Source: Roseovarius albus | GTDB lineage: Bacteria > Pseudomonadota > Alphaproteobacteria > Rhodobacterales > Rhodobacteraceae | Length of the DNA stretch: 64,000 bases | Assembly (NCBI RefSeq): GCF_900172335.1 | Contig: NZ_FWFX01000006.1 | Coordinates: forward strand, 1 to 64,000 | Direction of reading: 5' to 3' | Shown: one piece after another, positions 1-64,000 of the stretch | Numbering within the stretch: the stretch's first letter is position 1 | How the letters are laid out: each line of letters begins with the position of its first letter | Made by a program: the position numbers and the translations under genes | Notes under the pieces: model-generated | The model's database searches: none | Told to the model about the DNA's origin: nothing | The model's input: only the letters and a program-made list of their open reading frames with translations

Positions 1-41
1 TTGACGATCTTCTCGCCAGGGCTTTTGGTTGTCTTTCTCAT
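1..41 (-). CDS. IS3-family transposase OrfA, N-terminal fragment
   Basis: An ATG at 41-39 opens a frame reading MRKTTKSPGEKIV before the window edge. This matches my memory of the N-terminus of IS3-group OrfA proteins, where a similar SPGEK-containing start precedes the helix-turn-helix. A good ribosome site (GAGGAGTGGAAG in minus-strand sense) stands just upstream. Only 13 residues are visible, so the family call rests on this short match and on the IS-like leader. Whether the element is intact cannot be seen. Confidence 0.55.
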   Translation of the reverse strand, partial: MRKTTKSPGEKIV

Positions 42-123
42 CTTCCACTCCTCAGTGGTTACGATGAGCCAGAAACTCTCCCTTATCAAATCAACCTAAT
101 TGGACCCATTAGCGCTGACGTCA
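1..123 (-). mobile_element. IS3-type insertion sequence, left end only
   Basis: The first bases hold the start of a transposase gene read leftwards out of the window, preceded by an untranslated segment (about 42-123) resembling the terminal region of IS3-family elements. The outer edge is uncertain. A TGACGTCA palindrome at 116-123 lies near where the element should stop, and the DNA beyond has no coding character. The other end and any target duplication lie outside the window. Confidence 0.55.
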
Positions 124-670
124 AACGAAAACTCGATCTGCCTCAAAGGCTTTAAGGGGTTACAATGTATTCGTTCGACCTCAATTCGAAATTAACAAGA
201 ACGGATGTGTTGAGAAAATAGGCATGTGAACCTTTGATGCACCGAACCTCTCAAGCTAGGTTAAGATTGCGCGGAGAGGTTTCAAATTCGGCGTCTTATT
301 TTGGCGACAGCATTAGAGCTGTCGGACCATTTGATCGCGCAATAATGTGGTAGCCAGATGGCAGAAGATCGCGATAAATCTACGAAGTGAAGCTGCCAGC
401 CTATAACCACTGAACTTTGGGCAAGCATCCTTAATCCACTAAAGTTTACCCAGTTTCATCATGTTCCGACAGCAAAGATGGATTCGCCAAGATAAGATGT
501 TCGAAATTTTTGGTGCTAAACTCTTCGATAGCGTTTTTTGCAGAGCCGTACTCAGGTGATAATTCTTGTGGCGTCGCGAGAACAGGAGCAAAATCTCAAA
601 AAAGGAACTGTATGTGCTTCGCTAAGCAGCAAAACTAAGTTTACGATATATTCCTGTCGTTTTTGCGCGT
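124..670. other. Intergenic stretch with no supported gene
   Basis: About 550 bases between the IS tip and the terminator of the NfeD gene. The short frames on both strands lack ribosome sites and recognisable protein character. No tRNA-like fold or long repeat was seen. It may be old sequence displaced by the neighbouring IS. Confidence 0.5.
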
Positions 671-672
671 TT

Positions 673-697
673 AAAAAAGCGGGCTGAGGCCCGCTTT
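673..697 (-). terminator. Rho-independent terminator of the nfeD-SPFH pair
   Basis: Inverted repeat with arms 676-684 and 689-697 (AAAGCGGGC / GCCCGCTTT) and a 4-base loop. In minus-strand sense it is followed by a T-run. It lies directly after the stop of the NfeD-like gene. Confidence 0.85.
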
Positions 698-699
698 CA

Positions 700-969
700 T
701 TATTTGTTGATGTCTTCGTGAACGATCCGGCTCTGATCGTCTGCGGGTTTGAATACGCGTCGTAGCACGAACCAAGAGATGAGCGACAGCACTGCGAAGA
801 TCGCAAGCAATGCCGGAAGGCCGATGCCGAAGGGCAGGGCGACCACTACCGCTGTGATCGCAGCCCCAAGAGCGATGCCGAGAAAGATATAGCCCGGAGC
901 AAGCGTTTCGAGGATGGCCAAGGCCAGTGCCGCGCCCAGCCAGACCCACCATTGTGCCCAAAGATCCAT
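700..969 (-). CDS. NfeD-like short membrane protein
   Basis: An 89-residue protein with two or three hydrophobic segments (about 5-25, 28-48, 50-68) followed by a charged tail. Size and pattern fit the short NfeD/YbbK-type partner of SPFH proteins, lacking the protease domain of long NfeD. The start codon shares one base with the stop of the upstream SPFH gene (TAATG at 971-967), so the two are translationally coupled. Such pairs are thought to act in membrane microdomain or membrane-protein quality control. The NfeD call leans on both sequence pattern and gene pairing. Confidence 0.8.
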   Translation of the reverse strand: MDLWAQWWVWLGAALALAILETLAPGYIFLGIALGAAITAVVVALPFGIGLPALLAIFAVLSLISWFVLRRVFKPADDQSRIVHEDINK

Positions 970-1856
970 TATGATTTTCCTTTCAGCATGTTAAACGCGT
1001 TGCCAAAGGCCTCAAGCGCCTGTGCAGGGACCAGAACGGTCGAGGATGACGGGCTGTTGCCAAGCGCGTTGAGAGCTTCGACCTGTTTCAGCGCGACCTG
1101 ATATTGTGCCGCCTCCAGTCCATTTTCGGCGATTGCAGCAGCAACTGTACTGGTGGCATAGGCTTCTGCCTCGGCTTGGACACGGCGTGCCTTGGCGGTT
1201 TGCTCGGCGGCGTAAAGTTCGGCGTCTGCGTTCAACTCGACAGCACGTTTGGCACCTTCCGCCTCGGTCACCTGCGCGCGGCGGGCGCGCTCGGCGTTCA
1301 ATTGCTGTAGCATAGCGTCGCGTGTAGCCTGATCCAAGTTTACATCCAGGATCTCAGCCCGGGTCACTTCGATGCCCCAATCATCAACAGCATCTTCGAC
1401 GCTAGATTGGATAGTGGAGATCAGGCTGGCGCGGTTGGCCTGCACATCATCCAGGTCCATCTTACCAATTTCCGCACGGACAATACCGGCCACTGTGGTG
1501 GCAATCGCGGCATCCACGTCACGGATACGGTAAACAGTCTTTTCAGGCTCGATGATGCGGTAAAAGACGGATGTATCGACCTGCACCAATACGTTGTCTT
1601 TGGTGATGGCGTCTTGGCTTGCAGTAGGCAATTGGCGTTCGAGAATCGAGATCTTGTGCGCTACTTTGTCCAGAAATGGCACAATGAAGTTGATGCCGGG
1701 GCCGAGTACTGCACGTAAGCGCCCAAATCGTTCTACGACGTGCTGCTCTGATTGAGGTACAATTTTAACGCCCCGAAAGATTAGGACAAAGATAAAAACA
1801 GCCAGCAGGATGAACAGCAGGTTTGATGAAACGAGTTCGAGCAATAGGTCTTCCAT
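969..1856 (-). CDS. SPFH/stomatin-like membrane protein (QmcA type)
   Basis: A 295-residue protein with one N-terminal membrane anchor (about residues 12-28), then the SPFH core with the typical run VPQSEQHVVERFGR and GPGINFIVPF. A long Ala/Glu/Arg-rich coiled-coil segment (about 185-250) follows. Length and order match bacterial stomatin/QmcA proteins, which oligomerise on the inner membrane and modulate membrane proteases. A GAGGGA ribosome site six bases before the ATG supports the start. First gene of a two-gene operon with the NfeD-like partner. Confidence 0.9.
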   Translation of the reverse strand: MEDLLLELVSSNLLFILLAVFIFVLIFRGVKIVPQSEQHVVERFGRLRAVLGPGINFIVPFLDKVAHKISILERQLPTASQDAITKDNVLVQVDTSVFYRIIEPEKTVYRIRDVDAAIATTVAGIVRAEIGKMDLDDVQANRASLISTIQSSVEDAVDDWGIEVTRAEILDVNLDQATRDAMLQQLNAERARRAQVTEAEGAKRAVELNADAELYAAEQTAKARRVQAEAEAYATSTVAAAIAENGLEAAQYQVALKQVEALNALGNSPSSSTVLVPAQALEAFGNAFNMLKGKS

Positions 1857-2000
1857 TAATATCCCTCAGTTGTTGTATGCAGTGGTATACATATTGGGTT
1901 TGCGTGACGCATTTTCAAGCTGTGTTAACGCGGAAAACCGGCAGGAAAAAGGCCGTAATTAAATCAAGGATGCGAAAAATGTAAGGAAGCTCGTGAAAGA

Positions 2001-2024
2001 TGAGGCCGCCATTAGGCGGCCTCA
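2001..2024 (-). terminator. Terminator after the rimB-rimK fusion gene
   Basis: Ten-base perfect arms TGAGGCCGCC (2001-2010) and GGCGGCCTCA (2015-2024) around a 4-base loop, followed in minus-strand sense by TCTTTC. It lies 12 bases beyond the stop codon. Confidence 0.8.
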
Positions 2025-2035
2025 TTTCGCCCGAT

Positions 2036-3445
2036 TTACTTGGCTTTGGCGGTCTTGCGGCGCTTGATCGGAGTTGCGCGTGCGCGCGATTCAATCACGT
2101 CATACAATTTGCCGGCAATATTTTTCCCGGTTGAATTTTCGATGCCTTCCAGTCCGGGGGAGGAGTTGACCTCCAGCACTTTGGGGCCGTTCTCTGACCG
2201 CAGCAGATCAACACCAGCAAGGTTAAGATCAAACGCTTTTGCCGCACGAAGGGCCGTTTCTCGCTCTTCCTTTGTGATGCGCACTGATTTTGCGCTGCCG
2301 CCCCGATGCAGGTTAGACCGAAAATCACCTTCAGCCCCAGTACGTTTCATTGAGGCGACAACCTTGCCGCCAACCACCAGACAGCGAATGTCTTCGCCTG
2401 CTGCTTCTTTAACGAAGTCTTGCACCAGAAAGTTGGCCTTGAGGCCCCGGAAGGCGTCGATCACAGATTCGGCGGCCTTTTTTGTTTCAGCCAGAACGAC
2501 GCCTTTGCCTTGGGTAGACTCGAGTAGTTTAACAATCAACGGGGCGGTGCCAACAAGACCGATAAGGTTTGTTGTGTCTTTGGGGGAGGCGGCAAAAGCT
2601 GTGTTCGGCATCCCGACCTTGTGGCGTGCCATCAACTGGTGGGCATAAAGCTTATCCCGGCTAGCCGTGATCCCAGCCGAAGGGTTGACGCAATAGGTGC
2701 CAATGGTTTCGAACTGCCGAACAATAGCGGTGCCATAGGGTGTGATCGAGGCCCCAATGCGGGGAATAACGGCGTCAAATCTTGGCAAACGCTTGCCATC
2801 ATAATGCACGTCCGGGGCCATGGCGTTAATTGTCATATAACAACGAGTTGTGTTGATGACTTCAACCGTGTGACCGCGCTTCTCGCCTTCTTCAACAAGG
2901 CGTCGGGTGGAATAGTTATCTTCGCGCGAAAGCACCGCAATCCGAAGTGAACGATTGGGCTGGGCATTACGCATTTTTGAAGTGTGATAGACGTCGTAAT
3001 TTAGTTCAGGTTGTTGAAAGCGTTCGGTCGCAACGATTGAGATGTTATCCTTGAGAGCAGTTCGCCCAAGCAACATTCTTGAGTTCATTGAAGCGCGATT
3101 GGTAAGTGTGATTTCAATCGGCCAGCTTTGACCATTCACCGAGATGTTGCTCTCAATAACAAAGCGCATCTCTTTTTCACCATTAGAGGATGTCACTTCG
3201 CGCCGGTCCACAATCGGGGCGGAGCAGGGGATCACCAGATCATCACGACCGGGAATGGGGTGAAGTGTAAAGCGGACTTTGGGTTTTGACGCTGGGCCGA
3301 ATGTTTCTATGTCAAATGCGTGTAATGCGCTGGTGCGGGCACCGGTATCAATTTTTGCGCGCAGCGCCGGAATGCCGAGATCAGGCAGACTGATCCATTC
3401 TTCCCAGCCAAAATTGAGAACCTCCGTGTCATCGGAATTGGGCAA
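2036..3445 (-). CDS. rimK: RimB-RimK fusion: retropepsin-like domain plus ATP-grasp glutamate ligase
   Basis: 469 residues with two parts. Residues about 8-150 form an ATP-dependent zinc protease/RimB-like domain with the aspartyl-protease-like motif [12 protein letters not shown] (Asp33-Thr-Gly). Residues about 165-450 form a RimK-type ATP-grasp ligase, with [15 protein letters not shown], the ATP-grasp core around [14 protein letters not shown] and [13 protein letters not shown] near the end. RimK adds glutamates to the C-terminus of ribosomal protein S6 and RimB trims such tails, so both activities may sit in one chain. The start is TTG: a strong GGAGGG site lies five or six bases upstream (3449-3455) and no ATG fits as well. 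Confidence 0.88.
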
Positions 3446-3589
3446 TCGCGTCCCTCCTTATTGTTTTGATTTTGGGCTTCCATTCTTGCGGGAAGCCTTC
3501 TCCCTGAAGAGTCTGATCACAACATGTATGGCCCGGGGGTGCAACCCGGGGGCTTGGCAATCGCAACAATCCGGTGCATGTGGGCGGGC

Positions 3590-4717
3590 ATGAACAGCTT
3601 TTCTTTTTCCCTTCATGCCGAAAGCGGGCAGGCCCGCACCGGCGTTATTTCAACCCCGCGCGGCGAGATACGGACCCCGGCATTTATGCCGGTGGGTACC
3701 GCGGCAACAGTCAAGGCGATGTTGCCAGAGAGCGTGCGCGAGACGGGGGCAGATATCCTTCTGGGCAATACCTACCATCTGATGCTGCGCCCGACCGCAG
3801 AGCGGATTGCTAAGCTGGGTGGTTTGCACAAGTTCATGAATTGGGAACGCCCTATTCTGACGGACAGTGGCGGTTTTCAAGTGATGAGTCTTGCCGGGCT
3901 TCGCAAGCTCAATGAACAGGGGGTTACCTTTAAATCGCATATCGACGGTTCCAAGCATGAACTCACACCGGAACGCTCGATGGAGATCCAAAAGCTGTTG
4001 GGCAGCGATATTGTCATGTGTTTTGACGAATGCCCGGCATTACCGGCGACGGACAAAGAGGTTGCAGAAAGTATGCGCCTCAGTATGAGGTGGGCGGCGC
4101 GTTCAAAAGAGGCCTTTGGGGATCGTCCGGGGCATGCTTTGTTTGGGATCATGCAAGGCGGAGTGACGCCAGAGTTGCGTGAAGAATCTGCCAAAGCGCT
4201 ACAGGAGATTGGCTTTGATGGCTATGCCGTCGGTGGTCTTGCCGTGGGCGAGGGACAAGAGGCCATGTTTGGCGTGCTGGACTATGCACCGGGGTATTTG
4301 CCCAAGGACAGGCCACGGTATCTGATGGGCGTTGGCAAGCCGGATGATATCGTTGGCGCGGTAAAACGCGGCATCGACATGATGGACTGCGTTTTGCCTT
4401 CACGTTCCGGTCGGACCGGCCAGGTGTGGACGCGATATGGGTTCTTGAACATTAAGAACGCCCGCCATCAGGATGACCCGCGCCCGATTGATGAAAATTG
4501 CACGTGTCCGACATGCCGCAATTATAGTCGCGCCTATCTGCATCATGTGTTCCGCAGCCAAGAAATCATAAGTTCAATGCTGCTGACATGGCATAACCTC
4601 CATTACTATCAAGAGATCATGGCGGGCATGCGGGAAGCTATTGCTGCGGGCCGGTTCGACACGTGGGAAACCGAATTTCACGCGCAACGTGCCCAAGGTG
4701 ATATTGAGCAGCTTTAG
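3590..4717 (+). CDS. tgt: Queuine tRNA-ribosyltransferase
   Basis: Exchanges guanine for a queuine precursor at position 34 of GUN-anticodon tRNAs. The 375-residue frame from the ATG at 3590 carries the family landmarks [21 protein letters not shown], and [16 protein letters not shown] with the nucleophilic aspartate. A CTCPTC...H zinc site lies near the end. An upstream ATG at 3524 would add 22 residues unlike the family. GGCGGG before 3590 and the usual N-terminus support the shorter form. The gene is divergent from the rimK fusion across a short spacer containing a CCCGGG repeat. Confidence 0.95.
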
Positions 4718-5226
4718 GCGTTCCGGCGCTAAGTTTCCCAAGCGATTCTCTAGAATTTCTCATTGCGCCCACGGTGGCTTTGCACGCGCTTCTTGGGTCT
4801 TCGGGAAACAATCGGGTTTTTGCCTTGGTAATTGTCGATGAAATTTGGCGAAAACTGACAATTTGACCACAGTTGGTGCATGCTCAGGAAGGCTAGCTTA
4901 GGGGAATGGACGAATTTGTGTTACGGTGCAGATGTACCTGGGATGTTTGCATTGTGAGTTATATTATGAGCTATACTATTTTTGCCTGTATGTGGGCTTC
5001 GGTTGCTGTGTTAGCTGCAATGGCACTTGGCTGAAGACGACGTAGAGAGAATTTGAAACAAATGCGTTGAATTGCGGCTTGCTCCTGTTGAGCCGACAAG
5101 GCATTGTTGCCCGAATATGGTTGAAATTCGGACAAGACCTGCCCACATCAATCATGTCAAACGGAGAAGGCCGGGGTTGCTGAATATTCGGGGCCAGAGC
5201 TTTCTTGCTTAGAACAGGATATTAGA
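4718..5226 (+). other. Long leader region upstream of lon, with a possible 22-residue membrane peptide
   Basis: 509 bases separate tgt and lon. No conventional gene is visible. At 4966-5034 an ATG frame encodes 22 residues (MSYTIFACMWASVAVLAAMALG), a credible single membrane segment. An in-frame GTG at 4954 would add four residues. The ribosome site is weak (GGGA at 4940-4943), so this is only a possibility. I could not place a heat-shock promoter with confidence. Confidence 0.35.
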
Positions 5227-7638
5227 ATGCCAGAATTCCTTAATGCGTCGCTTCCAGTATTGCCGTTGCGCGATATAGTGGTGTTCCCGCATATGATTGT
5301 GCCGCTTTTTGTCGGGCGTGAAAAATCAGTGCGGGCGCTCGAAGAAGTGATGCAAGATGACAAGCAAATTTTGCTGGCCAGCCAAATCGATCCAAGCGAA
5401 GACGACCCCACTGCGGAGGGTATCTATCGCGCAGGTGTATTGGCGAATGTGCTGCAATTGCTGAAGTTGCCCGATGGCACCGTGAAGGTTTTGGTCGAAG
5501 GCGTCGCACGGATTCAAATCGACGAATACCTTGAGAACGATAACTTCTTTGAGGCTAGAGCCGCATTTCTGGAAGAAGAAATGGGCGATGAAGCCACGAT
5601 CGAAGCGCTGCTGCGCACTGTAACAACAGAGTTCGAGCGCTACGCGAAGGTCAAAAAGAACATCCCCGAAGAAGCACTGGCCACCATCGCAGAAACCGCA
5701 GAACCTGAAAAGCTGGCGGATCTGGTGTCAGGTCACCTTGGGATTGAAGTGGGCCAAAAGCAGGAACTGCTTGAAACGCTGTCGGTTAGCGAGCGTTTGG
5801 AAAAGGTTTATGGCCTGATGCAGGGCGAAATGAGCGTTCTGCATGTCGAGAAAAAGATCAAGACGCGCGTCAAGTCACAGATGGAGCGTACTCAGCGTGA
5901 ATATTACCTGAATGAGCAGATGAAGGCCATTCAGAAGGAGCTCGGTGACGGTGAAGAGGGCGAAGGCGAGATTGCAGAGCTTGAAGCCCGCATCAATGAC
6001 ACCAAGCTATCAAAAGAGGCACGTGAAAAGGTTGATGGTGAGCTGAAGAAGCTCAAAAACATGTCACCTATGAGTGCCGAAGCCACAGTTGTGCGCAACT
6101 ATTTGGATTGGATCCTGTCCATTCCGTGGGGTGTGCGCAGCCGAGTCAAGAAAGACCTGAGCAAGGCCGAAGAGGTGCTTGATACGGATCACTATGGCCT
6201 GGAAAAGGTCAAGGAACGGATCATCGAGTACCTCGCTGTGCAGCAGCGTTCGAAAAAGCTAAAAGGCCCGATCATGTGTCTTGTCGGTCCTCCAGGCGTG
6301 GGTAAAACCAGCTTGGGGAAATCTGTGGCCAAGGCCACGGGACGTGAATTTATTCGCATCTCTCTAGGTGGTGTGCGGGACGAGTCCGAAATTCGTGGTC
6401 ACCGTCGGACCTACATTGGTTCGATGCCCGGTAAGATCATTCAGGCGTTGAAAAAGGCCAAAACCACCAATCCGCTTATCCTGCTCGATGAGATCGACAA
6501 GATGGGGCAAGATTTTCGTGGTGACCCGGCGAGCGCAATGCTTGAGGTGCTTGATCCTGAGCAGAATAATACATTCATGGATCACTATCTTGAGGTGGAA
6601 TATGATCTGTCAAACGTGATGTTCCTGACCACCTCGAACAGCTATAACATGCCTGGGCCTTTGCTGGACCGGATGGAGATCATTCCATTGGCTGGCTACA
6701 CCGAGGACGAAAAGACCGAGATTGCTCGGCGTCACCTGATCACAAAGCAGATCAAAAACCATGGCCTGAAAGCCAAAGAGTTTGACCTCAAGGATGACGC
6801 GCTGTTGGACATCGTGCGGCACTATACGCGTGAGGCTGGCGTTCGGAATCTTGAACGTGAGATCGCCAAGATTGCGCGTAAAGCGGTGACCAAGATTGTT
6901 AAGAAAGAGGCGGAAACCATTGAAGTCACGTCGGAAAACATTGACGACTATCTTGGTGTCAAAAAATTCCGCTACGGTCTAGCAGAGGAACGCGATCAAG
7001 TTGGAGTTGTTACAGGTTTGGCTTACACGTCCGTGGGCGGGGAGTTGCTGAACATCGAAGCGCTGCGTCTGCCGGGCAAAGGCCGGATGAAAACCACCGG
7101 TAAGCTGGGTGATGTGATGAAAGAGTCGATTGACGCGGCCTCCAGCTATGTGCGTTCCATCGCACCACAGATCGGGGTCAAGCCACCGAAATTCGACAAG
7201 ATGGACATCCACGTTCACGTTCCAGAGGGGGCCACACCGAAGGACGGACCAAGTGCCGGTTTGGCGATGGTCACGTCGATCGTGTCGGTCCTGACAGACA
7301 TCCCCGTGCGCAAAGACATTGCCATGACCGGCGAGGTCACCCTGCGTGGCAACGCGCTGGCTATCGGTGGGCTTAAGGAAAAACTTCTCGCAGCCCTGCG
7401 CGGTGGTATCAAAACGGTGCTGATCCCGGAAGAAAACGAAAAGGACCTGACGGAAATTCCGGACAACGTGAAGGAAGGGTTAAAGATCATACCCGTCACG
7501 CATGTCTCGGAAGTACTGAAACTGGCGCTGACGTCCGAGCCAGAACCAATTGAGTGGGATGAGGCGGCAGAGGAAGCTGCGGCTGCCGAATCTGCGCTCA
7601 AAGCAGGGACAGGTGGCGCCGGGGCAACCGCGCACTGA
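5227..7638 (+). CDS. lon: ATP-dependent protease Lon
   Basis: Cytosolic AAA+ serine protease degrading misfolded and regulatory proteins. The 803 residues show the N-terminal substrate-binding domain ([15 protein letters not shown]), a coiled-coil stretch, the AAA+ module with Walker [10 protein letters not shown] (about 354-362) and Walker [12 protein letters not shown], and the C-terminal protease domain. The catalytic dyad is Ser676 in PKDGPSAG and Lys719 in [13 protein letters not shown], 43 residues apart as in E. coli Lon. The tail ends with an Ala/Glu-rich extension. AGGA eight bases before the ATG supports the start. Monocistronic, closed by a terminator. Confidence 0.98.
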
Positions 7639-7660
7639 ACCTTCTCCTATAGAAGCAGAT

Positions 7661-7689
7661 AAAGGGGTGCCCTAAGGGCGCCCCTTTTT
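7661..7689 (+). terminator. Terminator after lon
   Basis: Arms AAAGGGGTGCCC (7661-7672) and GGGCGCCCCTTT (7676-7687), with one G-T pair, a 3-base loop and a T-run. It lies 22 bases beyond the lon stop. Confidence 0.85.
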
Positions 7690-7813
7690 GTAAAACTCGC
7701 CGCCAGCTTGGGCTTGAGACGCTCTTAGCGATCCGCTACGAGTATCGAGCGAAAATCAACGCGCTTCACGAATATGCTGCAATGGCACCCCGAACACTTG
7801 GAACAACTAATTG

Positions 7814-8389
7814 ATGCAAAAAGCCTTTCCAGAGCTTTGGATTCTGCGCCACGGTGAGACCGAGTGGAATGTTTTGGGGCGCCTTCAGGGGCAGTTTGAC
7901 AGTGCCCTGACCTCGAAGGGTTTGGCTCAGTCCACCAGACAGGCGGGAATCCTAAAGCTTGAGTTATCGGAAAAAGAGGTCCGAGTTTACTCCAGCCCCG
8001 CCGGACGCGCACTCCGTACGGCGCAAATAGCCGCTTCCGGCCTTGCAGTTGAATGCCACCCGGCGCTGCAGGAAATTAATATAGGTACGTGGCAAGGGAT
8101 GACCGTGGCTGAGATTAAACTGGCGCATCCAGAGCTTGACCACGCGGATGATCCTCATGTCTGGAAGTTTCAGGCCCCGCAGGGGGAGCGGATTGAGCAA
8201 ATGAAGGCGCGTCTCGAAAGGTTTCTCGAAAACCTGACAGGCCCCAGTGTGATTGTGACTCACGGTGTGACCTCCAGAATGCTACGGTGTTTAGTTTTGG
8301 GGTTGGACGTTTCAAATATGTCGCTAGTTCCCGGTGGGCAGGGCATTGTTCATCACATCAAGGATGGGCAGGCGCAGGTATTGCAGTAA
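7814..8389 (+). CDS. Histidine phosphatase family protein, first of a tandem pair
   Basis: A 191-residue member of the phosphoglycerate-mutase-like histidine phosphatase superfamily. It has the phospho-acceptor LRHGETEWN (His13), YSSPAGRALRTAQIA with the conserved arginine, and the second histidine in VIVTHGVTSRMLR. Substrate cannot be read from sequence; the family includes broad phosphatases, CobC and SixA-like enzymes. A TTG at 7811 directly precedes the ATG and could also start it. The next gene is a clear paralogue 33 bases downstream. Confidence 0.85.
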   Translation: MQKAFPELWILRHGETEWNVLGRLQGQFDSALTSKGLAQSTRQAGILKLELSEKEVRVYSSPAGRALRTAQIAASGLAVECHPALQEINIGTWQGMTVAEIKLAHPELDHADDPHVWKFQAPQGERIEQMKARLERFLENLTGPSVIVTHGVTSRMLRCLVLGLDVSNMSLVPGGQGIVHHIKDGQAQVLQ

Positions 8390-8401
8390 CCCCTTCGGGG
8401 G
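8390..8401 (+). other. Short UUCG-tetraloop hairpin between the paired phosphatase genes
   Basis: CCCC-TTCG-GGGG directly after the stop of the first phosphatase gene forms a four-pair stem closed by the extra-stable C(UUCG)G loop. No T-run follows, so it is more likely to affect mRNA stability or translation of the second gene than to terminate. Confidence 0.4.
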
Positions 8402-8422
8402 CAGGATCGAAGTGGATCTACC

Positions 8423-9007
8423 GTGAATTTACCACCTATTTATTTGCTCAGGCATGGGGAGACCGTCTGGAATGTCGAGCGTCGCCTGCAAGGTCGCCGC
8501 GATTCGAATTTGACAGTACGTGGTCGGGCGCAGGCCGAGGCACAGGGGCGATTATTGCATGGGGTTTTGCAAGATAAGCCCACGCCTGATATCTATTGCA
8601 GCCCCTTGGGGCGAGCACGAGAGACTGCTGAAATTGCTCTTCAAGGCATTGATTCTGATGTCTTTTACGATGAGCGTCTGCAAGAGGTGTCAGCAGGTGA
8701 GTGGGAGGGCCGCACCCGCCCTGAGCTTTTTGAAGAGCTCGGGATGGAGGACGGCCCAGGAACTGAATTTACGCTCTTCACAAGCGCACCCGGTGGGGAA
8801 ACCGTGGCGGAACTTCGCACCCGATGCGCAGCGTTTCTAAGCGAGCTGGCAGGGCCGTCGGTTGTTATCACACATGGCGTAACTGGCCTGCTGTTGCGCG
8901 GAATCGCAATGGATCTTGATGAAGTTCAACTGCGTCAGCTAGAGCGCGGGCAGGGGTGTATTTACCATCTGCAGGACGGGGTTGAGACCTGCCTGAAAGA
9001 AAACTGA
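8423..9007 (+). CDS. Histidine phosphatase family protein, second of a tandem pair
   Basis: 194 residues from a GTG start, closely similar to the preceding gene. It has LRHGETVWN (His11), RLQGRRDSNLT matching RLQGQFDSALT of its neighbour, YCSPLGRARETAEIAL, and VVITHGVTGLLLRG. All catalytic positions of the superfamily are kept, so both copies should be active. The arrangement indicates local gene duplication with later divergence in the middle segment that usually shapes substrate choice. Confidence 0.85.
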   Translation: MNLPPIYLLRHGETVWNVERRLQGRRDSNLTVRGRAQAEAQGRLLHGVLQDKPTPDIYCSPLGRARETAEIALQGIDSDVFYDERLQEVSAGEWEGRTRPELFEELGMEDGPGTEFTLFTSAPGGETVAELRTRCAAFLSELAGPSVVITHGVTGLLLRGIAMDLDEVQLRQLERGQGCIYHLQDGVETCLKEN

Positions 9008-9085
9008 GGGATTTTTACTTTTCCACCATTTTCGATGCAAAGAGGGCTTGCGTCCGTCCTCGGCCTTGGCTATGACGCGCCTCAC

Positions 9086-9161
<76 letters not shown>

Positions 9162-9265
9162 TTTCCTCTCAATACGGCGCCGAAAATTTATGCAACTTCT
9201 ACAAGTTGTACGTGGGTTTTGTTCAAAACTGCATTGCGCTATCAGAGCTAAAAATTTTCGGAACT

Positions 9266-9940
9266 CTAAAAATCGAAACTGGTTTGCTGCGGCGCCCAGG
9301 GTTCAGTCATTTCTGGGCCTTCGCTGGACTTTGTGATCGGGGCGACGGGGGTGACCTCAAATCGTCCCTCCCAATCGGTGCCGAGGGTGTCCTGCGCTTC
9401 GTTTGAGGGGGTGGTGTAGGTGAGCCAGTCATTGATTTCTGCAGGGGACAGGATCACCGGCATACGGCTGTGGATGTGTTCGATTTCCGGGGCCGGGTTG
9501 CGGGTGAGGATGGAGCATTGCAAACCGTCCCCAGATGTTCGGTAGAAACCGGCAAAAAAGATCAGGGGGGCGTTGCGGTTGACCGAGATGAAATAGGGTT
9601 GTTTACGACCAGACAGACCGCTCCATTCATAATATCCCAAGGCGGGGATGATACAGCGGCCATTGTCCCAATAATCGCGCCAGAAATGGGTATTGGAGAT
9701 TTTGGAATTGATCAGTGGGGATTTTGCCCGTGGGTCGTTGATTTGCCAGCGGGCGGTGGTCAGTTGAAACCCGTCGTCATCCCAGCGGATCATATGGGCC
9801 TGATCCGAGGGGGAGATGTTGTAGCCCCGTTTGGCCTCTGGCGTATTCGGATCGGCGCGCGCAGGTGTGTAGAGAAACCCTGAGAGGATTTCCAACATCT
9901 GATCTTGGGTGAGATCCCCGGCTGCAAATTTTCCGCACAT
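9266..9940 (-). CDS. SRAP-domain protein (YedK/HMCES family)
   Basis: A 224-residue protein of the SOS-response-associated peptidase family, which forms a covalent crosslink to abasic sites in single-stranded DNA through the N-terminal cysteine. All active residues are visible: Cys2 after the initiator Met, the Asn in LINSKISN (Asn78), Glu105 in GYYEWSG and His157 in HIHSRMPVIL. Length equals that of E. coli YedK. Single gene. I saw no convincing LexA box in the short look at its upstream region. Confidence in the family is high. Confidence 0.93.
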   Translation of the reverse strand: MCGKFAAGDLTQDQMLEILSGFLYTPARADPNTPEAKRGYNISPSDQAHMIRWDDDGFQLTTARWQINDPRAKSPLINSKISNTHFWRDYWDNGRCIIPALGYYEWSGLSGRKQPYFISVNRNAPLIFFAGFYRTSGDGLQCSILTRNPAPEIEHIHSRMPVILSPAEINDWLTYTTPSNEAQDTLGTDWEGRFEVTPVAPITKSSEGPEMTEPWAPQQTSFDF

Positions 9941-10366
9941 GACTTGTTATTGCTGACGCAACCGATGTTGCAAAGGGGGAGATTTAGAATGTTGTTCAAT
10001 GATGGGGATTGCAGCTTCAGACACATCGACTTTGTGAATGCTTGATTGGAGAGAATTGCAAACATTCACTTGCCGTCATTCGCTGTGATTGCATGGTTCT
10101 TGTTGGTCGATAAAGCCAACATTCGTATCAAGTCTGTGGCATCATGGAACCGTTCTTGCTCAACACTTTGGCATTGAGTGTTAAGCAATCGCGCATAAGC
10201 AGGGCGAGGGCCCTCGATTCACAACTTTATTCGTTAGAGAAAAACAGCAATCTCGATCAAGTCTTCTAAGTTGGTTCTGTTTATCAATGGAAAAATATTC
10301 GCACCCTTAACGCGATCTGGCCCTGGATTGGCTTGGAGCGCAAAACCAATATGAGGACCTACACTT
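9941..10366. other. Divergent spacer between SRAP and YceI genes, with two inverted repeats
   Basis: 426 bases without a gene. It holds a 12-base near-perfect inverted repeat (10156-10167 and 10177-10188, TTGCTCAACACT / AGTGTTAAGCAA, one mismatch) with a 9-base gap, and a 12-base perfect palindrome CGAGGGCCCTCG at 10205-10216. These could be operators or a structured leader of the YceI gene. Confidence 0.5.
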
Positions 10367-10960
10367 ATGAACAATTTGGTATATGGCACACTTACAAGTT
10401 TCGCGCTGGCTCTCACTTTCACAACTGCGAAGGCTGAGGCGGTTGAAACTTATGTCATTGATCAAGGCCATACCGAGGTGTTCTTTGGTTGGAGCCATGC
10501 CGGTGTGTCACGTCAGCATGGCGAATTCACGCGGCTTTCGGGGGCGATGTCTCTCGACCCGGAAAATCCTGCTCAGTCCAGCATTGAAATCACAATCGAT
10601 GCGACCAGCCTTTCTAGCGGATTTGAGCCGCTTGATACCGAGCTGATTAGCCGGAGTTGGCTTGATGTGGAAACATACCCAGAAATCCATTTCAAAAGCA
10701 CATCGGTCGAACTAACCGGAGGTGACACGGCCCTAGTCAGCGGAGAATTGACCCTGCACGGTGTAACAAAGACCGTTACGTTGGATACCAAACTTACCCA
10801 CCGGGGTGCACATCCTGTGGGTCAATGGATCGACTATTACAAGGGACCTTGGGTTGCCTTTCATGCGACCACAGACATCGATCACACGCTATTTGGGGTC
10901 GGGCCATATTCTACTGGCCGCATTTTTATCGAGATAAATACTGAGCTCAAAGGACAATAG
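10367..10960 (+). CDS. YceI family periplasmic protein
   Basis: 197 residues with an N-terminal signal peptide (hydrophobic run to about residue 21, cleavage near AKAEA). The YceI lipocalin-like barrel follows: YVIDQGHTEVFFGWSHAGVS at the start, the SIEITIDATSL strand, WLDVETYPEIHFKST and VSGELTLHGVTKTVTLD. The family binds long isoprenoid or fatty-acid-like ligands in the periplasm; the ligand here is unknown. GAGGA nine bases upstream supports the ATG. An AraC-type regulator follows 65 bases downstream on the same strand. Confidence 0.93.
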   Translation: MNNLVYGTLTSFALALTFTTAKAEAVETYVIDQGHTEVFFGWSHAGVSRQHGEFTRLSGAMSLDPENPAQSSIEITIDATSLSSGFEPLDTELISRSWLDVETYPEIHFKSTSVELTGGDTALVSGELTLHGVTKTVTLDTKLTHRGAHPVGQWIDYYKGPWVAFHATTDIDHTLFGVGPYSTGRIFIEINTELKGQ

Positions 10961-11025
10961 ATGATAATCTGCTGCTACGCGCAGAGCTAGCCATGCGCAT
11001 CGTGAGGTTGAAACGGACTGACTAA

Positions 11026-11979
11026 ATGAACAAAACCGCGTTGCAGCGTCATCGGGTGAACCGCGTGATTAACTTTGTACGTGATAGCGCGGCAGAACCG
11101 ATGTCTCTTGACCACATGGCGGACGTTGCTTGCCTGTCGCGCTACCATTTTTCGCGCGTTTTTTCCGCGCATTGCCAAGAAACGCCTGTTGAGTTTGTAT
11201 CCCGGTCGCGTCTCGAAAACTCGGTTGGGGAATTGGTTTTGAAGCCTCATCGGCCAGTGACAAGCATCGCGTTAGATGCAGGCTTTTCTGGTTCTCAAGC
11301 GTTTTCGCACGCGTTTCGACGTCGTTTTGGGATTGGCCCTAGGGGGTTTCGTGACGCCAATCGTGGTTGCGTAGTTGATTTCCCCAAAAACCAGTGGCAG
11401 CAATATCCGATGTTGGCCTCCACACCACAAGCGACCAATCAAGCCATGCCCTCATGGGCGGCATCTGTGCAGTTTGCACCTGAAATGCGATTGGCATACA
11501 TTCGTCATATCGGCCCTTACTTCAACATGCGTGGCACAAATTGCAACACGGGGGGGATAGCCTCGTCAATCGAACAGTTGGTCTGTTGGGCCAAGGAACG
11601 CGGTGTCTGGCACAAAGATACGACGGTCATTGGCGTTTGCCCGAACAATCCCAGCGTCACACCACCTCAGTATTGCCAATACGATGTCTGTATTTCTGTC
11701 GATGAAAGCGTTTTGGAGGATGACGTTGTCAGCATTCAGACAATGCCTGCGACGACATATGCAGCCGTTGAGATGTTGGGCGACTCTGGAACGTTGATGC
11801 AAGCGTGGCGGTGGTTGATATCACATTGGGTTCCAGAGAACGGGTTAAGATCGAACAGCAGGACACCATTTGAGATGTATCAAACGGATGGTTCTCATGT
11901 CCTGTGCCCGGAACACGGAATCAAGCTTTGTTTGCCTGTATCAACTTGCAACGAAAGTCGAATTTTTCCGCAACGCTGA
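11026..11979 (+). CDS. AraC-type regulator with GyrI-like effector domain
   Basis: 317 residues. An AraC-type double helix-turn-helix is at the N-terminus (about 8-105), with LDHMADVACLSRYHFSRVFS and the second helix pair VTSIALDAGFSGSQAFSHAFRRRFG. A GyrI-like/SOUL-type ligand-binding domain follows (about 140-300). The order is that of Rob/SoxS-like regulators fused to GyrI, which sense small hydrophobic compounds. It may respond to a ligand shared with the YceI gene just upstream, but that is inference from position only. Confidence 0.88.
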   Translation: MNKTALQRHRVNRVINFVRDSAAEPMSLDHMADVACLSRYHFSRVFSAHCQETPVEFVSRSRLENSVGELVLKPHRPVTSIALDAGFSGSQAFSHAFRRRFGIGPRGFRDANRGCVVDFPKNQWQQYPMLASTPQATNQAMPSWAASVQFAPEMRLAYIRHIGPYFNMRGTNCNTGGIASSIEQLVCWAKERGVWHKDTTVIGVCPNNPSVTPPQYCQYDVCISVDESVLEDDVVSIQTMPATTYAAVEMLGDSGTLMQAWRWLISHWVPENGLRSNSRTPFEMYQTDGSHVLCPEHGIKLCLPVSTCNESRIFPQR

Positions 11980-12042
11980 ATTTCTAACTTTGAAACTTTT
12001 CTATAAGTCAAAATCTTGCTCAGCAAAATTCTTGGATTGTTT

Positions 12043-14079
12043 TCACCGCCACCAATGGGCGTAGCTGGCGAACACACCCTGTAGTTTTGACAGAAGGCGG
12101 TTGCGGGCGCTGCGGGGGAGTGGGGTGTTGTTTGAGAGGCGGTCCACGATAACCTCGACCGGGCAGGGCGTGTTGGTGATCGGATCGTGATAGCGGGGAT
12201 AGTCGATCAGGGTGGCGTGGATCAGGCCCAAGAGGCTGGGGCGGGCGGCGCGGCGTTCGGGCGTATAGCCCAAATCGCGTGTCAGGCCCAAACCAGCGTA
12301 AAAGGGCGCGCCTGTGGTGGTGACCTTCAGCCCTCGCATCAGCGCCTCGAACCCCATGAGCGAGGTCATGGTCCAGACCTCATCGACGTGGTCTAGTAGC
12401 ATTGAGGGATCGGTGTCTCTGCAGATGTGATCCGCCAATTGGTGCAACGTGTCGGGTGGGATGGCACCAGTGCGCAGACCTGCTTCGACATCCGGGTGGG
12501 GTTTGTAGAGGATAACGGCATCGGGGTTCTGTTCCCGCGCCAGCGTGAGCAGGGCGAGGTTGGTGTTGATTTGATTTGCACCAAGTTTGATCGAGGCGTC
12601 GTCTTCGACTTGACCGGGCACCAGAATGCGGCGGCCCGGCGGCAGGTCCAGAGGCGTTTGACCGATATTGTATTTACTGAGGCCTGCTGCGGTGATGGAT
12701 TTGATCAACCGTTCCACCCGGCGCTCTTGGTCAGGGCGTAGGGTGCTGCGTTTGGCGATCAAGCGTTCCAGACGGCTTTCGCGGGTGGGGTCATAGTAGA
12801 TGCCCAGATCATCGCAAACGAGGGAAAGCGGTGGGGTCAGCTCGGCCCCGAGCCCCTTGGAGCGCAAAAATCCATCTTCGACGCGGGAGATGGGTGTCTC
12901 GGTTTGTGGTGCTTTGCTGGCCCAGATCATGGATTTGGCATTTGGTGTAGATGCAGGACTGAAGCGAACCCGCTTATGTTGGCCAAAGAAATGTTGAAAG
13001 AACGGACGCTTCCACAGGCGGATCTCATCGGCGTGCCATCCTGTGTGGTCTTCGCGCCAGCAGCGGCTTTGCGCCTCAAGCGTGTTGATAGCAACTTCGA
13101 TTTCGCACAGGCGGTCGTGGAATGGGTCGTACCATTTGGGATAGAGGATCATACTGGCAGCAAAGAATTGTGCCTTGCTGAGGTTGCGGCCCCGGCGTGG
13201 GAGAGGTTTGGGGTTGCGGTCTTCGGTCAGACCCCAGCCTGCATAAAAGGGGTGGCCAAAGACCTGCGGGCGGTGGCCGGCAAAGATCGCTTCGAACCCC
13301 ATTTGCGAGCTGGCAGTATAGACGGCGCGCGCCCCTTCGAGCAGGTGCCAGGGGCTGATCGGATCGGCGTAAAGGGTGATGCGGTCGTTTGCATCACTGG
13401 CATCAAAATAGCCTGCACGATGGCCCTGAATGGTTTCTGGATGGGTCTTGATGAAGATCCGGGCGCCGGGGTGTTCCAGCTGCGCGCAGGTCAGCATTTC
13501 ACGAAAGGTGTTGGCGTCGGCCTGTCCATAGGTGATGCTGGCGTCTTTGTGCAGTTGATCCACCACCAATACGTAGCCCGGATCGGGCAGAGGTGTGGTG
13601 GTTTCAAAGGCTGAATACTTGCTCAGGTGCGCCTCTTGCAGGCGGGCGATTGCTCCCCGGGCGCGGTCAAGTAGGGGCGTGTCGTCCAAAGGGTGAGTGG
13701 CGAGGAGAGTTTCGAGATCAGAGGGGTGACTGCTGTCGAAATGCACGCCTTGATGATCGATCATCAGGCCCAAGGGCGGCTCACCATTACGGCCGGGGAA
13801 GAGTGAACGTAGAAAGGCGTCTTCAACGCGCATGAGGCTGGCGCCGGTTCTCTCGGCCATTGCTTCGCCGCGATGGGCATAGGGGCTGCGCCCCCAGACG
13901 GCGATCAGATCTTCGGCGGAGGGTTTGCCGAGCTTGAGGTCATATCCAGCGAGTTCCAGGATGCGCCGGACGCGCTTTTGCTTGAGGAACCCCGCGTTGA
14001 AATAGTAAGCGCGCCGGGGAACCTCACCCGGATGCGCAGTTTGTTCAAGCGTATCGGATTGTTCAAGCGTATCGGACAT
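12043..14079 (-). CDS. kpsC: Capsule Kdo transferase KpsC
   Basis: 678 residues, the size of E. coli KpsC, which builds the Kdo linker that anchors capsule to lipid. The tandem domain structure is visible as repeated motifs: VEDAFLRSLFPG with LSKYSAFETTTPLP in the first half, and VEDGFLRSKGLG with LSKYNIGQTPLDLP in the second. The ATG at 14079 overlaps the kpsD stop by one base (TGATG); a TTG at 14082 is an alternative. The first residues contain a duplicated SDTLEQ caused by an 18-base direct repeat at about 14039-14075. Last gene of the block. Confidence 0.92.
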   Translation of the reverse strand: MSDTLEQSDTLEQTAHPGEVPRRAYYFNAGFLKQKRVRRILELAGYDLKLGKPSAEDLIAVWGRSPYAHRGEAMAERTGASLMRVEDAFLRSLFPGRNGEPPLGLMIDHQGVHFDSSHPSDLETLLATHPLDDTPLLDRARGAIARLQEAHLSKYSAFETTTPLPDPGYVLVVDQLHKDASITYGQADANTFREMLTCAQLEHPGARIFIKTHPETIQGHRAGYFDASDANDRITLYADPISPWHLLEGARAVYTASSQMGFEAIFAGHRPQVFGHPFYAGWGLTEDRNPKPLPRRGRNLSKAQFFAASMILYPKWYDPFHDRLCEIEVAINTLEAQSRCWREDHTGWHADEIRLWKRPFFQHFFGQHKRVRFSPASTPNAKSMIWASKAPQTETPISRVEDGFLRSKGLGAELTPPLSLVCDDLGIYYDPTRESRLERLIAKRSTLRPDQERRVERLIKSITAAGLSKYNIGQTPLDLPPGRRILVPGQVEDDASIKLGANQINTNLALLTLAREQNPDAVILYKPHPDVEAGLRTGAIPPDTLHQLADHICRDTDPSMLLDHVDEVWTMTSLMGFEALMRGLKVTTTGAPFYAGLGLTRDLGYTPERRAARPSLLGLIHATLIDYPRYHDPITNTPCPVEVIVDRLSNNTPLPRSARNRLLSKLQGVFASYAHWWR

Positions 14080-15221
14080 CAAAGCCCAAGCGTGTCGCCT
14101 GCTGTTGAGAACGAACCGATAGCACCCAGAGTACCGGTGAGCGCACCTGCCACTTTACCCCAGCGTGCGAACGGAGCCTCGGTTACATATATCGTATCAC
14201 CATTGCGGATGTTAAAGTCACGTAACATAAAGAGCCCGTTGGCCTCGGTGATATCAACAACATAAACAAGCCGCTGACTACCTTGCAGGTCGGATCGCCC
14301 CATGACTTGGTTTGCGATTTCTGCGGGCTCATTGCGTAAAATGAAGACGCCTGTCGGGTCGCCGGTCTGTGGCGACAATCCTCCTGCGCCGGCGATAGCT
14401 TCAGCTGCGGACAATACTGGGCGACGGAAAGGCAAATGGGATTGCGCACCGGTTGCACCCAATGCGGTGTAGGTCCGGGTATCTTGTTCGATGACTACTC
14501 GGTCGCCACTGCGCAGTGGAATATCGTATTGTGGATTTTTGAACAGATCCTGAAACCAGATTGTGCCTTTTTTGTTGCCGCGCAAAACGCTTACCAGTGC
14601 AGTTTCGGGTTCAATACTTATGCCGCCCGCAGCCGAAATCATGCGAGATAAGGTACGAGTAGGGCGCTCGATTGGGTAGACGCCCTGTGCTCCGACACCA
14701 CCAAGCAATGAGACGGTAGAGCCGTTACCAGCAACGCGGCGTACCTGAACCTGAGGGTCAGGTGTTTGTTCCTGCAGTTTATTTGTGATGATGCGGCGGA
14801 CGCCTTCGGGCGTGTTACCCGCGGCGCGAATTCGACCAGCGTAAGGGACGAAGATGAAGCCCTCTCCATCGACCTGAACCTCTTCCAGGGGCGTTTGACC
14901 ACCAATTTCGCTAGTGAGCAAGCCGTCGTCGACGTTTTCCCAGATTGTCAGTCCCAGCGTGTCGCCCGGATTGATGGTGTCAGACCCAATCAGGCCTGCA
15001 GATTTAAAGCTGTCTGAAAATCCCAGTGATTTTTGAACGGCAGTTGCCTTAAGAACGCGGTCATCGACGCTCACGACAAAGGAGTCTCCGGAGCGCTGCA
15101 CAGAGCCAGAAAATACTTCTTCTTTGGTTGGACCAACGCGTGGTACCGAACAAGACGACAGGAGTGAAATCGCGACAGCAGCCGCAACTGACTTTGCCAG
15201 TTTAACGTGTAGGCTCTTCAC
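14079..15221 (-). CDS. kpsD: Capsule polysaccharide export outer-membrane lipoprotein (KpsD/Wza type)
   Basis: 380 residues from a GTG start, with GAGGGA nine bases upstream. A lipoprotein signal ends at the lipobox LSSC (Cys24). A polysaccharide-export (Poly_export) domain follows with GDTLGLTIWE and TPLEEVQVDGEGFIFVPYAGRI, then SLBB-like repeats (VSLLGGVGAQGVYPI and ATGAQSHLPFRRPVLSAAEAI). It should form the outer-membrane channel for capsule. It sits between kpsS and kpsC and is coupled to kpsC by a one-base overlap. The symbol is by position and family; it could equally be labelled a Wza-like OPX protein. Confidence 0.85.
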   Translation of the reverse strand: MKSLHVKLAKSVAAAVAISLLSSCSVPRVGPTKEEVFSGSVQRSGDSFVVSVDDRVLKATAVQKSLGFSDSFKSAGLIGSDTINPGDTLGLTIWENVDDGLLTSEIGGQTPLEEVQVDGEGFIFVPYAGRIRAAGNTPEGVRRIITNKLQEQTPDPQVQVRRVAGNGSTVSLLGGVGAQGVYPIERPTRTLSRMISAAGGISIEPETALVSVLRGNKKGTIWFQDLFKNPQYDIPLRSGDRVVIEQDTRTYTALGATGAQSHLPFRRPVLSAAEAIAGAGGLSPQTGDPTGVFILRNEPAEIANQVMGRSDLQGSQRLVYVVDITEANGLFMLRDFNIRNGDTIYVTEAPFARWGKVAGALTGTLGAIGSFSTAGDTLGL

Positions 15222-15313
15222 CGCTCATATCCCTCAGCTTGATTCTTGTCGTTCTTTTTGAGTGATACACTAGATAGAGCTGCGAGTTAAATCCACTTTT
15301 CTGGGTCTGAGCC

Positions 15314-16630
15314 CTATGCAGAAATATGCAACTGTTGCCGTGGGGACGCGGTACCGGAACGGAGCGCATCATAGGGATCCTCATCTGCCAGCATCATATC
15401 AACTGCCTGTCTAAGCAACTGCCTACGGCCCTTCGTTGAATAAAACCCACCGGCGATCTGGCTGGTTTCCAGCAGGTATTGTCGATAATCGACATAGGCA
15501 CGCCGGTCAGGACGATCTGGGGCGCTGAAAAACTCTGGTAGGTGCTGCGTGCTCACAAACTCGGGCTTGGCATAGACGGCGTCCCCAAAGGTTTTTAAGG
15601 GTATGCCGCGCCATAGCACTTGCTGGGCGGCGGTTGAATTCACGGTGACGGCACTACGCGATTGATCCAATAGACCGGCAAGTTTTCCGCCACGGACAAT
15701 GTGAACGCGGCCTTCGACATCATGATCTTTTGTCAAAGTTTTGAGATCTTTGACAAAGGTCGAACGACCATCTTCAAGCGGATGGGTTTTGATTACCAAA
15801 TGGTGGTGACCCGGGGCACCATCGGCAAAGCCTTTAATGACCATCTCGAGAAATTCACTGATGGACGAGAAGGGGGAGTGAGCCTGAAACGAGGCGTCAT
15901 GCTCCAGTTGCAACAGCACAAGATGGTACGGAAAACTACCGCGTTTGATCTGAAGTGTTGCGAGGTGACGTTTCAAGGACAGGTAAGGCATGAGCAACAA
16001 GCGTTTGAAATGGAGGCGGAATTCGGCGGAGACTCCGATTGAACGATGGGGGCTGAAATTCTCGTATTTGCCATTCAAACACAACACTGCGCCATGGTAG
16101 GTTGCACCATAAAACACGTGCTGGCGCATATCTCCCCAACTGGCTGGCGGGACGGGGCTGTCGATGTCAGAATGGGCCAGAGCATCGCGCATATCTTCGA
16201 TGTTCATGTCCATAAGGCGCGAGTGTCCGTTTGATCCTCCGCGTTCATATGTCACCCAATAAGGGCGCATGTATCCTTCTTCGAAGACATGCACACGCAA
16301 CCCGCGTTCCTTGGCCAATTCAACCGCTTCAGCATGTATGCGCCGGACGTCGCCATAAAGCACGAGATCGGTGACATATTTCTCGCTCAGAAGGTCCGAG
16401 AACCATTCGGACCACGTATCGATATCATCCTGAAATGGGATGTAGTTGTGACGAGACGGCCAAAAAAGTTGATCACCCGCGTTGAAACCCACCCGCCAAA
16501 CTTTGGCGTTTGCACATTCCAGCATCTTCCCAAGCTTGTGAAAGAACGGGCCATGTGGCCCTTGAAGGAAAAGAAAAACACGCTTTGCGTCCATGGATAC
16601 TCGTTTGTTCGGGTGTATCGTGAGTAACAT
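15314..16630 (-). CDS. kpsS: Capsule polysaccharide Kdo transferase KpsS
   Basis: A 438-residue protein with the KpsS N-terminus VFLFLQGPHGPFFHKL and the HLVIKTHPLEDGR and TVNSTAAQQVLWRG motifs of the capsule synthesis/export family. KpsS adds the first Kdo to lysophosphatidylglycerol before KpsC extends the linker. An in-frame ATG at 16594 gives an N-terminus closer to the family (MDAKRVFLFLQG). Neither start has a strong ribosome site, so the start is open. First gene of the kpsS-kpsD-kpsC block, divergent from ribE. Confidence 0.88.
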   Translation of the reverse strand: MLLTIHPNKRVSMDAKRVFLFLQGPHGPFFHKLGKMLECANAKVWRVGFNAGDQLFWPSRHNYIPFQDDIDTWSEWFSDLLSEKYVTDLVLYGDVRRIHAEAVELAKERGLRVHVFEEGYMRPYWVTYERGGSNGHSRLMDMNIEDMRDALAHSDIDSPVPPASWGDMRQHVFYGATYHGAVLCLNGKYENFSPHRSIGVSAEFRLHFKRLLLMPYLSLKRHLATLQIKRGSFPYHLVLLQLEHDASFQAHSPFSSISEFLEMVIKGFADGAPGHHHLVIKTHPLEDGRSTFVKDLKTLTKDHDVEGRVHIVRGGKLAGLLDQSRSAVTVNSTAAQQVLWRGIPLKTFGDAVYAKPEFVSTQHLPEFFSAPDRPDRRAYVDYRQYLLETSQIAGGFYSTKGRRQLLRQAVDMMLADEDPYDALRSGTASPRQQLHISA

Positions 16631-16736
16631 ACAATCTTATACTCTTCGTTTATGGCCAGTAAAGGGCGCTGTGGTCTCACTTGTCATCTTTCGCTCGAGA
16701 GGCTAGGAGCAAATTGCAACCCTGTGGAGGCCCTTT

Positions 16737-17324
16737 ATGTTCACCGGCATCATCACTGACATCGGAACTGTTCAACAAATCGAACAGCGCGGCGATATGC
16801 GGGCGCGCATTGGATCTGCTTACGATATGGCTGGCGTTGACATTGGGGCGTCTATCGCTTGTGACGGTGTGTGCTTAACAGTTGTCAGCAAAGGCGACGG
16901 CTGGTTTGATGTCGATGTATCGGCAGAAACATTGGAAAAAAGCAATCTGGACGGCTGGGCCGTAAAGCGTCGGGTCAATCTGGAACGAGCATTACGGGTG
17001 GGCGATGAACTGGGCGGTCACATCGTGTCTGGCCATGTGGATGGCATCGCGACCGTGGTTGCTATGCAAGACGAGGGCGACAGCACCCGAGTTAGTTTGC
17101 AAGCACCCGAAGAACTGGCACGCTATATAGCTCCAAAAGGGTCGGTCGCTCTGAACGGCACGTCTTTGACGGTGAACGAGGTGGAGGGCGCCGTGTTCGG
17201 GATCAACTTTATTCCACATACAAAAACTGCCACCACCTGGGGTGACGTGAGTGTTGGAGATAAAATCAACCTCGAGATCGACACGCTAGCGCGTTATGTT
17301 GCGCGTCTGGCTGAATATAGCTGA
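16737..17324 (+). CDS. ribE: Riboflavin synthase, alpha chain
   Basis: Converts two 6,7-dimethyl-8-ribityllumazines to riboflavin. 195 residues with two lumazine-binding repeats. The first starts at MFTGIITDIGTV and has CDGVCLTVV; the second has GHIVSGHVDGIATV and LNGTSLTVNEV. GGAGG six bases before the ATG fixes the start. It stands alone here, without ribD, ribBA or ribH beside it. No FMN riboswitch was recognised in the 106-base upstream spacer. Confidence 0.96.
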   Translation: MFTGIITDIGTVQQIEQRGDMRARIGSAYDMAGVDIGASIACDGVCLTVVSKGDGWFDVDVSAETLEKSNLDGWAVKRRVNLERALRVGDELGGHIVSGHVDGIATVVAMQDEGDSTRVSLQAPEELARYIAPKGSVALNGTSLTVNEVEGAVFGINFIPHTKTATTWGDVSVGDKINLEIDTLARYVARLAEYS

Positions 17325-17349
17325 TAGTTGAATCTTTAGTCTGATTGAG

Positions 17350-17730
17350 CCTTTCATCCGCGAGACCTGTTGCCTTTACCGATGTCTTGTGCGCGGCTGG
17401 TGATCTATATGATCGGCGGATCACGCCCATCTATTTTCGGGAAGACCGATCAGTGATTTTAGGGTCTGCTCCGATAAAGTTTGGAACCCCTGTGGTGAGA
17501 AGTATCCTTCTAGACGGTGGGCGGATGCACAAGATCTGTGGAACAGGGCGCGCTTCACTGGATCCGGGCTGCTGCAATAGCTGCTTGCCACCTAATTGCA
17601 TCGTTCAGGAGTCAGGTACAGAAAAGGAAAAGAGAGGTTTTCCACTTTCGTGCAATGTGGCCACGGCCTGAACGGGTTGGGTGAAGAACGAAAGTCCTGC
17701 TACTGTTGAAATAGCGAGATATCTAAGCAT
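17350..17730 (-). pseudogene. Decayed gene for a small exported protein
   Basis: An ATG at 17730 opens a clean signal peptide (MLRYLAISTVAGLSFFTQ, cleavage near VQAVA) and ATLHESGKPLFSFSVPDS. A TGA at 17605 stops it where a tryptophan codon would read on into TMQLGGKQLLQQPGSSEAR. Protein-like sequence then shifts frame: LEGYFSPQGFQTLSEQ appears one frame over, and further likely remnants appear in the first frame again. The pattern of one nonsense codon plus at least one frameshift suggests a broken gene. It could alternatively be a real 41-residue secreted peptide. Family not identified. Confidence 0.45.
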
Positions 17731-17922
17731 GAGTTAATCCATTTTATGAGGAGAGCTTTTTGCTACAAAAGGGAATGTTAATAAAATCAACCTCTCGGCG
17801 TGCAATGTTGTGTCGCGAATGAAACGTTCAAGTGAAAATCGAAGCGGGTTTTCAGGTTTATGTGGACCGAAAAAGTAATGCATGAAACCGTGAGGTGAAG
17901 GGTTGAATGCAACGGCAGGCTT

Positions 17923-19077
17923 ATGTTTGAGATACTGAAATTCGACAGGTTTCGAGACCTTGTTGAACCGAGCATTCGAGTTTTTTTTGCGTTGTTTTTG
18001 GCGTGTTTATCACCAGTGCCTGTTCTGGCTGAAACCGCAAACAGTACTTTTGAACAAAACATGCAGCCGATTGATGACGCCTCTTCACAGGCCGATATCG
18101 GGTTTCGGAATGGATCTTTTATTGCAGTGCCTGTTCCGTTTTCGAATCCGATGATTGAAACTGGAATAGCCTTGGGTGGAGCATATCTGTTTCAGTCGGA
18201 TGAGGGGTCGAACACATCCATGTTCGGTGTGGGTGCTCTAAAATCTACCAACGATACTGAAGCATACGGTGCAGCATTAAGTTTGAATTTTGATGACAAT
18301 CGATGGGGCGTTTCGGCCAGTTACATTGATGCAGATGTAAGGTACGATTTGATCGGTAATTCTCTAACGGTACCGGTACGTCAAACCGGCAAGCTTGCAC
18401 GTCTTGATTTGACTTATGGGTTTACGTCGGACACCAGTATCACTTTGTTGACGCGGTATCTGGAAACCAGTGTAACTTCAAACAATCGTTTTTTTGATGC
18501 TATGCCGCCTGAGTTCCGCCCAACTTTGGGTTTTTCGACTATGAGCTATGGTTTAGCTCTTGAACATGACCGGCGCGATCATGACCTATACCCGACAAGC
18601 GGTTACCGCGCGAGATTGACGGGCCTGTACACCGAACCGGTTACTGGGAACAGTGCGGATTATTCCAAGGCATTTGTGACTTTTGATAAGTTTTTTAATG
18701 TCGCGGACCAAGGGGCGTTGGCCTTGCGATTGACCGGGTGCTGGGCATCTAGTGACACAGTATTTTATGACCTGTGCTCCATTGGGGGCACGGATTCCAT
18801 GCGGGGTTTCAACTCAACCCAATTTCTCGACAATGGCTTACTGTCCACGCAGGCAGAATATCGGGGTCGGGTTGGTAAAAAACTGGGGTATGTGATTTTT
18901 GCAGGCGCCGGCGGTGTTGGGAATAAAATCGGCGATCTTGATCGATACGGTGCAGCAGGCGGGGTAGGAGTGCGTTATCGCTTGTCGAAGAAATTCCCAG
19001 TCGATTTCTCGGTAGATGTTTCGGGCAACGACAGTGGTGAAAGCCTGCTTTATATTTATGCGGGGCAAAGATTCTGA
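17923..19077 (+). CDS. BamA/TamA-like outer-membrane barrel protein
   Basis: 384 residues with a signal peptide (hydrophobic stretch about 20-35, cleavage near VLAET). Alternating strands typical of a 16-stranded Omp85-type barrel follow: GLALEHDRRDHDLYPTSGYR is the common surface-antigen D15 pattern, GGTDSMRGFNS resembles the VRGF/Y motif, and the chain ends YAGQRF with a terminal Phe. No POTRA domains are present, so it is a barrel-only relative rather than BamA itself. It precedes an MscS-type gene by 72 bases, on the same strand. Confidence 0.85.
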   Translation: MFEILKFDRFRDLVEPSIRVFFALFLACLSPVPVLAETANSTFEQNMQPIDDASSQADIGFRNGSFIAVPVPFSNPMIETGIALGGAYLFQSDEGSNTSMFGVGALKSTNDTEAYGAALSLNFDDNRWGVSASYIDADVRYDLIGNSLTVPVRQTGKLARLDLTYGFTSDTSITLLTRYLETSVTSNNRFFDAMPPEFRPTLGFSTMSYGLALEHDRRDHDLYPTSGYRARLTGLYTEPVTGNSADYSKAFVTFDKFFNVADQGALALRLTGCWASSDTVFYDLCSIGGTDSMRGFNSTQFLDNGLLSTQAEYRGRVGKKLGYVIFAGAGGVGNKIGDLDRYGAAGGVGVRYRLSKKFPVDFSVDVSGNDSGESLLYIYAGQRF

Positions 19078-19149
19078 TCCAAAAGAATTCTTTGTGATTT
19101 AGAGGGTTTATGCCATCCTGTCTTCAATTCGACAATGGGGACAGTAGAC

Positions 19150-20835
19150 ATGCAGGCGGAGCAAAGTATTTGGCCTTTTGCGATTGGGCAGCGAATATTA
19201 TTTGCAATATGTATTCTGTGTTTGAGTGTTGTGACACCCTCTTTCGTGTTGGCGCAAGAAACCGAAGAAAATTTCATTGAGGATGCAGAGCAAACTCAGA
19301 TCGTAGGCGATGAAACATACGTCGCGCCTGTCGTGGTGGAGGGTGAGGTCCTGTTTCAGGTACGAGGTTTCACCGCGTTGCCGGCGGATGAGCGGGCCGA
19401 AACAATCGCTACGAAGATTATTGAATTGGCGGAGGCTTCCGAAGAGCCCAGTGTCGAAATCGAAGTATTACCGCACAGATATGGAAAGGTTCTTGTTTCT
19501 GGCGATATTCAAATTGTCGTTGTCACCGGTGCAGAAGCGAAACTCGAAGGTTTGAAAGTCGAAGCGTTAGGAGAGCTTTACGCAGAGCAAGTTAAGACAG
19601 CTGTTGAAGCTTATCGAGCCAAACGGACACAATCAGCTCGGATTAATAGCGCGACTCACGCATTTGCTTGGACAGTGGGTTTTATACTGTTGTCGATACT
19701 GTTCTTCCGCCGAAGAAACAGTTTAGTTCGTGCAGTTGGACGGTTTGTAGAAGGCCGCTTTGCGGATGTCGAACAGGTGACGAAGACAATTGTACGAGGT
19801 CAGGCCGTCGCAGGGCTCGTTAGATTTATTCTGCAATTGCTGTGCTGGGGCTCCTATTTCATGGTGTTCTATTACTATCTTTCTTTGGTCATGTTTTCGA
19901 TCGCGGAAACTCGACCGCTGGCGCAGCTATTGTTGACTTACGTCACCGACCCATTGATCGATATTTTAAAGGGCTTCGTCGCCTATCTACCAAGCCTGAT
20001 AACGCTGGTTATTATCGTCTTTATAACGCGGTATTTGATCCAAGGTGTTAAGGTTCTGTTGGACAACGTCGAAGCGGGCGTACTTGAACTGGGCGACTTT
20101 GAGCGGCATTGGGTGGCCCCGACCTATTTCCTGTCGCGTATCGTTATCATCGGCATCGCTTTGGTGTTTGCCTATCCGCATATTCCGGGGTCAGATTCGG
20201 CGGCCTTTCAGGGGCTGACGATCATCGCAGGGGTGATGGTGTCGCTGGGATCGAACACTGTTGTCAGCAATATCATGGCGGGTTTGTTTGTCATCTATCG
20301 CCGTAGCACGAATGTTGGTGATCGTATCAAGGTGGGAGACCTGACAGGAGACGTCGTCGAGATCAAACTGATGGAGACGATTTTAAAGTCGCTCAAAAAT
20401 GAGCTGATCAGTATTCCGAATGCAAAGCTGTTGAATTCCGAAGTCGTGAACTATACGCGGGTCATCGATGGGCGCGGACTCTTGGTGCATACCGTGGTTG
20501 GCATCGGTTATGAAGAACCGCCCAAAAAGATCGAAGCCATGTTGATCGAAGCGGCAGATCGGACCAAAGGTCTGAAAAAAACGCCAAAGCCTTTTGTTTT
20601 GTGGTCGCAACTGGCGGATTACGCCATCAATTACGAGATCAATGCCTTCACCTCGCGTGGGGGACATTTGCCAAAGATCATGTCGGACCTGCACTCCAAC
20701 ATCGTGGATGTGTTCAACGAAAATAACACCCAGATTATGACGCCATCATATGAGGCGGATCCAGAGATTCCAAAAATCCCGAACGAAGACTGGGATGGTA
20801 CACTGGCACATCAATTGGGGGTGGAGCAGAAGTGA
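19150..20835 (+). CDS. MscS-family mechanosensitive channel
   Basis: 561 residues from the ATG at 19150, preceded by GGGGAC; another ATG lies 15 bases upstream without a site. It has a signal peptide or first membrane segment (to VLAQ), a periplasmic soluble part (about 35-165), then about five membrane segments. The MscS core includes GVMVSLGSNTVVSNIMAGL lining the pore and VGDRIKVGDLTGDVVEI of the beta domain. The C-terminal cytoplasmic alpha/beta domain follows. It should release solutes on hypo-osmotic shock. The long periplasmic N-terminus is typical of larger family members. Confidence 0.92.
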   Translation: MQAEQSIWPFAIGQRILFAICILCLSVVTPSFVLAQETEENFIEDAEQTQIVGDETYVAPVVVEGEVLFQVRGFTALPADERAETIATKIIELAEASEEPSVEIEVLPHRYGKVLVSGDIQIVVVTGAEAKLEGLKVEALGELYAEQVKTAVEAYRAKRTQSARINSATHAFAWTVGFILLSILFFRRRNSLVRAVGRFVEGRFADVEQVTKTIVRGQAVAGLVRFILQLLCWGSYFMVFYYYLSLVMFSIAETRPLAQLLLTYVTDPLIDILKGFVAYLPSLITLVIIVFITRYLIQGVKVLLDNVEAGVLELGDFERHWVAPTYFLSRIVIIGIALVFAYPHIPGSDSAAFQGLTIIAGVMVSLGSNTVVSNIMAGLFVIYRRSTNVGDRIKVGDLTGDVVEIKLMETILKSLKNELISIPNAKLLNSEVVNYTRVIDGRGLLVHTVVGIGYEEPPKKIEAMLIEAADRTKGLKKTPKPFVLWSQLADYAINYEINAFTSRGGHLPKIMSDLHSNIVDVFNENNTQIMTPSYEADPEIPKIPNEDWDGTLAHQLGVEQK

Positions 20836-20899
20836 CCTTACTTTGCAGTTATGTCATATCACTTCAATAAGGAACCAATCCAACTTGAGAGCATCTTTT

Positions 20900-21157
20900 A
20901 TGAGAGCAATATGCGTGCTGCTATTTCCTGTACTTCTGCTGGCCTGCGGGTCGGTGACTGAAGATACGCCGGGGCAGATTTATAGGGTCAAAAGCGGAAG
21001 CGTGACCATCCTTGGAGCAAAAAATCACGGTGCAGAAGCCAAACCGACACGGCGGATGATTGAACAGGCTCAGGAAGCTTGCCCCGGTGCAAGCTACCGA
21101 TCGGCTGTGCCGTCAGTAGAAGATTTTAACATGTACGAATACACATTTAGTTGCTGA
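20900..21157 (+). CDS. Small lipoprotein of unknown function
   Basis: 85 residues from the ATG at 20900. A short positively charged start and hydrophobic run lead to the lipobox LLAC with Cys16. The mature part of about 70 residues has two more cysteines (QEACPG and the final residue), which could form a disulfide in the periplasm. No family recognised. Retention after lipidation is unclear; residue +2 is Gly. It lies 64 bases after the MscS gene on the same strand and may be cotranscribed. Confidence 0.7.
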   Translation: MRAICVLLFPVLLLACGSVTEDTPGQIYRVKSGSVTILGAKNHGAEAKPTRRMIEQAQEACPGASYRSAVPSVEDFNMYEYTFSC

Positions 21158-21371
21158 GGCAAACACGACGAACCTGCGCAGCCAATCACATGCCAAAACA
21201 AGGTTGCGCCTGTGCACAGAATTTGAATGAGCAATCTTGCAGGCGCTGAAACCGAACAATTGGGGTTCGCGATTGAAAGAGCCGTCAGATCAACACGCGT
21301 CCAGTTGAGCCGTTAATGTGAACGCCTATGCAAGAGGACCGTAGACGCCATCAATTGCGGTGCATCAGGAC

Positions 21372-21809
21372 CTATGCCGCCTTTTTTAGCGGCATGGCTG
21401 ATTTGTTCTTGTAATACCACTTGAGCCATTGCTTGATACTTTTGCTCATGCCTTTGCAAGTAATCAGTTTGCGGGCCTTCTTTGGCGAGATGACGATGCG
21501 CTTGCGTTGGTGCATTTCATCCCATTTGTCATTCATCTTTTCGACTTGCATCGGATACAGGGTTAAGTCGATTTTGTCGCCGTTCCGGATGATGGTTGTG
21601 GTGAATTCGGCGTTTTTATCGACCCTGCCTTTCAGGCCGGCCTCTTCCAACGCTTCCTGCATCGCGGACTTGCGTTTGGACAGGTCAGAAATTTTACCGC
21701 CCTTGGGAAATATCCACTGCCTATGCGTGCGGCTGGTAACCATCACGATGCGAGTTTTGTTGCCGTCCTTAAAATAGGGGACAACGCCATATTGTTGTTT
21801 GCGTGCCAT
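21372..21809 (-). CDS. Nudix hydrolase-like protein with altered Nudix box
   Basis: 145 residues of the Nudix fold: QYGVVPYFKDG..RIVMVTSRTHRQWIFPKGG, then the helix KSAMQEALEEAGLKG. Compared with the consensus G-x5-E-x7-REUxEExGU, the first Glu is Leu and the Arg is Gln, while the central EExG pair that binds metal is kept. The short basic C-terminus and the WIFPKGG motif recall diphosphoinositol-polyphosphate-type members. Substrate unknown; activity may be weak or changed. GAGGTGAG upstream supports the start. Confidence 0.82.
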   Translation of the reverse strand: MARKQQYGVVPYFKDGNKTRIVMVTSRTHRQWIFPKGGKISDLSKRKSAMQEALEEAGLKGRVDKNAEFTTTIIRNGDKIDLTLYPMQVEKMNDKWDEMHQRKRIVISPKKARKLITCKGMSKSIKQWLKWYYKNKSAMPLKKAA

Positions 21810-22025
21810 ATCTTTTGCTCACCTCAATTGACGGAAGCGATCGGCCAATTCTGTGGCAACCCGTCGTTTGTCCGCCTCTATTTTCCTGCCTCATGTTTGG
21901 GCAGGTTTGGTCATTATGTCCTTAGAATAGCTTAAGAACACCAGATAGGATAGGTTTTTGTGAAATCAACACTACACTTGGGGCGCCTGGCTAAGGCGGT
22001 TTTCAAGGCCGGGCAACGATCCAAA

Positions 22026-25000
22026 TTATGCCATTGCAGGTTCCATCGCCTGTTGCTTATGCGCAGAACGCACAAAGAATATGTAGTAGAATACTGGTGC
22101 CGCGATCAGGGTCAGGACCGAGGCAAAGGCCAAACCACCCATGATGGTGATTGCCATCGAGACAAAGAAGGCATCCCAGATCAGCGGGATCATCCCCAGA
22201 ATGGTTGTCGCAGCAGCCAGGATCACCGGGCGCACACGCGAGGTGCTTGCCTTGACGATGGCATCAGCCAACGGCAGCTGCGGCTCTTCACGGCGGACGA
22301 TGTCAATCTCTTCGACCAGAACGATGCCGTTCTTGATCAGCATGCCTGAAAGCGACAGCAGGCCCAGAAGCGCGGTGAAGGTGAAAGGCAGGCCAGTACC
22401 CAACAGGCCGATGGTGACACCATTGACAGACATCGGCACCAACAGCCAGATGATTAGCGGCTGACGCAGGGCGTTAAACAGCAAGATCGAAATCAGAACC
22501 ATGATGATGATGCTGAACGGTAGCTGAGCGGCCAAACTAGCCTGCGCCTCGGACGAGCTTTCCAGATCGCCGCCCCATTCCATCTTGTAGCCTGCGGGCA
22601 GGGGCATGTTGTCGATCACATCTTTCACTTGCGATTGCACTTGTGGTGCCGTCAGGCCCAGCTTGATTTCGGCGCCGACGGTGAGGGTCAAAACCCGGTC
22701 GCGACGATGCACGAGCGTGTTTTGCGGCTCGAACACCAGACCATCGATCACCTGCTCCATTGGAACAAACTCATCTGCACTTGCTGAAAAGAGTTTCATA
22801 TCTGTCAGCGCGAGCGTGGAATCGGGCGAAAGGCGCAAGACGATGGGGATCTGACGTTCGCCTTCGCGGTAGACACCAGCGGTGAGTCCTTCGGTCGCGA
22901 ACATGAAGGCATTGGTGACATTTTCACGGGTGATGCCGGCCTCTTGCGCGCGATCATCGGCGTAGACAGCCCGTAGCACCTGTTCCATTTCACGCCAGTC
23001 AATGAAGAGCGTGGTGATGTCATCGGTGGCTTCGGCCATCAGGCGCATGGCTTCGTCGCCCAGATCACGCAGAACCTCAGGATCCGGTCCGGAGAAACGT
23101 GCTTCGATCGGGGTGCCGCCACCTGGGCCAAAGGCCAGACGTTTGGCGCGGAATTCACCTTCGGGCAAATTATGGGCGGCGACGGTCAACATCTCATCGG
23201 CAAGGGCTGAGATTGTATCGATGGTTTCCGTGCGTATGATGATGTGTCCGTAACTGGGGTTTGGATCCTCAGCCTGATAGGTCAGCATGAAACGTGACGC
23301 ACCTTGGCCGACGTAGGTGGTGTAGGAGACCACATCATCTCTTTGTTCGAGCCAGTTTTCGATGACTTCAAGGTCGCGCGAGGTTTGGTGGATCGAGGCA
23401 CTTTGGGGCAGCTTGTAGTGCACAAACAAAAGCGGCGTGTTGCTGTCGGGGAAAAACTGCTGCTTGATGCTGCCGAACCCGGCGTAGCAAACCACCGTAA
23501 TCCCGACGAGGCCCGCAACAACTAGCCAGCGCAGGCGTATAGCTGCATTGAGGGCTTTGCCGTAGACGCGGAACAGCGGACCGTCGTAGCCGCTGCCTGA
23601 GTCATCTGATGTGCCTTGCTTGAAGAAATAGTGGCCGAGCAGGGGCGTGGCCGTCAGGGCCAGCACCCACGACAGTATTAAAGAGATGCCGATCACGGCG
23701 AAGAGGGAGAATAGAAACTCACCCGTCGCATCGTTGCTGAGGCCAATCCCGGCAAAGGCCATGATGCCGATCACGGTTGCACCCAGCAGGGGGATCTGGG
23801 TTTTGCTGGCCGCATCATCCGCCGCATCACGAGAGTTCGATCCGCGTTGCATGGCGATTTGCATGCCTTCTGCGACCACGATGGCGTTGTCGACCAACAT
23901 GCCCATGGCAATGATCAAAGCGCCAAGTGAGATGCGCTCCATCTCAATCGAGAAGAAGTTCATGAACATCACGGTGCCAACCACGGTCAATAAAAGCGTG
24001 GAGCCCACAACAACAGCCGCGCGCCAGCCCATGAAGAGGGCGAGAACGACCACCACAATGGTCACAGACATGGCGAGGTTGACGAGGAAGTCGTTCGAGG
24101 CTTCTTCGACCACAAGGTGCTGCTGGTAAATCGGAGCAAGGTTTACACCGGCGGGGATGTCGCCTGCCAGTTCAGCCAGTTTGGCATCGGCACGCTTGCC
24201 TACATCGACGATGTTTTCGTCGGCAATGCCCGCAACGCCAAGCGTAAAGGCGGGTATGCCGTTGTGGCGGATAAAGACATCTGGGTTGGTTTCCTGAGCG
24301 CGATAGACCTCGGAAAAGTCATCGAGGTTGACGATTTCGCCGTCAACGCCGACGGTCAGACCGGCAATCTCATCGACAGTTTCGTCGCCTTCGGGGGCCT
24401 GGATCAGGGTGCGGCCATCAGAGGATTGGAGGCTGCCGCCGTCCACAACCGCGTTGGCATTGGCGATGGCGTCTTGAATGGCGCTTGGGGCGACATTCTG
24501 ATTGGTGGCGACCACGAGGTTGGGTTCAACATAGACCACTTCGTTGGGGATGCCCGCAACCTCGACGTCCGCAACGCCTTCGACGGTCAGTAATTCGCGC
24601 CGCATGAAGGTGGACAGCTCATAAAGTTCAGCGTCCGAGAAACCCGGAGCAGTCACAGCGTAGTAAATGCCAAACACGTCGCCGTAGGTGTCATTCACAT
24701 AGGGCACCGTGGCCCCAGTGGGGAGACGCGCGTCCGAGACGCGGTTGCGCAGCTTGGTCCAGATTTCGGGTAGTTCGGTACCGTCGTACTGGTCCTTCAT
24801 GTCAATGGTGATCCATGACAGGCCGGGCTGGTTCATCGAGCGGATTTCATCCACTTCGCCCATTTTCTGAATTTCAGACTCTAGCGGTTCAGAAATTTCT
24901 TCGGCGACTTGTTCCGCCGAGGCACCGGGGTATTGGGTAATAACAACGGCGGTTTTGATAGTAAAGGCGGGATCTTCAAGACGCCCAAGGCTGAAAAAGC

Positions 25001-25082
25001 CCCAGATGCCCCCTAAAAGGCAGCCTAGCATGATCAGCCATGTGATCAGCGGCTTGTCGATGGAAAAGCGTGCGATGTTCAT
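22026..25082 (-). CDS. RND efflux permease (AcrB/HAE1 family)
   Basis: 1018 residues, full length for an inner-membrane proton-driven RND pump. It starts MNIARFSIDKPLITW, has the first membrane helix, a periplasmic porter domain, a second helix block with GMLVDNAIVVAEGM (TM4 with the proton-relay aspartate region), and a repeat of the pattern in the second half (SLSGMLIKNGIVLVEEI). The adaptor gene lies 11 bases upstream on the same strand. No outer-membrane TolC partner is encoded here. Substrate is not readable from sequence; drugs, lipids or detergents are usual. Confidence 0.95.
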   Translation of the reverse strand: MNIARFSIDKPLITWLIMLGCLLGGIWGFFSLGRLEDPAFTIKTAVVITQYPGASAEQVAEEISEPLESEIQKMGEVDEIRSMNQPGLSWITIDMKDQYDGTELPEIWTKLRNRVSDARLPTGATVPYVNDTYGDVFGIYYAVTAPGFSDAELYELSTFMRRELLTVEGVADVEVAGIPNEVVYVEPNLVVATNQNVAPSAIQDAIANANAVVDGGSLQSSDGRTLIQAPEGDETVDEIAGLTVGVDGEIVNLDDFSEVYRAQETNPDVFIRHNGIPAFTLGVAGIADENIVDVGKRADAKLAELAGDIPAGVNLAPIYQQHLVVEEASNDFLVNLAMSVTIVVVVLALFMGWRAAVVVGSTLLLTVVGTVMFMNFFSIEMERISLGALIIAMGMLVDNAIVVAEGMQIAMQRGSNSRDAADDAASKTQIPLLGATVIGIMAFAGIGLSNDATGEFLFSLFAVIGISLILSWVLALTATPLLGHYFFKQGTSDDSGSGYDGPLFRVYGKALNAAIRLRWLVVAGLVGITVVCYAGFGSIKQQFFPDSNTPLLFVHYKLPQSASIHQTSRDLEVIENWLEQRDDVVSYTTYVGQGASRFMLTYQAEDPNPSYGHIIIRTETIDTISALADEMLTVAAHNLPEGEFRAKRLAFGPGGGTPIEARFSGPDPEVLRDLGDEAMRLMAEATDDITTLFIDWREMEQVLRAVYADDRAQEAGITRENVTNAFMFATEGLTAGVYREGERQIPIVLRLSPDSTLALTDMKLFSASADEFVPMEQVIDGLVFEPQNTLVHRRDRVLTLTVGAEIKLGLTAPQVQSQVKDVIDNMPLPAGYKMEWGGDLESSSEAQASLAAQLPFSIIIMVLISILLFNALRQPLIIWLLVPMSVNGVTIGLLGTGLPFTFTALLGLLSLSGMLIKNGIVLVEEIDIVRREEPQLPLADAIVKASTSRVRPVILAAATTILGMIPLIWDAFFVSMAITIMGGLAFASVLTLIAAPVFYYIFFVRSAHKQQAMEPAMA

Positions 25083-25093
25083 GATCCGGCCCC

Positions 25094-26131
25094 TTAGTTT
25101 GCGAAGCCGGTGAAGCGGCGCACGGTTTGGCCGTCGCTTAGCTCGGATGCGCCTGCCGCCGCGATTTCATCGCCGGGGTTAAGGCCCGAGACGACCTGTA
25201 CTTCACCCTTGTTCGATGGGGTGATTTCCACCGGGCGGGGGGACATGGTGCCCTGATCATCGCTGGTGGGTTCAAACACCATGACCGAGGTGCTGCCATC
25301 ATTTTCTGTGACGATCGCTGCGGCAGGGACAGTGAAGTGTTCGGTCTGGCCTTGTTGGATTGCGATCACGGTGGCCGATGAACCGGGCAGGATCACCAGA
25401 TGTTCGGGTGGGGCCATGCCAAAGGTGATGGTGAAGGTCTGGCCAATTGTCGAGGTTTCGGCGTTGAATTCACGCACTTCGACGGGAAAGGTTTCGTCGC
25501 TGGCTGGGAATTGCGCGAAAATTTCGAAATCCGGGTCTTTGCCGGCTTGCTGGAACAGAACCTCGGGAACATCGATTTCGATTCGCAGGTCTGACATGTC
25601 GTGCAGGCGGACAACTGGCGTGCCTGCATTGATGGTTGTGAAATTAGATAGGCTACGCGCGGCCACAAGGCCGTCGAATGGTGCCAATAGGGTGGCTTCG
25701 TTCAGGTTTCGCTCGGCATCACGTAGGTTGATCTTGGCCAGATCATCAGCCGTTTGGGCGTCGTCAACGCTGACTTGGCTGACGGTATTGCCTTCAAGCA
25801 GTTTGAAACGGGCGAGGTCCCGGTCAGCCTGTTCCTTTTGCACACGGGCTTGATCCAGTGAGATTTCAAAGGGTTCGAGGTCAAGTTTGGCGATCAGATC
25901 GCCCTGTTTAACGGGCTCGCCTTCGGTCACGGGGAATTCTACGATCTGACCTGACACCTGAAAGGCGAGATCAACAGTTTCCTTCGCTACGACTCGGCCA
26001 AAGAACTGGCGCGTTACGCTGCCGTCGCTATCTTCGACTTTCATGAGCTTGACCGGTTTGATAATTTCTTGCGCCATCAGGGGCGCGGCTATCGCGAGAA
26101 GTGCGGCTGAAGTGACAGAAATGAGTCTCAT
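25094..26131 (-). CDS. RND efflux periplasmic adaptor (membrane fusion protein)
   Basis: 345 residues with a signal peptide (MRLISVTSAALLAIAAPLMAQE). The adaptor domain order follows: barrel-sandwich/lipoyl half (VVAKETVDLAFQVSGQIVEF with VTEGEPVKQGDLIAKLD), an alpha-helical hairpin (about 75-125), the second lipoyl half (NEATLLAPFDGLVAARSL), and the beta-barrel and membrane-proximal domains. It bridges the RND pump to an outer-membrane channel. First gene of the pair; a 14-base palindrome 42 bases before its start probably controls transcription. Confidence 0.94.
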   Translation of the reverse strand: MRLISVTSAALLAIAAPLMAQEIIKPVKLMKVEDSDGSVTRQFFGRVVAKETVDLAFQVSGQIVEFPVTEGEPVKQGDLIAKLDLEPFEISLDQARVQKEQADRDLARFKLLEGNTVSQVSVDDAQTADDLAKINLRDAERNLNEATLLAPFDGLVAARSLSNFTTINAGTPVVRLHDMSDLRIEIDVPEVLFQQAGKDPDFEIFAQFPASDETFPVEVREFNAETSTIGQTFTITFGMAPPEHLVILPGSSATVIAIQQGQTEHFTVPAAAIVTENDGSTSVMVFEPTSDDQGTMSPRPVEITPSNKGEVQVVSGLNPGDEIAAAGASELSDGQTVRRFTGFAN

Positions 26132-26172
26132 GCTGGGGACCTTTGCCTCGAATTGTGCTGCGCCGCCATATC

Positions 26173-26186
26173 AAACTAATTAGTTT
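26173..26186 (-). promoter_or_regulatory. Perfect palindrome, likely operator of the RND efflux pair
   Basis: AAACTAATTAGTTT is fully self-complementary and sits 42 bases before the adaptor ATG, where TetR-type repressors of efflux operons usually bind. No TetR gene is in the window, so the regulator would be encoded elsewhere. Confidence 0.6.
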
Positions 26187-26631
26187 AGTTAAAGCAGGAA
26201 GCTGTGCTGTGATCTTATGCGAATTTAGCATGAATCACTTTGCATGAGGCAAGAATGCGGTGATGCGATTCCCCAAAAAAGGTCTTTTTCATGTCAATTA
26301 GGAAGAAAATGTGACGGATTTTAATACGCGCATTTTTTTGCCGCCCCAATCAATCGTTTAGGCATTTTCGCGCCATTGCATCAGCACGATATTGCTCGCT
26401 ATTGTAGTGGTGTGGCTTCGGAAATAGCGTCAAAATTGCCTTGAGGGTGCAGGATATGCATCGCCTTGGCAAAGTGAGAGAAGGCCACGTTTTCAAAGTT
26501 TGGCGCAGAGTTGTGTCAGATCGAACTGGCGTACCGATTGGGCGCCGGGAGGGTTTTCTTTGTTGTGATGAATGCGTGTTGAGCAGACTCGAAATGACAA
26601 ATGGCGAACACAACGCCAGAAAGGACCAATC
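26187..26631. other. Spacer between the efflux operon and the CAP gene
   Basis: About 445 bases, AT-rich near the efflux side. Apart from the flanking operator and the AGGA ribosome site at the right edge, no gene, tRNA or strong hairpin is visible. The short frames lack start signals and protein character. Confidence 0.45.
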
Positions 26632-27729
26632 ATGTCTCAGGCAAATGCACTTGAAGTATTGATGCTTGGATTAATCAACAAAGAGCGCGCGGCGATAGGG
26701 CTGGCGCCACTACGCTTTAACGGGGATCTGAATGAGGCCAGCGAAGATCACAGCGATTGGATGCTGGACAAGGATGAGTTTTCACACACCGGCGAAGGCG
26801 GGTCGTCCGCCGGGGATCGAATTGTCAGTGCCGGTTATGTTTTGGAAGGAAATTGGACCTGGGGTGAAAACATTGGCTGGCAAAGCGAACGTGGAGCGCC
26901 GGGGTTGGAAGACGATGTACGCGACATCCATGAAAGCCTGATGAACAGCCCAGGGCACCGCGCCAACATTCTGAATCCGGATTACGAAGAAATCGGGATC
27001 GGGATTGAACGCGGCGATTTTCGTGGCTTTGATGGTGTGATGATCACTCAAAACTTTGGCACGACCGATGCCACCTCTGTCGAAGAACCCGCTGAGCCAG
27101 AAGCTCCTGTGATCCCGGAGCCAGAGGTTCCAGTTGTGGACAATGACGAGGTTCCACAAGAAGACGTGGTCGACGAAGATCCAGTGATCGTGGCCGAATT
27201 GCCAGAGGATGAGACACCTACGGACGAAAACGTTCCTCTGGAGGACGAGGTGCCAGAGGAGGAAGATGTTCCTGACGTGGTCGAATTGCCAGATGAAGAG
27301 CCGGAAGTCATGGAGCCTGAAGAAGAGGTGCCTGTAGCTGAAAATGATCCTGAACCGGAGTCCGATCCTGAGCCAGAGACACCTGTTGTTGAGGGTCCAG
27401 AAGACAATGGTCCAATGGATGATCTGCCAGAACAGGAAGAATTCGCCTTTGATTTGGACGCTTTTTTGACAGATTTGGGAAATCGGATCGAAGCATTGAT
27501 CGAAGAACGATTCCGTTTGGCATTCGGTGATAACGACAATTTTTGGTTCACTGCTCAAGATGAGGAGCCGGGAGTTTTCGAAGAAGATGACTTCATGCTT
27601 GTCGACATCAATCAGGGTGGCGGTGATGTTGTGGATACCGGGAATGGCGGCTGTGATGATTATCAGTTTTCAATGGATTGCTGTTGGAATGCATTTGATA
27701 TCAGTTCCCCTTGGGAAACTGCTGCGTAG
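26632..27729 (+). CDS. CAP/SCP-domain protein with long acidic Pro/Glu/Val-rich tail
   Basis: 365 residues from the ATG at 26632 (AGGA seven bases upstream). Residues about 6-142 form a CAP (CRISP/PR-1/YkwD) domain, with INKERAAIGLAPLRFNGDL, the FSHTG histidine, WGENIGW and SPGHRANILNPDYEEIGIGI. Residues about 145-280 are a low-complexity acidic linker of repeated PE/PV/DE units. The C-terminus (about 285-365) is acidic with FDLDAFLTDLGNRIEALIEER and a Cys-containing end (MDCCW). No signal peptide is visible although CAP proteins are usually extracellular. Type I-like secretion through the C-terminus is possible. Function unknown. Confidence 0.85.
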   Translation: MSQANALEVLMLGLINKERAAIGLAPLRFNGDLNEASEDHSDWMLDKDEFSHTGEGGSSAGDRIVSAGYVLEGNWTWGENIGWQSERGAPGLEDDVRDIHESLMNSPGHRANILNPDYEEIGIGIERGDFRGFDGVMITQNFGTTDATSVEEPAEPEAPVIPEPEVPVVDNDEVPQEDVVDEDPVIVAELPEDETPTDENVPLEDEVPEEEDVPDVVELPDEEPEVMEPEEEVPVAENDPEPESDPEPETPVVEGPEDNGPMDDLPEQEEFAFDLDAFLTDLGNRIEALIEERFRLAFGDNDNFWFTAQDEEPGVFEEDDFMLVDINQGGGDVVDTGNGGCDDYQFSMDCCWNAFDISSPWETAA

Positions 27730-27737
27730 AAGGATCG

Positions 27738-27983
27738 TCAACCACCCTTCAAGCGGCGGAGCAGCACCACCTCGCTTGAGGGAGTGATGGGCGTGAACCA
27801 ACTGTCGTTGTAGATGCGCCCATCGATGGAAACCGAGACCCCTCGGTCTAGCTGCGGTTTTAGCCCGGGATAATCCCGGGCTAAGCCATTTAGAAGTTCG
27901 CGCAGGTTGGCTGCCTCAATTTCTACGTGGGTCTGACCATCTGTAAAACCGGCCAAAGATCCCCAAAGACGCACCTGCACCAT
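27738..27983 (-). CDS. MoaD/ThiS-like small sulfur-carrier protein
   Basis: 81 residues of ubiquitin-like MoaD type, starting VQVRLWGSL and ending LLRRLKGG with the C-terminal Gly-Gly that is adenylated and thiocarboxylated. It lies four bases after the molybdenum-binding subunit gene. The likely role is sulfur donor in molybdopterin or in a cofactor step dedicated to this hydroxylase. Whether it replaces or supplements the genomic moaD cannot be decided here. Confidence 0.82.
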   Translation of the reverse strand: MVQVRLWGSLAGFTDGQTHVEIEAANLRELLNGLARDYPGLKPQLDRGVSVSIDGRIYNDSWFTPITPSSEVVLLRRLKGG

Positions 27984-27987
27984 GGCG

Positions 27988-30261
27988 TTACTTGCTTTGC
28001 ATCGCGGCCAGCAGGCGGGGCGGTGACATTGGTAGCTCAGTCATGCGCACGCCTGCCGCCTCGGACACCGCATTTGATACTGCTGCCAATGGCGGCACAA
28101 TGGAGGTTTCGCCCACACCACGCACGCCGTAGGGGTGGCCCGGGTTGGGGATTTCCAAAATCACCGTGTCGATCATCGGCAGATCAGAGGCCACCGGAAT
28201 ACGGTAGTCAAGGAAGCCCGCGTTCTGCAGAGTGCCATCCTCTCCATAGATGTATTCCTCGTTCAGCGCCCAGCCGATACCTTGGGCGGCACCGCCTTGA
28301 AACTGGCCTTCGACATAGTCTGGGTGCACTGCTTTGCCCGCGTCCTGGAATACGGTGTAGCGCACAATTTTGGTATAGCCGGTTTCAGGATCTACTTCTG
28401 TATCAACCATATGCGTGGCAAAGCTCACGCCTGCCCCTTCGGGGTTGGCCTCGTGGTGGCCGGCAATTGGACCGCCGGTATTGGAGGCTGTGGCTGCAAT
28501 CTCGGCAATGGTCAAAGGCGGGAATTCCCCTGCGTTCGGACCTGCAGGCTTGGCAGCCCCGTCTTCCCAAACAACAGCATCTTCGTCGATGCCCCAAGTC
28601 ATGGCAGCGCGTTTACACATCTCTTGCTTAGCGGCTTGTGCGGCTTTGATCGTGGCAAGGCCCACGGCAAAGGTTACACGGCTGCCGTCGGTGACTTCGT
28701 TCTGGCCCAGCGATGCAGTGTCAGCCACGATAGTGCGGACCTGATCGTAAGGCACACCCAGTTCCTCGGCCGCCATCATTGACATGGAGGCGCGCGAGCC
28801 GCCGATATCTGGATTGCCTTCAGAGACGTTGATGGTGCCATCGGGGGCCACGTTCAGCGTGACACAGGTGTCGCCACCAAAGTTGAACCAGAAGCCGCAG
28901 GCGACGCCACGCCCTTGGTTCGGGCCAAGCGGGGCCGACCAATGCGGGTGATCCTTGGCGGCTTTCAGCGTCGCCTCAAGCCCGATCGCGGGGAAGGTTG
29001 GGCCGTAAGAGGCTTTGGTGCCTTCGCGAGAGGCGTTCATCAGGCGCACTTCCAGCGGGTCGAGGCCAAAGCCTTTGGCCAGCTCGTCAATCGCGCTTTC
29101 AATGGCATAGGCTGCCATCGGTGCGCCGGGGGCGCGATAAGCGGCCTGCTTGGGTCGGTTGGTGACCACATCCCAACCGATGGTTTTGACGTTTTCCAAA
29201 TCATAGGGCGCAAAGCCGGACATTGCGCCGAATTCAACGGGCGAGCCGGGGTAGGCACCGCCCTGATAACGCAATTCGGCAAATCCGGCTGTGATCTTAC
29301 CATCCTTGGTCATGCCGATACGCACGTCGATGGAGCTGGAGGCTGTTGGCCCGCTGGCGCGCAGCACTTCGGAGCGGCTCATCACCATTTTCACCGGGCG
29401 GCTGGTCTTGCGGGACAGGCACAGGGCAACAGGTTCAAGGAACACAGTTGTCTTGCCGCCAAAGCCACCACCAATCTCAGAAGCGGTGACACGCAGCTGG
29501 CCTTGTTTCAAGCCCATGATGGACGCACAAGTGTTACGTACCATGTAGTGGCCTTGGGTGCAGCAGAAGAGATCCGCCTGACCATCTGGCCCGAAAGTGG
29601 CCAGACAGGCGTGCGGTTCAATGTACCCTTGGTGGGTGGCTTCGGTCTTGTAGGTGCGCTCTACGATGCGGTCGGCCTTGGCCAGACCGGCCTCGATATC
29701 ACCATGGCCAAATTCGTGGCGCGCCATCACGTTACCCGAGGAGCCCTCGGGCGCGGTTTCTTCGGCGCGGCCCTCGTGCAGGATCGGCGCGTCGGGCGTC
29801 ATCGCTGCGTCAACGTCGGTGACATGTGGCAGAACCTCATAGGTCACGTCGATCAGCTTAAGCGCCCTGCGCGCAATCGGGGCACTGGTTGCGGCAACAG
29901 CGGCGACCGCATGGCCATCATAGAGGGCCTTTTCACCAGCCATGCAGTTATCAAGAATGTCGACGACATCCTGAGAGGCGGATTCGAGTATGTGCACAGA
30001 GTTGTGGTGCGGTTGTTCAAAATCCTTGCGGGTGATCACTGCGTGCACGCCGGGCAGGGCTTCCGCCTTGGAGGTGTCGATATTGACGATCTTGGCGTGC
30101 GCATGGGGGCTGCGCAGTACGCGGCCAATCAGCATGCCAGGCGCGCTCATGTCGGCGCCGTAACGCGCGCGGCCGGTGACCTTGTCGATGCCATCAGGGC
30201 GTTCAACGCGTGTCCCTACGACTTTGAAATCACGTTTCTTTTCGGTGTTGTCCAAGGCCAT
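27988..30261 (-). CDS. Molybdenum hydroxylase large subunit (xanthine dehydrogenase/CoxL family)
   Basis: 757 residues binding the molybdopterin cofactor. It starts with the family run GTRVERPDGIDKVTGRARYGADM. It carries GGGFGGKT for cofactor binding, the segment AAYRAPGAPMAAYAIESAIDELA, and GVRGVGETSIVPPLAA near the end with the catalytic Glu. The active-site loop is not AYxCSFR, so it is not a form I CO dehydrogenase. The substrate is probably an aldehyde or N-heterocycle. The start overlaps the previous stop by one base (TAATG). Third gene of a four-gene operon. Confidence 0.93.
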   Translation of the reverse strand: MALDNTEKKRDFKVVGTRVERPDGIDKVTGRARYGADMSAPGMLIGRVLRSPHAHAKIVNIDTSKAEALPGVHAVITRKDFEQPHHNSVHILESASQDVVDILDNCMAGEKALYDGHAVAAVAATSAPIARRALKLIDVTYEVLPHVTDVDAAMTPDAPILHEGRAEETAPEGSSGNVMARHEFGHGDIEAGLAKADRIVERTYKTEATHQGYIEPHACLATFGPDGQADLFCCTQGHYMVRNTCASIMGLKQGQLRVTASEIGGGFGGKTTVFLEPVALCLSRKTSRPVKMVMSRSEVLRASGPTASSSIDVRIGMTKDGKITAGFAELRYQGGAYPGSPVEFGAMSGFAPYDLENVKTIGWDVVTNRPKQAAYRAPGAPMAAYAIESAIDELAKGFGLDPLEVRLMNASREGTKASYGPTFPAIGLEATLKAAKDHPHWSAPLGPNQGRGVACGFWFNFGGDTCVTLNVAPDGTINVSEGNPDIGGSRASMSMMAAEELGVPYDQVRTIVADTASLGQNEVTDGSRVTFAVGLATIKAAQAAKQEMCKRAAMTWGIDEDAVVWEDGAAKPAGPNAGEFPPLTIAEIAATASNTGGPIAGHHEANPEGAGVSFATHMVDTEVDPETGYTKIVRYTVFQDAGKAVHPDYVEGQFQGGAAQGIGWALNEEYIYGEDGTLQNAGFLDYRIPVASDLPMIDTVILEIPNPGHPYGVRGVGETSIVPPLAAVSNAVSEAAGVRMTELPMSPPRLLAAMQSK

Positions 30262-30740
30262 TATGATGCCTCCCGCAGGTCTTTGGCCGTTTGCATCACG
30301 GCGCGAATGATTTTGTCATAGCCGGTGCAACGGCAGAGGTTACCGGCCAGCCAATAGCGGACCTCCTCCTCGGTCGGGTCCGGTTTCTTTTCCAGCAGTG
30401 ATTTTGCGGCAACCAGAATGCCCGGAGTACATACACCGCATTGCAAAGCGGCATGTTTGATGAAGCTTGTTTGCAGCGGATGCAGTTCATCGCCATTGGC
30501 CATGCCTTCGATGGTGCTGACCACGCAGCCTTCAGCCTCGGCGCCCAACATCAAGCAGGAACAGACAAGGCGGTCGTCAACCGTGACGGAACAGGCGCCG
30601 CAGTCGCCGCTGCCGCAACCTTCTTTGGTTCCGGTCAGGTTCAGCTTGTCCCGCAGCACGTCCAGCAGGGTTTCTTCGGGCTCACAAAGGAAATCAACCG
30701 GGTCGCCGTTGATTGTGGTTTTTACATGAATCTGGCTCAT
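30261..30740 (-). CDS. Molybdenum hydroxylase 2Fe-2S subunit (CoxS type)
   Basis: 159 residues with two iron-sulfur sites. The N-terminal plant-ferredoxin-like cluster uses TKEGCGSGDCGACSV plus the Cys in CSCLM. The C-terminal four-helix cluster uses LQCGVCTPGILVA and NLCRCTGYDKI. It passes electrons from the molybdenum site to the FAD subunit. GGAGG upstream, and the start overlaps the FAD-subunit stop by four bases (ATGA), so translation is coupled. Confidence 0.96.
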   Translation of the reverse strand: MSQIHVKTTINGDPVDFLCEPEETLLDVLRDKLNLTGTKEGCGSGDCGACSVTVDDRLVCSCLMLGAEAEGCVVSTIEGMANGDELHPLQTSFIKHAALQCGVCTPGILVAAKSLLEKKPDPTEEEVRYWLAGNLCRCTGYDKIIRAVMQTAKDLREAS

Positions 30741-31600
30741 GACGCACCTCCTGCGCGTTGATAGGCAATTTTGGCGGCGCGTTGGGCAAGAACGCCAGAG
30801 ACGTGTTTGCGAAACTCGACCGTGCCGCGTTTGTCGCTGATCGGGGTGGCGGCTTCGGAACAGGCGGCGGCGAGGGCTTCGAGTGCGGCCTCATCGAGTT
30901 TTGTTCCAGTTAACGCCTTGGCTGCAGCATCGACCACAATCACGGTAGGAGCTACAGCACCTAGCGAAACATTCGCGTCTGTGATGGTGCCGTCAGCATC
31001 GAGCGTCAGTGAGACCCCACAGCCCACAACGGCGATATCCATCTCGGTCCGTGGTATGAAGCGCAGGTAAGCGTCCGATGCGCGTTCACCGCGGGCAGGT
31101 AGGAAGATCGAGGTAATGAATTCATCCTTGGTCAGTGTAGTTTTGCCGGGGCCCGCAGGAATGTCTGCCACGGGCACATCACGGGTGCCGTTCTGGCCTG
31201 CCACTCGGGCGATGGCATTTGCCGCGGCCATAGCGGGGACGCTGTCGGCCGCTGGCGACGCATTACACAGGTTACCGGCCAATGTGGCGCGGCCTTGGAC
31301 TTGGGTTGAGCCGATCAGGTCCATACCCTCCACAACACCGGGCCAGTCTTTGCCGAGTGTATCGTGTTCGGACATCTCAGCCCCGCTGACCGCCGCGCCA
31401 ATGCGCCAGCCGCCATCTTCGGCAACAATGTCGCGCATGCCTTCGATACGTTTGATGTCGACGATCAGGTCGGGCTCTGACATTTCCGCCCGCAGTCGGA
31501 CCAATAGATCAGTGCCACCTGCCATCACGCGGCATTCGCCAGTGGCGTTTGACAACAGGTCAAGTGCAGCACTCACCGTTGTCGGCGCTTCGTATTGCAT
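30737..31600 (-). CDS. Molybdenum hydroxylase FAD-binding subunit (CoxM type)
   Basis: 287 residues of the medium FAD-binding subunit. It has the pyrophosphate-binding motif MAGGTDLLVRL near the N-terminus, TLAGNLCNASPAADS in the second FAD loop, and the CO-dehydrogenase flavoprotein C-terminal domain. First gene of the operon FAD - 2Fe-2S - Mo - MoaD. AAAGG precedes the ATG. A 20-base perfect palindrome lies 130 bases upstream. Confidence 0.94.
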   Translation of the reverse strand: MQYEAPTTVSAALDLLSNATGECRVMAGGTDLLVRLRAEMSEPDLIVDIKRIEGMRDIVAEDGGWRIGAAVSGAEMSEHDTLGKDWPGVVEGMDLIGSTQVQGRATLAGNLCNASPAADSVPAMAAANAIARVAGQNGTRDVPVADIPAGPGKTTLTKDEFITSIFLPARGERASDAYLRFIPRTEMDIAVVGCGVSLTLDADGTITDANVSLGAVAPTVIVVDAAAKALTGTKLDEAALEALAAACSEAATPISDKRGTVEFRKHVSGVLAQRAAKIAYQRAGGAS

Positions 31601-31992
31601 GAATTTGCCTTTCTACTTGGGGCCGGCAAATGTTCTGCCGGTGCCTGAGATTCAGTATTCTCGGCAAGACTATTGACCAAGTTCTGCAAGAGCGCAAACC
31701 CGTAAATGTAATTTCTAAGGAGTATATTGAATAATTTGATCAAATTATTTATGAACCACTTCCAAATCGCGTCAGTGCGCACAAATTACGTTCTTCATTT
31801 CATCTCTGACACCCATAAAGGTCATGTTTTCCAGACTGCAGTTTCAGCCGTTTAGTTGCTAGGGTTGCCAGTGTGGCGGGAATGGGGCGGCTGATGAAAA
31901 ATTGCCACTTTTGTCTTTTATGATGAATAGAATGCTGCCCATGGGCATTAACCATTGTAAACAATAGCACCAACGGCGTGAAATTCGGATAG
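31601..31992. other. Divergent spacer between the Mo-hydroxylase operon and the Hint gene
   Basis: 392 bases without a gene, AT-rich in the centre. Its only clear element is the 20-base palindrome at 31730-31749. A long frame on the minus strand from about 32570 into this region is antisense to the Hint gene and is not a gene. Confidence 0.5.
31730..31749. promoter_or_regulatory. 20-base perfect palindrome between divergent genes
   Basis: AATAATTTGATCAAATTATT is fully self-complementary. It stands 130 bases before the FAD-subunit gene and 244 before the Hint gene. Length and symmetry suggest a binding site for a dimeric regulator; no regulator is encoded next to it. Confidence 0.6.
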
Positions 31993-33312
31993 ATGGCAAA
32001 TATCAACGGCACCAATAATGATGATGACATTGATGTCGCTAATGATAGCGGCACGTTGAATGGTGGATCGTCAGTTAGCCCGGTTGATAACATCAATGCG
32101 CGCCAGGGCGATGATACGATATCTATCGACGACAGCACGATATCCGGCCGCGTCCGAGGCCAGGGCGGAAACGATGACATCTCAATCACTGACAGCACGA
32201 TAAGTGGTGATGTTCTCGGCAATGGTGGCGCAGATACGATTTCTGTCGAGGATGGCAGCACACTTTCCCAGCTGCTGGGCGGTGGCGGAAGTGACGATGT
32301 TTCCGTCTCCGACTCCTCTGTCAATCGTGTCAATCTTGGAAATGGTGCTGACAGCCTGAATTTTGTCGACTCCACAACGGATGAGGGATTGTTCGGAGGG
32401 GGCGGTAACGACACAATTTCCGTAGAAGGATCAACCGTTGATCGGGTGAATCTTGGAAACAACAACGACACATTGAATTTTGTAAAGTCCTCATCGACCG
32501 ACGGTCTATTTGGCGGTGGCGGAACTGATGCGCTCAATCTGCCAGTTGGCACCGAGGTTACGGACGACAACGCGGGCTTTTTCGTTGTCGGTTTGGGCGA
32601 TACCTATACACTGACAAGCGGGACCTTTGAGCTGCCGACCGGGCAGATTGTGAGTTATTCACAATTTGAGACAGGTAGCGCCATACCTTGTTTTACAGCG
32701 GGAACATTGATCGCAACCGAACACGGGGAAAAACTGGTTCAGGATATTTGCGTTGGTGACCGCGTATTGACCATGGATTGTGGATTGCAGCCGGTGCGTT
32801 GGATTGGGTCTCGAACGCTTTCAGAAATCGAATTGCAGGCCCGCAAAGAGCTGTGCCCGATTGTCATTCGCAAAGGGGCGTTGGGGATGGGGTATCCGGC
32901 ACAGGAATTGAGCGTGTCGCCACAGCACCGGGTCTTAATCCGGTCCCGTATTGCCGAACGGATGTTCGGTGAGATGGAGGTTTTGGTGCCTGCAGTTAAG
33001 TTGCTTGAACTTGATGGTGTTGAGCGTGACGGAGATAGTAGTAAGGTGCAGTATGTTCACCTGATGTTTGACACGCATCAGATCGTGTTTTCGAACGGGC
33101 TGCCTTCCGAAAGCCTATATGCCGGCCAAGAGGCGCTGAAATCGATAGACCCGGCGGCGCGTCTTGAGTTACTGACTTTGTTTCCTGAGTTGCGAGATAT
33201 GGACCACCGCCCGCCACAGGCGCGGACTTTTGTCAAGAAGTCCGGGCAAATTTCCAACCTGATTGCCCGGCACAATAAGAATGGGCAACCTCTGCTGTCT
33301 AACGGGCGGTAA
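31993..33312 (+). CDS. Hint-domain protein with Gly/Asp-rich repeats
   Basis: 439 residues. The N-terminal part (about 5-180) is built of repeated units around GGNDxIS/GNGADxxxV, similar to RTX-like beta-roll repeats but with irregular spacing. From Cys233, residues about 233-375 form a Hint (hedgehog/intein) domain: CFTAGTLIATEHGEKLVQDI, GDRVLTMD and the late LSVSPQHRVLI and LMFDTHQIVFSNG histidine motifs. Such proteins are common in Rhodobacteraceae and probably secreted by a type I route. Hint may cleave the chain or attach it to another molecule. No typical C-terminal splice partner is present. The start lacks a strong ribosome site. Confidence 0.87.
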   Translation: MANINGTNNDDDIDVANDSGTLNGGSSVSPVDNINARQGDDTISIDDSTISGRVRGQGGNDDISITDSTISGDVLGNGGADTISVEDGSTLSQLLGGGGSDDVSVSDSSVNRVNLGNGADSLNFVDSTTDEGLFGGGGNDTISVEGSTVDRVNLGNNNDTLNFVKSSSTDGLFGGGGTDALNLPVGTEVTDDNAGFFVVGLGDTYTLTSGTFELPTGQIVSYSQFETGSAIPCFTAGTLIATEHGEKLVQDICVGDRVLTMDCGLQPVRWIGSRTLSEIELQARKELCPIVIRKGALGMGYPAQELSVSPQHRVLIRSRIAERMFGEMEVLVPAVKLLELDGVERDGDSSKVQYVHLMFDTHQIVFSNGLPSESLYAGQEALKSIDPAARLELLTLFPELRDMDHRPPQARTFVKKSGQISNLIARHNKNGQPLLSNGR

Positions 33313-33647
33313 GCACAACCTTAAACCCGACGTCGCTTGACACTCTTAAACCTGTCAGGTTGAGGGTTGGTTGTATGTCGCATTGGCGGCTACCAGTTTT
33401 ATACTCAATGACCCTGTTGGCGCATCCCAGAACATGTGGAATTCGTTTATCAACGACCGAAAGGGATAGGTGAAAGTGGTTGGTCGGTTTTTCTCGAATC
33501 CAAATATGCCCGACCCTAGCAAAGAAATGCCCAGCAGCCGGAAGCGCAAAAAAGCAGATTGTTCGTCGTGAGCAGGTGGTAAGCCAGCACGAGCAAGATC
33601 AGTTTTGCGCCAAAGTAGTGCAACTTGCGGCAGGTCAGGTTAGCCTG
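33313..33647. other. Spacer between Hint gene and fluoride channel genes
   Basis: 335 bases between convergent genes. It holds a small inverted repeat AACCTGTCAGGTT at about 33349-33361. No terminator with a T-run and no gene could be supported. A short frame on the minus strand (33355-33549) has no start signal. Confidence 0.4.
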
Positions 33648-34013
33648 TTAGCTGAGTGCAACCAAACCCAGCCAGAAGGCCCCCCAGCACAGGATAAGGC
33701 TCAGGCCGATATTGGCGCCCGCCAATATAAATGTGCGCTCGCGGTGTAACTGCAGAGATTGATAGGCAAAGCTGGAAAAGGTGGTGAAGCCACCGCAAAA
33801 GCCGAAAACCAATTGCCGCTCTTGTGTCGACAGCAGCTCTGTGGAAGGGCCAATGTGAGAGATCCACGCGCCCAGCAAAAAGCATCCCAGCACATTCACG
33901 ATCATCGTGGCAAAAGGCAGTTCGTGCGTGATCAGTTGGGATACCAGATGACGTATGACAGCGCCCAAGCCTCCGCCCAAGGCAAAGAGAGCGTGAAGGT
34001 AGAACGCGCTCAT
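33648..34013 (-). CDS. crcB: Fluoride channel subunit CrcB/Fluc, second of a pair
   Basis: 121 residues, four hydrophobic segments. It has the family motifs GGGLGAVIRHLV, FATMIVNVLGCFLLG with the conserved Asn, and GFCGGFTTFSSFAYQ with the Phe-box and Ser/Thr track. Fluc channels export toxic fluoride as antiparallel dimers. Its ATG overlaps the stop of the upstream crcB by four bases (ATGA, 34013-34010), so the two are made together and probably form a heterodimer. Confidence 0.93.
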   Translation of the reverse strand: MSAFYLHALFALGGGLGAVIRHLVSQLITHELPFATMIVNVLGCFLLGAWISHIGPSTELLSTQERQLVFGFCGGFTTFSSFAYQSLQLHRERTFILAGANIGLSLILCWGAFWLGLVALS

Positions 34014-34393
34014 TCCAAGGCCTCGCTCGCGTGATATCGACGACCAAGCGCCTCGCCAGCAACAGCAGCGGCCAGTCCAAAGACAACTTCGAATGCGGGG
34101 GCGGTAAGGAAATGCCAGCTGCCGCTTTCGGCCAGTCGGGCGATTTCAGCCATGAAGGAAGAAAACGTCGACATGCCACCGCAGAACCCGATTGCGCCAA
34201 GATGCAGAACATGCGCGTGCACCCGGTTGCGCACGGCATAAAGCCAGCCAAGAATGAAACAGGCCGCGACATTGATCCCAAAGGTCGCGGTGACAAATGG
34301 GAGGCCTGGAATCTCGAGCGAAAACAGCTCGCGCACCAGCGAGCCCATAGCCCCACCGATAAAAACGGAGATGTACATCAGAAGTGTTTTCAC
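34010..34393 (-). CDS. crcB: Fluoride channel subunit CrcB/Fluc, first of a pair
   Basis: 127 residues from a GTG start. It has FIGGAMGSLVRELF, FVTATFGINVAACFILG and GFCGGMSTFSSFMAE, the same landmark positions as the downstream copy. Four membrane segments. Opposite orientation preferences of the two subunits would be expected if they form a dual-topology heterodimer. I looked for a fluoride riboswitch in the upstream leader and did not find its conserved core. Confidence 0.93.
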   Translation of the reverse strand: MKTLLMYISVFIGGAMGSLVRELFSLEIPGLPFVTATFGINVAACFILGWLYAVRNRVHAHVLHLGAIGFCGGMSTFSSFMAEIARLAESGSWHFLTAPAFEVVFGLAAAVAGEALGRRYHASEALE

Positions 34394-34579
34394 AGGCTTC
34401 TATCCCACTCTTGATATGTAAGGCTTAGATCCCTCGGGCGTGGTTTTCAATGGACTAAGTTGGCCTTTGAGATAGCGTAGGTCAGTTTAGCGAAGATGCG
34501 AGTTGGTGCTCGAGACTTGATATGCAAGGGGATTGGTCCTCTAATGCGCAAACATTTTATGACTTTGTAGGAATTTGAG

Positions 34580-35305
34580 ATGATCAAAATTGAGACACAA
34601 GTGGATGGTGCACTTTTGGAAGTGCAAATGACGGGGAAAATTGTCTCCTCGGATTACGAGGAAACCCTTGTTCCAGCAATTGAAACCGCATTGTCATACC
34701 ATGACACGATCCGGATGTTGGTGATCGCCGGTGATGATTTTGAAGGGTACGATCTGAGCGCGGCTTGGGCAGATACCAAACTGGGGTTGTCGCACTGGCG
34801 CGGATTTGATCGGGTTGCAGTCGTGACGAACAAAGGCTGGATGCGGAGTTCAATACGCTTGTTCTCACCAGTTTTTCCGTGCCCTGTTCAGGTGTTTGCT
34901 CTGGATACATTGGAAGATGCGCGGCGCTGGTTGCGGGAATCTTTGGGAACCATTCATGTGATTGACCTTGGCGGTCCCGCTGTTCAGGTCAGCCTTATCG
35001 GTGACGTGGATCCTGAGGCCTATCAGCGTGCAGAAGGAGATTTGGATGCCCGTATTCGAGAGCGAGAAGGATTTCGCCTGTTGTTGGACCTCACTGAATT
35101 TACCGGCTGGCAAGGACTGTCTGCGCTTCGGGCGCATTTTGCATTGGCGCGCGAGCATGCCGCATTGCCTGATCGGGTGGCAATTGTCGGCAACAAAGGT
35201 TGGCAGCACCTTCTTCAACGTGTGGCAGGGCATTTTTTGAATGCTGAAAGTCAGTTTTTTGATGGAGTGGAGATGGATGCCGCAAAGGCTTGGCTGAAGT
35301 CTTGA
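34580..35305 (+). CDS. Duplicated STAS/SpoIIAA-like protein
   Basis: 241 residues made of two SpoIIAA-like (DUF3478-type) domains, about 1-120 and 125-241. Matching pieces are FDRVAVVTNKGWMRSSIRLFSPVF in the first and PDRVAIVGNKGWQHLLQRVAGHFL in the second, each followed by an Ala-Trp-Leu end (DARRWL / AAKAWL). Such STAS-like domains in proteobacteria bind small or hydrophobic ligands. Function unknown. Start supported by AGGA. Single gene. Confidence 0.82.
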   Translation: MIKIETQVDGALLEVQMTGKIVSSDYEETLVPAIETALSYHDTIRMLVIAGDDFEGYDLSAAWADTKLGLSHWRGFDRVAVVTNKGWMRSSIRLFSPVFPCPVQVFALDTLEDARRWLRESLGTIHVIDLGGPAVQVSLIGDVDPEAYQRAEGDLDARIREREGFRLLLDLTEFTGWQGLSALRAHFALAREHAALPDRVAIVGNKGWQHLLQRVAGHFLNAESQFFDGVEMDAAKAWLKS

Positions 35306-35429
35306 TTAAGCGCCAGCTTTGTTTGGCTGCGTGGTTAGAGTTGGACTTAATGTTGAGCTGCGGACCTGTTGTGTTCGGGGTAGGTTTAGGGTGACAGTTG
35401 TGTCTTTCAGCGAGGTGAGGATTTAAGCA

Positions 35430-36077
35430 ATGACCAAGGGCAATAACCCGTTTGGAGATTACTCGGATTTCATCACATCTGTTGACGATCTTGAGGCCTT
35501 GTCTGGTCCACCTATGCCGCAGATCTTGGCGAAAGAGTTGCAGGAACTGGATGAGATTTGCAGCGAATTTATATCAAAATCACCAATGTGCATCATGGCG
35601 ACAGCAAATCCGGCGGGATATGTGGATTTATCGCCACGAGGAGATCCACCAGGGTTTTCATCAGTTTTAGGCTCAACTCTGCTTGCCCTGCCTGATCGCC
35701 CTGGGAACAAACGCATGGACAGTTTTCACAACCTGCTGAAGGACCCAAGAATTGGCTTGTTGTTCTTTGTCCCCGATCGTGGCGAAACGCTGCGTATTCG
35801 GGGCACCGCGCGATTGTGTCGGGATGCCCGTCTTCTGGAGAGCATGCAGGTGAACAACCGTGCCCCAAAACTGGCGCTGCTGGTTCATGTTGAAACAGCG
35901 TTTATGCATTGTCCGAAATGCATCATGAGGTCGAATCTGTGGCAGCCAGAAAAATGGCAGGACGCTTCAGATCTCGCGGATATGAATGCTGCGATGGTTA
36001 AACATGCTCATATTCCCGTCTCTCCTGAGGAATGGTTCAAAAAACTGATGGAGGAAGGGGAGATCGACCTCTATTGA
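35430..36077 (+). CDS. PPOX-type FMN flavoprotein
   Basis: 215 residues of the pyridoxamine-5'-phosphate-oxidase-like fold. It has SPMCIMATANPAGYVDLSPRGDPPGF at the FMN-binding start, DRPGNKRMDSFHNLL, IGLLFFVPDRGETLRIRGTARL and a C-terminal FMHCPKCIMRSNLW. The pattern fits the MSMEG_1061-type subfamily. Substrate not known; such proteins act as FMN or F420-dependent reductases/oxidases. GAGGTGAGGA upstream supports the ATG. Followed by a bidirectional terminator. Confidence 0.87.
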   Translation: MTKGNNPFGDYSDFITSVDDLEALSGPPMPQILAKELQELDEICSEFISKSPMCIMATANPAGYVDLSPRGDPPGFSSVLGSTLLALPDRPGNKRMDSFHNLLKDPRIGLLFFVPDRGETLRIRGTARLCRDARLLESMQVNNRAPKLALLVHVETAFMHCPKCIMRSNLWQPEKWQDASDLADMNAAMVKHAHIPVSPEEWFKKLMEEGEIDLY

Positions 36078-36084
36078 AGAACAA

Positions 36085-36106
36085 AAGCCCTCCACTCGGA
36101 GGGCTT
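36085..36106. terminator. Bidirectional terminator between convergent genes
   Basis: AAGCCCTCC (36085-36093) and GGAGGGCTT (36098-36106) with loop ACTC. It serves the PPOX gene on the plus strand and probably the CoA-transferase gene on the minus strand. Confidence 0.75.
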
Positions 36107-36133
36107 CGCGTTCAATATTTTACCAAACAATTC

Positions 36134-38065
36134 TCACAAAGATTGAATCGCTTGATGTGCCTCGTCCTGGCTTTCAAAGATGTGTGGCTGTACGCCACGT
36201 TTTGATAGGGTTTCTTTCATTTTCAAACGCATGAAGGCGCTGGTGGTGTAACGCACCGTGGACAAGCTGTATTCCGAAACAAGTTGCTCGATTAGCAAAG
36301 CATAAGCGTCATAAAGATCATCGGCGATGCGGAACTGGTTCTGATTCATGACGGTTTTAACACGCTGGCCCGTGGCCTCGAACGCATCTTTCAAAACCTT
36401 ATTCAGGTCCTCGATATCGGCCTTTTTCTTAATGCTCCAGCCTTCTAAGTTCACGAACATGAAGTTTCGTTCGGCGTCATAGGTCACACGCTCACACAGG
36501 TTTACGTTCAAGAGGGTGTCGAGCAAGCCCATCGGTTCATCCATGAAGATGCGCGGGTCCATCTCGGTGACGTTTTCTATGATGGGCTTGAAGCCCATCT
36601 GGCCCAGAATATCCTTTTCCAGATCGATACCTGGCGCGATTTCGATCAGTTCCAACCCTTTGGGGGTCAGCTGGAACACACAGCGCTCGGTCACGTAAAG
36701 AACGGGTTGGGCACGTCGGCAGGCATAGGTGCCGGAAAAGGTGATTTGATCCACCAGCGGTACAAACTTGCGGTTGCGACCCTCCTGCACAATGCGCAGT
36801 TTGCCGTCTTCGGCGGCCACCTGTAGACCGCCTGCGGTGAAGGTGCCGGCAAAAACCACGGCGCGAGAGTTTTGCGAGATGTTGATGAACCCGCCGGAGC
36901 CGTTTAGGCGCCCGCCAAAGTGCGAGGAATTCACGTTACCTTCGCGGTCGCACTGGGCAACTCCGAGGCAGGTTAAATCGAGCCCGCCACCGTCGTAGAA
37001 ATCGAACATCTGGTTTTGGTCCATGACGGCATCGGCGTTTCGGGAGGAGCCGAAGCTTGAACCGCCTGCGAGCACGCCACCGACAGCACCGGCCTCGGTC
37101 GTCAGGGTGATATAGGGGGTCAGTTTTTCTTCATTGGCGATGGCAGCTACGCCATCGGGCGCGCCCACACCTAGGTTCACCGCACCATTGGGGGGCAGTT
37201 CAAAGGCGGCGCGGCGGGCGATGATCTTGCGTTGATCCAATGTCATCTTGGGCATGTTTTCGACGGGCACTCGGATTTCACCGGACAGGGCAGGGTCGTG
37301 CATAACGCCATAGTTCATACGGTGCATTTCGGGCTGATCGGCCAGCACAACGCAATCGACCAAAAGACCGGGGACTTTCACGTCCTTGGGGCTGATCGAG
37401 CCGTTTTCAACGATACGTTCGACCTGCGCAATGACCAGACCGCCATTGTTGTGGGCGGCCATTGCTTGGGCCAGCACGTCCAGTGTCAGTGCCTCGCGTT
37501 CCATGCTGATGTTGCCGGACGGGTCGGCGCTGGTACCGCGAATAAGGGCCACGTCGATTTTGGTGGCCTTGTAGAATAGCCATTCCTCGCCATCGATGTT
37601 GTGCAGTTTGACAATATCTTCTTCGGTCTTCTTGTTAACTTTGGCCCCGCCGTGACGCGGATCAACAAAGGTGTGCAGGCCCACCTTGGAAAAGAGACCC
37701 GGCTGACCGGCAGCACAGGTGCGATAAAGCTGAGAAATGACGCCTTGCGGCAGGTTGTAGCCGCAGATTTTGTCTTCTTGTGCCGCCTGAGCAACCTTGG
37801 GCATACGGCCAAAGTTGCCCGCAATCACGCGTTTCAACAGGCCTTCATGGTGCAAGCGGCCCGTTCCCAAGCCTTTACTGTCTCCTGCTCCCGCGCACAT
37901 GATCAAAGTTAGATCACGAGGGTGGCCTTCCTCAAGAAAGCGCTTTTCCAGTGCTGCGTGTAGCATTTCGGGAATGCAGCTTTGGACAAAACCGGTGGTG
38001 GTGATCACGTCTTCATCGCGAATAAGCGTCATCGCGTGTTCAACTGTGGTGACCTTGTCTTTCAT
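36134..38065 (-). CDS. Family I CoA-transferase (YdiF/propionate-CoA-transferase type) with extra C-terminal domain
   Basis: 643 residues. Residues about 1-530 match acyl-CoA:acetate/3-ketoacid CoA-transferases with both halves fused. The first half has DVITTTGFVQSCIPE and IRGTSADPSGNIS; the second has the catalytic Glu in LTTEAGAVGG and GGGLDLTCLGVAQCD. Typical YdiF-like enzymes are about 520-530 long. Here about 110 further residues follow (from about 535), ending in DEAHQAIQSL, resembling a small alpha/beta ligand-binding fold. It lies before gabD on the same strand, 164 bases apart, and may activate a short acid of the GABA route. AGGGAAG supports the start. Confidence 0.85.
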   Translation of the reverse strand: MKDKVTTVEHAMTLIRDEDVITTTGFVQSCIPEMLHAALEKRFLEEGHPRDLTLIMCAGAGDSKGLGTGRLHHEGLLKRVIAGNFGRMPKVAQAAQEDKICGYNLPQGVISQLYRTCAAGQPGLFSKVGLHTFVDPRHGGAKVNKKTEEDIVKLHNIDGEEWLFYKATKIDVALIRGTSADPSGNISMEREALTLDVLAQAMAAHNNGGLVIAQVERIVENGSISPKDVKVPGLLVDCVVLADQPEMHRMNYGVMHDPALSGEIRVPVENMPKMTLDQRKIIARRAAFELPPNGAVNLGVGAPDGVAAIANEEKLTPYITLTTEAGAVGGVLAGGSSFGSSRNADAVMDQNQMFDFYDGGGLDLTCLGVAQCDREGNVNSSHFGGRLNGSGGFINISQNSRAVVFAGTFTAGGLQVAAEDGKLRIVQEGRNRKFVPLVDQITFSGTYACRRAQPVLYVTERCVFQLTPKGLELIEIAPGIDLEKDILGQMGFKPIIENVTEMDPRIFMDEPMGLLDTLLNVNLCERVTYDAERNFMFVNLEGWSIKKKADIEDLNKVLKDAFEATGQRVKTVMNQNQFRIADDLYDAYALLIEQLVSEYSLSTVRYTTSAFMRLKMKETLSKRGVQPHIFESQDEAHQAIQSL

Positions 38066-38110
38066 TGGTTTGTCTTCCCTGTTGGTCCGTTGATTTGAGG
38101 TGGGGGCTCT

Positions 38111-38143
38111 TCGCTTCGGTAATTAATATTAACATTGAAGCGA
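38111..38143 (-). promoter_or_regulatory. Inverted repeat upstream of the CoA-transferase gene
   Basis: Arms TCGCTTC (38111-38117) and GAAGCGA (38137-38143) flank an AT-rich centre that itself contains TTAATATTAA. It lies 46 bases before the ATG. A regulator site is plausible; no matching copy was noticed elsewhere in the window. Confidence 0.35.
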
Positions 38144-38229
38144 TATTTTATATTTTTATTAGTTTGTGAAGCTGCCTTCCGCAAGGGAAAGTGATGCGAA
38201 AGGCAGAGGTTTTTTGTCGCAGGATGCGC

Positions 38230-39699
38230 CTAGTTGGACAGGCCCAAGCAGACGTATTTCAGCTCCAGATAATCATCCATGCCGTATTTGGAGCCTTCAC
38301 GCCCCAGACCGGACTGTTTGACACCACCAAAGGGGGCAACCTCGGTTGAAATCAGGCCGGTGTTGACGCCGATCATGCCGGTTTCCATGCGTTCGGCGAC
38401 GCGCCAGACACGGGAAAGATCGTTGGCATAAAAGTAGCCTGCGAGACCAAATTCGCTGTCATTGGCCAGTGCGATGACCTCTTCCTCGGTCTCGAACTTG
38501 ATCAGCGGTGCGATGGGGCCAAAAGTTTCTTCTTTTGACACCAGTGCTGAGGTTGGAACATCGGTCAACAGGGTGGGTTCAAAGAAGGTTCCACCCAGTC
38601 GTTTGCCGCCCACAAGAACACGCGCGCCTTTGGCGGTTGCGTCGGCGAGGTGTTCCTCGACCTTGGCGACCGCACCCTCGTTGATCAGCGGGCCGGTTGT
38701 GACGCCTTCGTCCATGCCGTTGCCGGGGGTCAGTTTGGCGATGGCGGCGGCGAGCTTTTCCGAAAACGCCTCGTAAACGCCGGACTGCACGTAGATCCGG
38801 TTGGCACAGACGCAGGTCTGGCCATTGTTGCGGAACTTGGCGATCATTGCGCCTTCGACGGCAGCATCAAGATCGGCATCATCGAAAACGATGAATGGCG
38901 CGTTGCCGCCCAGTTCCAGTGACATCTTCTTGATGGTATCGGCCCCTTGACGCATCAGGATCTGGCCCACACGGGTGGAACCGGTGAATGTGATTTTAGC
39001 CACCTTTGGGTTGGCGCACATTTCTTCGCCCGTGCCGCGCGAATTGCTGTTGGGCAGCACGCTGAAGACACCAGCAGGCACGCCAGCGCGTTCGGCCAGA
39101 ACAGCCATGGCGATGGCAGACAGCGGAGTGAGTTCCGCCGGGCGCACTACGAAGCTGCAACCAGCCGCGAGGGCCGGGGCCACCTTGCGGGCGATCATTG
39201 CGTTGGGGAAGTTCCATGGCGTGATGGCGCCAACAACACCGACGGGCTGTTTCAGCACGACGATGCGCTTGTCGCGCTGGTGGCCCGGGATGGTGTCGCC
39301 GTAGACACGCTTGGCCTCTTCGGCGAACCACTCGATGAAGGATGCACCATAGGCGATCTCACCCTTGGCCTCGGCCAGAGGCTTGCCCATCTCGGCACAG
39401 AGGATGGTGCCCAGATCGTCTTGTGCTTCGATCATCAGGTCGAACCACTTGCGTAGAACTGCGGCGCGTTCCTTGCCGGTCCACTCCGCCCAGTCTTTTT
39501 GCGCGACATAAGCGGCATCAATCGCCTCTTGTACGTCGGCAATGGTGCTGTCGGTAACTTGGGTGATGACAGCACCCGTTGCTGGGTTGGTGACAGCAAA
39601 ACGGCTGTCTCTGCTGCGCCATTCGCCGTTGATATAGGCCCGGCTCTCTAACAGGGTTGGGTCGTTCAGGTTCAGGGTGTTTGCGTTTGTATCCAGCAT
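38230..39699 (-). CDS. gabD: NAD(P)-dependent succinate-semialdehyde dehydrogenase
   Basis: 489 residues of the aldehyde dehydrogenase fold, oxidising succinate semialdehyde to succinate. It has the SSADH-like N-terminus, GAITPWNFPNAMIARKVAPALAAG, FTGSTRVGQILM, the general base Glu in LELGGNAPFIVFD, the nucleophile in NNGQTCVCANRIYV, and KEETFGPIAPL. Both paired cysteines of GabD enzymes (CVC) are present. It starts one base after the gabT stop, so gabT-gabD are one unit. Confidence 0.93.
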   Translation of the reverse strand: MLDTNANTLNLNDPTLLESRAYINGEWRSRDSRFAVTNPATGAVITQVTDSTIADVQEAIDAAYVAQKDWAEWTGKERAAVLRKWFDLMIEAQDDLGTILCAEMGKPLAEAKGEIAYGASFIEWFAEEAKRVYGDTIPGHQRDKRIVVLKQPVGVVGAITPWNFPNAMIARKVAPALAAGCSFVVRPAELTPLSAIAMAVLAERAGVPAGVFSVLPNSNSRGTGEEMCANPKVAKITFTGSTRVGQILMRQGADTIKKMSLELGGNAPFIVFDDADLDAAVEGAMIAKFRNNGQTCVCANRIYVQSGVYEAFSEKLAAAIAKLTPGNGMDEGVTTGPLINEGAVAKVEEHLADATAKGARVLVGGKRLGGTFFEPTLLTDVPTSALVSKEETFGPIAPLIKFETEEEVIALANDSEFGLAGYFYANDLSRVWRVAERMETGMIGVNTGLISTEVAPFGGVKQSGLGREGSKYGMDDYLELKYVCLGLSN

Positions 39700-39700
39700 C

Positions 39701-40978
39701 TTAGGCGGCCTTTGCGGCTTTGATCGACTCTTCGAGCAGATCCATGGCTTCGGTCATGACTTCATCCTGAATGGTGATAGGTGCAAGGAAACGCACAACG
39801 TTGCCATGCACGCCGCAGGTCAGCAGAACCAGATTGCGCTTCAGACCTTCGGCGCGGACTTTGTTGGCAAAATCGGCACTTGGGACGCTGCCATCGGCGG
39901 TGTTGAACTCTGCGGCAATCATGAAACCGGGGCCGCGTACGTCCACCATCTCTGGCACATCTGCGCGGATGGCCTCCAGACGCTGCTTCAGTCGTGAACC
40001 CAGCTCATTCGCGCGGTCGCAAAGCTGTTCCTCTTCGATCACGTCCATAACTGCATGCGCGGCGGCGATACCCAGTGGGTTCCCGGCATAGGTGCCACCC
40101 AGACCGCCAGGGTTGGCAGCGTCCATCAGGTCGGCGCGGCCAGTGACAGCGGCGAGGGGCAGACCACCTGCCAGACCTTTAGCCATAGTAGTCAAGTCAG
40201 CGGCAACATCGTAATGCTCCATCGCGAACAGCTTGCCGGTGCGGGCGAAACCGGTTTGGACCTCATCCGCGATCATGACCATGCCGTACTCGTCACAGAT
40301 TTCGCGTACGGCACGCATTAACTCAACTGGCGCTTGGTAGAACCCGCCTTCGCCCTGAACAGGTTCCAGAATGATGGCGGCAACGCGGTCGGGATCGAGA
40401 GCTGCTTTAAAGAGTTGAGTGATCGCGGCTTTGGCATGATCAATGGTGATGCCGTGCAGATCGTTGGGGAAGGGGACGTGGAAGACGTCAGGCATCATGG
40501 TCCCGAAACCCGCCTTATAAGGCTGAACCTTGCCAGTCAGCGACATGCCCATAAATGTGCGGCCATGGAAGCCTCCGCCAAAGGCGATCACGGCCTGACG
40601 ACCGGTTGCGGCGCGGGCGACCTTGATGGCGTTTTCGACGGCTTCGGCACCGGTGGTGACAAAGATGGTTTTCTTGTCGAAGTTACCGGGCACGGCTTCG
40701 TTCAGGCGCTCGCCAAGACCAATGTAGTTTTCGTACGGCATGACCTGATGGCAGGTGTGCGTGAAGCTACCCAGCTGCTTTTCAACAGCGGCCATCACCT
40801 TAGGATGGCGGTGGCCGGTGTTTACAACAGCGATGCCAGCGGCAAAGTCGATGTAACGGTTGCCCTCGACATCCCAGACCTCGGCGTTCTCTGCGCGCTC
40901 TACATAGATCTGTGTCATCATGCCAACGCCACGGGCGATGGTCTCGTCACGGCGCTTTGCGATCTCAGCGTTTTTCAT
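39701..40978 (-). CDS. gabT: 4-aminobutyrate aminotransferase
   Basis: 425 residues of class III PLP aminotransferases, converting GABA and 2-oxoglutarate to succinate semialdehyde and glutamate. It has [60 protein letters not shown] and the PLP lysine K267 in [12 protein letters not shown], the position of the E. coli GabT lysine. The ATG at 40978 is fixed by GGAGGA six bases upstream; a longer frame exists but has no signal. Transcribed towards gabD and divergent from the regulator gene, with the shared operator 55 bases upstream. Confidence 0.95.
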
Positions 40979-41032
40979 GTCGTGTCCTCCAAAAAGCCGG
41001 TCCAACAGACTCGGGTGAAACAAAATCGCCTC

Positions 41033-41051
41033 ACACTATGGTGCATTGTGT
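41033..41051. promoter_or_regulatory. Operator copy 1 of a shared inverted repeat (gabT / regulator)
   Basis: ACACTATG-GTG-CATTGTGT: arms 41033-41040 and 41044-41051, one arm mismatch, spacer 3. It lies between divergent gabT and the XRE-cupin gene, 55 bases from gabT and 62 from the regulator start. The same repeat occurs twice before the C45 and VOC genes. Confidence 0.7.
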
Positions 41052-41113
41052 ATAATGCAATCCCCTTTTAAGGTATGGCTTAACGTATTGTATTTGTTAA
41101 ATGAGGTGGTTAA

Positions 41114-41698
41114 TTGTTCAATATAATGAACACTGATAACACAACGAATACGAATCTCGAGATTGGCGCGCGTCTGCGTTACCTGAGAGAGCGGGCAGGC
41201 ATGTCACAGCGCGCCTTGGCCAAGGCGGTGGGCGTGCCCAATTCGACCGTATCCTTGATCGAGTCGGGTCAGACCAACCCATCTGTCAGCGCGCTCAAAC
41301 GCTTGCTGGATGGCATACCCATTGGTTTGTCAGAGTTTTTTGCCTTTGAGCCTGAACCAGAGCGCAAGGTGTTTTTTGCCGCTGAGGAGTTGACTGAAAT
41401 CAGCCGGGGTCGGTTGTCATTGAGGCAAGTGGGGGGCAATTTGTTTGGTCACAACCTGCAGATCTTGCACGAAACCTACCAACCTGGGGCTGATACGGGC
41501 GTGAAAAAGTACCAACACGAAGGGGAAGAGGGCGGGATCGTCATTTCCGGCCGGATCGAGGTCATCGTGGGTGAGGAGCGCAAGATCCTTGGCCCCGGTG
41601 ATGCCTATCTGTTCAATAGCAACATGCCGCACCGGTTCAAGGCGATTGGGGCGGATGCGTGCGAGATCATCAGCGCCTGCACGCCGCCGACGTTTTGA
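41114..41698 (+). CDS. XRE-cupin transcriptional regulator (PuuR type)
   Basis: 194 residues. A lambda-repressor-like helix-turn-helix (about 17-70, RLRYLRERAGMSQRALAKAVGVPNSTVSLIESG) is followed by a cupin domain (about 110-190) with the DTGVKKYQHEGEEGGIVISG and GPGDAYLFNSNMPHRF boxes. This is the layout of PuuR, which represses putrescine/GABA genes. GAGGTGG (41103-41109) lies four or five bases before a TTG at 41114. The ATG at 41126 is 16 bases from it, so the TTG is the better start. It most likely binds the repeat at 41033 and controls itself and gabTD. Confidence 0.9.
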   Translation: MFNIMNTDNTTNTNLEIGARLRYLRERAGMSQRALAKAVGVPNSTVSLIESGQTNPSVSALKRLLDGIPIGLSEFFAFEPEPERKVFFAAEELTEISRGRLSLRQVGGNLFGHNLQILHETYQPGADTGVKKYQHEGEEGGIVISGRIEVIVGEERKILGPGDAYLFNSNMPHRFKAIGADACEIISACTPPTF

Positions 41699-41888
41699 CG
41701 GTGTGGGTGTTACAAGCATAATGTCTGCAACGCGGACAAAGCAGCCAAAGTAAAAACTATTTAATTTCTGACTTACGGCAACCACAGCATGTTCGCTTTG
41801 TGCAAGCAACAGACATTGCGAGTACTTTCCGCGCTATAGCTTTCGCAACAGCGTCGAGATAGGGTTTGACGTCAATGAGGAGGAACGC

Positions 41889-43610
41889 ATGGAGCGAAAA
41901 CTGGCTGCGATAATGGCCGCGGATGTCGTTGGCTATTCCCGGATGATGGGCGCGGATGAGGTTGGCACCCTTGGCAATCTGAAGGCCTTTGAAAAGGATG
42001 TTATTGAACCTGTCGTTTCGAAACATTCCGGGCGCATATTCAAACGCATGGGAGACGGTTATCTTGCAGAATTTCAGAGCATCGTTGCGGCGGTGGAATG
42101 CGCGATGGAATGGCAGTTTGCCGCAAGCGAAGAATTACAGTTTCGCATAGGTGTCCATCTTGGGGACGTGATTGACGAAGACGGGGATGTCTACGGCGAG
42201 GGGGTAAACATAGCCGCGCGTATCGAGCCGCTGGCCGAAGCCGGTGGGATATGCCTTTCTGAAGATGCATGGCGCCAGGTCAGAACGAAGCTGGACGTCG
42301 ATTTTCAGGATTTAAAAGAACAGAAATTAAAAAACATTGATAACCCAGTTCGCGTGCTTCAAATTGCAAATCCTAGTCGCGATAGTGTTTCGTTTCAGGC
42401 CGCATCCAATGCGAAAGAAGAAGACTATCCATACCGCAAATTACCAAAAATTGTTCTGGCCCCCTTTAAGTGCATTGGGGACAGCAGCGAAGGTCAGGCA
42501 TTGCGTTCTGGATTGACTGCAACTTTAACCACAGCGCTGGCAAAGTTTGAAGAATTTGCCCTGGTTGATCCGGGCACATTGTCTGAAATTTCTGCAAGCC
42601 ACGAAACGCTGGATGCCGGTCACCAAGTCGGCTTTGAATTTGTTCTCAACGGTACAGTTCAAACAGTGGCATCAAGGGTCCGTATTGGTGTAAGCCTGAT
42701 CAGTACTGTTTCAGGTCAACCGGTTTGGTCGGAAACGCTGAACCGGGAACTCGAAGACGTTTTTGAGCTGCAGGATGATATTACGGCCTTTATCGCTTCA
42801 ACCCTGAGCGATGCCGTTGGGGAGGAACAGGCCAAGGCAATCTCTGACACCCCCTTGAACAAGCTTACCGCAGCGGAGGTGATGATCCGAGGGATAGAAC
42901 TCCTTCACAATGTTAATTTTGAAGATAACAAAACGGCGATGGGAATATTTGAAAATGCGCGGGATGCTGACCCTGATGCACTATTCCCAACACTGTGTCT
43001 TTGTTGGACCTATGCCATCGAGCTGGGCAGCGGTTGGCCATCATCACGAGAAGATCCGATTGGCTTTTGTCTCGATGAAATGAGGCGCCTGACACGTCTT
43101 CATCCACGCTCCGCCCATATTCATCGCCTTACAAGTCGCCTTTACTATTTCAAAGGCAACTATGCCGATGGCCTCGCCCACGCCAAGCGTGCCTATGAGC
43201 TAAATCCTTTTCATAGCGACATGATGATTACTCTGGGCACAGCACTTATGTGGGAAGGTCGCCCGAAAGAAGCGCTTGTTTTGCTTGAAAAGGCCTATCA
43301 GACAAACTCGTATATTCCAGACGCTTTCAGATCATATTTGTCACTTGCGTATTTTCTTTGTGATCGACCCCAGGATGGGATTCCAATCCTGGGTGTCAGT
43401 GAAGTCCTGACCCCAACATCGCAAGTGTACAGAATTCTCCTCTTGGTGGGTCTGGGACAAATTGCAGAGGCGAAACGGCACGCAAAAGCGCTGAAGATGC
43501 GTCATCCTGATTTTGAGTCCGCCAATATTCAGATGTTTAACTCATTCCGCTACGAAGAAGACCGGAACAGGATTTTCAGTGCATTGCGCAGCGTCAGTCT
43601 TGTTGAATAA
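41889..43610 (+). CDS. Class III adenylate/guanylate cyclase with FlgO/TolB-like and TPR regions
   Basis: 573 residues. The N-terminal cyclase homology domain (about 1-160) has the metal-binding aspartates Asp12 (IMAADVVGYSRMMGAD) and Asp56 (FKRMGDGYLAEF), and FRIGVHLGDVIDEDGDVYGEGVNIAARIE. A middle domain (about 180-310) resembles the TolB N-terminal or FlgO-type fold with VLAPFKCIGDSSEGQALRSGL. The C-terminal half is TPR-like (YYFKGNYADGLAHAKRAYELNPF). This layout is common in alphaproteobacteria, often with many copies per genome. Strong GAGGAGG before the ATG. Whether it is linked to the GABA block is unknown. Confidence 0.9.
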   Translation: MERKLAAIMAADVVGYSRMMGADEVGTLGNLKAFEKDVIEPVVSKHSGRIFKRMGDGYLAEFQSIVAAVECAMEWQFAASEELQFRIGVHLGDVIDEDGDVYGEGVNIAARIEPLAEAGGICLSEDAWRQVRTKLDVDFQDLKEQKLKNIDNPVRVLQIANPSRDSVSFQAASNAKEEDYPYRKLPKIVLAPFKCIGDSSEGQALRSGLTATLTTALAKFEEFALVDPGTLSEISASHETLDAGHQVGFEFVLNGTVQTVASRVRIGVSLISTVSGQPVWSETLNRELEDVFELQDDITAFIASTLSDAVGEEQAKAISDTPLNKLTAAEVMIRGIELLHNVNFEDNKTAMGIFENARDADPDALFPTLCLCWTYAIELGSGWPSSREDPIGFCLDEMRRLTRLHPRSAHIHRLTSRLYYFKGNYADGLAHAKRAYELNPFHSDMMITLGTALMWEGRPKEALVLLEKAYQTNSYIPDAFRSYLSLAYFLCDRPQDGIPILGVSEVLTPTSQVYRILLLVGLGQIAEAKRHAKALKMRHPDFESANIQMFNSFRYEEDRNRIFSALRSVSLVE

Positions 43611-43780
43611 CCGTTTCTAGTCATAAAGTGAATGTTCACCACACGATAGCTTGACCAAAATTCGAACAGATACAAAGGGCCAATTTGGGCTCTAAGCCGT
43701 CATTGATGTGTCAAGCTTCAATCGACTTCCGGGTCTTTGGCGACCCGAAAGCACCACCTATTGCACTTTCAGGTCGACAG

Positions 43781-44647
43781 TTAACCACGCACCGGGCGCT
43801 TCGCTTTTTCCAGTGGACCGAGTGAGTTCAGATACTCGGTCTGGTGGCTGCCATTGTTGTAGATCGGGAAGGTCATGTCTGTGTCGCGGAAGCTTTTGAG
43901 CGGCTGGCCCATATTCAACAGACCTTGCTGTCTCTGACGGCGGACCAGATCAAAGTCGACCTCGATGGGGATCAGTTCCTCGTTGACCGAGCCGTCATGT
44001 AGTAACTGTCCGGCGGGGTCGATAACACGGGAATAGCCATTGCCGCCGGCCATCAAACCGTTGATCGCAAAGACGTAGGATTGAAACATCGCGGCCGACG
44101 CCTGTGCGATGACCAGATCGGCGTGGCGGTCGACAAAGCTGGCCAGAACCGGGTTGATGATCACCTCGGCCCCTTGCGACACCATGGTGCGGGTCAGTTC
44201 TGGGAACCAGATGTCATAGCAGATCGACATGCCGAATTTGCCGACGTGTGGGACATCAAAAGTACAGACCTCGGTGCCCGGGGTGGTGTGGGTCTCGTAG
44301 GGTGTGAAGGGGAACATCTTGCGGTAGCGTGTGACAATCTCGCCCGCCGGGTTGATGACGGGAGAGGTGTTGTAGATCACGCCGTCAACCTCGCCCTTTT
44401 CATAATACGAGCCGGGGATCAGCCATATGCCATATTTCTGTGCCAATTCACGGCATTGGGTTTCGTATTCGCCATCTCGCGGTTGTGCCGATTGCGGGCT
44501 GGGGCCGGAATGACAAAGCTCGCTGAACACCACCATTTCAACCCAGGGATAGAGATGCATCATGATCGCCAGACGTTTTTTCATTTCCGGCATGTTGTCA
44601 TGCACCCCAAGGTGCATCTGAATTCCACCAATGGCGAATTTTGTCAT
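43781..44647 (-). CDS. Carbon-nitrogen hydrolase (nitrilase superfamily amidase)
   Basis: 288 residues. The Glu-Lys-Cys triad is visible as Glu43 (VVFSELCHSG), Lys110 (TRYRKMFPF) and Cys143 (MSICYDIWFPE). The family splits linear or cyclic amides, N-carbamoyl compounds or nitriles; the sequence does not name the substrate. It lies 26 bases after a C45-type acyl hydrolase on the same strand. Both are probably expressed from the promoter covered by the repeat at 45747. Working together they could release an amine from an acylated or amidated compound. Confidence 0.88.
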   Translation of the reverse strand: MTKFAIGGIQMHLGVHDNMPEMKKRLAIMMHLYPWVEMVVFSELCHSGPSPQSAQPRDGEYETQCRELAQKYGIWLIPGSYYEKGEVDGVIYNTSPVINPAGEIVTRYRKMFPFTPYETHTTPGTEVCTFDVPHVGKFGMSICYDIWFPELTRTMVSQGAEVIINPVLASFVDRHADLVIAQASAAMFQSYVFAINGLMAGGNGYSRVIDPAGQLLHDGSVNEELIPIEVDFDLVRRQRQQGLLNMGQPLKSFRDTDMTFPIYNNGSHQTEYLNSLGPLEKAKRPVRG

Positions 44648-44673
44648 GGCTTGATCCTTTGTGAATGTAGGGC

Positions 44674-45720
44674 TTACAGCAAATGGGACCCTTGGGCGTC
44701 AAACCGCAGGGGGATACGGTTTGTCGGCCAGTCATTGACTGACCAATGCCCGGCAGAGCCATTGCTGAAAATGAGTTCCAAACTGGAAGAGGCGGGGCGG
44801 TAGAGGCTGGTGAACACGGTGCCAAACCCCTGATCATAGTTGGTGGCGAAGACCGGAGCGCTTAAGAAACGATGTTTGAGTTGCTCGGCGGTCGGAGGCG
44901 TGGGCGCAGAAAGAGTGGCCTGCAAAATCTCGGCTCGCTCCATGGTGGCGGAAAACCGACCGTGGCCCATCAATTCAACCCCGATCTGATGATTTGTGGC
45001 CCAGTTCTGATGTTTGATCATTGGCGGGCGGTCAGGGGCGAGAAACACCGTAATGGTATCACCCGCGCGATCCGTCAGCGTCACATTATAGGACATGTGG
45101 CAGGGGATCCGGCGCAGAACTTCGATGGCATCCTGAACATCTGTGCAGATTTCAAGAATGTAGCGGATGATGAGCGGAATGCCGAACCCGATGCCCACTT
45201 TCAGGCGACCGCCAAAACTGAGCGAAATGGCAAGACCGTTTTCGTTGATCCCGTCTGACAGGCCACTCAACCCATCGACCATGCCGATCACACGTTTGCC
45301 ACGCCAGTTGGTACGCAGCAGGGTTAGCTCGTTCAGGGCCGGATCCAGATCGTAATTGCGGATCAGGAAAGGGCCTTGGTGGTCGTTTGAGACCGCTTGC
45401 GAACAGTTAGTCAGATACCGGGGCGGGCACCAGAAGGTCAGGAAGCTGCGTAGGGCGGCGTCATTTGGGTCAACGTCAGCAAGCCTATCAATCAGGCGCT
45501 CAATTTCCGGCATATGGCGCCGAATCGCGCGTTGTCCGTCTTCGGCACTGGCGTTGGAGCCACCTTTGCGCTCGAACCATTTTTTCCATGCGGGCCAGAA
45601 TCGGTGATGGATCTCACCCCACGCCCCTGCAGGGAAGTCTTCGGACAGCAAAGTCAGCTGCCGATGCATGGCAAACTGGGCGTTTTGGCCGTCTTTTTCT
45701 ATGTCCTGTAGGGTGGTCAT
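44674..45720 (-). CDS. C45-type (acyl-CoA:6-APA acyltransferase-like) N-terminal nucleophile hydrolase
   Basis: 348 residues from the ATG at 45720 (AGGA six bases before). The family matures by self-cleavage before a cysteine; Cys106 in LTNCSQAV is the candidate nucleophile, followed by the conserved FLIRNYDLDP segment and the GLSDGINENGLAISLSFGG patch. Members split or make N-acyl bonds. The 105-residue pro-region is within the usual range. First gene of a pair with the nitrilase-type gene; its promoter region carries the operator at 45747-45765. Confidence 0.85.
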   Translation of the reverse strand: MTTLQDIEKDGQNAQFAMHRQLTLLSEDFPAGAWGEIHHRFWPAWKKWFERKGGSNASAEDGQRAIRRHMPEIERLIDRLADVDPNDAALRSFLTFWCPPRYLTNCSQAVSNDHQGPFLIRNYDLDPALNELTLLRTNWRGKRVIGMVDGLSGLSDGINENGLAISLSFGGRLKVGIGFGIPLIIRYILEICTDVQDAIEVLRRIPCHMSYNVTLTDRAGDTITVFLAPDRPPMIKHQNWATNHQIGVELMGHGRFSATMERAEILQATLSAPTPPTAEQLKHRFLSAPVFATNYDQGFGTVFTSLYRPASSSLELIFSNGSAGHWSVNDWPTNRIPLRFDAQGSHLL

Positions 45721-45746
45721 AACTGTCCTTTGGGCCGTAGTGCCGC

Positions 45747-45765
45747 ACACTATGATGCATAGTGT
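45747..45765. promoter_or_regulatory. Operator copy 2 of the shared inverted repeat (C45 gene)
   Basis: ACACTATG-ATG-CATAGTGT with perfect arms 45747-45754 and 45758-45765, 27 bases before the C45 gene ATG. It matches the gabT site at all but two of 19 positions. In minus-strand sense it follows a TTGCAA box, so a bound protein would cover the likely promoter. Confidence 0.75.
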
Positions 45766-45788
45766 TGCATTTGCAATCAAAAAAAACT

Positions 45789-45807
45789 ACACCATGGTAC
45801 ATAATGT
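45789..45807. promoter_or_regulatory. Operator copy 3, weaker (C45 / VOC spacer)
   Basis: ACACCATG-GTA-CATAATGT, the same layout with two arm mismatches. Its start is 42 bases from that of copy 2, near four helical turns, so two dimers could bind on one DNA face and repress both divergent genes. Confidence 0.55.
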
Positions 45808-45871
45808 GGCCAGTAACCTTTCTGTGTGACAGAGAGCAGAGTGGCGCTGGCGCTTAATTGGAGAAAGAACC

Positions 45872-46360
45872 ATGAAAAAACCTGGAATTCGCCCCCGTGG
45901 CTATACAACGATTACCGCTTCTGTTGCCGTAGATGACGTCACGGCAACTCTTGAATTTCTGAGCGCAGCCTTTGGAGCCGAGGTTCAGATGCAGGACGAT
46001 TCAGAAGCGCCAAGCTTTGCATCTGTAAAAATCGGTAATGCGATGTTGTTTGTCACCCGTGGTTGGACGGCGCATGGCCACATGCCACAATCTTATACAG
46101 CGTCGAGTGCGGTTTCCCTGCACCTCTATGTGGATGATGTTGCCGCCATGACCGAACAGGCGGTTGCTGCAGGCGCGACCCTGTTGTCCGAGCCGACCGA
46201 AACTTATTGGGGTGAGACCACAGCGGCGCTGGCTGACCCATTTGGCCAGATTTGGACCGTGGCAGAGCGTGTTGAGGCCCTGACCGGTGATGCGATCGCC
46301 GAGCGTCGCGCTGTCGCCCTGAATGTGGAAGAGGTGGTTGACGCGCAACCTCAGGCGTGA
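45872..46360 (+). CDS. VOC (glyoxalase-fold) family protein, PhnB-like
   Basis: 162 residues with a duplicated beta-alpha-beta-beta-beta fold. YTTITASVAVDDVTATLEFLSAAFGAEV opens the first module, and SLHLYVDDVAAMTEQAVAAGATLL and ALADPFGQIWTVAERVE form the second. It resembles the PhnB-like subgroup. Metal ligands cannot be assigned with certainty and the substrate is unknown. Divergent from the C45 gene across the two operator copies, so it is probably in the same regulon. Confidence 0.85.
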   Translation: MKKPGIRPRGYTTITASVAVDDVTATLEFLSAAFGAEVQMQDDSEAPSFASVKIGNAMLFVTRGWTAHGHMPQSYTASSAVSLHLYVDDVAAMTEQAVAAGATLLSEPTETYWGETTAALADPFGQIWTVAERVEALTGDAIAERRAVALNVEEVVDAQPQA

Positions 46361-46400
46361 AGATACTGTTTGCAGGACCTATTTCACGTCAGAGATTTGA

Positions 46401-46754
46401 ATGAACGCTGATCCAGCACCAACTAGCACAATCCGGCAGGGTGACCTGCCGGGTTTGATGTTGGAAGACCGAATTGCAGATTATCCTGTTGCCGTGCGTA
46501 CAGTGCGCGAAGTGGCCGGTGGGGGCTTTGCCAACAATGACCGCTATCCCAACACCTGGACGGTTTATTTCTTGGTGGATGGGCAGTGGGCGTTGGTTGA
46601 ATCCGCGCGTGGGTTGCGACGCGAGTGGTCCAGTCTGGACCGCTTGGAAAAATGGCTGCTCTCGTTCGGCTTCCGGTTTTTCTGGGTGCGCAACGATATT
46701 GATCCGGTTGCGCCAGCGGGTGATGGCCCGATGGGTGGCCCAAATATGAAATAA
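46401..46754 (+). CDS. Small conserved-looking protein of unknown function
   Basis: 117 residues, soluble, no signal peptide. The centre is rich in aromatic residues (NDRYPNTWTVYFLVDGQWALVESA, then LEKWLLSFGFRFFWVRND), and the end is Gly/Pro-rich. No family recognised. It lies 40 bases after the VOC gene and is closed by a strong terminator, so it is the last gene of the VOC unit and probably part of the operator-linked regulon. Confidence 0.7.
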   Translation: MNADPAPTSTIRQGDLPGLMLEDRIADYPVAVRTVREVAGGGFANNDRYPNTWTVYFLVDGQWALVESARGLRREWSSLDRLEKWLLSFGFRFFWVRNDIDPVAPAGDGPMGGPNMK

Positions 46755-46779
46755 AAAGGCCGGGCATTGCCCGGCCTTT
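46755..46779. terminator. Strong bidirectional terminator
   Basis: Eleven-base perfect arms AAAGGCCGGGC (46755-46765) and GCCCGGCCTTT (46769-46779) with a 3-base loop and A/T flanks. It separates the convergent VOC unit and the ATP-grasp gene. Confidence 0.9.
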
Positions 46780-46799
46780 CCCTTTAACCTTATATTGGC

Positions 46800-48275
46800 T
46801 CAGAACCATTTTCCTGCAGACAGATCGTCCGGTACTGCCGCCGCTTGTTGTGGCATTAGCGGGATGGATTTGAACTGCGCTTTGATCCCGGCATTCCAGA
46901 GCTTGGCGCGCTTGGTCAGATTGCGCTTGTCGGTTTGCATGCGGCCACGGGTGAGCAGGCAGCCCAGATCGGCCCCGTGATAGCAGTAATCACCCGTGCT
47001 GTAGACCCGCAGATAAAACGCTTCGGTCTCTTGCCCCAAAGAGGTGATGTTGAGCGCCGAGCGTGCAAAATGCACATCACCATTGTCATCAAGCCGCCAG
47101 ATGCCGGACTGAGGTGCCTTGGTGATTAGTTCAACCTTGTCTTCGGTCTGCTTCAACACCAGCTGGGTCCAGTTGTCATATTCGGTCCAGCGCGCCTGAA
47201 TTTCATCGACGTTGATGTCGTAATCGACGTCCAGATATTCCAGCAGGTGGAACAGGAAGAGTGGGCATCCGCCGTATGTTGAGGTGATCAGATTGGTCGG
47301 TGGTGTCACACCGCTGACGCGCGGGTTCAGCTCACCCAGATAAACCTCGTTGGTGTCGGTATCGAGCAGGAAGTCTAGACAGAACACACCCTTGTAGCCC
47401 TCTTTGTACAGGCGGTCGCCAAAGTTGCGAACCATCTCTTGCACTTGTTCGGCCACACCATCAGGCAACAGTTGTGGGGACACGTCATTGCCACACCAGC
47501 CGCCCTTGTAGGGGGTAACCTCGGCAAATCCGGTGATGTCGGTCATGACCGGGCCAACAAGCGTGCCGTGCCGTGTGGCACAACCTTCGACCGCTCCAGG
47601 CAGGTGATTGAGATACTTCATCACCTTGATCTGTTGATCGATGATCTTGCCAGAATGCTTGTCCCAGTCTTTGCGCGACTTGATGAAGAAGGTCGTGCGC
47701 CCACTGTCGCCGTAAGGGGTTTGCACCACGAGGTTGGAGCCAAGTTTGGCGCTGTCTGCCAATTCAATCAGCTCTTCGTAAGTATCGGCGTGACCCAGTA
47801 CGTTCGGGGCAGAGGCGACACCCGCCTCATTGCCCAGCTGGGTGGTGACAATCTTACTGTCCAAATGCTCACGCAGGGCTGCTGGGGCTAAAGCCACACT
47901 CAGACCAGCCTTGGCACATAGTTGCTCGGTTTGTTCGTTGAACATGACAAAGATTGCCAATCCACCTTTGCGGGATTGGGTGCGCTCCAGAAATTCGGGG
48001 TGAGAGACCAGATAGTTGGCCACGTCTTCCATTGATTGAAAATCATCATGTGGCATCTTGGTTGGAACAAAAGATCGATCGTGATTGCCGTCAAAAATGT
48101 CAAAGTAGTTAATGTATTCCAATCCACCGACCCATTGGTCGAGGCCCAAGAGGCTATAGGGGGTGGGGGTGACCACATAAATGGGGGTCTCATTTTTACG
48201 CAGAAACTGGAATATCTCGGAAAGGGATTTCAATTTCTTGCGGCTGCCACCCCGTTTGGACTTCTTTTTTGTCAT
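46800..48275 (-). CDS. ATP-grasp protein, biotin-carboxylase-like, unknown substrate
   Basis: 491 residues from the ATG at 48275 (AGGAGA six bases upstream). A lysine-rich start (KKKSKRGGSRKK) precedes a pre-ATP-grasp domain. The ATP-grasp fold follows (about 130-345), with SNLVVQTPYGDSGRTTFFI and the metal-binding end VYLGELNPRVSGVTPPTNL. About 140 C-terminal residues are unlike biotin carboxylase, and no biotin-carrier domain or gene is nearby. It may ligate a carboxylate to an amine. Single gene between the amide block and the PpiC-HupE pair. Confidence 0.8.
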   Translation of the reverse strand: MTKKKSKRGGSRKKLKSLSEIFQFLRKNETPIYVVTPTPYSLLGLDQWVGGLEYINYFDIFDGNHDRSFVPTKMPHDDFQSMEDVANYLVSHPEFLERTQSRKGGLAIFVMFNEQTEQLCAKAGLSVALAPAALREHLDSKIVTTQLGNEAGVASAPNVLGHADTYEELIELADSAKLGSNLVVQTPYGDSGRTTFFIKSRKDWDKHSGKIIDQQIKVMKYLNHLPGAVEGCATRHGTLVGPVMTDITGFAEVTPYKGGWCGNDVSPQLLPDGVAEQVQEMVRNFGDRLYKEGYKGVFCLDFLLDTDTNEVYLGELNPRVSGVTPPTNLITSTYGGCPLFLFHLLEYLDVDYDINVDEIQARWTEYDNWTQLVLKQTEDKVELITKAPQSGIWRLDDNGDVHFARSALNITSLGQETEAFYLRVYSTGDYCYHGADLGCLLTRGRMQTDKRNLTKRAKLWNAGIKAQFKSIPLMPQQAAAVPDDLSAGKWF

Positions 48276-48469
48276 GTTTTTCTCCTGTTGGTAGGTCCAT
48301 AACACCTGTTTATGACCGGAATGTCACGCCTTTAACGTGTCGTGAATTTTTGCGGCGATGGCAGGCAGCTATTCGTCGGGGAAATTCGCCGGGCGAACTG
48401 TTGTCAAATCAGTCAAAATATTGGATTGCTTGAAGTGCTAATCCCCAGCTTTAAAAATTTGGAATTACG

Positions 48470-49312
48470 ATGAATTATCTCAAGGAGCCTTTAGTCCATT
48501 TTTGTGCGCTTGGTGCGTTGCTGTTTGTTTGGTTTGCCTATGTCGCTGAAGATGACGGGGTAGAAGAAACTGCAACAAATCAGATCAATGTGTCGCCCGA
48601 AACCATTGAAGTGCTGAGGCAAACCTTTGCGACGACTTGGAAGCGCGCACCAACAGACGATGAAATTGAGGCATTGATCGAGGATCACATTACGGAAGAA
48701 GTTCTGGTACGCGAGGCCTATGAGTTGGGGTTGGCGCGCGGCGACAGCGTGGTCCGCAATCGGTTGCGGCAGAAAATGACATTCCTGACGACTTCAGTGG
48801 CGCAGGCTGCTACGCCGGATGAGGCTGAATTGGCCGCTTTTTTTGAAAATGGAGCAGAGCAATACCAGCAGCAGGGGCAGGTGGCTTTTGAGCAAGTATT
48901 TTTGGGGGACAACCCAACACAGGAAGAGATCGAGTCGGCAATAGCGACTTTGAATTCGGATGAAAAGGCCACGATCGGTCGGTCAACCTTGTTGCCCCCA
49001 CGCGTTTCGCTTACGCCAGAGCAGGCTGTCGATGGATCCTTTGGGCGCGGGTTCTTTGCGCAGTTGCAGGGCGCTGACGCTGGGGTTTGGAGCGGTCCCT
49101 ATGTTTCGGGCTACGGTGCGCATATTGTGCGGGTCACGGATGCGCAAAAAGCTACCGTGCCTGCATTCGAGGCCGTGAAAGAACGGGTTTTGACAGATTG
49201 GCGGCGGGAAAAGTCCGAGGAACTATCCAAAGCCTATGTCGAACGGTTGCGAGAAAAATACGAGATCGTTCTGCCTGAAGAGGCCACTACAGAAGAGCAG
49301 GCGGCGCAATGA
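48470..49312 (+). CDS. PpiC/parvulin-type peptidyl-prolyl isomerase, membrane anchored
   Basis: 280 residues with one N-terminal membrane segment (about 8-24), so the body faces the periplasm. It has a SurA-like helical part (ITEEVLVREAYELGLARGDSVVRNRLRQKM) and a degenerate parvulin domain (about 140-240: VAFEQVFLGDN, GSFGRGFFAQL, SGYGAHIVRVTD). The end is Glu-rich. It overlaps the HupE-like gene by four bases (ATGA), suggesting that it helps fold or insert that protein. Confidence 0.87.
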   Translation: MNYLKEPLVHFCALGALLFVWFAYVAEDDGVEETATNQINVSPETIEVLRQTFATTWKRAPTDDEIEALIEDHITEEVLVREAYELGLARGDSVVRNRLRQKMTFLTTSVAQAATPDEAELAAFFENGAEQYQQQGQVAFEQVFLGDNPTQEEIESAIATLNSDEKATIGRSTLLPPRVSLTPEQAVDGSFGRGFFAQLQGADAGVWSGPYVSGYGAHIVRVTDAQKATVPAFEAVKERVLTDWRREKSEELSKAYVERLREKYEIVLPEEATTEEQAAQ

Positions 49313-50325
49313 TAGGTGTTCTTCAAGCCTTTGCCTGTCTGATCGCAGTGCTGCTGGGTGGACAGTCTGCACAAAGTCACACGTTGGAGCCGGGTTATCT
49401 GCAATTGACCGAGATCGCGCCTGATACCTGGCAGGTTTTCTGGCGTAAGCCGGATGTCAAAGGTAAACCCATGGCGATTGATGCGCAGTTGCCCGAAGTT
49501 TGTGAGCCGAGCCGAGGGGCAGCGCCGCAATTCGACGGTCAGGCTTGGGGCTCGGCTTGGGTTGCGACATGTGACGGTGGTTTGAAAGCACAGTTGGTTA
49601 CAATTCCCGGTCTGGAAGCACAGCGCACCGATGTTTTGATGCGGGTGGAGTTTTTGGAGGGGCCATCAACGCTGGCGTATCGCTTCACTCCTTCAGAGAC
49701 GGTCTTTGTCTTGCCCGAGGAGCAAACGATCCTGCAGATCTTATGGCAATATGGGCAGTTGGGGTTCGAGCATATCTTGGAAGGTTGGGACCATCTGCTT
49801 TTCGTCTTTGCCTTGTTGATCCTGATCCAAAGCCCCGGACGCCTGATCGGAGCGGTTACCGCTTTTACCGTGGCGCATTCGATCACTCTGGCGCTTGCGA
49901 CGTTGGGTTGGGTGAACATGCCCGGACCACCTGTCGAGGCGGTGATCGCCTTGTCGATTGTGTTTCTGGCGGTTGAGATCCTCAAGACTGACCCTGCCAA
50001 TCCACGTTTAAGTGCACGGTTCCCGTGGGTGGTCTCATTCCTATTCGGATTGCTGCACGGATTGGGGTTTGCGGGAGCGCTCAGCGAGATTGGCCTGCCC
50101 GAAGGCGATATTCCAGCGGCCTTGCTGGCTTTTAATCTGGGGGTGGAAGCGGGGCAATTGACCTTTGTCTTGATGGTGATTTCCGCGTTTGCCGTGGTGC
50201 GTATCTTGTCAAAAGATGTCGCCAATCAGTTTCGCACCGTGGGTGCCCCGGGCTATACCGCGATGGGCTATGCGATTGGCTGTGTTTCAATGTACTGGCT
50301 GGTCGAACGGGTCTCAGGTTTCTGA
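49309..50325 (+). CDS. HupE/UreJ-like membrane protein with extracytoplasmic N-terminal domain
   Basis: 338 residues. A signal peptide (to about QSAQSH) and a periplasmic domain (about 25-150, two cysteines) precede a HupE/UreJ_2 membrane domain of about six helices (about 155-335). Histidine-rich motifs typical of the family are present: FEHILEGWDHLLFVF, TVAHSITLALA and LLHGLGFAGALSE. HupE/UreJ proteins are linked to nickel or cobalt entry; here no urease or hydrogenase gene is near, so the metal role is inferred from the family only. Translationally coupled to the PpiC-type gene. Confidence 0.88.
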   Translation: MIGVLQAFACLIAVLLGGQSAQSHTLEPGYLQLTEIAPDTWQVFWRKPDVKGKPMAIDAQLPEVCEPSRGAAPQFDGQAWGSAWVATCDGGLKAQLVTIPGLEAQRTDVLMRVEFLEGPSTLAYRFTPSETVFVLPEEQTILQILWQYGQLGFEHILEGWDHLLFVFALLILIQSPGRLIGAVTAFTVAHSITLALATLGWVNMPGPPVEAVIALSIVFLAVEILKTDPANPRLSARFPWVVSFLFGLLHGLGFAGALSEIGLPEGDIPAALLAFNLGVEAGQLTFVLMVISAFAVVRILSKDVANQFRTVGAPGYTAMGYAIGCVSMYWLVERVSGF

Positions 50326-50425
50326 AATCAGAGAGCCTATCAGACCAAAGTGATCCAACGTCATTGATGCGTTGCCAGTCCAGCGTGCTAAGCTCTGCCG
50401 CATCAACCCCTGCGGCAGAGACCTG

Positions 50426-51151
50426 ATGACCAGATTAAAGATGTTGATACATCACAACTCGATCCCGGTGATGTTATGCGCCGTTGCGATTGGGGTGGGC
50501 CTGTTGCTGTGGCACGGGCCGGTGTGGGCTTGGGGCTTTGTACTTCTGGGGATACCGGCGCAGATGTTGAATGAATACGGGCTGCACCGCTATATCTTTC
50601 ATCTGGATCCGCCGCGCCAGCAATGGGCCTTCAACCTGCTCTATCAGGCGCATTACGGCCATCATGATTTTCCGACAAACACGCGCTTGTTTTTTGCCCC
50701 GATCTGGGTGTCGGTACCCATGTTGGTGCTGAATTTTGCATTAGTGTGGGGCGTGCTGTCGCTCATTGTGCCAGCATATGCTTTGCCGATTGCCGCAGCC
50801 ATTGTTCTGGTTGGTGGTGTATCGACTTTTCTGGGATACGAGTGGTTTCATATGACTGCGCATCTGAATGTGCGCAAGACCCGGGTCGAGCGGCATGTCA
50901 CAACCCTGCACAATCAGCACCATTTTAGGGATTTTTCAAAGTGGTTTCACGTCTCGCCCGGCGGAGAAATCATTGATCGCACAATGGGGACGGCGATCAA
51001 CCGGGATTCCCTACGAAATCAGCAACGAATTGAATTCATTCGGACCTTGGGTATGCGGCCTGATGATCCGAGGTTGATCAAGGCACGGCATCACTATGCG
51101 GATAAATACCGGCTGAGCGCAAATGAGATTGAGCGGGCGGCGCGCGCTTGA
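50426..51151 (+). CDS. Fatty-acid-hydroxylase/sterol-desaturase superfamily membrane enzyme
   Basis: 241 residues from the ATG at 50426; a TTG at 50372 could extend it by 18. Four membrane segments carry the di-iron histidine boxes: GLHRYIFHL, AHYGHHDFP, EWFHMTAHLNVR and LHNQHHFRDFS. This is the layout of diiron hydroxylases and desaturases, including carotenoid ketolase/hydroxylase relatives. The substrate is not readable. It lies upstream of the mttB-like gene on the same strand, about 100 bases apart, probably a separate unit. Confidence 0.85.
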   Translation: MTRLKMLIHHNSIPVMLCAVAIGVGLLLWHGPVWAWGFVLLGIPAQMLNEYGLHRYIFHLDPPRQQWAFNLLYQAHYGHHDFPTNTRLFFAPIWVSVPMLVLNFALVWGVLSLIVPAYALPIAAAIVLVGGVSTFLGYEWFHMTAHLNVRKTRVERHVTTLHNQHHFRDFSKWFHVSPGGEIIDRTMGTAINRDSLRNQQRIEFIRTLGMRPDDPRLIKARHHYADKYRLSANEIERAARA

Positions 51152-51168
51152 GTGAATTTCATTCAGGA

Positions 51169-51181
51169 TAAACGACGTTTA
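51169..51181. promoter_or_regulatory. Short palindrome upstream of the mttB-like operon
   Basis: TAAACG-A-CGTTTA is symmetrical around a single base and lies 70 bases before the mttB-like ATG. It is short, and could be a chance event; no copy was noticed elsewhere. Confidence 0.3.
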
Positions 51182-51250
51182 ATGGAATTGGCCTAATCTA
51201 AATCCCTGCCTAAACTGCGCTTCAAACCAGCTCTGACAAAAGGGGCAGCC

Positions 51251-52747
51251 ATGCGGCGCAAAAGACAATCTGGCAAGACGCTCCAAAGAGTGCAGGCAGC
51301 AGCCAAGCCACCCCTTGGTGGGCGATTCATGCCGCTTGGCGACGGGGACGTGCTGCGCATTATAGATGCCGGATTTGATATTCTGGAACGGATCGGTGTC
51401 GCCAATGTGCCCGAAGACTTGCGCGAGATTGCGCTGGAAAACGGTGCTGTGGTACGTGCCGATGGCAGGGTGACCTTTCCGCGTTCAGTGGTTGAGGATT
51501 GCTGTGCAAAGGCTTGCAAACGCGTAGAATTACCGGGATTTTCAGTTGAACGCGGGATCGAGGTTGGTGGAGGTCGGGTGCACATCGGCACTGGCGGTGC
51601 GGCGGTACAGATGTTGGAGGCCGAGACCGGGGAGTTTCGCGACAGCACCTTGACGGACCTCTTTGAATTGATGCGCGTGGTCGATGCCTGTGACAGTATT
51701 CACTATTCACTCCGCCCCGTTGTGGCGCGGGATATGACCGACCCGTTGACGCTGGATATCAACACCGCCTTTGCAGCAATGAAGGCAACATCAAAACCCA
51801 TCGGTACCAGTTTCTTTGAACCCGAGAATGTGGCCCCGATTGTTGAGATGTTCGATGCGGCTTTGGGCGGAGAAGGCGCATTTCGCAAACAACCGTTCTG
51901 TTTTGCCTCGGTGTGTCATGTGGTGCCTCCGCTTACCATGGCAGAAGAAGCCTGCGGGGTGATGCAAGAGGCAGTGCGATTGGGTATGCCGTTGCAGATC
52001 TGTTCGGCAGCGCAGGCGGGGGCGACAAGCCCGGCTTCGCTCGCCGGTGCGCTGGCGCAGGGTTTGGCAGAGTCTTTGGCTGGGCTTGTGCTAGTCAACA
52101 TGATGCAGCCCGGTTTTCCGAGCATATTGGCGTTTTTGCCGTTCATCTCTGACTTGCGTACGGGGGCGATGACTGGCGGCTCAGGTGAGGCTGCAGTGGC
52201 CAATGCTGCCGCAGCGCAGTTGTTGCTGCATTTGGGATTACCATCCACCGTATCGGCGGGGATGACGGACGCCAAAACCGCCGATACTCAGGCGGGATAT
52301 GAGAAGGGCTATACCATTGCTTTGGCCGCGCAGGCCGGGGCCGACATGATCAACTTATCGGTTGGCATGTTGGGCTCGATCATGGCGGCCAGCAAAGAGG
52401 CGTTGGTGATCGACGATGATATGTGCGGTGCGATCCTGCGCTCGGTGCGCGGCGTGGAGCTGTTCGATGGGGCGATTGATCTGGATATGATCGAGCAGGT
52501 CGTGACGGGCGAGGGGCATTTCCTCGGCACTGCGCAGACGCTGGACCTGATGACCAAGGAATACATCTATCCATCGCTTGGTGACCGTCAGAGCGTGAAT
52601 GATTGGATCGAAAGCGGCAGTCATACGATCTGGGACCGGGCCGTCGAACGTGTGGCCGAGATTGAGTCCCAACCTGCGCCATCCCATCTTCCCAAAGACA
52701 TCGAGGTCGCGATCCGCGCGCGCCTGCCAATTCACCTGAAAGCTTAA
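51251..52747 (+). CDS. Non-pyrrolysine MttB-family methyltransferase (glycine-betaine/quaternary amine type)
   Basis: 498 residues of the trimethylamine methyltransferase family: ILERIGVANVPEDLREIALENG, GGRVHIGTGGAAVQMLE, RPVVARDMTDPLTLDINTAFAAMKAT, TMAEEACGVMQEAV and SVGMLGSIMAASKEALVIDDDM. The reading frame contains no internal TAG, so it is the pyrrolysine-free group, whose studied members demethylate glycine betaine or related quaternary amines with a corrinoid protein. No corrinoid protein gene lies in the window. AAGGGG before the ATG. First gene of an operon with two FAD/GcvT dehydrogenases (spacings 4 and 3 bases). Confidence 0.9.
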   Translation: MRRKRQSGKTLQRVQAAAKPPLGGRFMPLGDGDVLRIIDAGFDILERIGVANVPEDLREIALENGAVVRADGRVTFPRSVVEDCCAKACKRVELPGFSVERGIEVGGGRVHIGTGGAAVQMLEAETGEFRDSTLTDLFELMRVVDACDSIHYSLRPVVARDMTDPLTLDINTAFAAMKATSKPIGTSFFEPENVAPIVEMFDAALGGEGAFRKQPFCFASVCHVVPPLTMAEEACGVMQEAVRLGMPLQICSAAQAGATSPASLAGALAQGLAESLAGLVLVNMMQPGFPSILAFLPFISDLRTGAMTGGSGEAAVANAAAAQLLLHLGLPSTVSAGMTDAKTADTQAGYEKGYTIALAAQAGADMINLSVGMLGSIMAASKEALVIDDDMCGAILRSVRGVELFDGAIDLDMIEQVVTGEGHFLGTAQTLDLMTKEYIYPSLGDRQSVNDWIESGSHTIWDRAVERVAEIESQPAPSHLPKDIEVAIRARLPIHLKA

Positions 52748-52751
52748 TAAC

Positions 52752-55169
52752 ATGAAGACACAGGCCAAAGTTGTCATCATCGGCGGGGGCGCGGTTGGCG
52801 TCTCAACACTCTACCATCTGGCCAAGGCCGGGGTAACGGATACGCTGTTGATCGAAAAGAACGAGCTGACCAGCGGATCGACCTGGCATGCGGCGGGTAA
52901 CATACCGACCTATGCCAACAGCTGGGCCGGGATGCGGGCAGGCAATTATGCCTGGCGGCTGTACAAGGATCTGGCTGATGAGGTGGATTATCCGATCACC
53001 TATCGCCACACCGGGGCATTTTGGCCCGCGCATACGCAGGAACGCATGGATTTCTTTCGCCATTTGGTGGGAATTTCCAAAGGGTTGGGCTATGATATGG
53101 CGATGCTTAGCCCGTCTGAGATGGATGCGATGCACCCGTACTTCAGTTCTGGGGAGAGCATCATCGGCGGGGTCTACGATCCCTATGAGGGGGACCTCGA
53201 CCCCAGCCAATTGACACAAGCGCTTGCAAAGGGCGCGCGGGATCTGGGGGCGCAGATTGCGCGGTTCACCAAGGTCACCGGGATCAACCGTCGCCCGTCT
53301 GGCGAATGGCAGGTTGACACGGATAAAGGTGATGTTGTTTGTGATATCGTGATTAACGCAGGTGGCTATTATGGTCGTCAGGTGGGCGAATTAGTCGGGC
53401 AAAAACTGCCGGTGGTCACGCTGGAGCATCAATATTTGGTGACACAAAGCCTACCTGAACTGGAAGCAAACCCGGACAATTTCCCACTGATCCGCGATCC
53501 GGACATCATGTATTATCTGCGGCGTGAACGAAACGGTTTGCTCCTAGGTTCTTATGGACACGAAGGGCGCCCTGCGTGGCAGAATGGTATGCCGGAGTGT
53601 TTTGCTAACCAGCTTTACCCAGACAGCGTCGATGACATTGCCGAGGTGTTGGAGGCGGCACTGGCGCATGTGCCGCTGTTGCGCAAGGCGGGGGTCAGCC
53701 GTTTTGTTAACGGCCCGATTCCCTATAGCCCGGATGGTGCACCGCTCTGTGGCCCGGCCTTTGGTCTGCCGAACTTCTTTCATGCCTGTTGTTTCCCGGT
53801 GGGGATCACCCATTCGGCAGCGGCCGCCAAAACGCTCACGGAATGGATCGTCGAAGGTGAGACTGAATGGGACATGTCGATGTGGGACCCGCGCCGGTTT
53901 GGTGAGGAATGGGCGACATTCGGCTATACCGCCACCCGTGCCAGCGAGCTGTATGAAAACCAATACGCCATTCCCCATCCGCATCGGATTTGGAAATCGG
54001 CGCGGCCGGTTCAGTCCACACCACTATATGACCGGCTGAAAGCCAAAGGCGCGGTGTTTGGGCAAGTTGCTGGATGGGAACGGGCCTTTTGGTTTGAGAC
54101 GGACACCGTCAAAAACGATGGCAGGCTGAGCTTTCACCACGAATGCTGGCATGAGGCGGTTAAGGCCGAATGCGAAGGTGTGCGCGATCATGTTGGTGTC
54201 ATGGATCATGGTGGTTTCACCCGATACGAGGTCGAAGGGCCGGGGGCCTACGATTTTCTGAACCATGTATTTTGCGGCGCAATGCCTGCCGTTGGACGGG
54301 TGAAGCTGAGTTATATGCTGACGCCCAAGGGCAAGATTTGGTCAGAGGCAACCATTGCGCGGCTCGCCGACGACAAGTTTCTGCTGTGCGGGCCAACACT
54401 GGCGGATCAGCGCGATTTTGACTGGATGGTGCAGTTTTTGCCGGAGGAGGGCGTGACCCTGCAGCGTGGCTCAGACTTTGATGCGGCCTTGATGGTGATG
54501 GGACCAAAGTCACGCGAGACCCTGCAGCCCTTGACCGAGAATGATCTGTCTAAAGAGGCCGCCCCTTGGATGTCGGTGCGTGAGATCACGATTGCCGGGG
54601 TTCCGGTGATCGCCCTGCGGGTGTCCTATGTCGGCGAGCCGGGCTGGGAATTGCATCTGCGCTCCTCGGATTTGGTCACATCCTATGACGCGATCATGGC
54701 GCAAGGCGTGGACAAGGGCATAGTTGAGTTTGGTTCTTATGCGCTCAACGCTATGCGGTTGGAAAAGGGATACCATGGCTGGGGGACGGACTTTGGGAGC
54801 GAATATACTGCCTTTGATGCGGGGTTGGATCGGTTCGTCAGTCGCAAGAAGGACAGTTTTGTCGGGTGCGCAGCGTTTCTGGCGCAAGCCGAGCAGCCAA
54901 AGAGCTATCACTTCACCGCCTTTGTGCTCGAAAGCGATGAGGCGGATGCGCTGCCATCCGATCCAATTTGCCGGGATGGTAAACCAGTCGGCTATGTCAG
55001 TTCGGGCGGGACAGGGTTTCGGATCGGCAATCGCATCGCGTTGGGGTACTTGACCGAAGAAGCGCAGCCCGGGGATTTATATGAGATCGAAGTGCTGGGT
55101 GTGCCGGTGAAAGCAACTGTTTCAACCACACCCTTTTATGACCCGGATAACGAGCGGTTGCGAGGATAA
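52752..55169 (+). CDS. FAD-dependent dimethylglycine/sarcosine dehydrogenase-like protein, first copy
   Basis: 805 residues. The N-terminal DAO-type oxidase domain starts VVIIGGGAVGVSTLYHLAKAG. The SGSTWHAAGN motif holds the His that carries covalent FAD in dimethylglycine dehydrogenase. The C-terminal half (about 420-805) is a GcvT/aminomethyltransferase-like folate domain with YVGEPGWELHLRS and LEKGYHGWGTDFG. This fusion demethylates secondary or tertiary amines and passes formaldehyde to tetrahydrofolate. It probably takes the product of the MttB-like enzyme. The start is four bases after the mttB stop. Confidence 0.93.
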   Translation: MKTQAKVVIIGGGAVGVSTLYHLAKAGVTDTLLIEKNELTSGSTWHAAGNIPTYANSWAGMRAGNYAWRLYKDLADEVDYPITYRHTGAFWPAHTQERMDFFRHLVGISKGLGYDMAMLSPSEMDAMHPYFSSGESIIGGVYDPYEGDLDPSQLTQALAKGARDLGAQIARFTKVTGINRRPSGEWQVDTDKGDVVCDIVINAGGYYGRQVGELVGQKLPVVTLEHQYLVTQSLPELEANPDNFPLIRDPDIMYYLRRERNGLLLGSYGHEGRPAWQNGMPECFANQLYPDSVDDIAEVLEAALAHVPLLRKAGVSRFVNGPIPYSPDGAPLCGPAFGLPNFFHACCFPVGITHSAAAAKTLTEWIVEGETEWDMSMWDPRRFGEEWATFGYTATRASELYENQYAIPHPHRIWKSARPVQSTPLYDRLKAKGAVFGQVAGWERAFWFETDTVKNDGRLSFHHECWHEAVKAECEGVRDHVGVMDHGGFTRYEVEGPGAYDFLNHVFCGAMPAVGRVKLSYMLTPKGKIWSEATIARLADDKFLLCGPTLADQRDFDWMVQFLPEEGVTLQRGSDFDAALMVMGPKSRETLQPLTENDLSKEAAPWMSVREITIAGVPVIALRVSYVGEPGWELHLRSSDLVTSYDAIMAQGVDKGIVEFGSYALNAMRLEKGYHGWGTDFGSEYTAFDAGLDRFVSRKKDSFVGCAAFLAQAEQPKSYHFTAFVLESDEADALPSDPICRDGKPVGYVSSGGTGFRIGNRIALGYLTEEAQPGDLYEIEVLGVPVKATVSTTPFYDPDNERLRG

Positions 55170-55172
55170 CAC

Positions 55173-57566
55173 ATGGCGAAATCTCTTCCCTCGGACGTGC
55201 AGGTCGCCATTGTTGGCGGCGGTATCGTTGGCTGTGCCACGGCCTATCATCTGGCCAAGGCAGGGTGGTCCGTTGCGCTGTTTGAGCGCAAAAAGCTGAC
55301 CTCGGGCACGACATGGCATGCGGCGGGGTTGGTGTCAGAGACGCAGGGCGTACCAATAATGTCAGCGCTGGCCAAATATGGTCTCGAGCTGATGGAAAGT
55401 CTGGAAGAGGAAACCGGCCAGAACACTGGGTTCAAGCGCAATGGTTCGATCACTTTGTCATTGACAGAACCGCGGATGCAGGAACTGCGGCGCAAGGTGG
55501 ACTATGCTCTTGGCTGTAGCATCCGGGCGGAAGAGATCAGTGTGGCGGAAGCTCAAGATCGCTGGCCTTTGCTGTCTACACATGATGCGAAGGGTGCATT
55601 CTGGTTTCCGGGTGATGGTTACACCAATCCGATTGATACCACCATGGCGCTGGCCAAGGGCGCGCGGATGCATGGCGCGCAGGTTTTTGAGGAGTGCAAG
55701 GTCGAGGAGGTTGTCATCGAACAAGGCAGCGCCATCGGCGTGGAAACCACACAAGGATTGGTGCGGGCCGAGCATGTGGTCAATGCCACCGGTATGTGGG
55801 CGCGGGAATTCGGGCTAAGCCACGGGGTACAGATCCCCTTGCACTATACTAATCACTACTATGTGGTGACCGATCCGATTCAAGGCGTGACAGGCGACTT
55901 GCCGGTGCTGCGCGTGATGGATGAATATGCCTATTACAAGGAAGATGCGGGAAAGCTCCTGATTGGCTGCTCTGAGCCGCATGCGACGCCGTGGTTGCCT
56001 GAGGAGGGGATCCCAGAGCATTTTGAATTTGATGAATTGCCTTGCGACGAAGAGCACCTTTATCCGATTTTGGAAGCGGCAATGGAGCGGGTGCCCGCCT
56101 TGGCCAGCTCCGGCATTCGCAAGTTTTTCAACGGGCCAGAGTGTTTTACGCCGGACGCCAAACACTATCTGGGGCCAATCACGGATGTGAAAGGGCTTTG
56201 GGTGGTGGCAGGGTTCAATTCGACCGGTATCCAAAACGGACCGGGGGCAGGGCGCGCCTTGGCCGAATGGATCATGGCGGGCCACATGACCATGGACCTG
56301 ACAGATGTGGACAGTCGCCGAATTCTGCCGGGGCTGAACGCGCGTAGCTATACTGCCACTAAGGCAGCGGAAACGCTCTCGCATGCCTATGCGATGCACT
56401 GGCCTTACTTACGAAAGACGAAGGCGCGGGGGTTGCGACGTACACCTTTCTATGCAGCGTTGAAGGAAGCGGGTGCACAGTTTGGCAGCGCCAATGGCTG
56501 GGAACGGCCATTGGTTTATGGTGCTGCGCTGACAGACGGGTTTGACCGCCAGCCGTGGTTCGAGGCCTGGAAGGCCGAACATGAGGCTTTGCGCAATGAC
56601 CTGGGGCTGATTGACCTGACATTTGGGCGCTTCATTGTGAATGGCGCACAATCTGAGGCCCAGATGCAGCGGCTTTGCGGGGCGAATATGGCGGTACCCG
56701 TAGGCACGCTGGTGTATACGCATATGTTCAACGCTCATGGCGGGATTGAGGCGGATGTGACCGTGGCGTGCCTTAGCTCCAGCCGCTATTTAGTCATGGC
56801 CTCCGCCGGGGCAGAGCCACAGACCGAAAGCTGGCTTAAGACCCAACTCGAAGGCACAGGGGTGAATATGGTGAATGTTACTTCGTCTGAGGCAACGCTC
56901 GCGATCATGGGACCGCGGGCGCGTGACTTTCTGTCTGACCTTACGGATTCGGATCTGTCGAACGCCGCCTTTCCCTTTGGAACCTGGCAAGATCTGCACA
57001 TCGGCCATTGCCCGATACGAGCGCATCGGATCACCTATGTGGGGGAGTTGGGTTGGGAACTACATATTCCAAGCGAATATGCCCCACAGGTCTTTGAGAC
57101 CATTGTGGCTGCGCCGAATACACCACGTCCATGTGGAGGCATAGCGGTCGACAGTTGTCGGATCGAGAAGGGTTTTCGCCATTGGGGGCATGATATCGGG
57201 CCTTTCGACAATCCTGTTACGGCTGGCCTGACGTTTGCCTGCGACTTTGAAACAGATTTCTCAGGTAAGGCGGCCATAGTTGCACAGCGCTCTGCCGGCG
57301 TCTCCAGCCGTATTTTACAGTTCCGTCTTGAGGATCCGAAGGCACTTGTCTTTGGAAATGAGCCCATTTTGCGCGAAGGGCAGGTTGTTGGACGCCTTAC
57401 ATCGGCCAGCTATGGCTGGAGCGTAGGGGCTGGCATAGGCATGGGGTACGTTTCTTGCGAGACAGGCACAAAAGCTAGTGATCTTATCTCTGGGAGTTAT
57501 CAAATTCTCGTTGAGGGCCGGGCTGTCGGAGCGACAGTCAGTGTCCGTGCTTTGTACAGTCCTTGA
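55173..57566 (+). CDS. FAD-dependent dimethylglycine/sarcosine dehydrogenase-like protein, second copy
   Basis: 797 residues, the same two-domain layout as the gene before it. It has VAIVGGGIVGCATAYHLAKAG, the flavin-linking TSGTTWHAAGL, and the folate-binding half with YVGELGWELHIPSE and RIEKGFRHWGHDIG. GAGGA six bases before the ATG. The two neighbours are clearly paralogous but diverged along the chain, so each may take a different step (dimethylglycine to sarcosine, sarcosine to glycine) or a different amine. No electron-transfer flavoprotein genes are in view. Confidence 0.93.
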   Translation: MAKSLPSDVQVAIVGGGIVGCATAYHLAKAGWSVALFERKKLTSGTTWHAAGLVSETQGVPIMSALAKYGLELMESLEEETGQNTGFKRNGSITLSLTEPRMQELRRKVDYALGCSIRAEEISVAEAQDRWPLLSTHDAKGAFWFPGDGYTNPIDTTMALAKGARMHGAQVFEECKVEEVVIEQGSAIGVETTQGLVRAEHVVNATGMWAREFGLSHGVQIPLHYTNHYYVVTDPIQGVTGDLPVLRVMDEYAYYKEDAGKLLIGCSEPHATPWLPEEGIPEHFEFDELPCDEEHLYPILEAAMERVPALASSGIRKFFNGPECFTPDAKHYLGPITDVKGLWVVAGFNSTGIQNGPGAGRALAEWIMAGHMTMDLTDVDSRRILPGLNARSYTATKAAETLSHAYAMHWPYLRKTKARGLRRTPFYAALKEAGAQFGSANGWERPLVYGAALTDGFDRQPWFEAWKAEHEALRNDLGLIDLTFGRFIVNGAQSEAQMQRLCGANMAVPVGTLVYTHMFNAHGGIEADVTVACLSSSRYLVMASAGAEPQTESWLKTQLEGTGVNMVNVTSSEATLAIMGPRARDFLSDLTDSDLSNAAFPFGTWQDLHIGHCPIRAHRITYVGELGWELHIPSEYAPQVFETIVAAPNTPRPCGGIAVDSCRIEKGFRHWGHDIGPFDNPVTAGLTFACDFETDFSGKAAIVAQRSAGVSSRILQFRLEDPKALVFGNEPILREGQVVGRLTSASYGWSVGAGIGMGYVSCETGTKASDLISGSYQILVEGRAVGATVSVRALYSP

Positions 57567-57673
57567 ACCCTCACGGCTGTGGCCAATGAGCAATAGTCGC
57601 GGAGCATTTCCAGCAGGTTATCGAAATTTCGATGGCACTGACTATCTGCATGTCAACTCTAAAGGATGCAGAG

Positions 57674-58573
57674 ATGAATAAACACATGGCCCTATCGGCT
57701 TCGGCGATGGTCGCTGCCTTAGTTACGACCACTCCAGCTCAAGCCCAGATGCCAACCGGCTGGTTGAATCAAGTGGATGGGCTTGCGATTTATCAAGGCA
57801 GTGCTGATCTCGACAATGGAGGCGACTTCACCGCGACTCGTACATTTTTGCGGGGCACTGCGCTGTTCAAATTTGATAACGGAAACTCGGCAGGGTTGTC
57901 GGTGAATTTCGGTCAGTTCGATTACGAATTCAGTCAAGCCTCAACACAGCCATGGAACGACATCCGCGACATCCGCATCTCTACGCCGGTGCGGCTCCAG
58001 CTTGGGGAACGCGCCAGCCTTTTTGCTGCGCCACAAGTGCGCTGGGATTATCAGCGTGGGGCAGATGCGTCAGATGGGGTGACTGCAGGTCTATTTGCCG
58101 GTGCTTCTTGGGAAATTAGTGATAGTCTGACGCTGGGCCCCGCCTTTGGCGCTTTCAGTCAGCTGGAAGAAAGCGAATTGCAGTTCTTTCCTGCCTTGCT
58201 CGTTGATTGGGACATTAGCGATCGATGGAATTTGAATACAGGTTCGGGGCTTGGGGCCACCGGAGGCCCGGGACTTACGTTGAAATACGCGTATAACGAC
58301 AAACTTGACCTCTCACTCTCTGCGCGGGCGGAAAGCGTGCGGTTTCGCCTTGATGACGTAGGTGTTGCGCCTGACGGTGTCGGCGAAGACGATAGCATAC
58401 CTGTTGTTGTGGCGATCAGTTACGCCCCAAATCCTGGCATGTCGTTCAATGTTTTCGCCGGTGCCGAATTTAACGGGGAATTGTCCTTGGACGATGCAAA
58501 TGGCAATCAGATCAGCAGCCAGTCTTACGATACAGCGCCGATTTTTGGTGGGTCATTTCGCATAAGATTCTAG
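57674..58573 (+). CDS. Outer-membrane beta-barrel protein, unknown function
   Basis: 299 residues from the ATG at 57674 (AAAGGA seven or eight bases before); a longer frame from 57632 has no signal. A signal peptide ends near TPAQAQ. The mature part alternates polar and hydrophobic residues in many short strands and ends GGSFRIRF with a terminal Phe, as in outer-membrane barrels. It recalls a DUF6268-type barrel, but I am not certain. It lies 107 bases after the dehydrogenase operon on the same strand and is convergent with lysR. Confidence 0.75.
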   Translation: MNKHMALSASAMVAALVTTTPAQAQMPTGWLNQVDGLAIYQGSADLDNGGDFTATRTFLRGTALFKFDNGNSAGLSVNFGQFDYEFSQASTQPWNDIRDIRISTPVRLQLGERASLFAAPQVRWDYQRGADASDGVTAGLFAGASWEISDSLTLGPAFGAFSQLEESELQFFPALLVDWDISDRWNLNTGSGLGATGGPGLTLKYAYNDKLDLSLSARAESVRFRLDDVGVAPDGVGEDDSIPVVVAISYAPNPGMSFNVFAGAEFNGELSLDDANGNQISSQSYDTAPIFGGSFRIRF

Positions 58574-58582
58574 TTTTCCAGA

Positions 58583-59509
58583 TCACGTGGATTGAAATCC
58601 TCCATCCGGGAACGCACACCATTCGGCCAGCAGTTCGGCGACCTCACGGATTGGATCGCCATCCACCATGTCTTCATTGCGCAGGATCGCCGACCAAGGC
58701 ACAGTGAGGCCGTCTTGCGTGACCTGTGCGCCGACAATGCGGCCTTCGGTTATGGCCGTTTGCAACGCCCAGTTGGACAAAACGCTGGTGCCCAGATCCG
58801 AGGCGACCAGCTCAACAATTGCTTCGGGCAGCTCCACGGTTGCGGCCCATTTTGGGTAGCTTTCCGTGGGTCGGAACAGGCGGGCGAACTCGCGGTCGGG
58901 TTCGGGGACCTTGGTGTAGGTAATGAAGGGCTCGCCGACGATGTCGCTGCCTTCGACAAAACTGCGATCTGCGAGTCGGTGCGATGGTGCCATGATGTAT
59001 AGTAACGGATCCTGAAACAGGGGGACCGAAGACACGCCGGTTTGGTTGATGTCCCCAGACATTATTGCGATGTCGATGTGGCGGTTGAGGACACTGGTTA
59101 GCGGGTCGCTACGCGCACCGGCCATGATCTGTAGGTCAATGCCTTGTGTGCGGGACTTCATGAACTTGATGAACGAGGGCAGCCAGCGATAGTTGCTGTA
59201 GGCCTCAACCGACAGGCGCACGACATGTTGGATGCCAGCATTCATCCGACGCACATCATCTTCGGCGCGAGCAAGGTCCGTCAGGATGCGTTCGGCCACC
59301 ACGGCCATGTGCTCAGCCGCAGGGGTGACGCGCAGGCGTTTATGCATGCGTGTAAAGAGTGGCACGTCTAGCCGGCGTTCTGCCTCGCGCAGGCGATGCG
59401 ATAGGGCCGACGGAGTGACGCCAAGCTTTTCAGCGGCGTCGGTGATCCGACCGGTTTCGATGATTGCCTGGATTAATTGCAAGTGGCGGAGGTCGAGCAG
59501 AGGGCGCAT
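58583..59509 (-). CDS. LysR-family transcriptional regulator
   Basis: 308 residues. The N-terminal winged helix-turn-helix (about 4-63) reads LRHLQLIQAIIETGRITDAAEKLGVTPSALSHRLREAERRL. An LysR substrate-binding domain follows (about 90-295) with GDINQTGVSSVPLF and ASDLGTSVLSNWAL. It is divergent from the aminotransferase gene with about 100 bases between them, the usual layout for a LysR protein controlling its neighbour. It also ends 9 bases from the convergent barrel gene. The effector is unknown. Confidence 0.94.
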   Translation of the reverse strand: MRPLLDLRHLQLIQAIIETGRITDAAEKLGVTPSALSHRLREAERRLDVPLFTRMHKRLRVTPAAEHMAVVAERILTDLARAEDDVRRMNAGIQHVVRLSVEAYSNYRWLPSFIKFMKSRTQGIDLQIMAGARSDPLTSVLNRHIDIAIMSGDINQTGVSSVPLFQDPLLYIMAPSHRLADRSFVEGSDIVGEPFITYTKVPEPDREFARLFRPTESYPKWAATVELPEAIVELVASDLGTSVLSNWALQTAITEGRIVGAQVTQDGLTVPWSAILRNEDMVDGDPIREVAELLAEWCAFPDGGFQST

Positions 59510-59610
59510 GTTTTTACCTGAGAGAAATTCACAAAAGTGAGAAAACTTCGAGATTGGAATTCAGTCAAGTTGATTGTCAAATCAGCACAAAAATTCGCAT
59601 AGGATCCGAT

Positions 59611-60987
59611 ATGAACGCTGACGCCCTCCGCTCGATCAAGCAAGATATGGCCCACCATGTACATCCGCAGTCAAATCTGCGCCAGCATGCAGAACAGGGG
59701 CCGTTGATGATAACCCACGGAAAAGGTGTGTTTATCTATGATAGCGAAGGCCGCGAAATCATTGATGGCTTTTCAGGGCTGGGCTGTGTGAGCCTCGGAT
59801 ACAACAACGAGCGGCTGGTCAATGCGGCAATCCGTCAGATGAACACGCTGCCTTTTGCGCCGACGTTCTATAATCGGTCGCATCCGCGTGTGGCTGAACT
59901 GGGCGAACGGCTGATTGACATGGCGCCGAGCGGGATGAACCGGGTGATGTTCCAATGTTCGGGATCCGAGGCGAACGATACGGCGATCAAGTTGTTATGG
60001 TACACCAACACAGCGCGCGGGGAGCCGCAACGTCGTAAGATTATTGGTCGCGTCCGAGGGTACCATGGAAATACCATTGCGACTGTGTCCTTGTCGGGAC
60101 AACCCCACATGCACGCTAAATTCGGCCTGCCATTGCCTGAGTTCAAACATACAGAACTGCCGAATTACTATCGCTTCCACATTGATGGCGAAAGCGAGGA
60201 AGAGTTCTCGGGGCGTATGGCTGCCAAATTCGAAGAGCTGATCCTGGCTGAGGGGCCAGAAACTGTTGCAGCGTTCTTTGCTGAGCCTGCAATTTCGGGT
60301 GGAGGTGCTTTGATGCCGCCCGAAGGGTATTGGCGTGAAATGCAGGCTGTTCTGCGCAAATATGACATCAAGCTTTTGGCAGATGAGGTGGTTTGCGGGT
60401 TTGGTCGGACCGGTAATATGTGGGGGTCACAAACCTGGGGGCTGGAGCCGGACATGGTGAGCTGCGCCAAGGCGCTGTCAGCGGCGTTCTTTCCAATCTC
60501 GGCGCTGATGTTCAAGGATGCACTTTACGCAGACATGATTAAAAACTCGGATGAAGTTGGCACTTTTGGTCATGGATACACCTATGCTGGTCACCCGGTC
60601 GGGGCGGCAGTGAGCCTTGAGGCGCTGGACATTTATGATGAGATTGATCTGGTCGGTCAAGTGCGCAGAGTGTCAAAAAGGTTCCTTGAAAACTGCCATG
60701 CCATGGCAGATCACCCCTTGGTCGCCGAAGTCCGTGGCGTGGGCCTGTTCTGCGGATTTGAGTTGATGAAAGACGCCAAGGCGCGGGAACCGTTTGATCC
60801 TGCGTGGAAAGTGGGCGAATTGGTGCAAAACTTTGCCCATGACCGGGGCTTGTATTTGCGGGCAATCGGGGATCGTATGAGCTTCATGCCGCCGTTGATC
60901 ATCAACGAAGACGAGATTGACATTGCCACAGAGCGGTTCAAAGGCGCGCTGGACGACGCCTGGGCTGTGATCAAGGCTAAGATGTAA
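59611..60987 (+). CDS. Class III PLP aminotransferase (omega-amino acid/amine type)
   Basis: 458 residues from the ATG at 59611 (AGGA six bases before). It has the family landmarks IIDGFSGLGCVSLGYNN, FQCSGSEANDTAIKLLWY, VRGYHGNTIATVSLSG, LLADEVVCGFGRTGNMWG and the PLP lysine K287 in MVSCAKALSAAFFP. It is of the taurine/omega-amino-acid:pyruvate type rather than GabT. First gene of a run with an aldehyde dehydrogenase 13 bases later; such pairs deaminate an amine to an aldehyde and oxidise it. Controlled presumably by the divergent LysR. Confidence 0.92.
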   Translation: MNADALRSIKQDMAHHVHPQSNLRQHAEQGPLMITHGKGVFIYDSEGREIIDGFSGLGCVSLGYNNERLVNAAIRQMNTLPFAPTFYNRSHPRVAELGERLIDMAPSGMNRVMFQCSGSEANDTAIKLLWYTNTARGEPQRRKIIGRVRGYHGNTIATVSLSGQPHMHAKFGLPLPEFKHTELPNYYRFHIDGESEEEFSGRMAAKFEELILAEGPETVAAFFAEPAISGGGALMPPEGYWREMQAVLRKYDIKLLADEVVCGFGRTGNMWGSQTWGLEPDMVSCAKALSAAFFPISALMFKDALYADMIKNSDEVGTFGHGYTYAGHPVGAAVSLEALDIYDEIDLVGQVRRVSKRFLENCHAMADHPLVAEVRGVGLFCGFELMKDAKAREPFDPAWKVGELVQNFAHDRGLYLRAIGDRMSFMPPLIINEDEIDIATERFKGALDDAWAVIKAKM

Positions 60988-61000
60988 GGGAGAGGGTGGA

Positions 61001-62491
61001 ATGGGAACACTGTTGGAACCAAAACTGCCGGATGCCGGACTAGCAGGAAGCTATATCAACGGCGCGTGGCATTGGCCTGCCGATGGGCGCACGATCACGA
61101 TTGAGAACCCTTCACGTCGCGCACCCATTTGCGATGTCGGGCGCGGCACGTCAGCCGAAGTGGATTTGGCTGTTCAAGCCGCCCGTGCCGCACAGCCTGC
61201 GTGGCGCTCTCTTGCGGCGGCCGAGCGTGGTAAGCTTTTGACCGAGTTGGGCCGTCGGTTGGAGGAGAATGCTGAGGAGGTGGCACGCGTCCTGGCGGCA
61301 GAGTCTGGAAATGCCATCAAGACACAGTCGCGTGGTGAGGCGATGGGCGCAGCCGGAGTATTGAAATATTACGGCGGTGTCGCGGTTGAGCAGAAGGGTG
61401 AGACCCTGCCGCTGGGGCCAGGGCTGTTGAGCTACTCCACCCGCGAGCCACATGGCGTGGTGGGGTCGATCATTCCGTGGAACTCGCCGCTGCAGCTGGG
61501 TTGCGTGAAAATTTCCATGGCCTTGTCGACGGGCAATTGTCTGGTTTTGAAACCTGCCGAGGATGCGCCTTTGGCAATTTTGAAACTGGTAGAACTGGCC
61601 GATGGGCTGTTCCCGCCCGGCGTGTTCAACGTGGTGACCGGGTTAGGCGAAGAAGCCGGGGCGGCAATTGCGAACCATCCGGGAATCGACAAGGTGTCTT
61701 TCACCGGCTCATCAGAAGTCGGTAAGTTGATCGGCCATGCTGCGGCGGATCGGATTGCCAAACTGACGCTGGAACTGGGTGGCAAATCCCCGACAATTGT
61801 TTTTCCGGATGCGATTGCAAACGGTCGATTGGATAGCGCAGCGCAGCAGGTGGCAAATGCCATGCGTTTCGCCCGTCAAGGGCAAAGCTGCACGGCGGGG
61901 TCGCGGCTGTTTGTTCACAAAGACATCTGGGATGCGTTGATGCCAACAGTGGCTGAGAAGTCGGCGGCTTTGAAGGTGGGCGATGCGCTGGATCCAGATG
62001 TAGATATGGGGGCGGTGGTCAATTCCGAACGATACGGGGAGATCCGTGCCTATGTGGCAGAAGCACAAGCGGAGGGGGCGACATTCCTGATTGGAGAGGT
62101 GCCGGAAGAAGAGCCCGCTGGATTCACGCCAAACCCCACCATCATCACAGGTGTCGACAACGATTGGCGAATTGCGCGTGAAGAGGTGTTTGGCCCGGTT
62201 ATGGTGGCGATCCCGTTTGAGGATGAGGCCGAGGTGATCGAGATGGCCAATGATACGCATTATGGTTTAGCGGCCTTTCTGTTCACCCATGACATCAGCC
62301 GGATCACACGCCTGACACGGGCTATCGATGCGGGCTGGATTCAGGTCAACCAAGGTGGCGGGCAGATTCCCGGCATGTCTTATGGCGGCACCAAGCAATC
62401 GGGCATGGGCAGTGAATACTCGATCGAGGGCGCGCTCGAGGCCTATACCTATCGCAAATGTGTGACCATCAACATTGAGGATGGTGCATGA
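61001..62491 (+). CDS. NAD(P)-dependent aldehyde dehydrogenase
   Basis: 496 residues. It has IIPWNSPLQLGCVKISMALSTG, FTGSSEVGKLIGH, the general base Glu in LELGGKSPTIVF, the nucleophilic Cys in GQSCTAGSRLFV, and REEVFGPVMVAIPF. Broad aldehyde dehydrogenase group; substrate not readable. GAGAGGG precedes the ATG. It probably oxidises the aldehyde made by the aminotransferase upstream. It overlaps the SelA-like gene by four bases (ATGA). Confidence 0.93.
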   Translation: MGTLLEPKLPDAGLAGSYINGAWHWPADGRTITIENPSRRAPICDVGRGTSAEVDLAVQAARAAQPAWRSLAAAERGKLLTELGRRLEENAEEVARVLAAESGNAIKTQSRGEAMGAAGVLKYYGGVAVEQKGETLPLGPGLLSYSTREPHGVVGSIIPWNSPLQLGCVKISMALSTGNCLVLKPAEDAPLAILKLVELADGLFPPGVFNVVTGLGEEAGAAIANHPGIDKVSFTGSSEVGKLIGHAAADRIAKLTLELGGKSPTIVFPDAIANGRLDSAAQQVANAMRFARQGQSCTAGSRLFVHKDIWDALMPTVAEKSAALKVGDALDPDVDMGAVVNSERYGEIRAYVAEAQAEGATFLIGEVPEEEPAGFTPNPTIITGVDNDWRIAREEVFGPVMVAIPFEDEAEVIEMANDTHYGLAAFLFTHDISRITRLTRAIDAGWIQVNQGGGQIPGMSYGGTKQSGMGSEYSIEGALEAYTYRKCVTINIEDGA

Positions 62492-63750
62492 GCGAAGACC
62501 GCTTCGGCAATGTGATCGATCCGGGCGTCGGCTATGCCCGGGGTAAGATTTTGCGTAACTCGGCAGATGAAGTCCGGCGTCTGGCGCAGGCGGGACGGGT
62601 TGCCGAGGAGTTTGTTGCCCGCGAAGGCATCGACACGATCGCGATCTGCACTGGCAACATTCGGTTTTATCCCGTCTCATCGGATGATCTGACTGTGAAT
62701 TGCGAAGAGTGGATCGGGCCCGGCTTGTTTGCCGAAGAATTGCGACAGGCTGCCATTGCCCACATGGGAGGCAGTGGGCACGAGGCCGTTGCCGTGATCA
62801 ATCGCACGAGCGCAGGGATCATTGCGGCGATCTTGGCGCATGCCAATAACCGCCCGGTGGTGTCGTTGGTGCCGCAGGGCGACCGCAGCCATGCCTCAGT
62901 CACGCGCGGAGCCAAGTTGGCAAATGTACCCGTGTCTGAGGTCTATGATCTGGAGGAGCTGGAGAACGCGCTTAGTACTTGTCAGCCTTCGTTAGTGATC
63001 ATCACCACGGTGACGTCGGAGCTCGCCTGTTTGCCGGATGAACTGACCGTTTCAGGTGTGCAAATGGCTCAGACTGCGGGATGTACTGTGATGTTGGATG
63101 AGGCCTACGGTGCAAGGTTCCGACCGGTGTTGTTAGGCGGGGTGCCAGCATTAACACTTGGGGCGGATCTGGTGATCACCAATGCCGATAAGGCGGGTCT
63201 TTCTGGGCCGCGCGCAGGGGTATTGTGTGGGCGACCAGAAGTCGTCATTTCCGTGCAGGCCAAAGCCAGCGAACTTGGGATGGAGGCTAGGGCACCGATT
63301 GCAGTGGGTGCGATGCGCAGTTTACAGGGGTTTACCCCGAATCTGCTGTTGCAAGAGGCGCAGGATGGGCAAGATCTCGCGGCGGCATTGGAAGAGCGAT
63401 TGGGGCCAGAGAATGTTATCCGTTCAGCGCTGGGGCCGAAGGTTGATGAGCAAGATGCCATGTCCATTATTTTGGAAATGGCAAGCGAAGAGGCAACCCA
63501 ACGTGTTCCGGCAGAGGTAACCGCTGCAGTGGGCATGCTGATGTTGCGCGAAAAGGGTATTGTGACGGTGAACACGCATGGCCAGCCCGGTGGACGGGTA
63601 TCGATCCGGCTAAAACCGACAACGGGTGCTATTGCACGCGCGGGTGGAGCTGACGCAGTGGCACAATGTGTCATGACTGCGCTTCATGAGGTCGCTGAGA
63701 AATTGGACGACCATGAGTGGTTTTCCCGTGTGCTGTTTGGAGAAGAATGA
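62488..63750 (+). CDS. SelA-like fold-type I PLP enzyme
   Basis: 420 residues related to the selenocysteine synthase/D-glucosaminate-6-phosphate ammonia-lyase group. It has AVINRTSAGIIAAILAHANN, LVPQGDRSHASVTRGAKLANV, VMLDEAYGARFRP and the PLP lysine K235 in ITNADKAGLSGPRAGVLCG. It is too small and differently placed to be SelA (about 460 residues, with selB). Likely roles are elimination, aldol cleavage or racemisation of an amino acid. Translationally coupled to the aldehyde dehydrogenase, and its stop abuts the start of the next gene. Confidence 0.85.
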   Translation: MSEDRFGNVIDPGVGYARGKILRNSADEVRRLAQAGRVAEEFVAREGIDTIAICTGNIRFYPVSSDDLTVNCEEWIGPGLFAEELRQAAIAHMGGSGHEAVAVINRTSAGIIAAILAHANNRPVVSLVPQGDRSHASVTRGAKLANVPVSEVYDLEELENALSTCQPSLVIITTVTSELACLPDELTVSGVQMAQTAGCTVMLDEAYGARFRPVLLGGVPALTLGADLVITNADKAGLSGPRAGVLCGRPEVVISVQAKASELGMEARAPIAVGAMRSLQGFTPNLLLQEAQDGQDLAAALEERLGPENVIRSALGPKVDEQDAMSIILEMASEEATQRVPAEVTAAVGMLMLREKGIVTVNTHGQPGGRVSIRLKPTTGAIARAGGADAVAQCVMTALHEVAEKLDDHEWFSRVLFGEE

Positions 63751-64000
63751 ATGGCGGATGTAGAATTGATCACCCGATTGGATGACCGGCTGGATCAGTT
63801 GGTCAATATCGATATGGGCGAGCGCGGGGTTGAACATTTGTTTAAAGCCGCACGCGCCATTGAAGGCAGGTCTTTGGTGGGGGCAGCCGCAGATGCGCTG
63901 ATGGCTGTGCCAGAAGGGGGCACAGCCATATTGACCACAGGGTCTGTGTCGCGTGCTTGGATTACGCCGGAACTGGGGGAAAACGATGGCCCATCGGGGG
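63751..64000 (+). CDS. DUF4392 / D-glutamate-cyclase-like protein, N-terminal part
   Basis: The first 83 residues only; the gene runs off the window. The start follows the previous stop with no gap. Residues about 45-80 (GAAADALMAVPEGGTAILTTG...PELGENDGPSG) match the glycine-rich opening of DUF4392 proteins, whose studied relative (DGLUCY) turns D-glutamate into 5-oxo-D-proline. The call rests on this one segment and should be read as probable. Confidence 0.7.
   Translation, partial: MADVELITRLDDRLDQLVNIDMGERGVEHLFKAARAIEGRSLVGAAADALMAVPEGGTAILTTGSVSRAWITPELGENDGPSG

What the first reader, a model, noticed from the sequence alone, without database searches (positions are those of the whole stretch)
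41033..45807. One inverted repeat links gabT and its regulator to a C45 hydrolase/nitrilase pair and a VOC unit
ACACTATG-N3-CATAGTGT occurs between gabT and the XRE-cupin gene (41033-41051), perfectly before the C45 gene (45747-45765) and weaker at 45789-45807. The sites sit at divergent promoters 4.7 kb apart. This predicts a small regulon in which an N-acyl hydrolase and an amidase release GABA or a related amine, and gabT/gabD use it. Copies 2 and 3 start 42 bases apart, near four helical turns, which suits paired dimers.
Basis: partly seen in the sequence, partly recalled or inferred. Interest (0 to 1): 0.8.

Follow-up and report, generated by a model that had tools for sequence, protein, structure and literature searches.

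The report
Shared DNA switch, unexpected likely regulator
A short mirrored DNA sequence really does tie a GABA-breakdown gene to a nearby amide-hydrolase gene cluster in marine bacteria, but the protein that reads it is probably not the neighbouring regulator first suspected; a small protein of unknown fold made by the same cluster goes with the site instead.

Summary
The three ACACTATG-N3-CATAGTGT sites lie where stated and are the only ones with two or fewer mismatches in the 4.29 Mb genome. They are a conserved DNA operator: ACAYYATG-N3-CATRRTGT stands before the C45 gene (or the first remaining gene of its cluster) in 27 of 34 genomes tabulated, and before gabT in four (window, G045, G405, G522). 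In G405 the two loci are on different contigs, so the regulon link is real.

The proposed regulator is not supported. The PuuR-like XRE-cupin carries another palindrome at its own start (41114-41133), and its presence does not track the site: 8 of 27 site-bearing genomes lack it, among them G522, whose gabT site is intact.

What tracks the site is a 117-aa protein encoded at 46401-46754 (no Pfam family): 27 of 28 genomes with its gene have the site, 0 of 6 without. In G117, G113 and L082 the gene lies elsewhere without a site of its own, and one of its residues goes with a base in the half-site. Best explanation: a small, probably repressed regulon whose factor is, or depends on, this protein. 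Direct binding is unproven, and its fold matches no known DNA-binding protein.

The parts
41033..41051 (.). operator copy 1, ACACTATG-GTG-CATTGTGT, 54 bases before the gabT start codon
   Evidence: same place in G045, G405 and G522
45747..45765 (.). operator copy 2, perfect palindrome, 26 bases before the C45 start codon
   Evidence: conserved before C45 in many genomes
45789..45807 (.). operator copy 3, 42 bases from copy 2, 64 bases before the VOC start codon
   Evidence: 42-base pair also in G045, G405, L062, G522
41114..41133 (.). separate PuuR-like palindrome TTGTTCA-ATATAA-TGAACAC across the XRE-cupin start; likely operator of the XRE-cupin itself (partly inside the coding start, so its conservation is not all regulatory)
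   Evidence: kept in G045 and G405; TTGCTCA-N6-TGAGCAA or near forms at part of the more distant XRE-cupin promoters
46401..46754 (+). ORF117, 117-aa protein without Pfam family; best candidate for the factor that acts at the operator
   Evidence: co-occurrence; alignments; models
44674..45720 (-). C45 family autoproteolytic hydrolase/acyltransferase (NF040521 143.3 bits, cut-off 85)
43781..44647 (-). nitrilase-superfamily amidase (PF00795)
45872..46360 (+). VOC / glyoxalase-fold protein
46800..48275 (-). PRK06524 'biotin carboxylase' protein (ATP-grasp by recall), near-constant cluster member
   Evidence: 719 bits, cut-off 684; present in 19 of 21 C45 loci
39701..40978 (-). gabT, 4-aminobutyrate--2-oxoglutarate transaminase
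   Evidence: NF005692 811 bits, cut-off 724
38230..39699 (-). gabD, succinate-semialdehyde dehydrogenase
   Evidence: TIGR01780 706.7 bits, cut-off 646.35
41126..41698 (+). XRE-cupin (PuuR-like) regulator; in-frame TTG at 41114 is an alternative start
41889..43610 (+). adenylate/guanylate-cyclase-domain TPR protein lying between the two units; no homologue found in the same locus of sister genome G045

Best explanation
ACAYYATG-N3-CATRRTGT is a double-stranded DNA operator for a symmetric (dimer-like) factor. It controls the C45-nitrilase operon and the divergent VOC-ORF117 unit, in some relatives also the TRAP-transporter/PRK06524 promoter, and in part of the window's lineage it has been added to gabT. 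Shown here: the sites, their conservation, the genes they stand before, and their independence from the XRE-cupin. Inferred: the factor is ORF117 itself, or a factor that works only with ORF117, and it most likely represses. A bound protein 26-44 bases before the C45 start codon would cover the core promoter or the start of the transcript, and paired sites 42 or 20-21 bases apart (4 or 2 helical turns) let two dimers sit on one face. A metabolite of the pathway would release it. The XRE-cupin separately controls its own gene, and gabT in relatives, through TTGYTCA-N6-TGARCAA.
For: Sites. Conservation across genera before C45 or the first remaining gene. gabT copy in four genomes, unlinked from C45 in G405 (C10 against C12). 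Arms constant, spacer free, positions 4/16 not covarying (33 sites picked by the motif), so a DNA half-site rather than an RNA stem. ORF117 and site: 27 of 28 against 0 of 6 (rows). Genomes of L064, L065 and L069 (no site) were searched after the idea was formed and had no ORF117, while weak-site L082 had it. ORF117 found in 7 of 394 family genomes, all among the 10 with this C45 clade. In G117, G113 and L082 ORF117 is away from the cluster and has no site within the 16 kb fetched around it. Residue 44 of ORF117 is Ala where half-sites contain TATG and Gly where they are CATG (11 and 11 genes; five new genomes agree). In G117 the C45 protein groups with the CATG clade, but its ORF117 and its sites are of the TATG kind.
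Against: ORF117 has no recognised DNA-binding domain, its predicted fold has no PDB match below E 0.08, and its net charge is near zero. In most loci the site lies in ORF117's own divergent promoter, so much of the co-occurrence is linkage. On the C45 tree only 3 joint changes are well supported (5 in the best tree; sign test p 0.25). The residue-44 split may be one or two events, and five other columns split the same way. A conventional regulator elsewhere in the genome was not searched for. G503 has ORF117 and only a 3-mismatch site.
Confidence: 0.5

Rival explanations
1. The operator is read by an unidentified conventional regulator (for example a GntR, TetR or MarR type) encoded elsewhere; ORF117 is a pathway protein or effector-maker that is only needed in the variant of the pathway which this regulator controls.
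For: Symmetric 8-bp half-sites 11 bp apart are typical of ordinary dimeric regulators (recalled). ORF117 has no DNA-binding domain. Among gene families recurring near the cluster the XRE-cupin is the only one I recognised as a regulator (several families seen in 3-5 loci were not annotated), so a distant regulator would be needed if neither is it.
Against: It would have to be gained and lost together with ORF117; in G117, G113 and L082 ORF117 itself has no site nearby, so it is not simply a target. In the genomes looked at, the matches outside the cluster and gabT nearly all lie inside ORFs, and none was seen at a recognisable regulator gene (genes judged from ORF layout, not annotated).
Confidence: 0.38
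2. One reading: the XRE-cupin protein binds the operator and coordinates gabT with the C45/nitrilase unit in response to GABA.
For: It is the only recognised regulator family that recurs near the cluster or gabT (9 of 26 loci) and it sits next to site 1. The alternative palindrome at its own gene is found at up to 2 mismatches in only part of the family: 8 of the 13 loci have it at the XRE-cupin gene, and 5 of 16 (three of these 5 repeat loci).
Against: 8 of 27 site-bearing genomes lack an orthologue and 5 of 7 genomes without a scored site have one (Fisher p 1.0). In G522 gabT keeps the site without any XRE-cupin at E 1e-20. Upstream of the XRE-cupin in other relatives the site is absent in 16 of 16 loci (14 of them with a gabT of 53% identity or more alongside) and in 6 of 6 (one of these, G518, is also). 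In L064, which has no such site, three TTGYTCA-type sites stand at the TRAP/PRK06524 promoter instead.
Confidence: 0.06
3. The repeat acts as an RNA hairpin in the leader (8-bp stem, 3-base loop).
For: It lies 26 bases before the C45 start and is an inverted repeat; positions 5 and 15 do change together in most sites (25 of 33 Watson-Crick, 4 G-U), though this follows the TATG/CATG clades.
Against: 15 of 264 arm pairs are mismatched and 18 are G-U; positions 4 and 16 vary independently; each of the four gabT copies carries at least one broken pair (read from the sequences); no terminator-like site was found around either site group.
Confidence: 0.02

Closest known systems
PuuR / XRE-cupin regulators of putrescine and GABA use
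   Same: The window's XRE-cupin has the HTH_3 plus cupin layout and its best NCBIfam hit is PuuR; it lies beside gabT with its own palindrome resembling the E. coli PuuR site (that site is recalled; two searches found no paper with it).
   Different: It scores 128.7 bits against the PuuR cut-off of 211, and its presence does not go with the ACACTATG operator.
GabR / OapR (MocR-type) regulons of GABA use
   Same: Small regulons joining a GABA transaminase and dehydrogenase with transport or side-pathway genes (passages of PMC5320631 seen).
   Different: In the 12 passages shown from that paper no C45/nitrilase regulon is described, and no MocR gene is among the 20 window genes scanned; the operator was not compared with the MocR motifs.
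Divergent local repressor with shared operator (general scheme, recalled)
   Same: Small gene transcribed away from the operon with one or two palindromes between, helical phasing of paired sites, tiny regulon.
   Different: The small gene's product has no helix-turn-helix or other known DNA-binding domain.
phrog_4595 and small uncharacterised phage proteins
   Same: ORF117 residues 51-100 match phrog_4595 (E 3.6e-4) and its model matches small phage proteins (best E 4.7e-4, prob 1.00).
   Different: Their function is unknown; no relative was found by sequence in the viral-contig, phage or plasmid collections.

Membership tests
PuuR (XRE-cupin regulator at 41126-41698) | N-terminal HTH_3 and C-terminal Cupin_2 domain | tested here: met
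PuuR (XRE-cupin regulator at 41126-41698) | score above the NCBIfam PuuR equivalog cut-off | tested here: not met
   128.7 bits, cut-off 211
PuuR (XRE-cupin regulator at 41126-41698) | own palindromic operator of the TGAAC kind at its promoter (recalled feature) | tested here: inconclusive
   present in the window, G045 and G405 but across the start codon; not seen at the closest other XRE-cupins, L155 and L156
XRE-cupin as reader of ACACTATG-N3-CATAGTGT | gene present wherever the operator is | tested here: not met
   absent in 8 of 27 (one of the 8, G198, is a 78%-complete assembly)
C45 autoproteolytic acyltransferase/hydrolase | score above NF040521 cut-off | tested here: met
   143.3 bits, cut-off 85
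C45 autoproteolytic acyltransferase/hydrolase | conserved N-C pair as presumed cleavage/nucleophile site (recalled) | tested here: met
   N105 and C106 invariant in 6 of 6 sequences; autoproteolysis not testable
4-aminobutyrate transaminase / succinate-semialdehyde dehydrogenase | equivalog or subfamily cut-off | tested here: met
Nitrilase superfamily amidase | Pfam CN_hydrolase above cut-off | tested here: met
   109.3 bits, cut-off 23.2; no NCBIfam equivalog cut-off reached; catalytic residues not checked
MocR/GabR-type GABA regulon | GntR-aminotransferase regulator gene at the locus | tested here: not met
   no such gene among the 20 window genes scanned
ORF117 as transcription regulator | recognised DNA-binding domain | tested here: not met
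ORF117 as transcription regulator | co-occurrence with the operator, also when unlinked | tested here: met
ORF117 as transcription regulator | sequence-specific binding to the operator | not testable with these tools
   needs purified protein

The most novel reading that the evidence does not exclude
ORF117 is the founding member of a new family of small, helix-turn-helix-free, sequence-specific DNA-binding repressors, distantly related to unstudied small phage proteins. Its glycine-rich GGF-A/G loop takes part in telling ACAYTATG from ACAYCATG half-sites, and in one lineage it has captured gabT into its regulon.
Probability: 0.38. Interest if true: 0.68.

Novelty: new variant of a known kind. 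Interest (0 to 1): 0.52.

Why it matters
It defines a compact, conserved regulon with an uncharacterised C45/nitrilase/PRK06524 pathway linked to GABA use in marine Alphaproteobacteria, and separates it from the obvious neighbouring regulator. It also gives a sharp, cheap test of whether an unknown 117-aa protein is a new type of DNA-binding regulator. If so, similar unannotated small proteins in phages and bacteria would become candidates.

Tried and rejected
Matches away from the cluster. In one search, 21 of 394 family genomes held a match (up to 1 mismatch of ACACYATGNNNCATRGTGT); in 6 of them it lay at this cluster. The look-alike sites ACACTATT-N3-CATAGTGT and similar in G456, G459 (two), G403 and G381 stand, in four of these five places, about 90-110 bases from short ORFs that look integrase-like by recall, and have no cluster gene near; dropped. 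The remaining 11 genomes had matches inside predicted ORFs and no cluster gene in the flanks held. Single sites outside the cluster in site-bearing or related genomes (G415 C16, G405 C13, G117 C10, G045 C7:996651, G006, G020) lie inside ORFs, except G415 C16, which lies at an ORF's alternative start beside genes that were not annotated.

Other ideas. RNA hairpin: rejected. Sigma-70-like promoters: none found by the consensus scan around either site group, so promoter placement is inferred from distances only. Solved structures: no match for C45 or the PRK06524 protein; for the ORF117 alignment only chance hits at E 0.38 and above. XRE-cupin as reader: tested by co-occurrence and rejected. Papers: searches returned nothing; some searches gave listings and abstract starts only, none about this cluster; of PMC9951944 and PMC5320631 I saw only the passages. 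That the regulon is unpublished was not established beyond these searches.

Limits of the counts. The table was typed by hand from earlier calls; duplicate genomes were merged on identical sites or places (G518=L071, G523=L077, G405=L063, G415=L068, G117=L072, G198=L075, G416=L079, G107=L081), and G514, whose ORF117 is broken, was counted as having it. The 33 sites were chosen by the motif, so their conservation is partly built in. In one search the L082 ORF117 was read in a wrong frame and its row spoiled that tree; corrected. Of the six expectations tested, two genomes (L079, L081) later proved to be G416 and G107, already covered. The expectation was formed in working and not written in the notebook beforehand.
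Full report
1. The observation. The 19-base pattern matches the window at 41033, 45747 and 45789 with 1, 0 and 2 mismatches; the chance expectation at up to 3 mismatches is 0.10. In the whole genome (4,287,842 bases, 39 contigs) these are the only places with 2 or fewer mismatches; six further places have 3, no more than the reversed control pattern gives, and five of the six lie inside predicted ORFs. Neighbouring genes were named with Pfam and NCBIfam: gabD, gabT, XRE-cupin (best NCBIfam hit PuuR, below its cut-off), a cyclase-TPR protein, a nitrilase-superfamily amidase, a C45 autoproteolytic hydrolase, a VOC protein, a 117-aa protein without family (ORF117) and the PRK06524 protein. The genus is probably Roseovarius as named at NCBI: the genome behind locus L071, Roseovarius sp. 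ZX-A-9, has the same XRE-cupin and ORF117 places (C60:190537-191112, C31:2558-2872) as G518, listed as same genus.

2. The site is conserved and has a small regulon. Pattern searches of 80 relatives and of 394 family genomes (21 genomes with a match, 6 of them at this cluster), inspection of the matches, and a scan for C45 relatives (21 loci) showed the form ACAYYATG-N3-CATRRTGT before C45. Of the 21 loci, 15 have it at up to 2 mismatches within 260 bases of the aligned C45 start and 6 do not; one of those 6, L082, has a one-mismatch copy further upstream. Paired sites start 42 bases apart in the window, G045, G405, L062 and G522 and 20-21 apart in G009, G489 and G117, that is 4 or 2 turns of DNA. 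Some loci carry a further copy at the TRAP/PRK06524 promoter (L066, L067, L070). Where C45 is lost or broken the sites remain before what is left: in G009, where only the start of C45 is fused to the later part of the nitrilase, and in G489.

3. gabT belongs to it in one lineage. The site stands 54-55 bases before the gabT start in the window, G045, G405 and G522. In G405 gabT (contig C10) and C45 (C12) lie on different contigs. In G522 gabT lies directly behind the nitrilase gene. In R. haliotis (L156) and other relatives gabT lacks the site, so this is a feature of part of the lineage.

4. The XRE-cupin is probably not its reader. At 41114-41133 the XRE-cupin start carries TTGTTCA-ATATAA-TGAACAC, close to the recalled E. 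coli PuuR site, and G045 and G405 keep it; part of it is coding. Of more distant XRE-cupins, some carry TTGCTCA-N6-TGAGCAA or near forms (at up to 2 mismatches in 8 of the 13 loci, window, G045 and G405 included, and in 5 of the 16 loci, three of them repeats); others do not, the closest ones L155 and L156 among them, so this second operator is not general. None of the 16 loci has an ACACTATG-type site upstream of the XRE-cupin. In L064, where the cluster has no ACACTATG site, three TTGYTCA-type sites (1-2 mismatches) stand between the TRAP and PRK06524 genes, as if the XRE-cupin had taken over there. Over 34 genomes, orthologues are present in 19 of 27 with the site and in 5 of 7 without a scored site (Fisher p 1.0). 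G522, one contig and 99% complete, has none at E 1e-20 and keeps all three sites.

5. ORF117 is what tracks the site. In the family search ORF117 occurs in 7 of 394 genomes. C45 relatives at E below 1e-100 occur in 10 of 394 (a second, more distant C45 clade fills the rest of its 60 genomes). The 7 are all among the 10, and they are the 7 with the site; G113's copy is one mismatch from the consensus. The other three (G279, G416, G107) have neither. I then expected that the genomes of L064, L065, L069, L079 and L081 (no site) lack ORF117 and that of L082 (weak site) has it: all six came out so, but L079 and L081 proved to be G416 and G107, so three absences and one presence are new. In the genus, 12 of 84 genomes have ORF117 (one broken), namely all 10 with this C45 clade plus G009 and G489, which have lost C45 but keep the sites. 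In all: 27 of 28 with ORF117 have the site at up to 2 mismatches, 0 of 6 without (Fisher p 5e-6, which ignores relatedness). The exception, G503, has a 3-mismatch remnant in the same place. Against this, relatedness leaves 3 well-supported joint changes on the C45 tree, 5 in the best tree, all concordant, too few for a significant sign test, and in most loci the site is part of ORF117's own promoter. The informative cases are G117, G113 and L082, where ORF117 stands elsewhere with no site within the 16 kb fetched, and L070, where it stands upstream without a site of its own while PRK06524 and C45 have one each.

6. A hint of co-evolution. Half-sites come as ACAYTATG or ACAYCATG. ORF117 residue 44 (after GGF) is Ala in the 11 genes whose sites contain at least one TATG half and Gly in the 11 with CATG sites (one of the latter, a paralogue in L074's genome, has 1 of 4 TATG halves). 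Five genomes not used before (G522, G489, G495, G521, G519) agree; G503 (Gly) had no scored site. Five other columns split the sets too, so this may be one or two old events. The telling case is G117: its C45 groups with G179, G279 and L064 (100/98) inside the clade whose other sites are CATG, while its unlinked ORF117 groups with the Ala-44 clade (91/86) and all four of its half-sites are TATG.

7. What ORF117 might be. No Pfam family; weak match to phrog_4595; two AlphaFold models (mean pLDDT 78.7 and 80.8) show strand-helix-strand, then strand-strand-helix-strand. The best viral matches are small uncharacterised phage proteins and there is no PDB match below E 0.08. So nothing in the fold speaks for DNA binding, and nothing excludes it.

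8. Mechanism. The arms are constant and symmetric while the spacer is free, and positions 4 and 16 vary independently; positions 5 and 15 change together, following the TATG/CATG clades. This fits a DNA site for two half-binding units better than an RNA stem. The site 26-44 bases before the C45 start leaves room for little but a ribosome site downstream, so a bound factor there more likely blocks than helps (inference; no consensus promoter was found). I therefore propose a locally acting repressor relieved by a pathway metabolite, with ORF117 as the factor or its essential partner. What the C45 enzyme and the amidase act on is not shown. A gabT relative (57% identity or more) lies in the same fetched stretch in the window, L022, L023, L059, L062, L064, L072, L074, L076, L154 and L189, which suggests that an omega-amino acid such as GABA or a homologue is a product (inference).

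Noticed in passing
window 41889-43610: The cyclase-domain TPR gene between the XRE-cupin and nitrilase genes gave no match in the G045 sister locus, whose other genes compared are 83-99% identical in protein sequence; it looks like an insertion in the window genome or a loss in G045.
   Followed up: partly
L023 (G009) 7916-8924: One open frame joins the start of a C45 protein (by eye) to the later part of the nitrilase (residues 163-284), a deletion remnant, while ORF117 and its pair of operators are intact.
   Followed up: partly
L192 (G514) 6799-7160: ORF117 is broken (a stop, and match segments that do not run through) and the operator beside it has drifted to two mismatches from the consensus.
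   Followed up: partly
L051, L052, L054, L055: A look-alike palindrome (ACACTATT-N3-CATAGTGT and similar) recurs about 90-110 bases before related short integrase-like (by recall) ORFs in four other genera; apparently an unrelated element.
   Followed up: no
L151 (genome of L074) 6497-9916: A second nitrilase / PRK06524 / ORF117 set without C45 lies about 11 kb from the first, with its own weak operator-like palindromes.
   Followed up: partly
window 51251-57566: A trimethylamine-methyltransferase-family gene followed by a gene for a DAO plus GCV_T domain protein and another large ORF not scanned, suggesting use of methylated amines close to the GABA genes.
   Followed up: no
L082 (CP059262.1): A record titled Exiguobacterium profundum MAG carries a C45 cluster close to that of family genome G113, with relatives otherwise in Alphaproteobacteria; the record looks mislabelled.
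   Followed up: no
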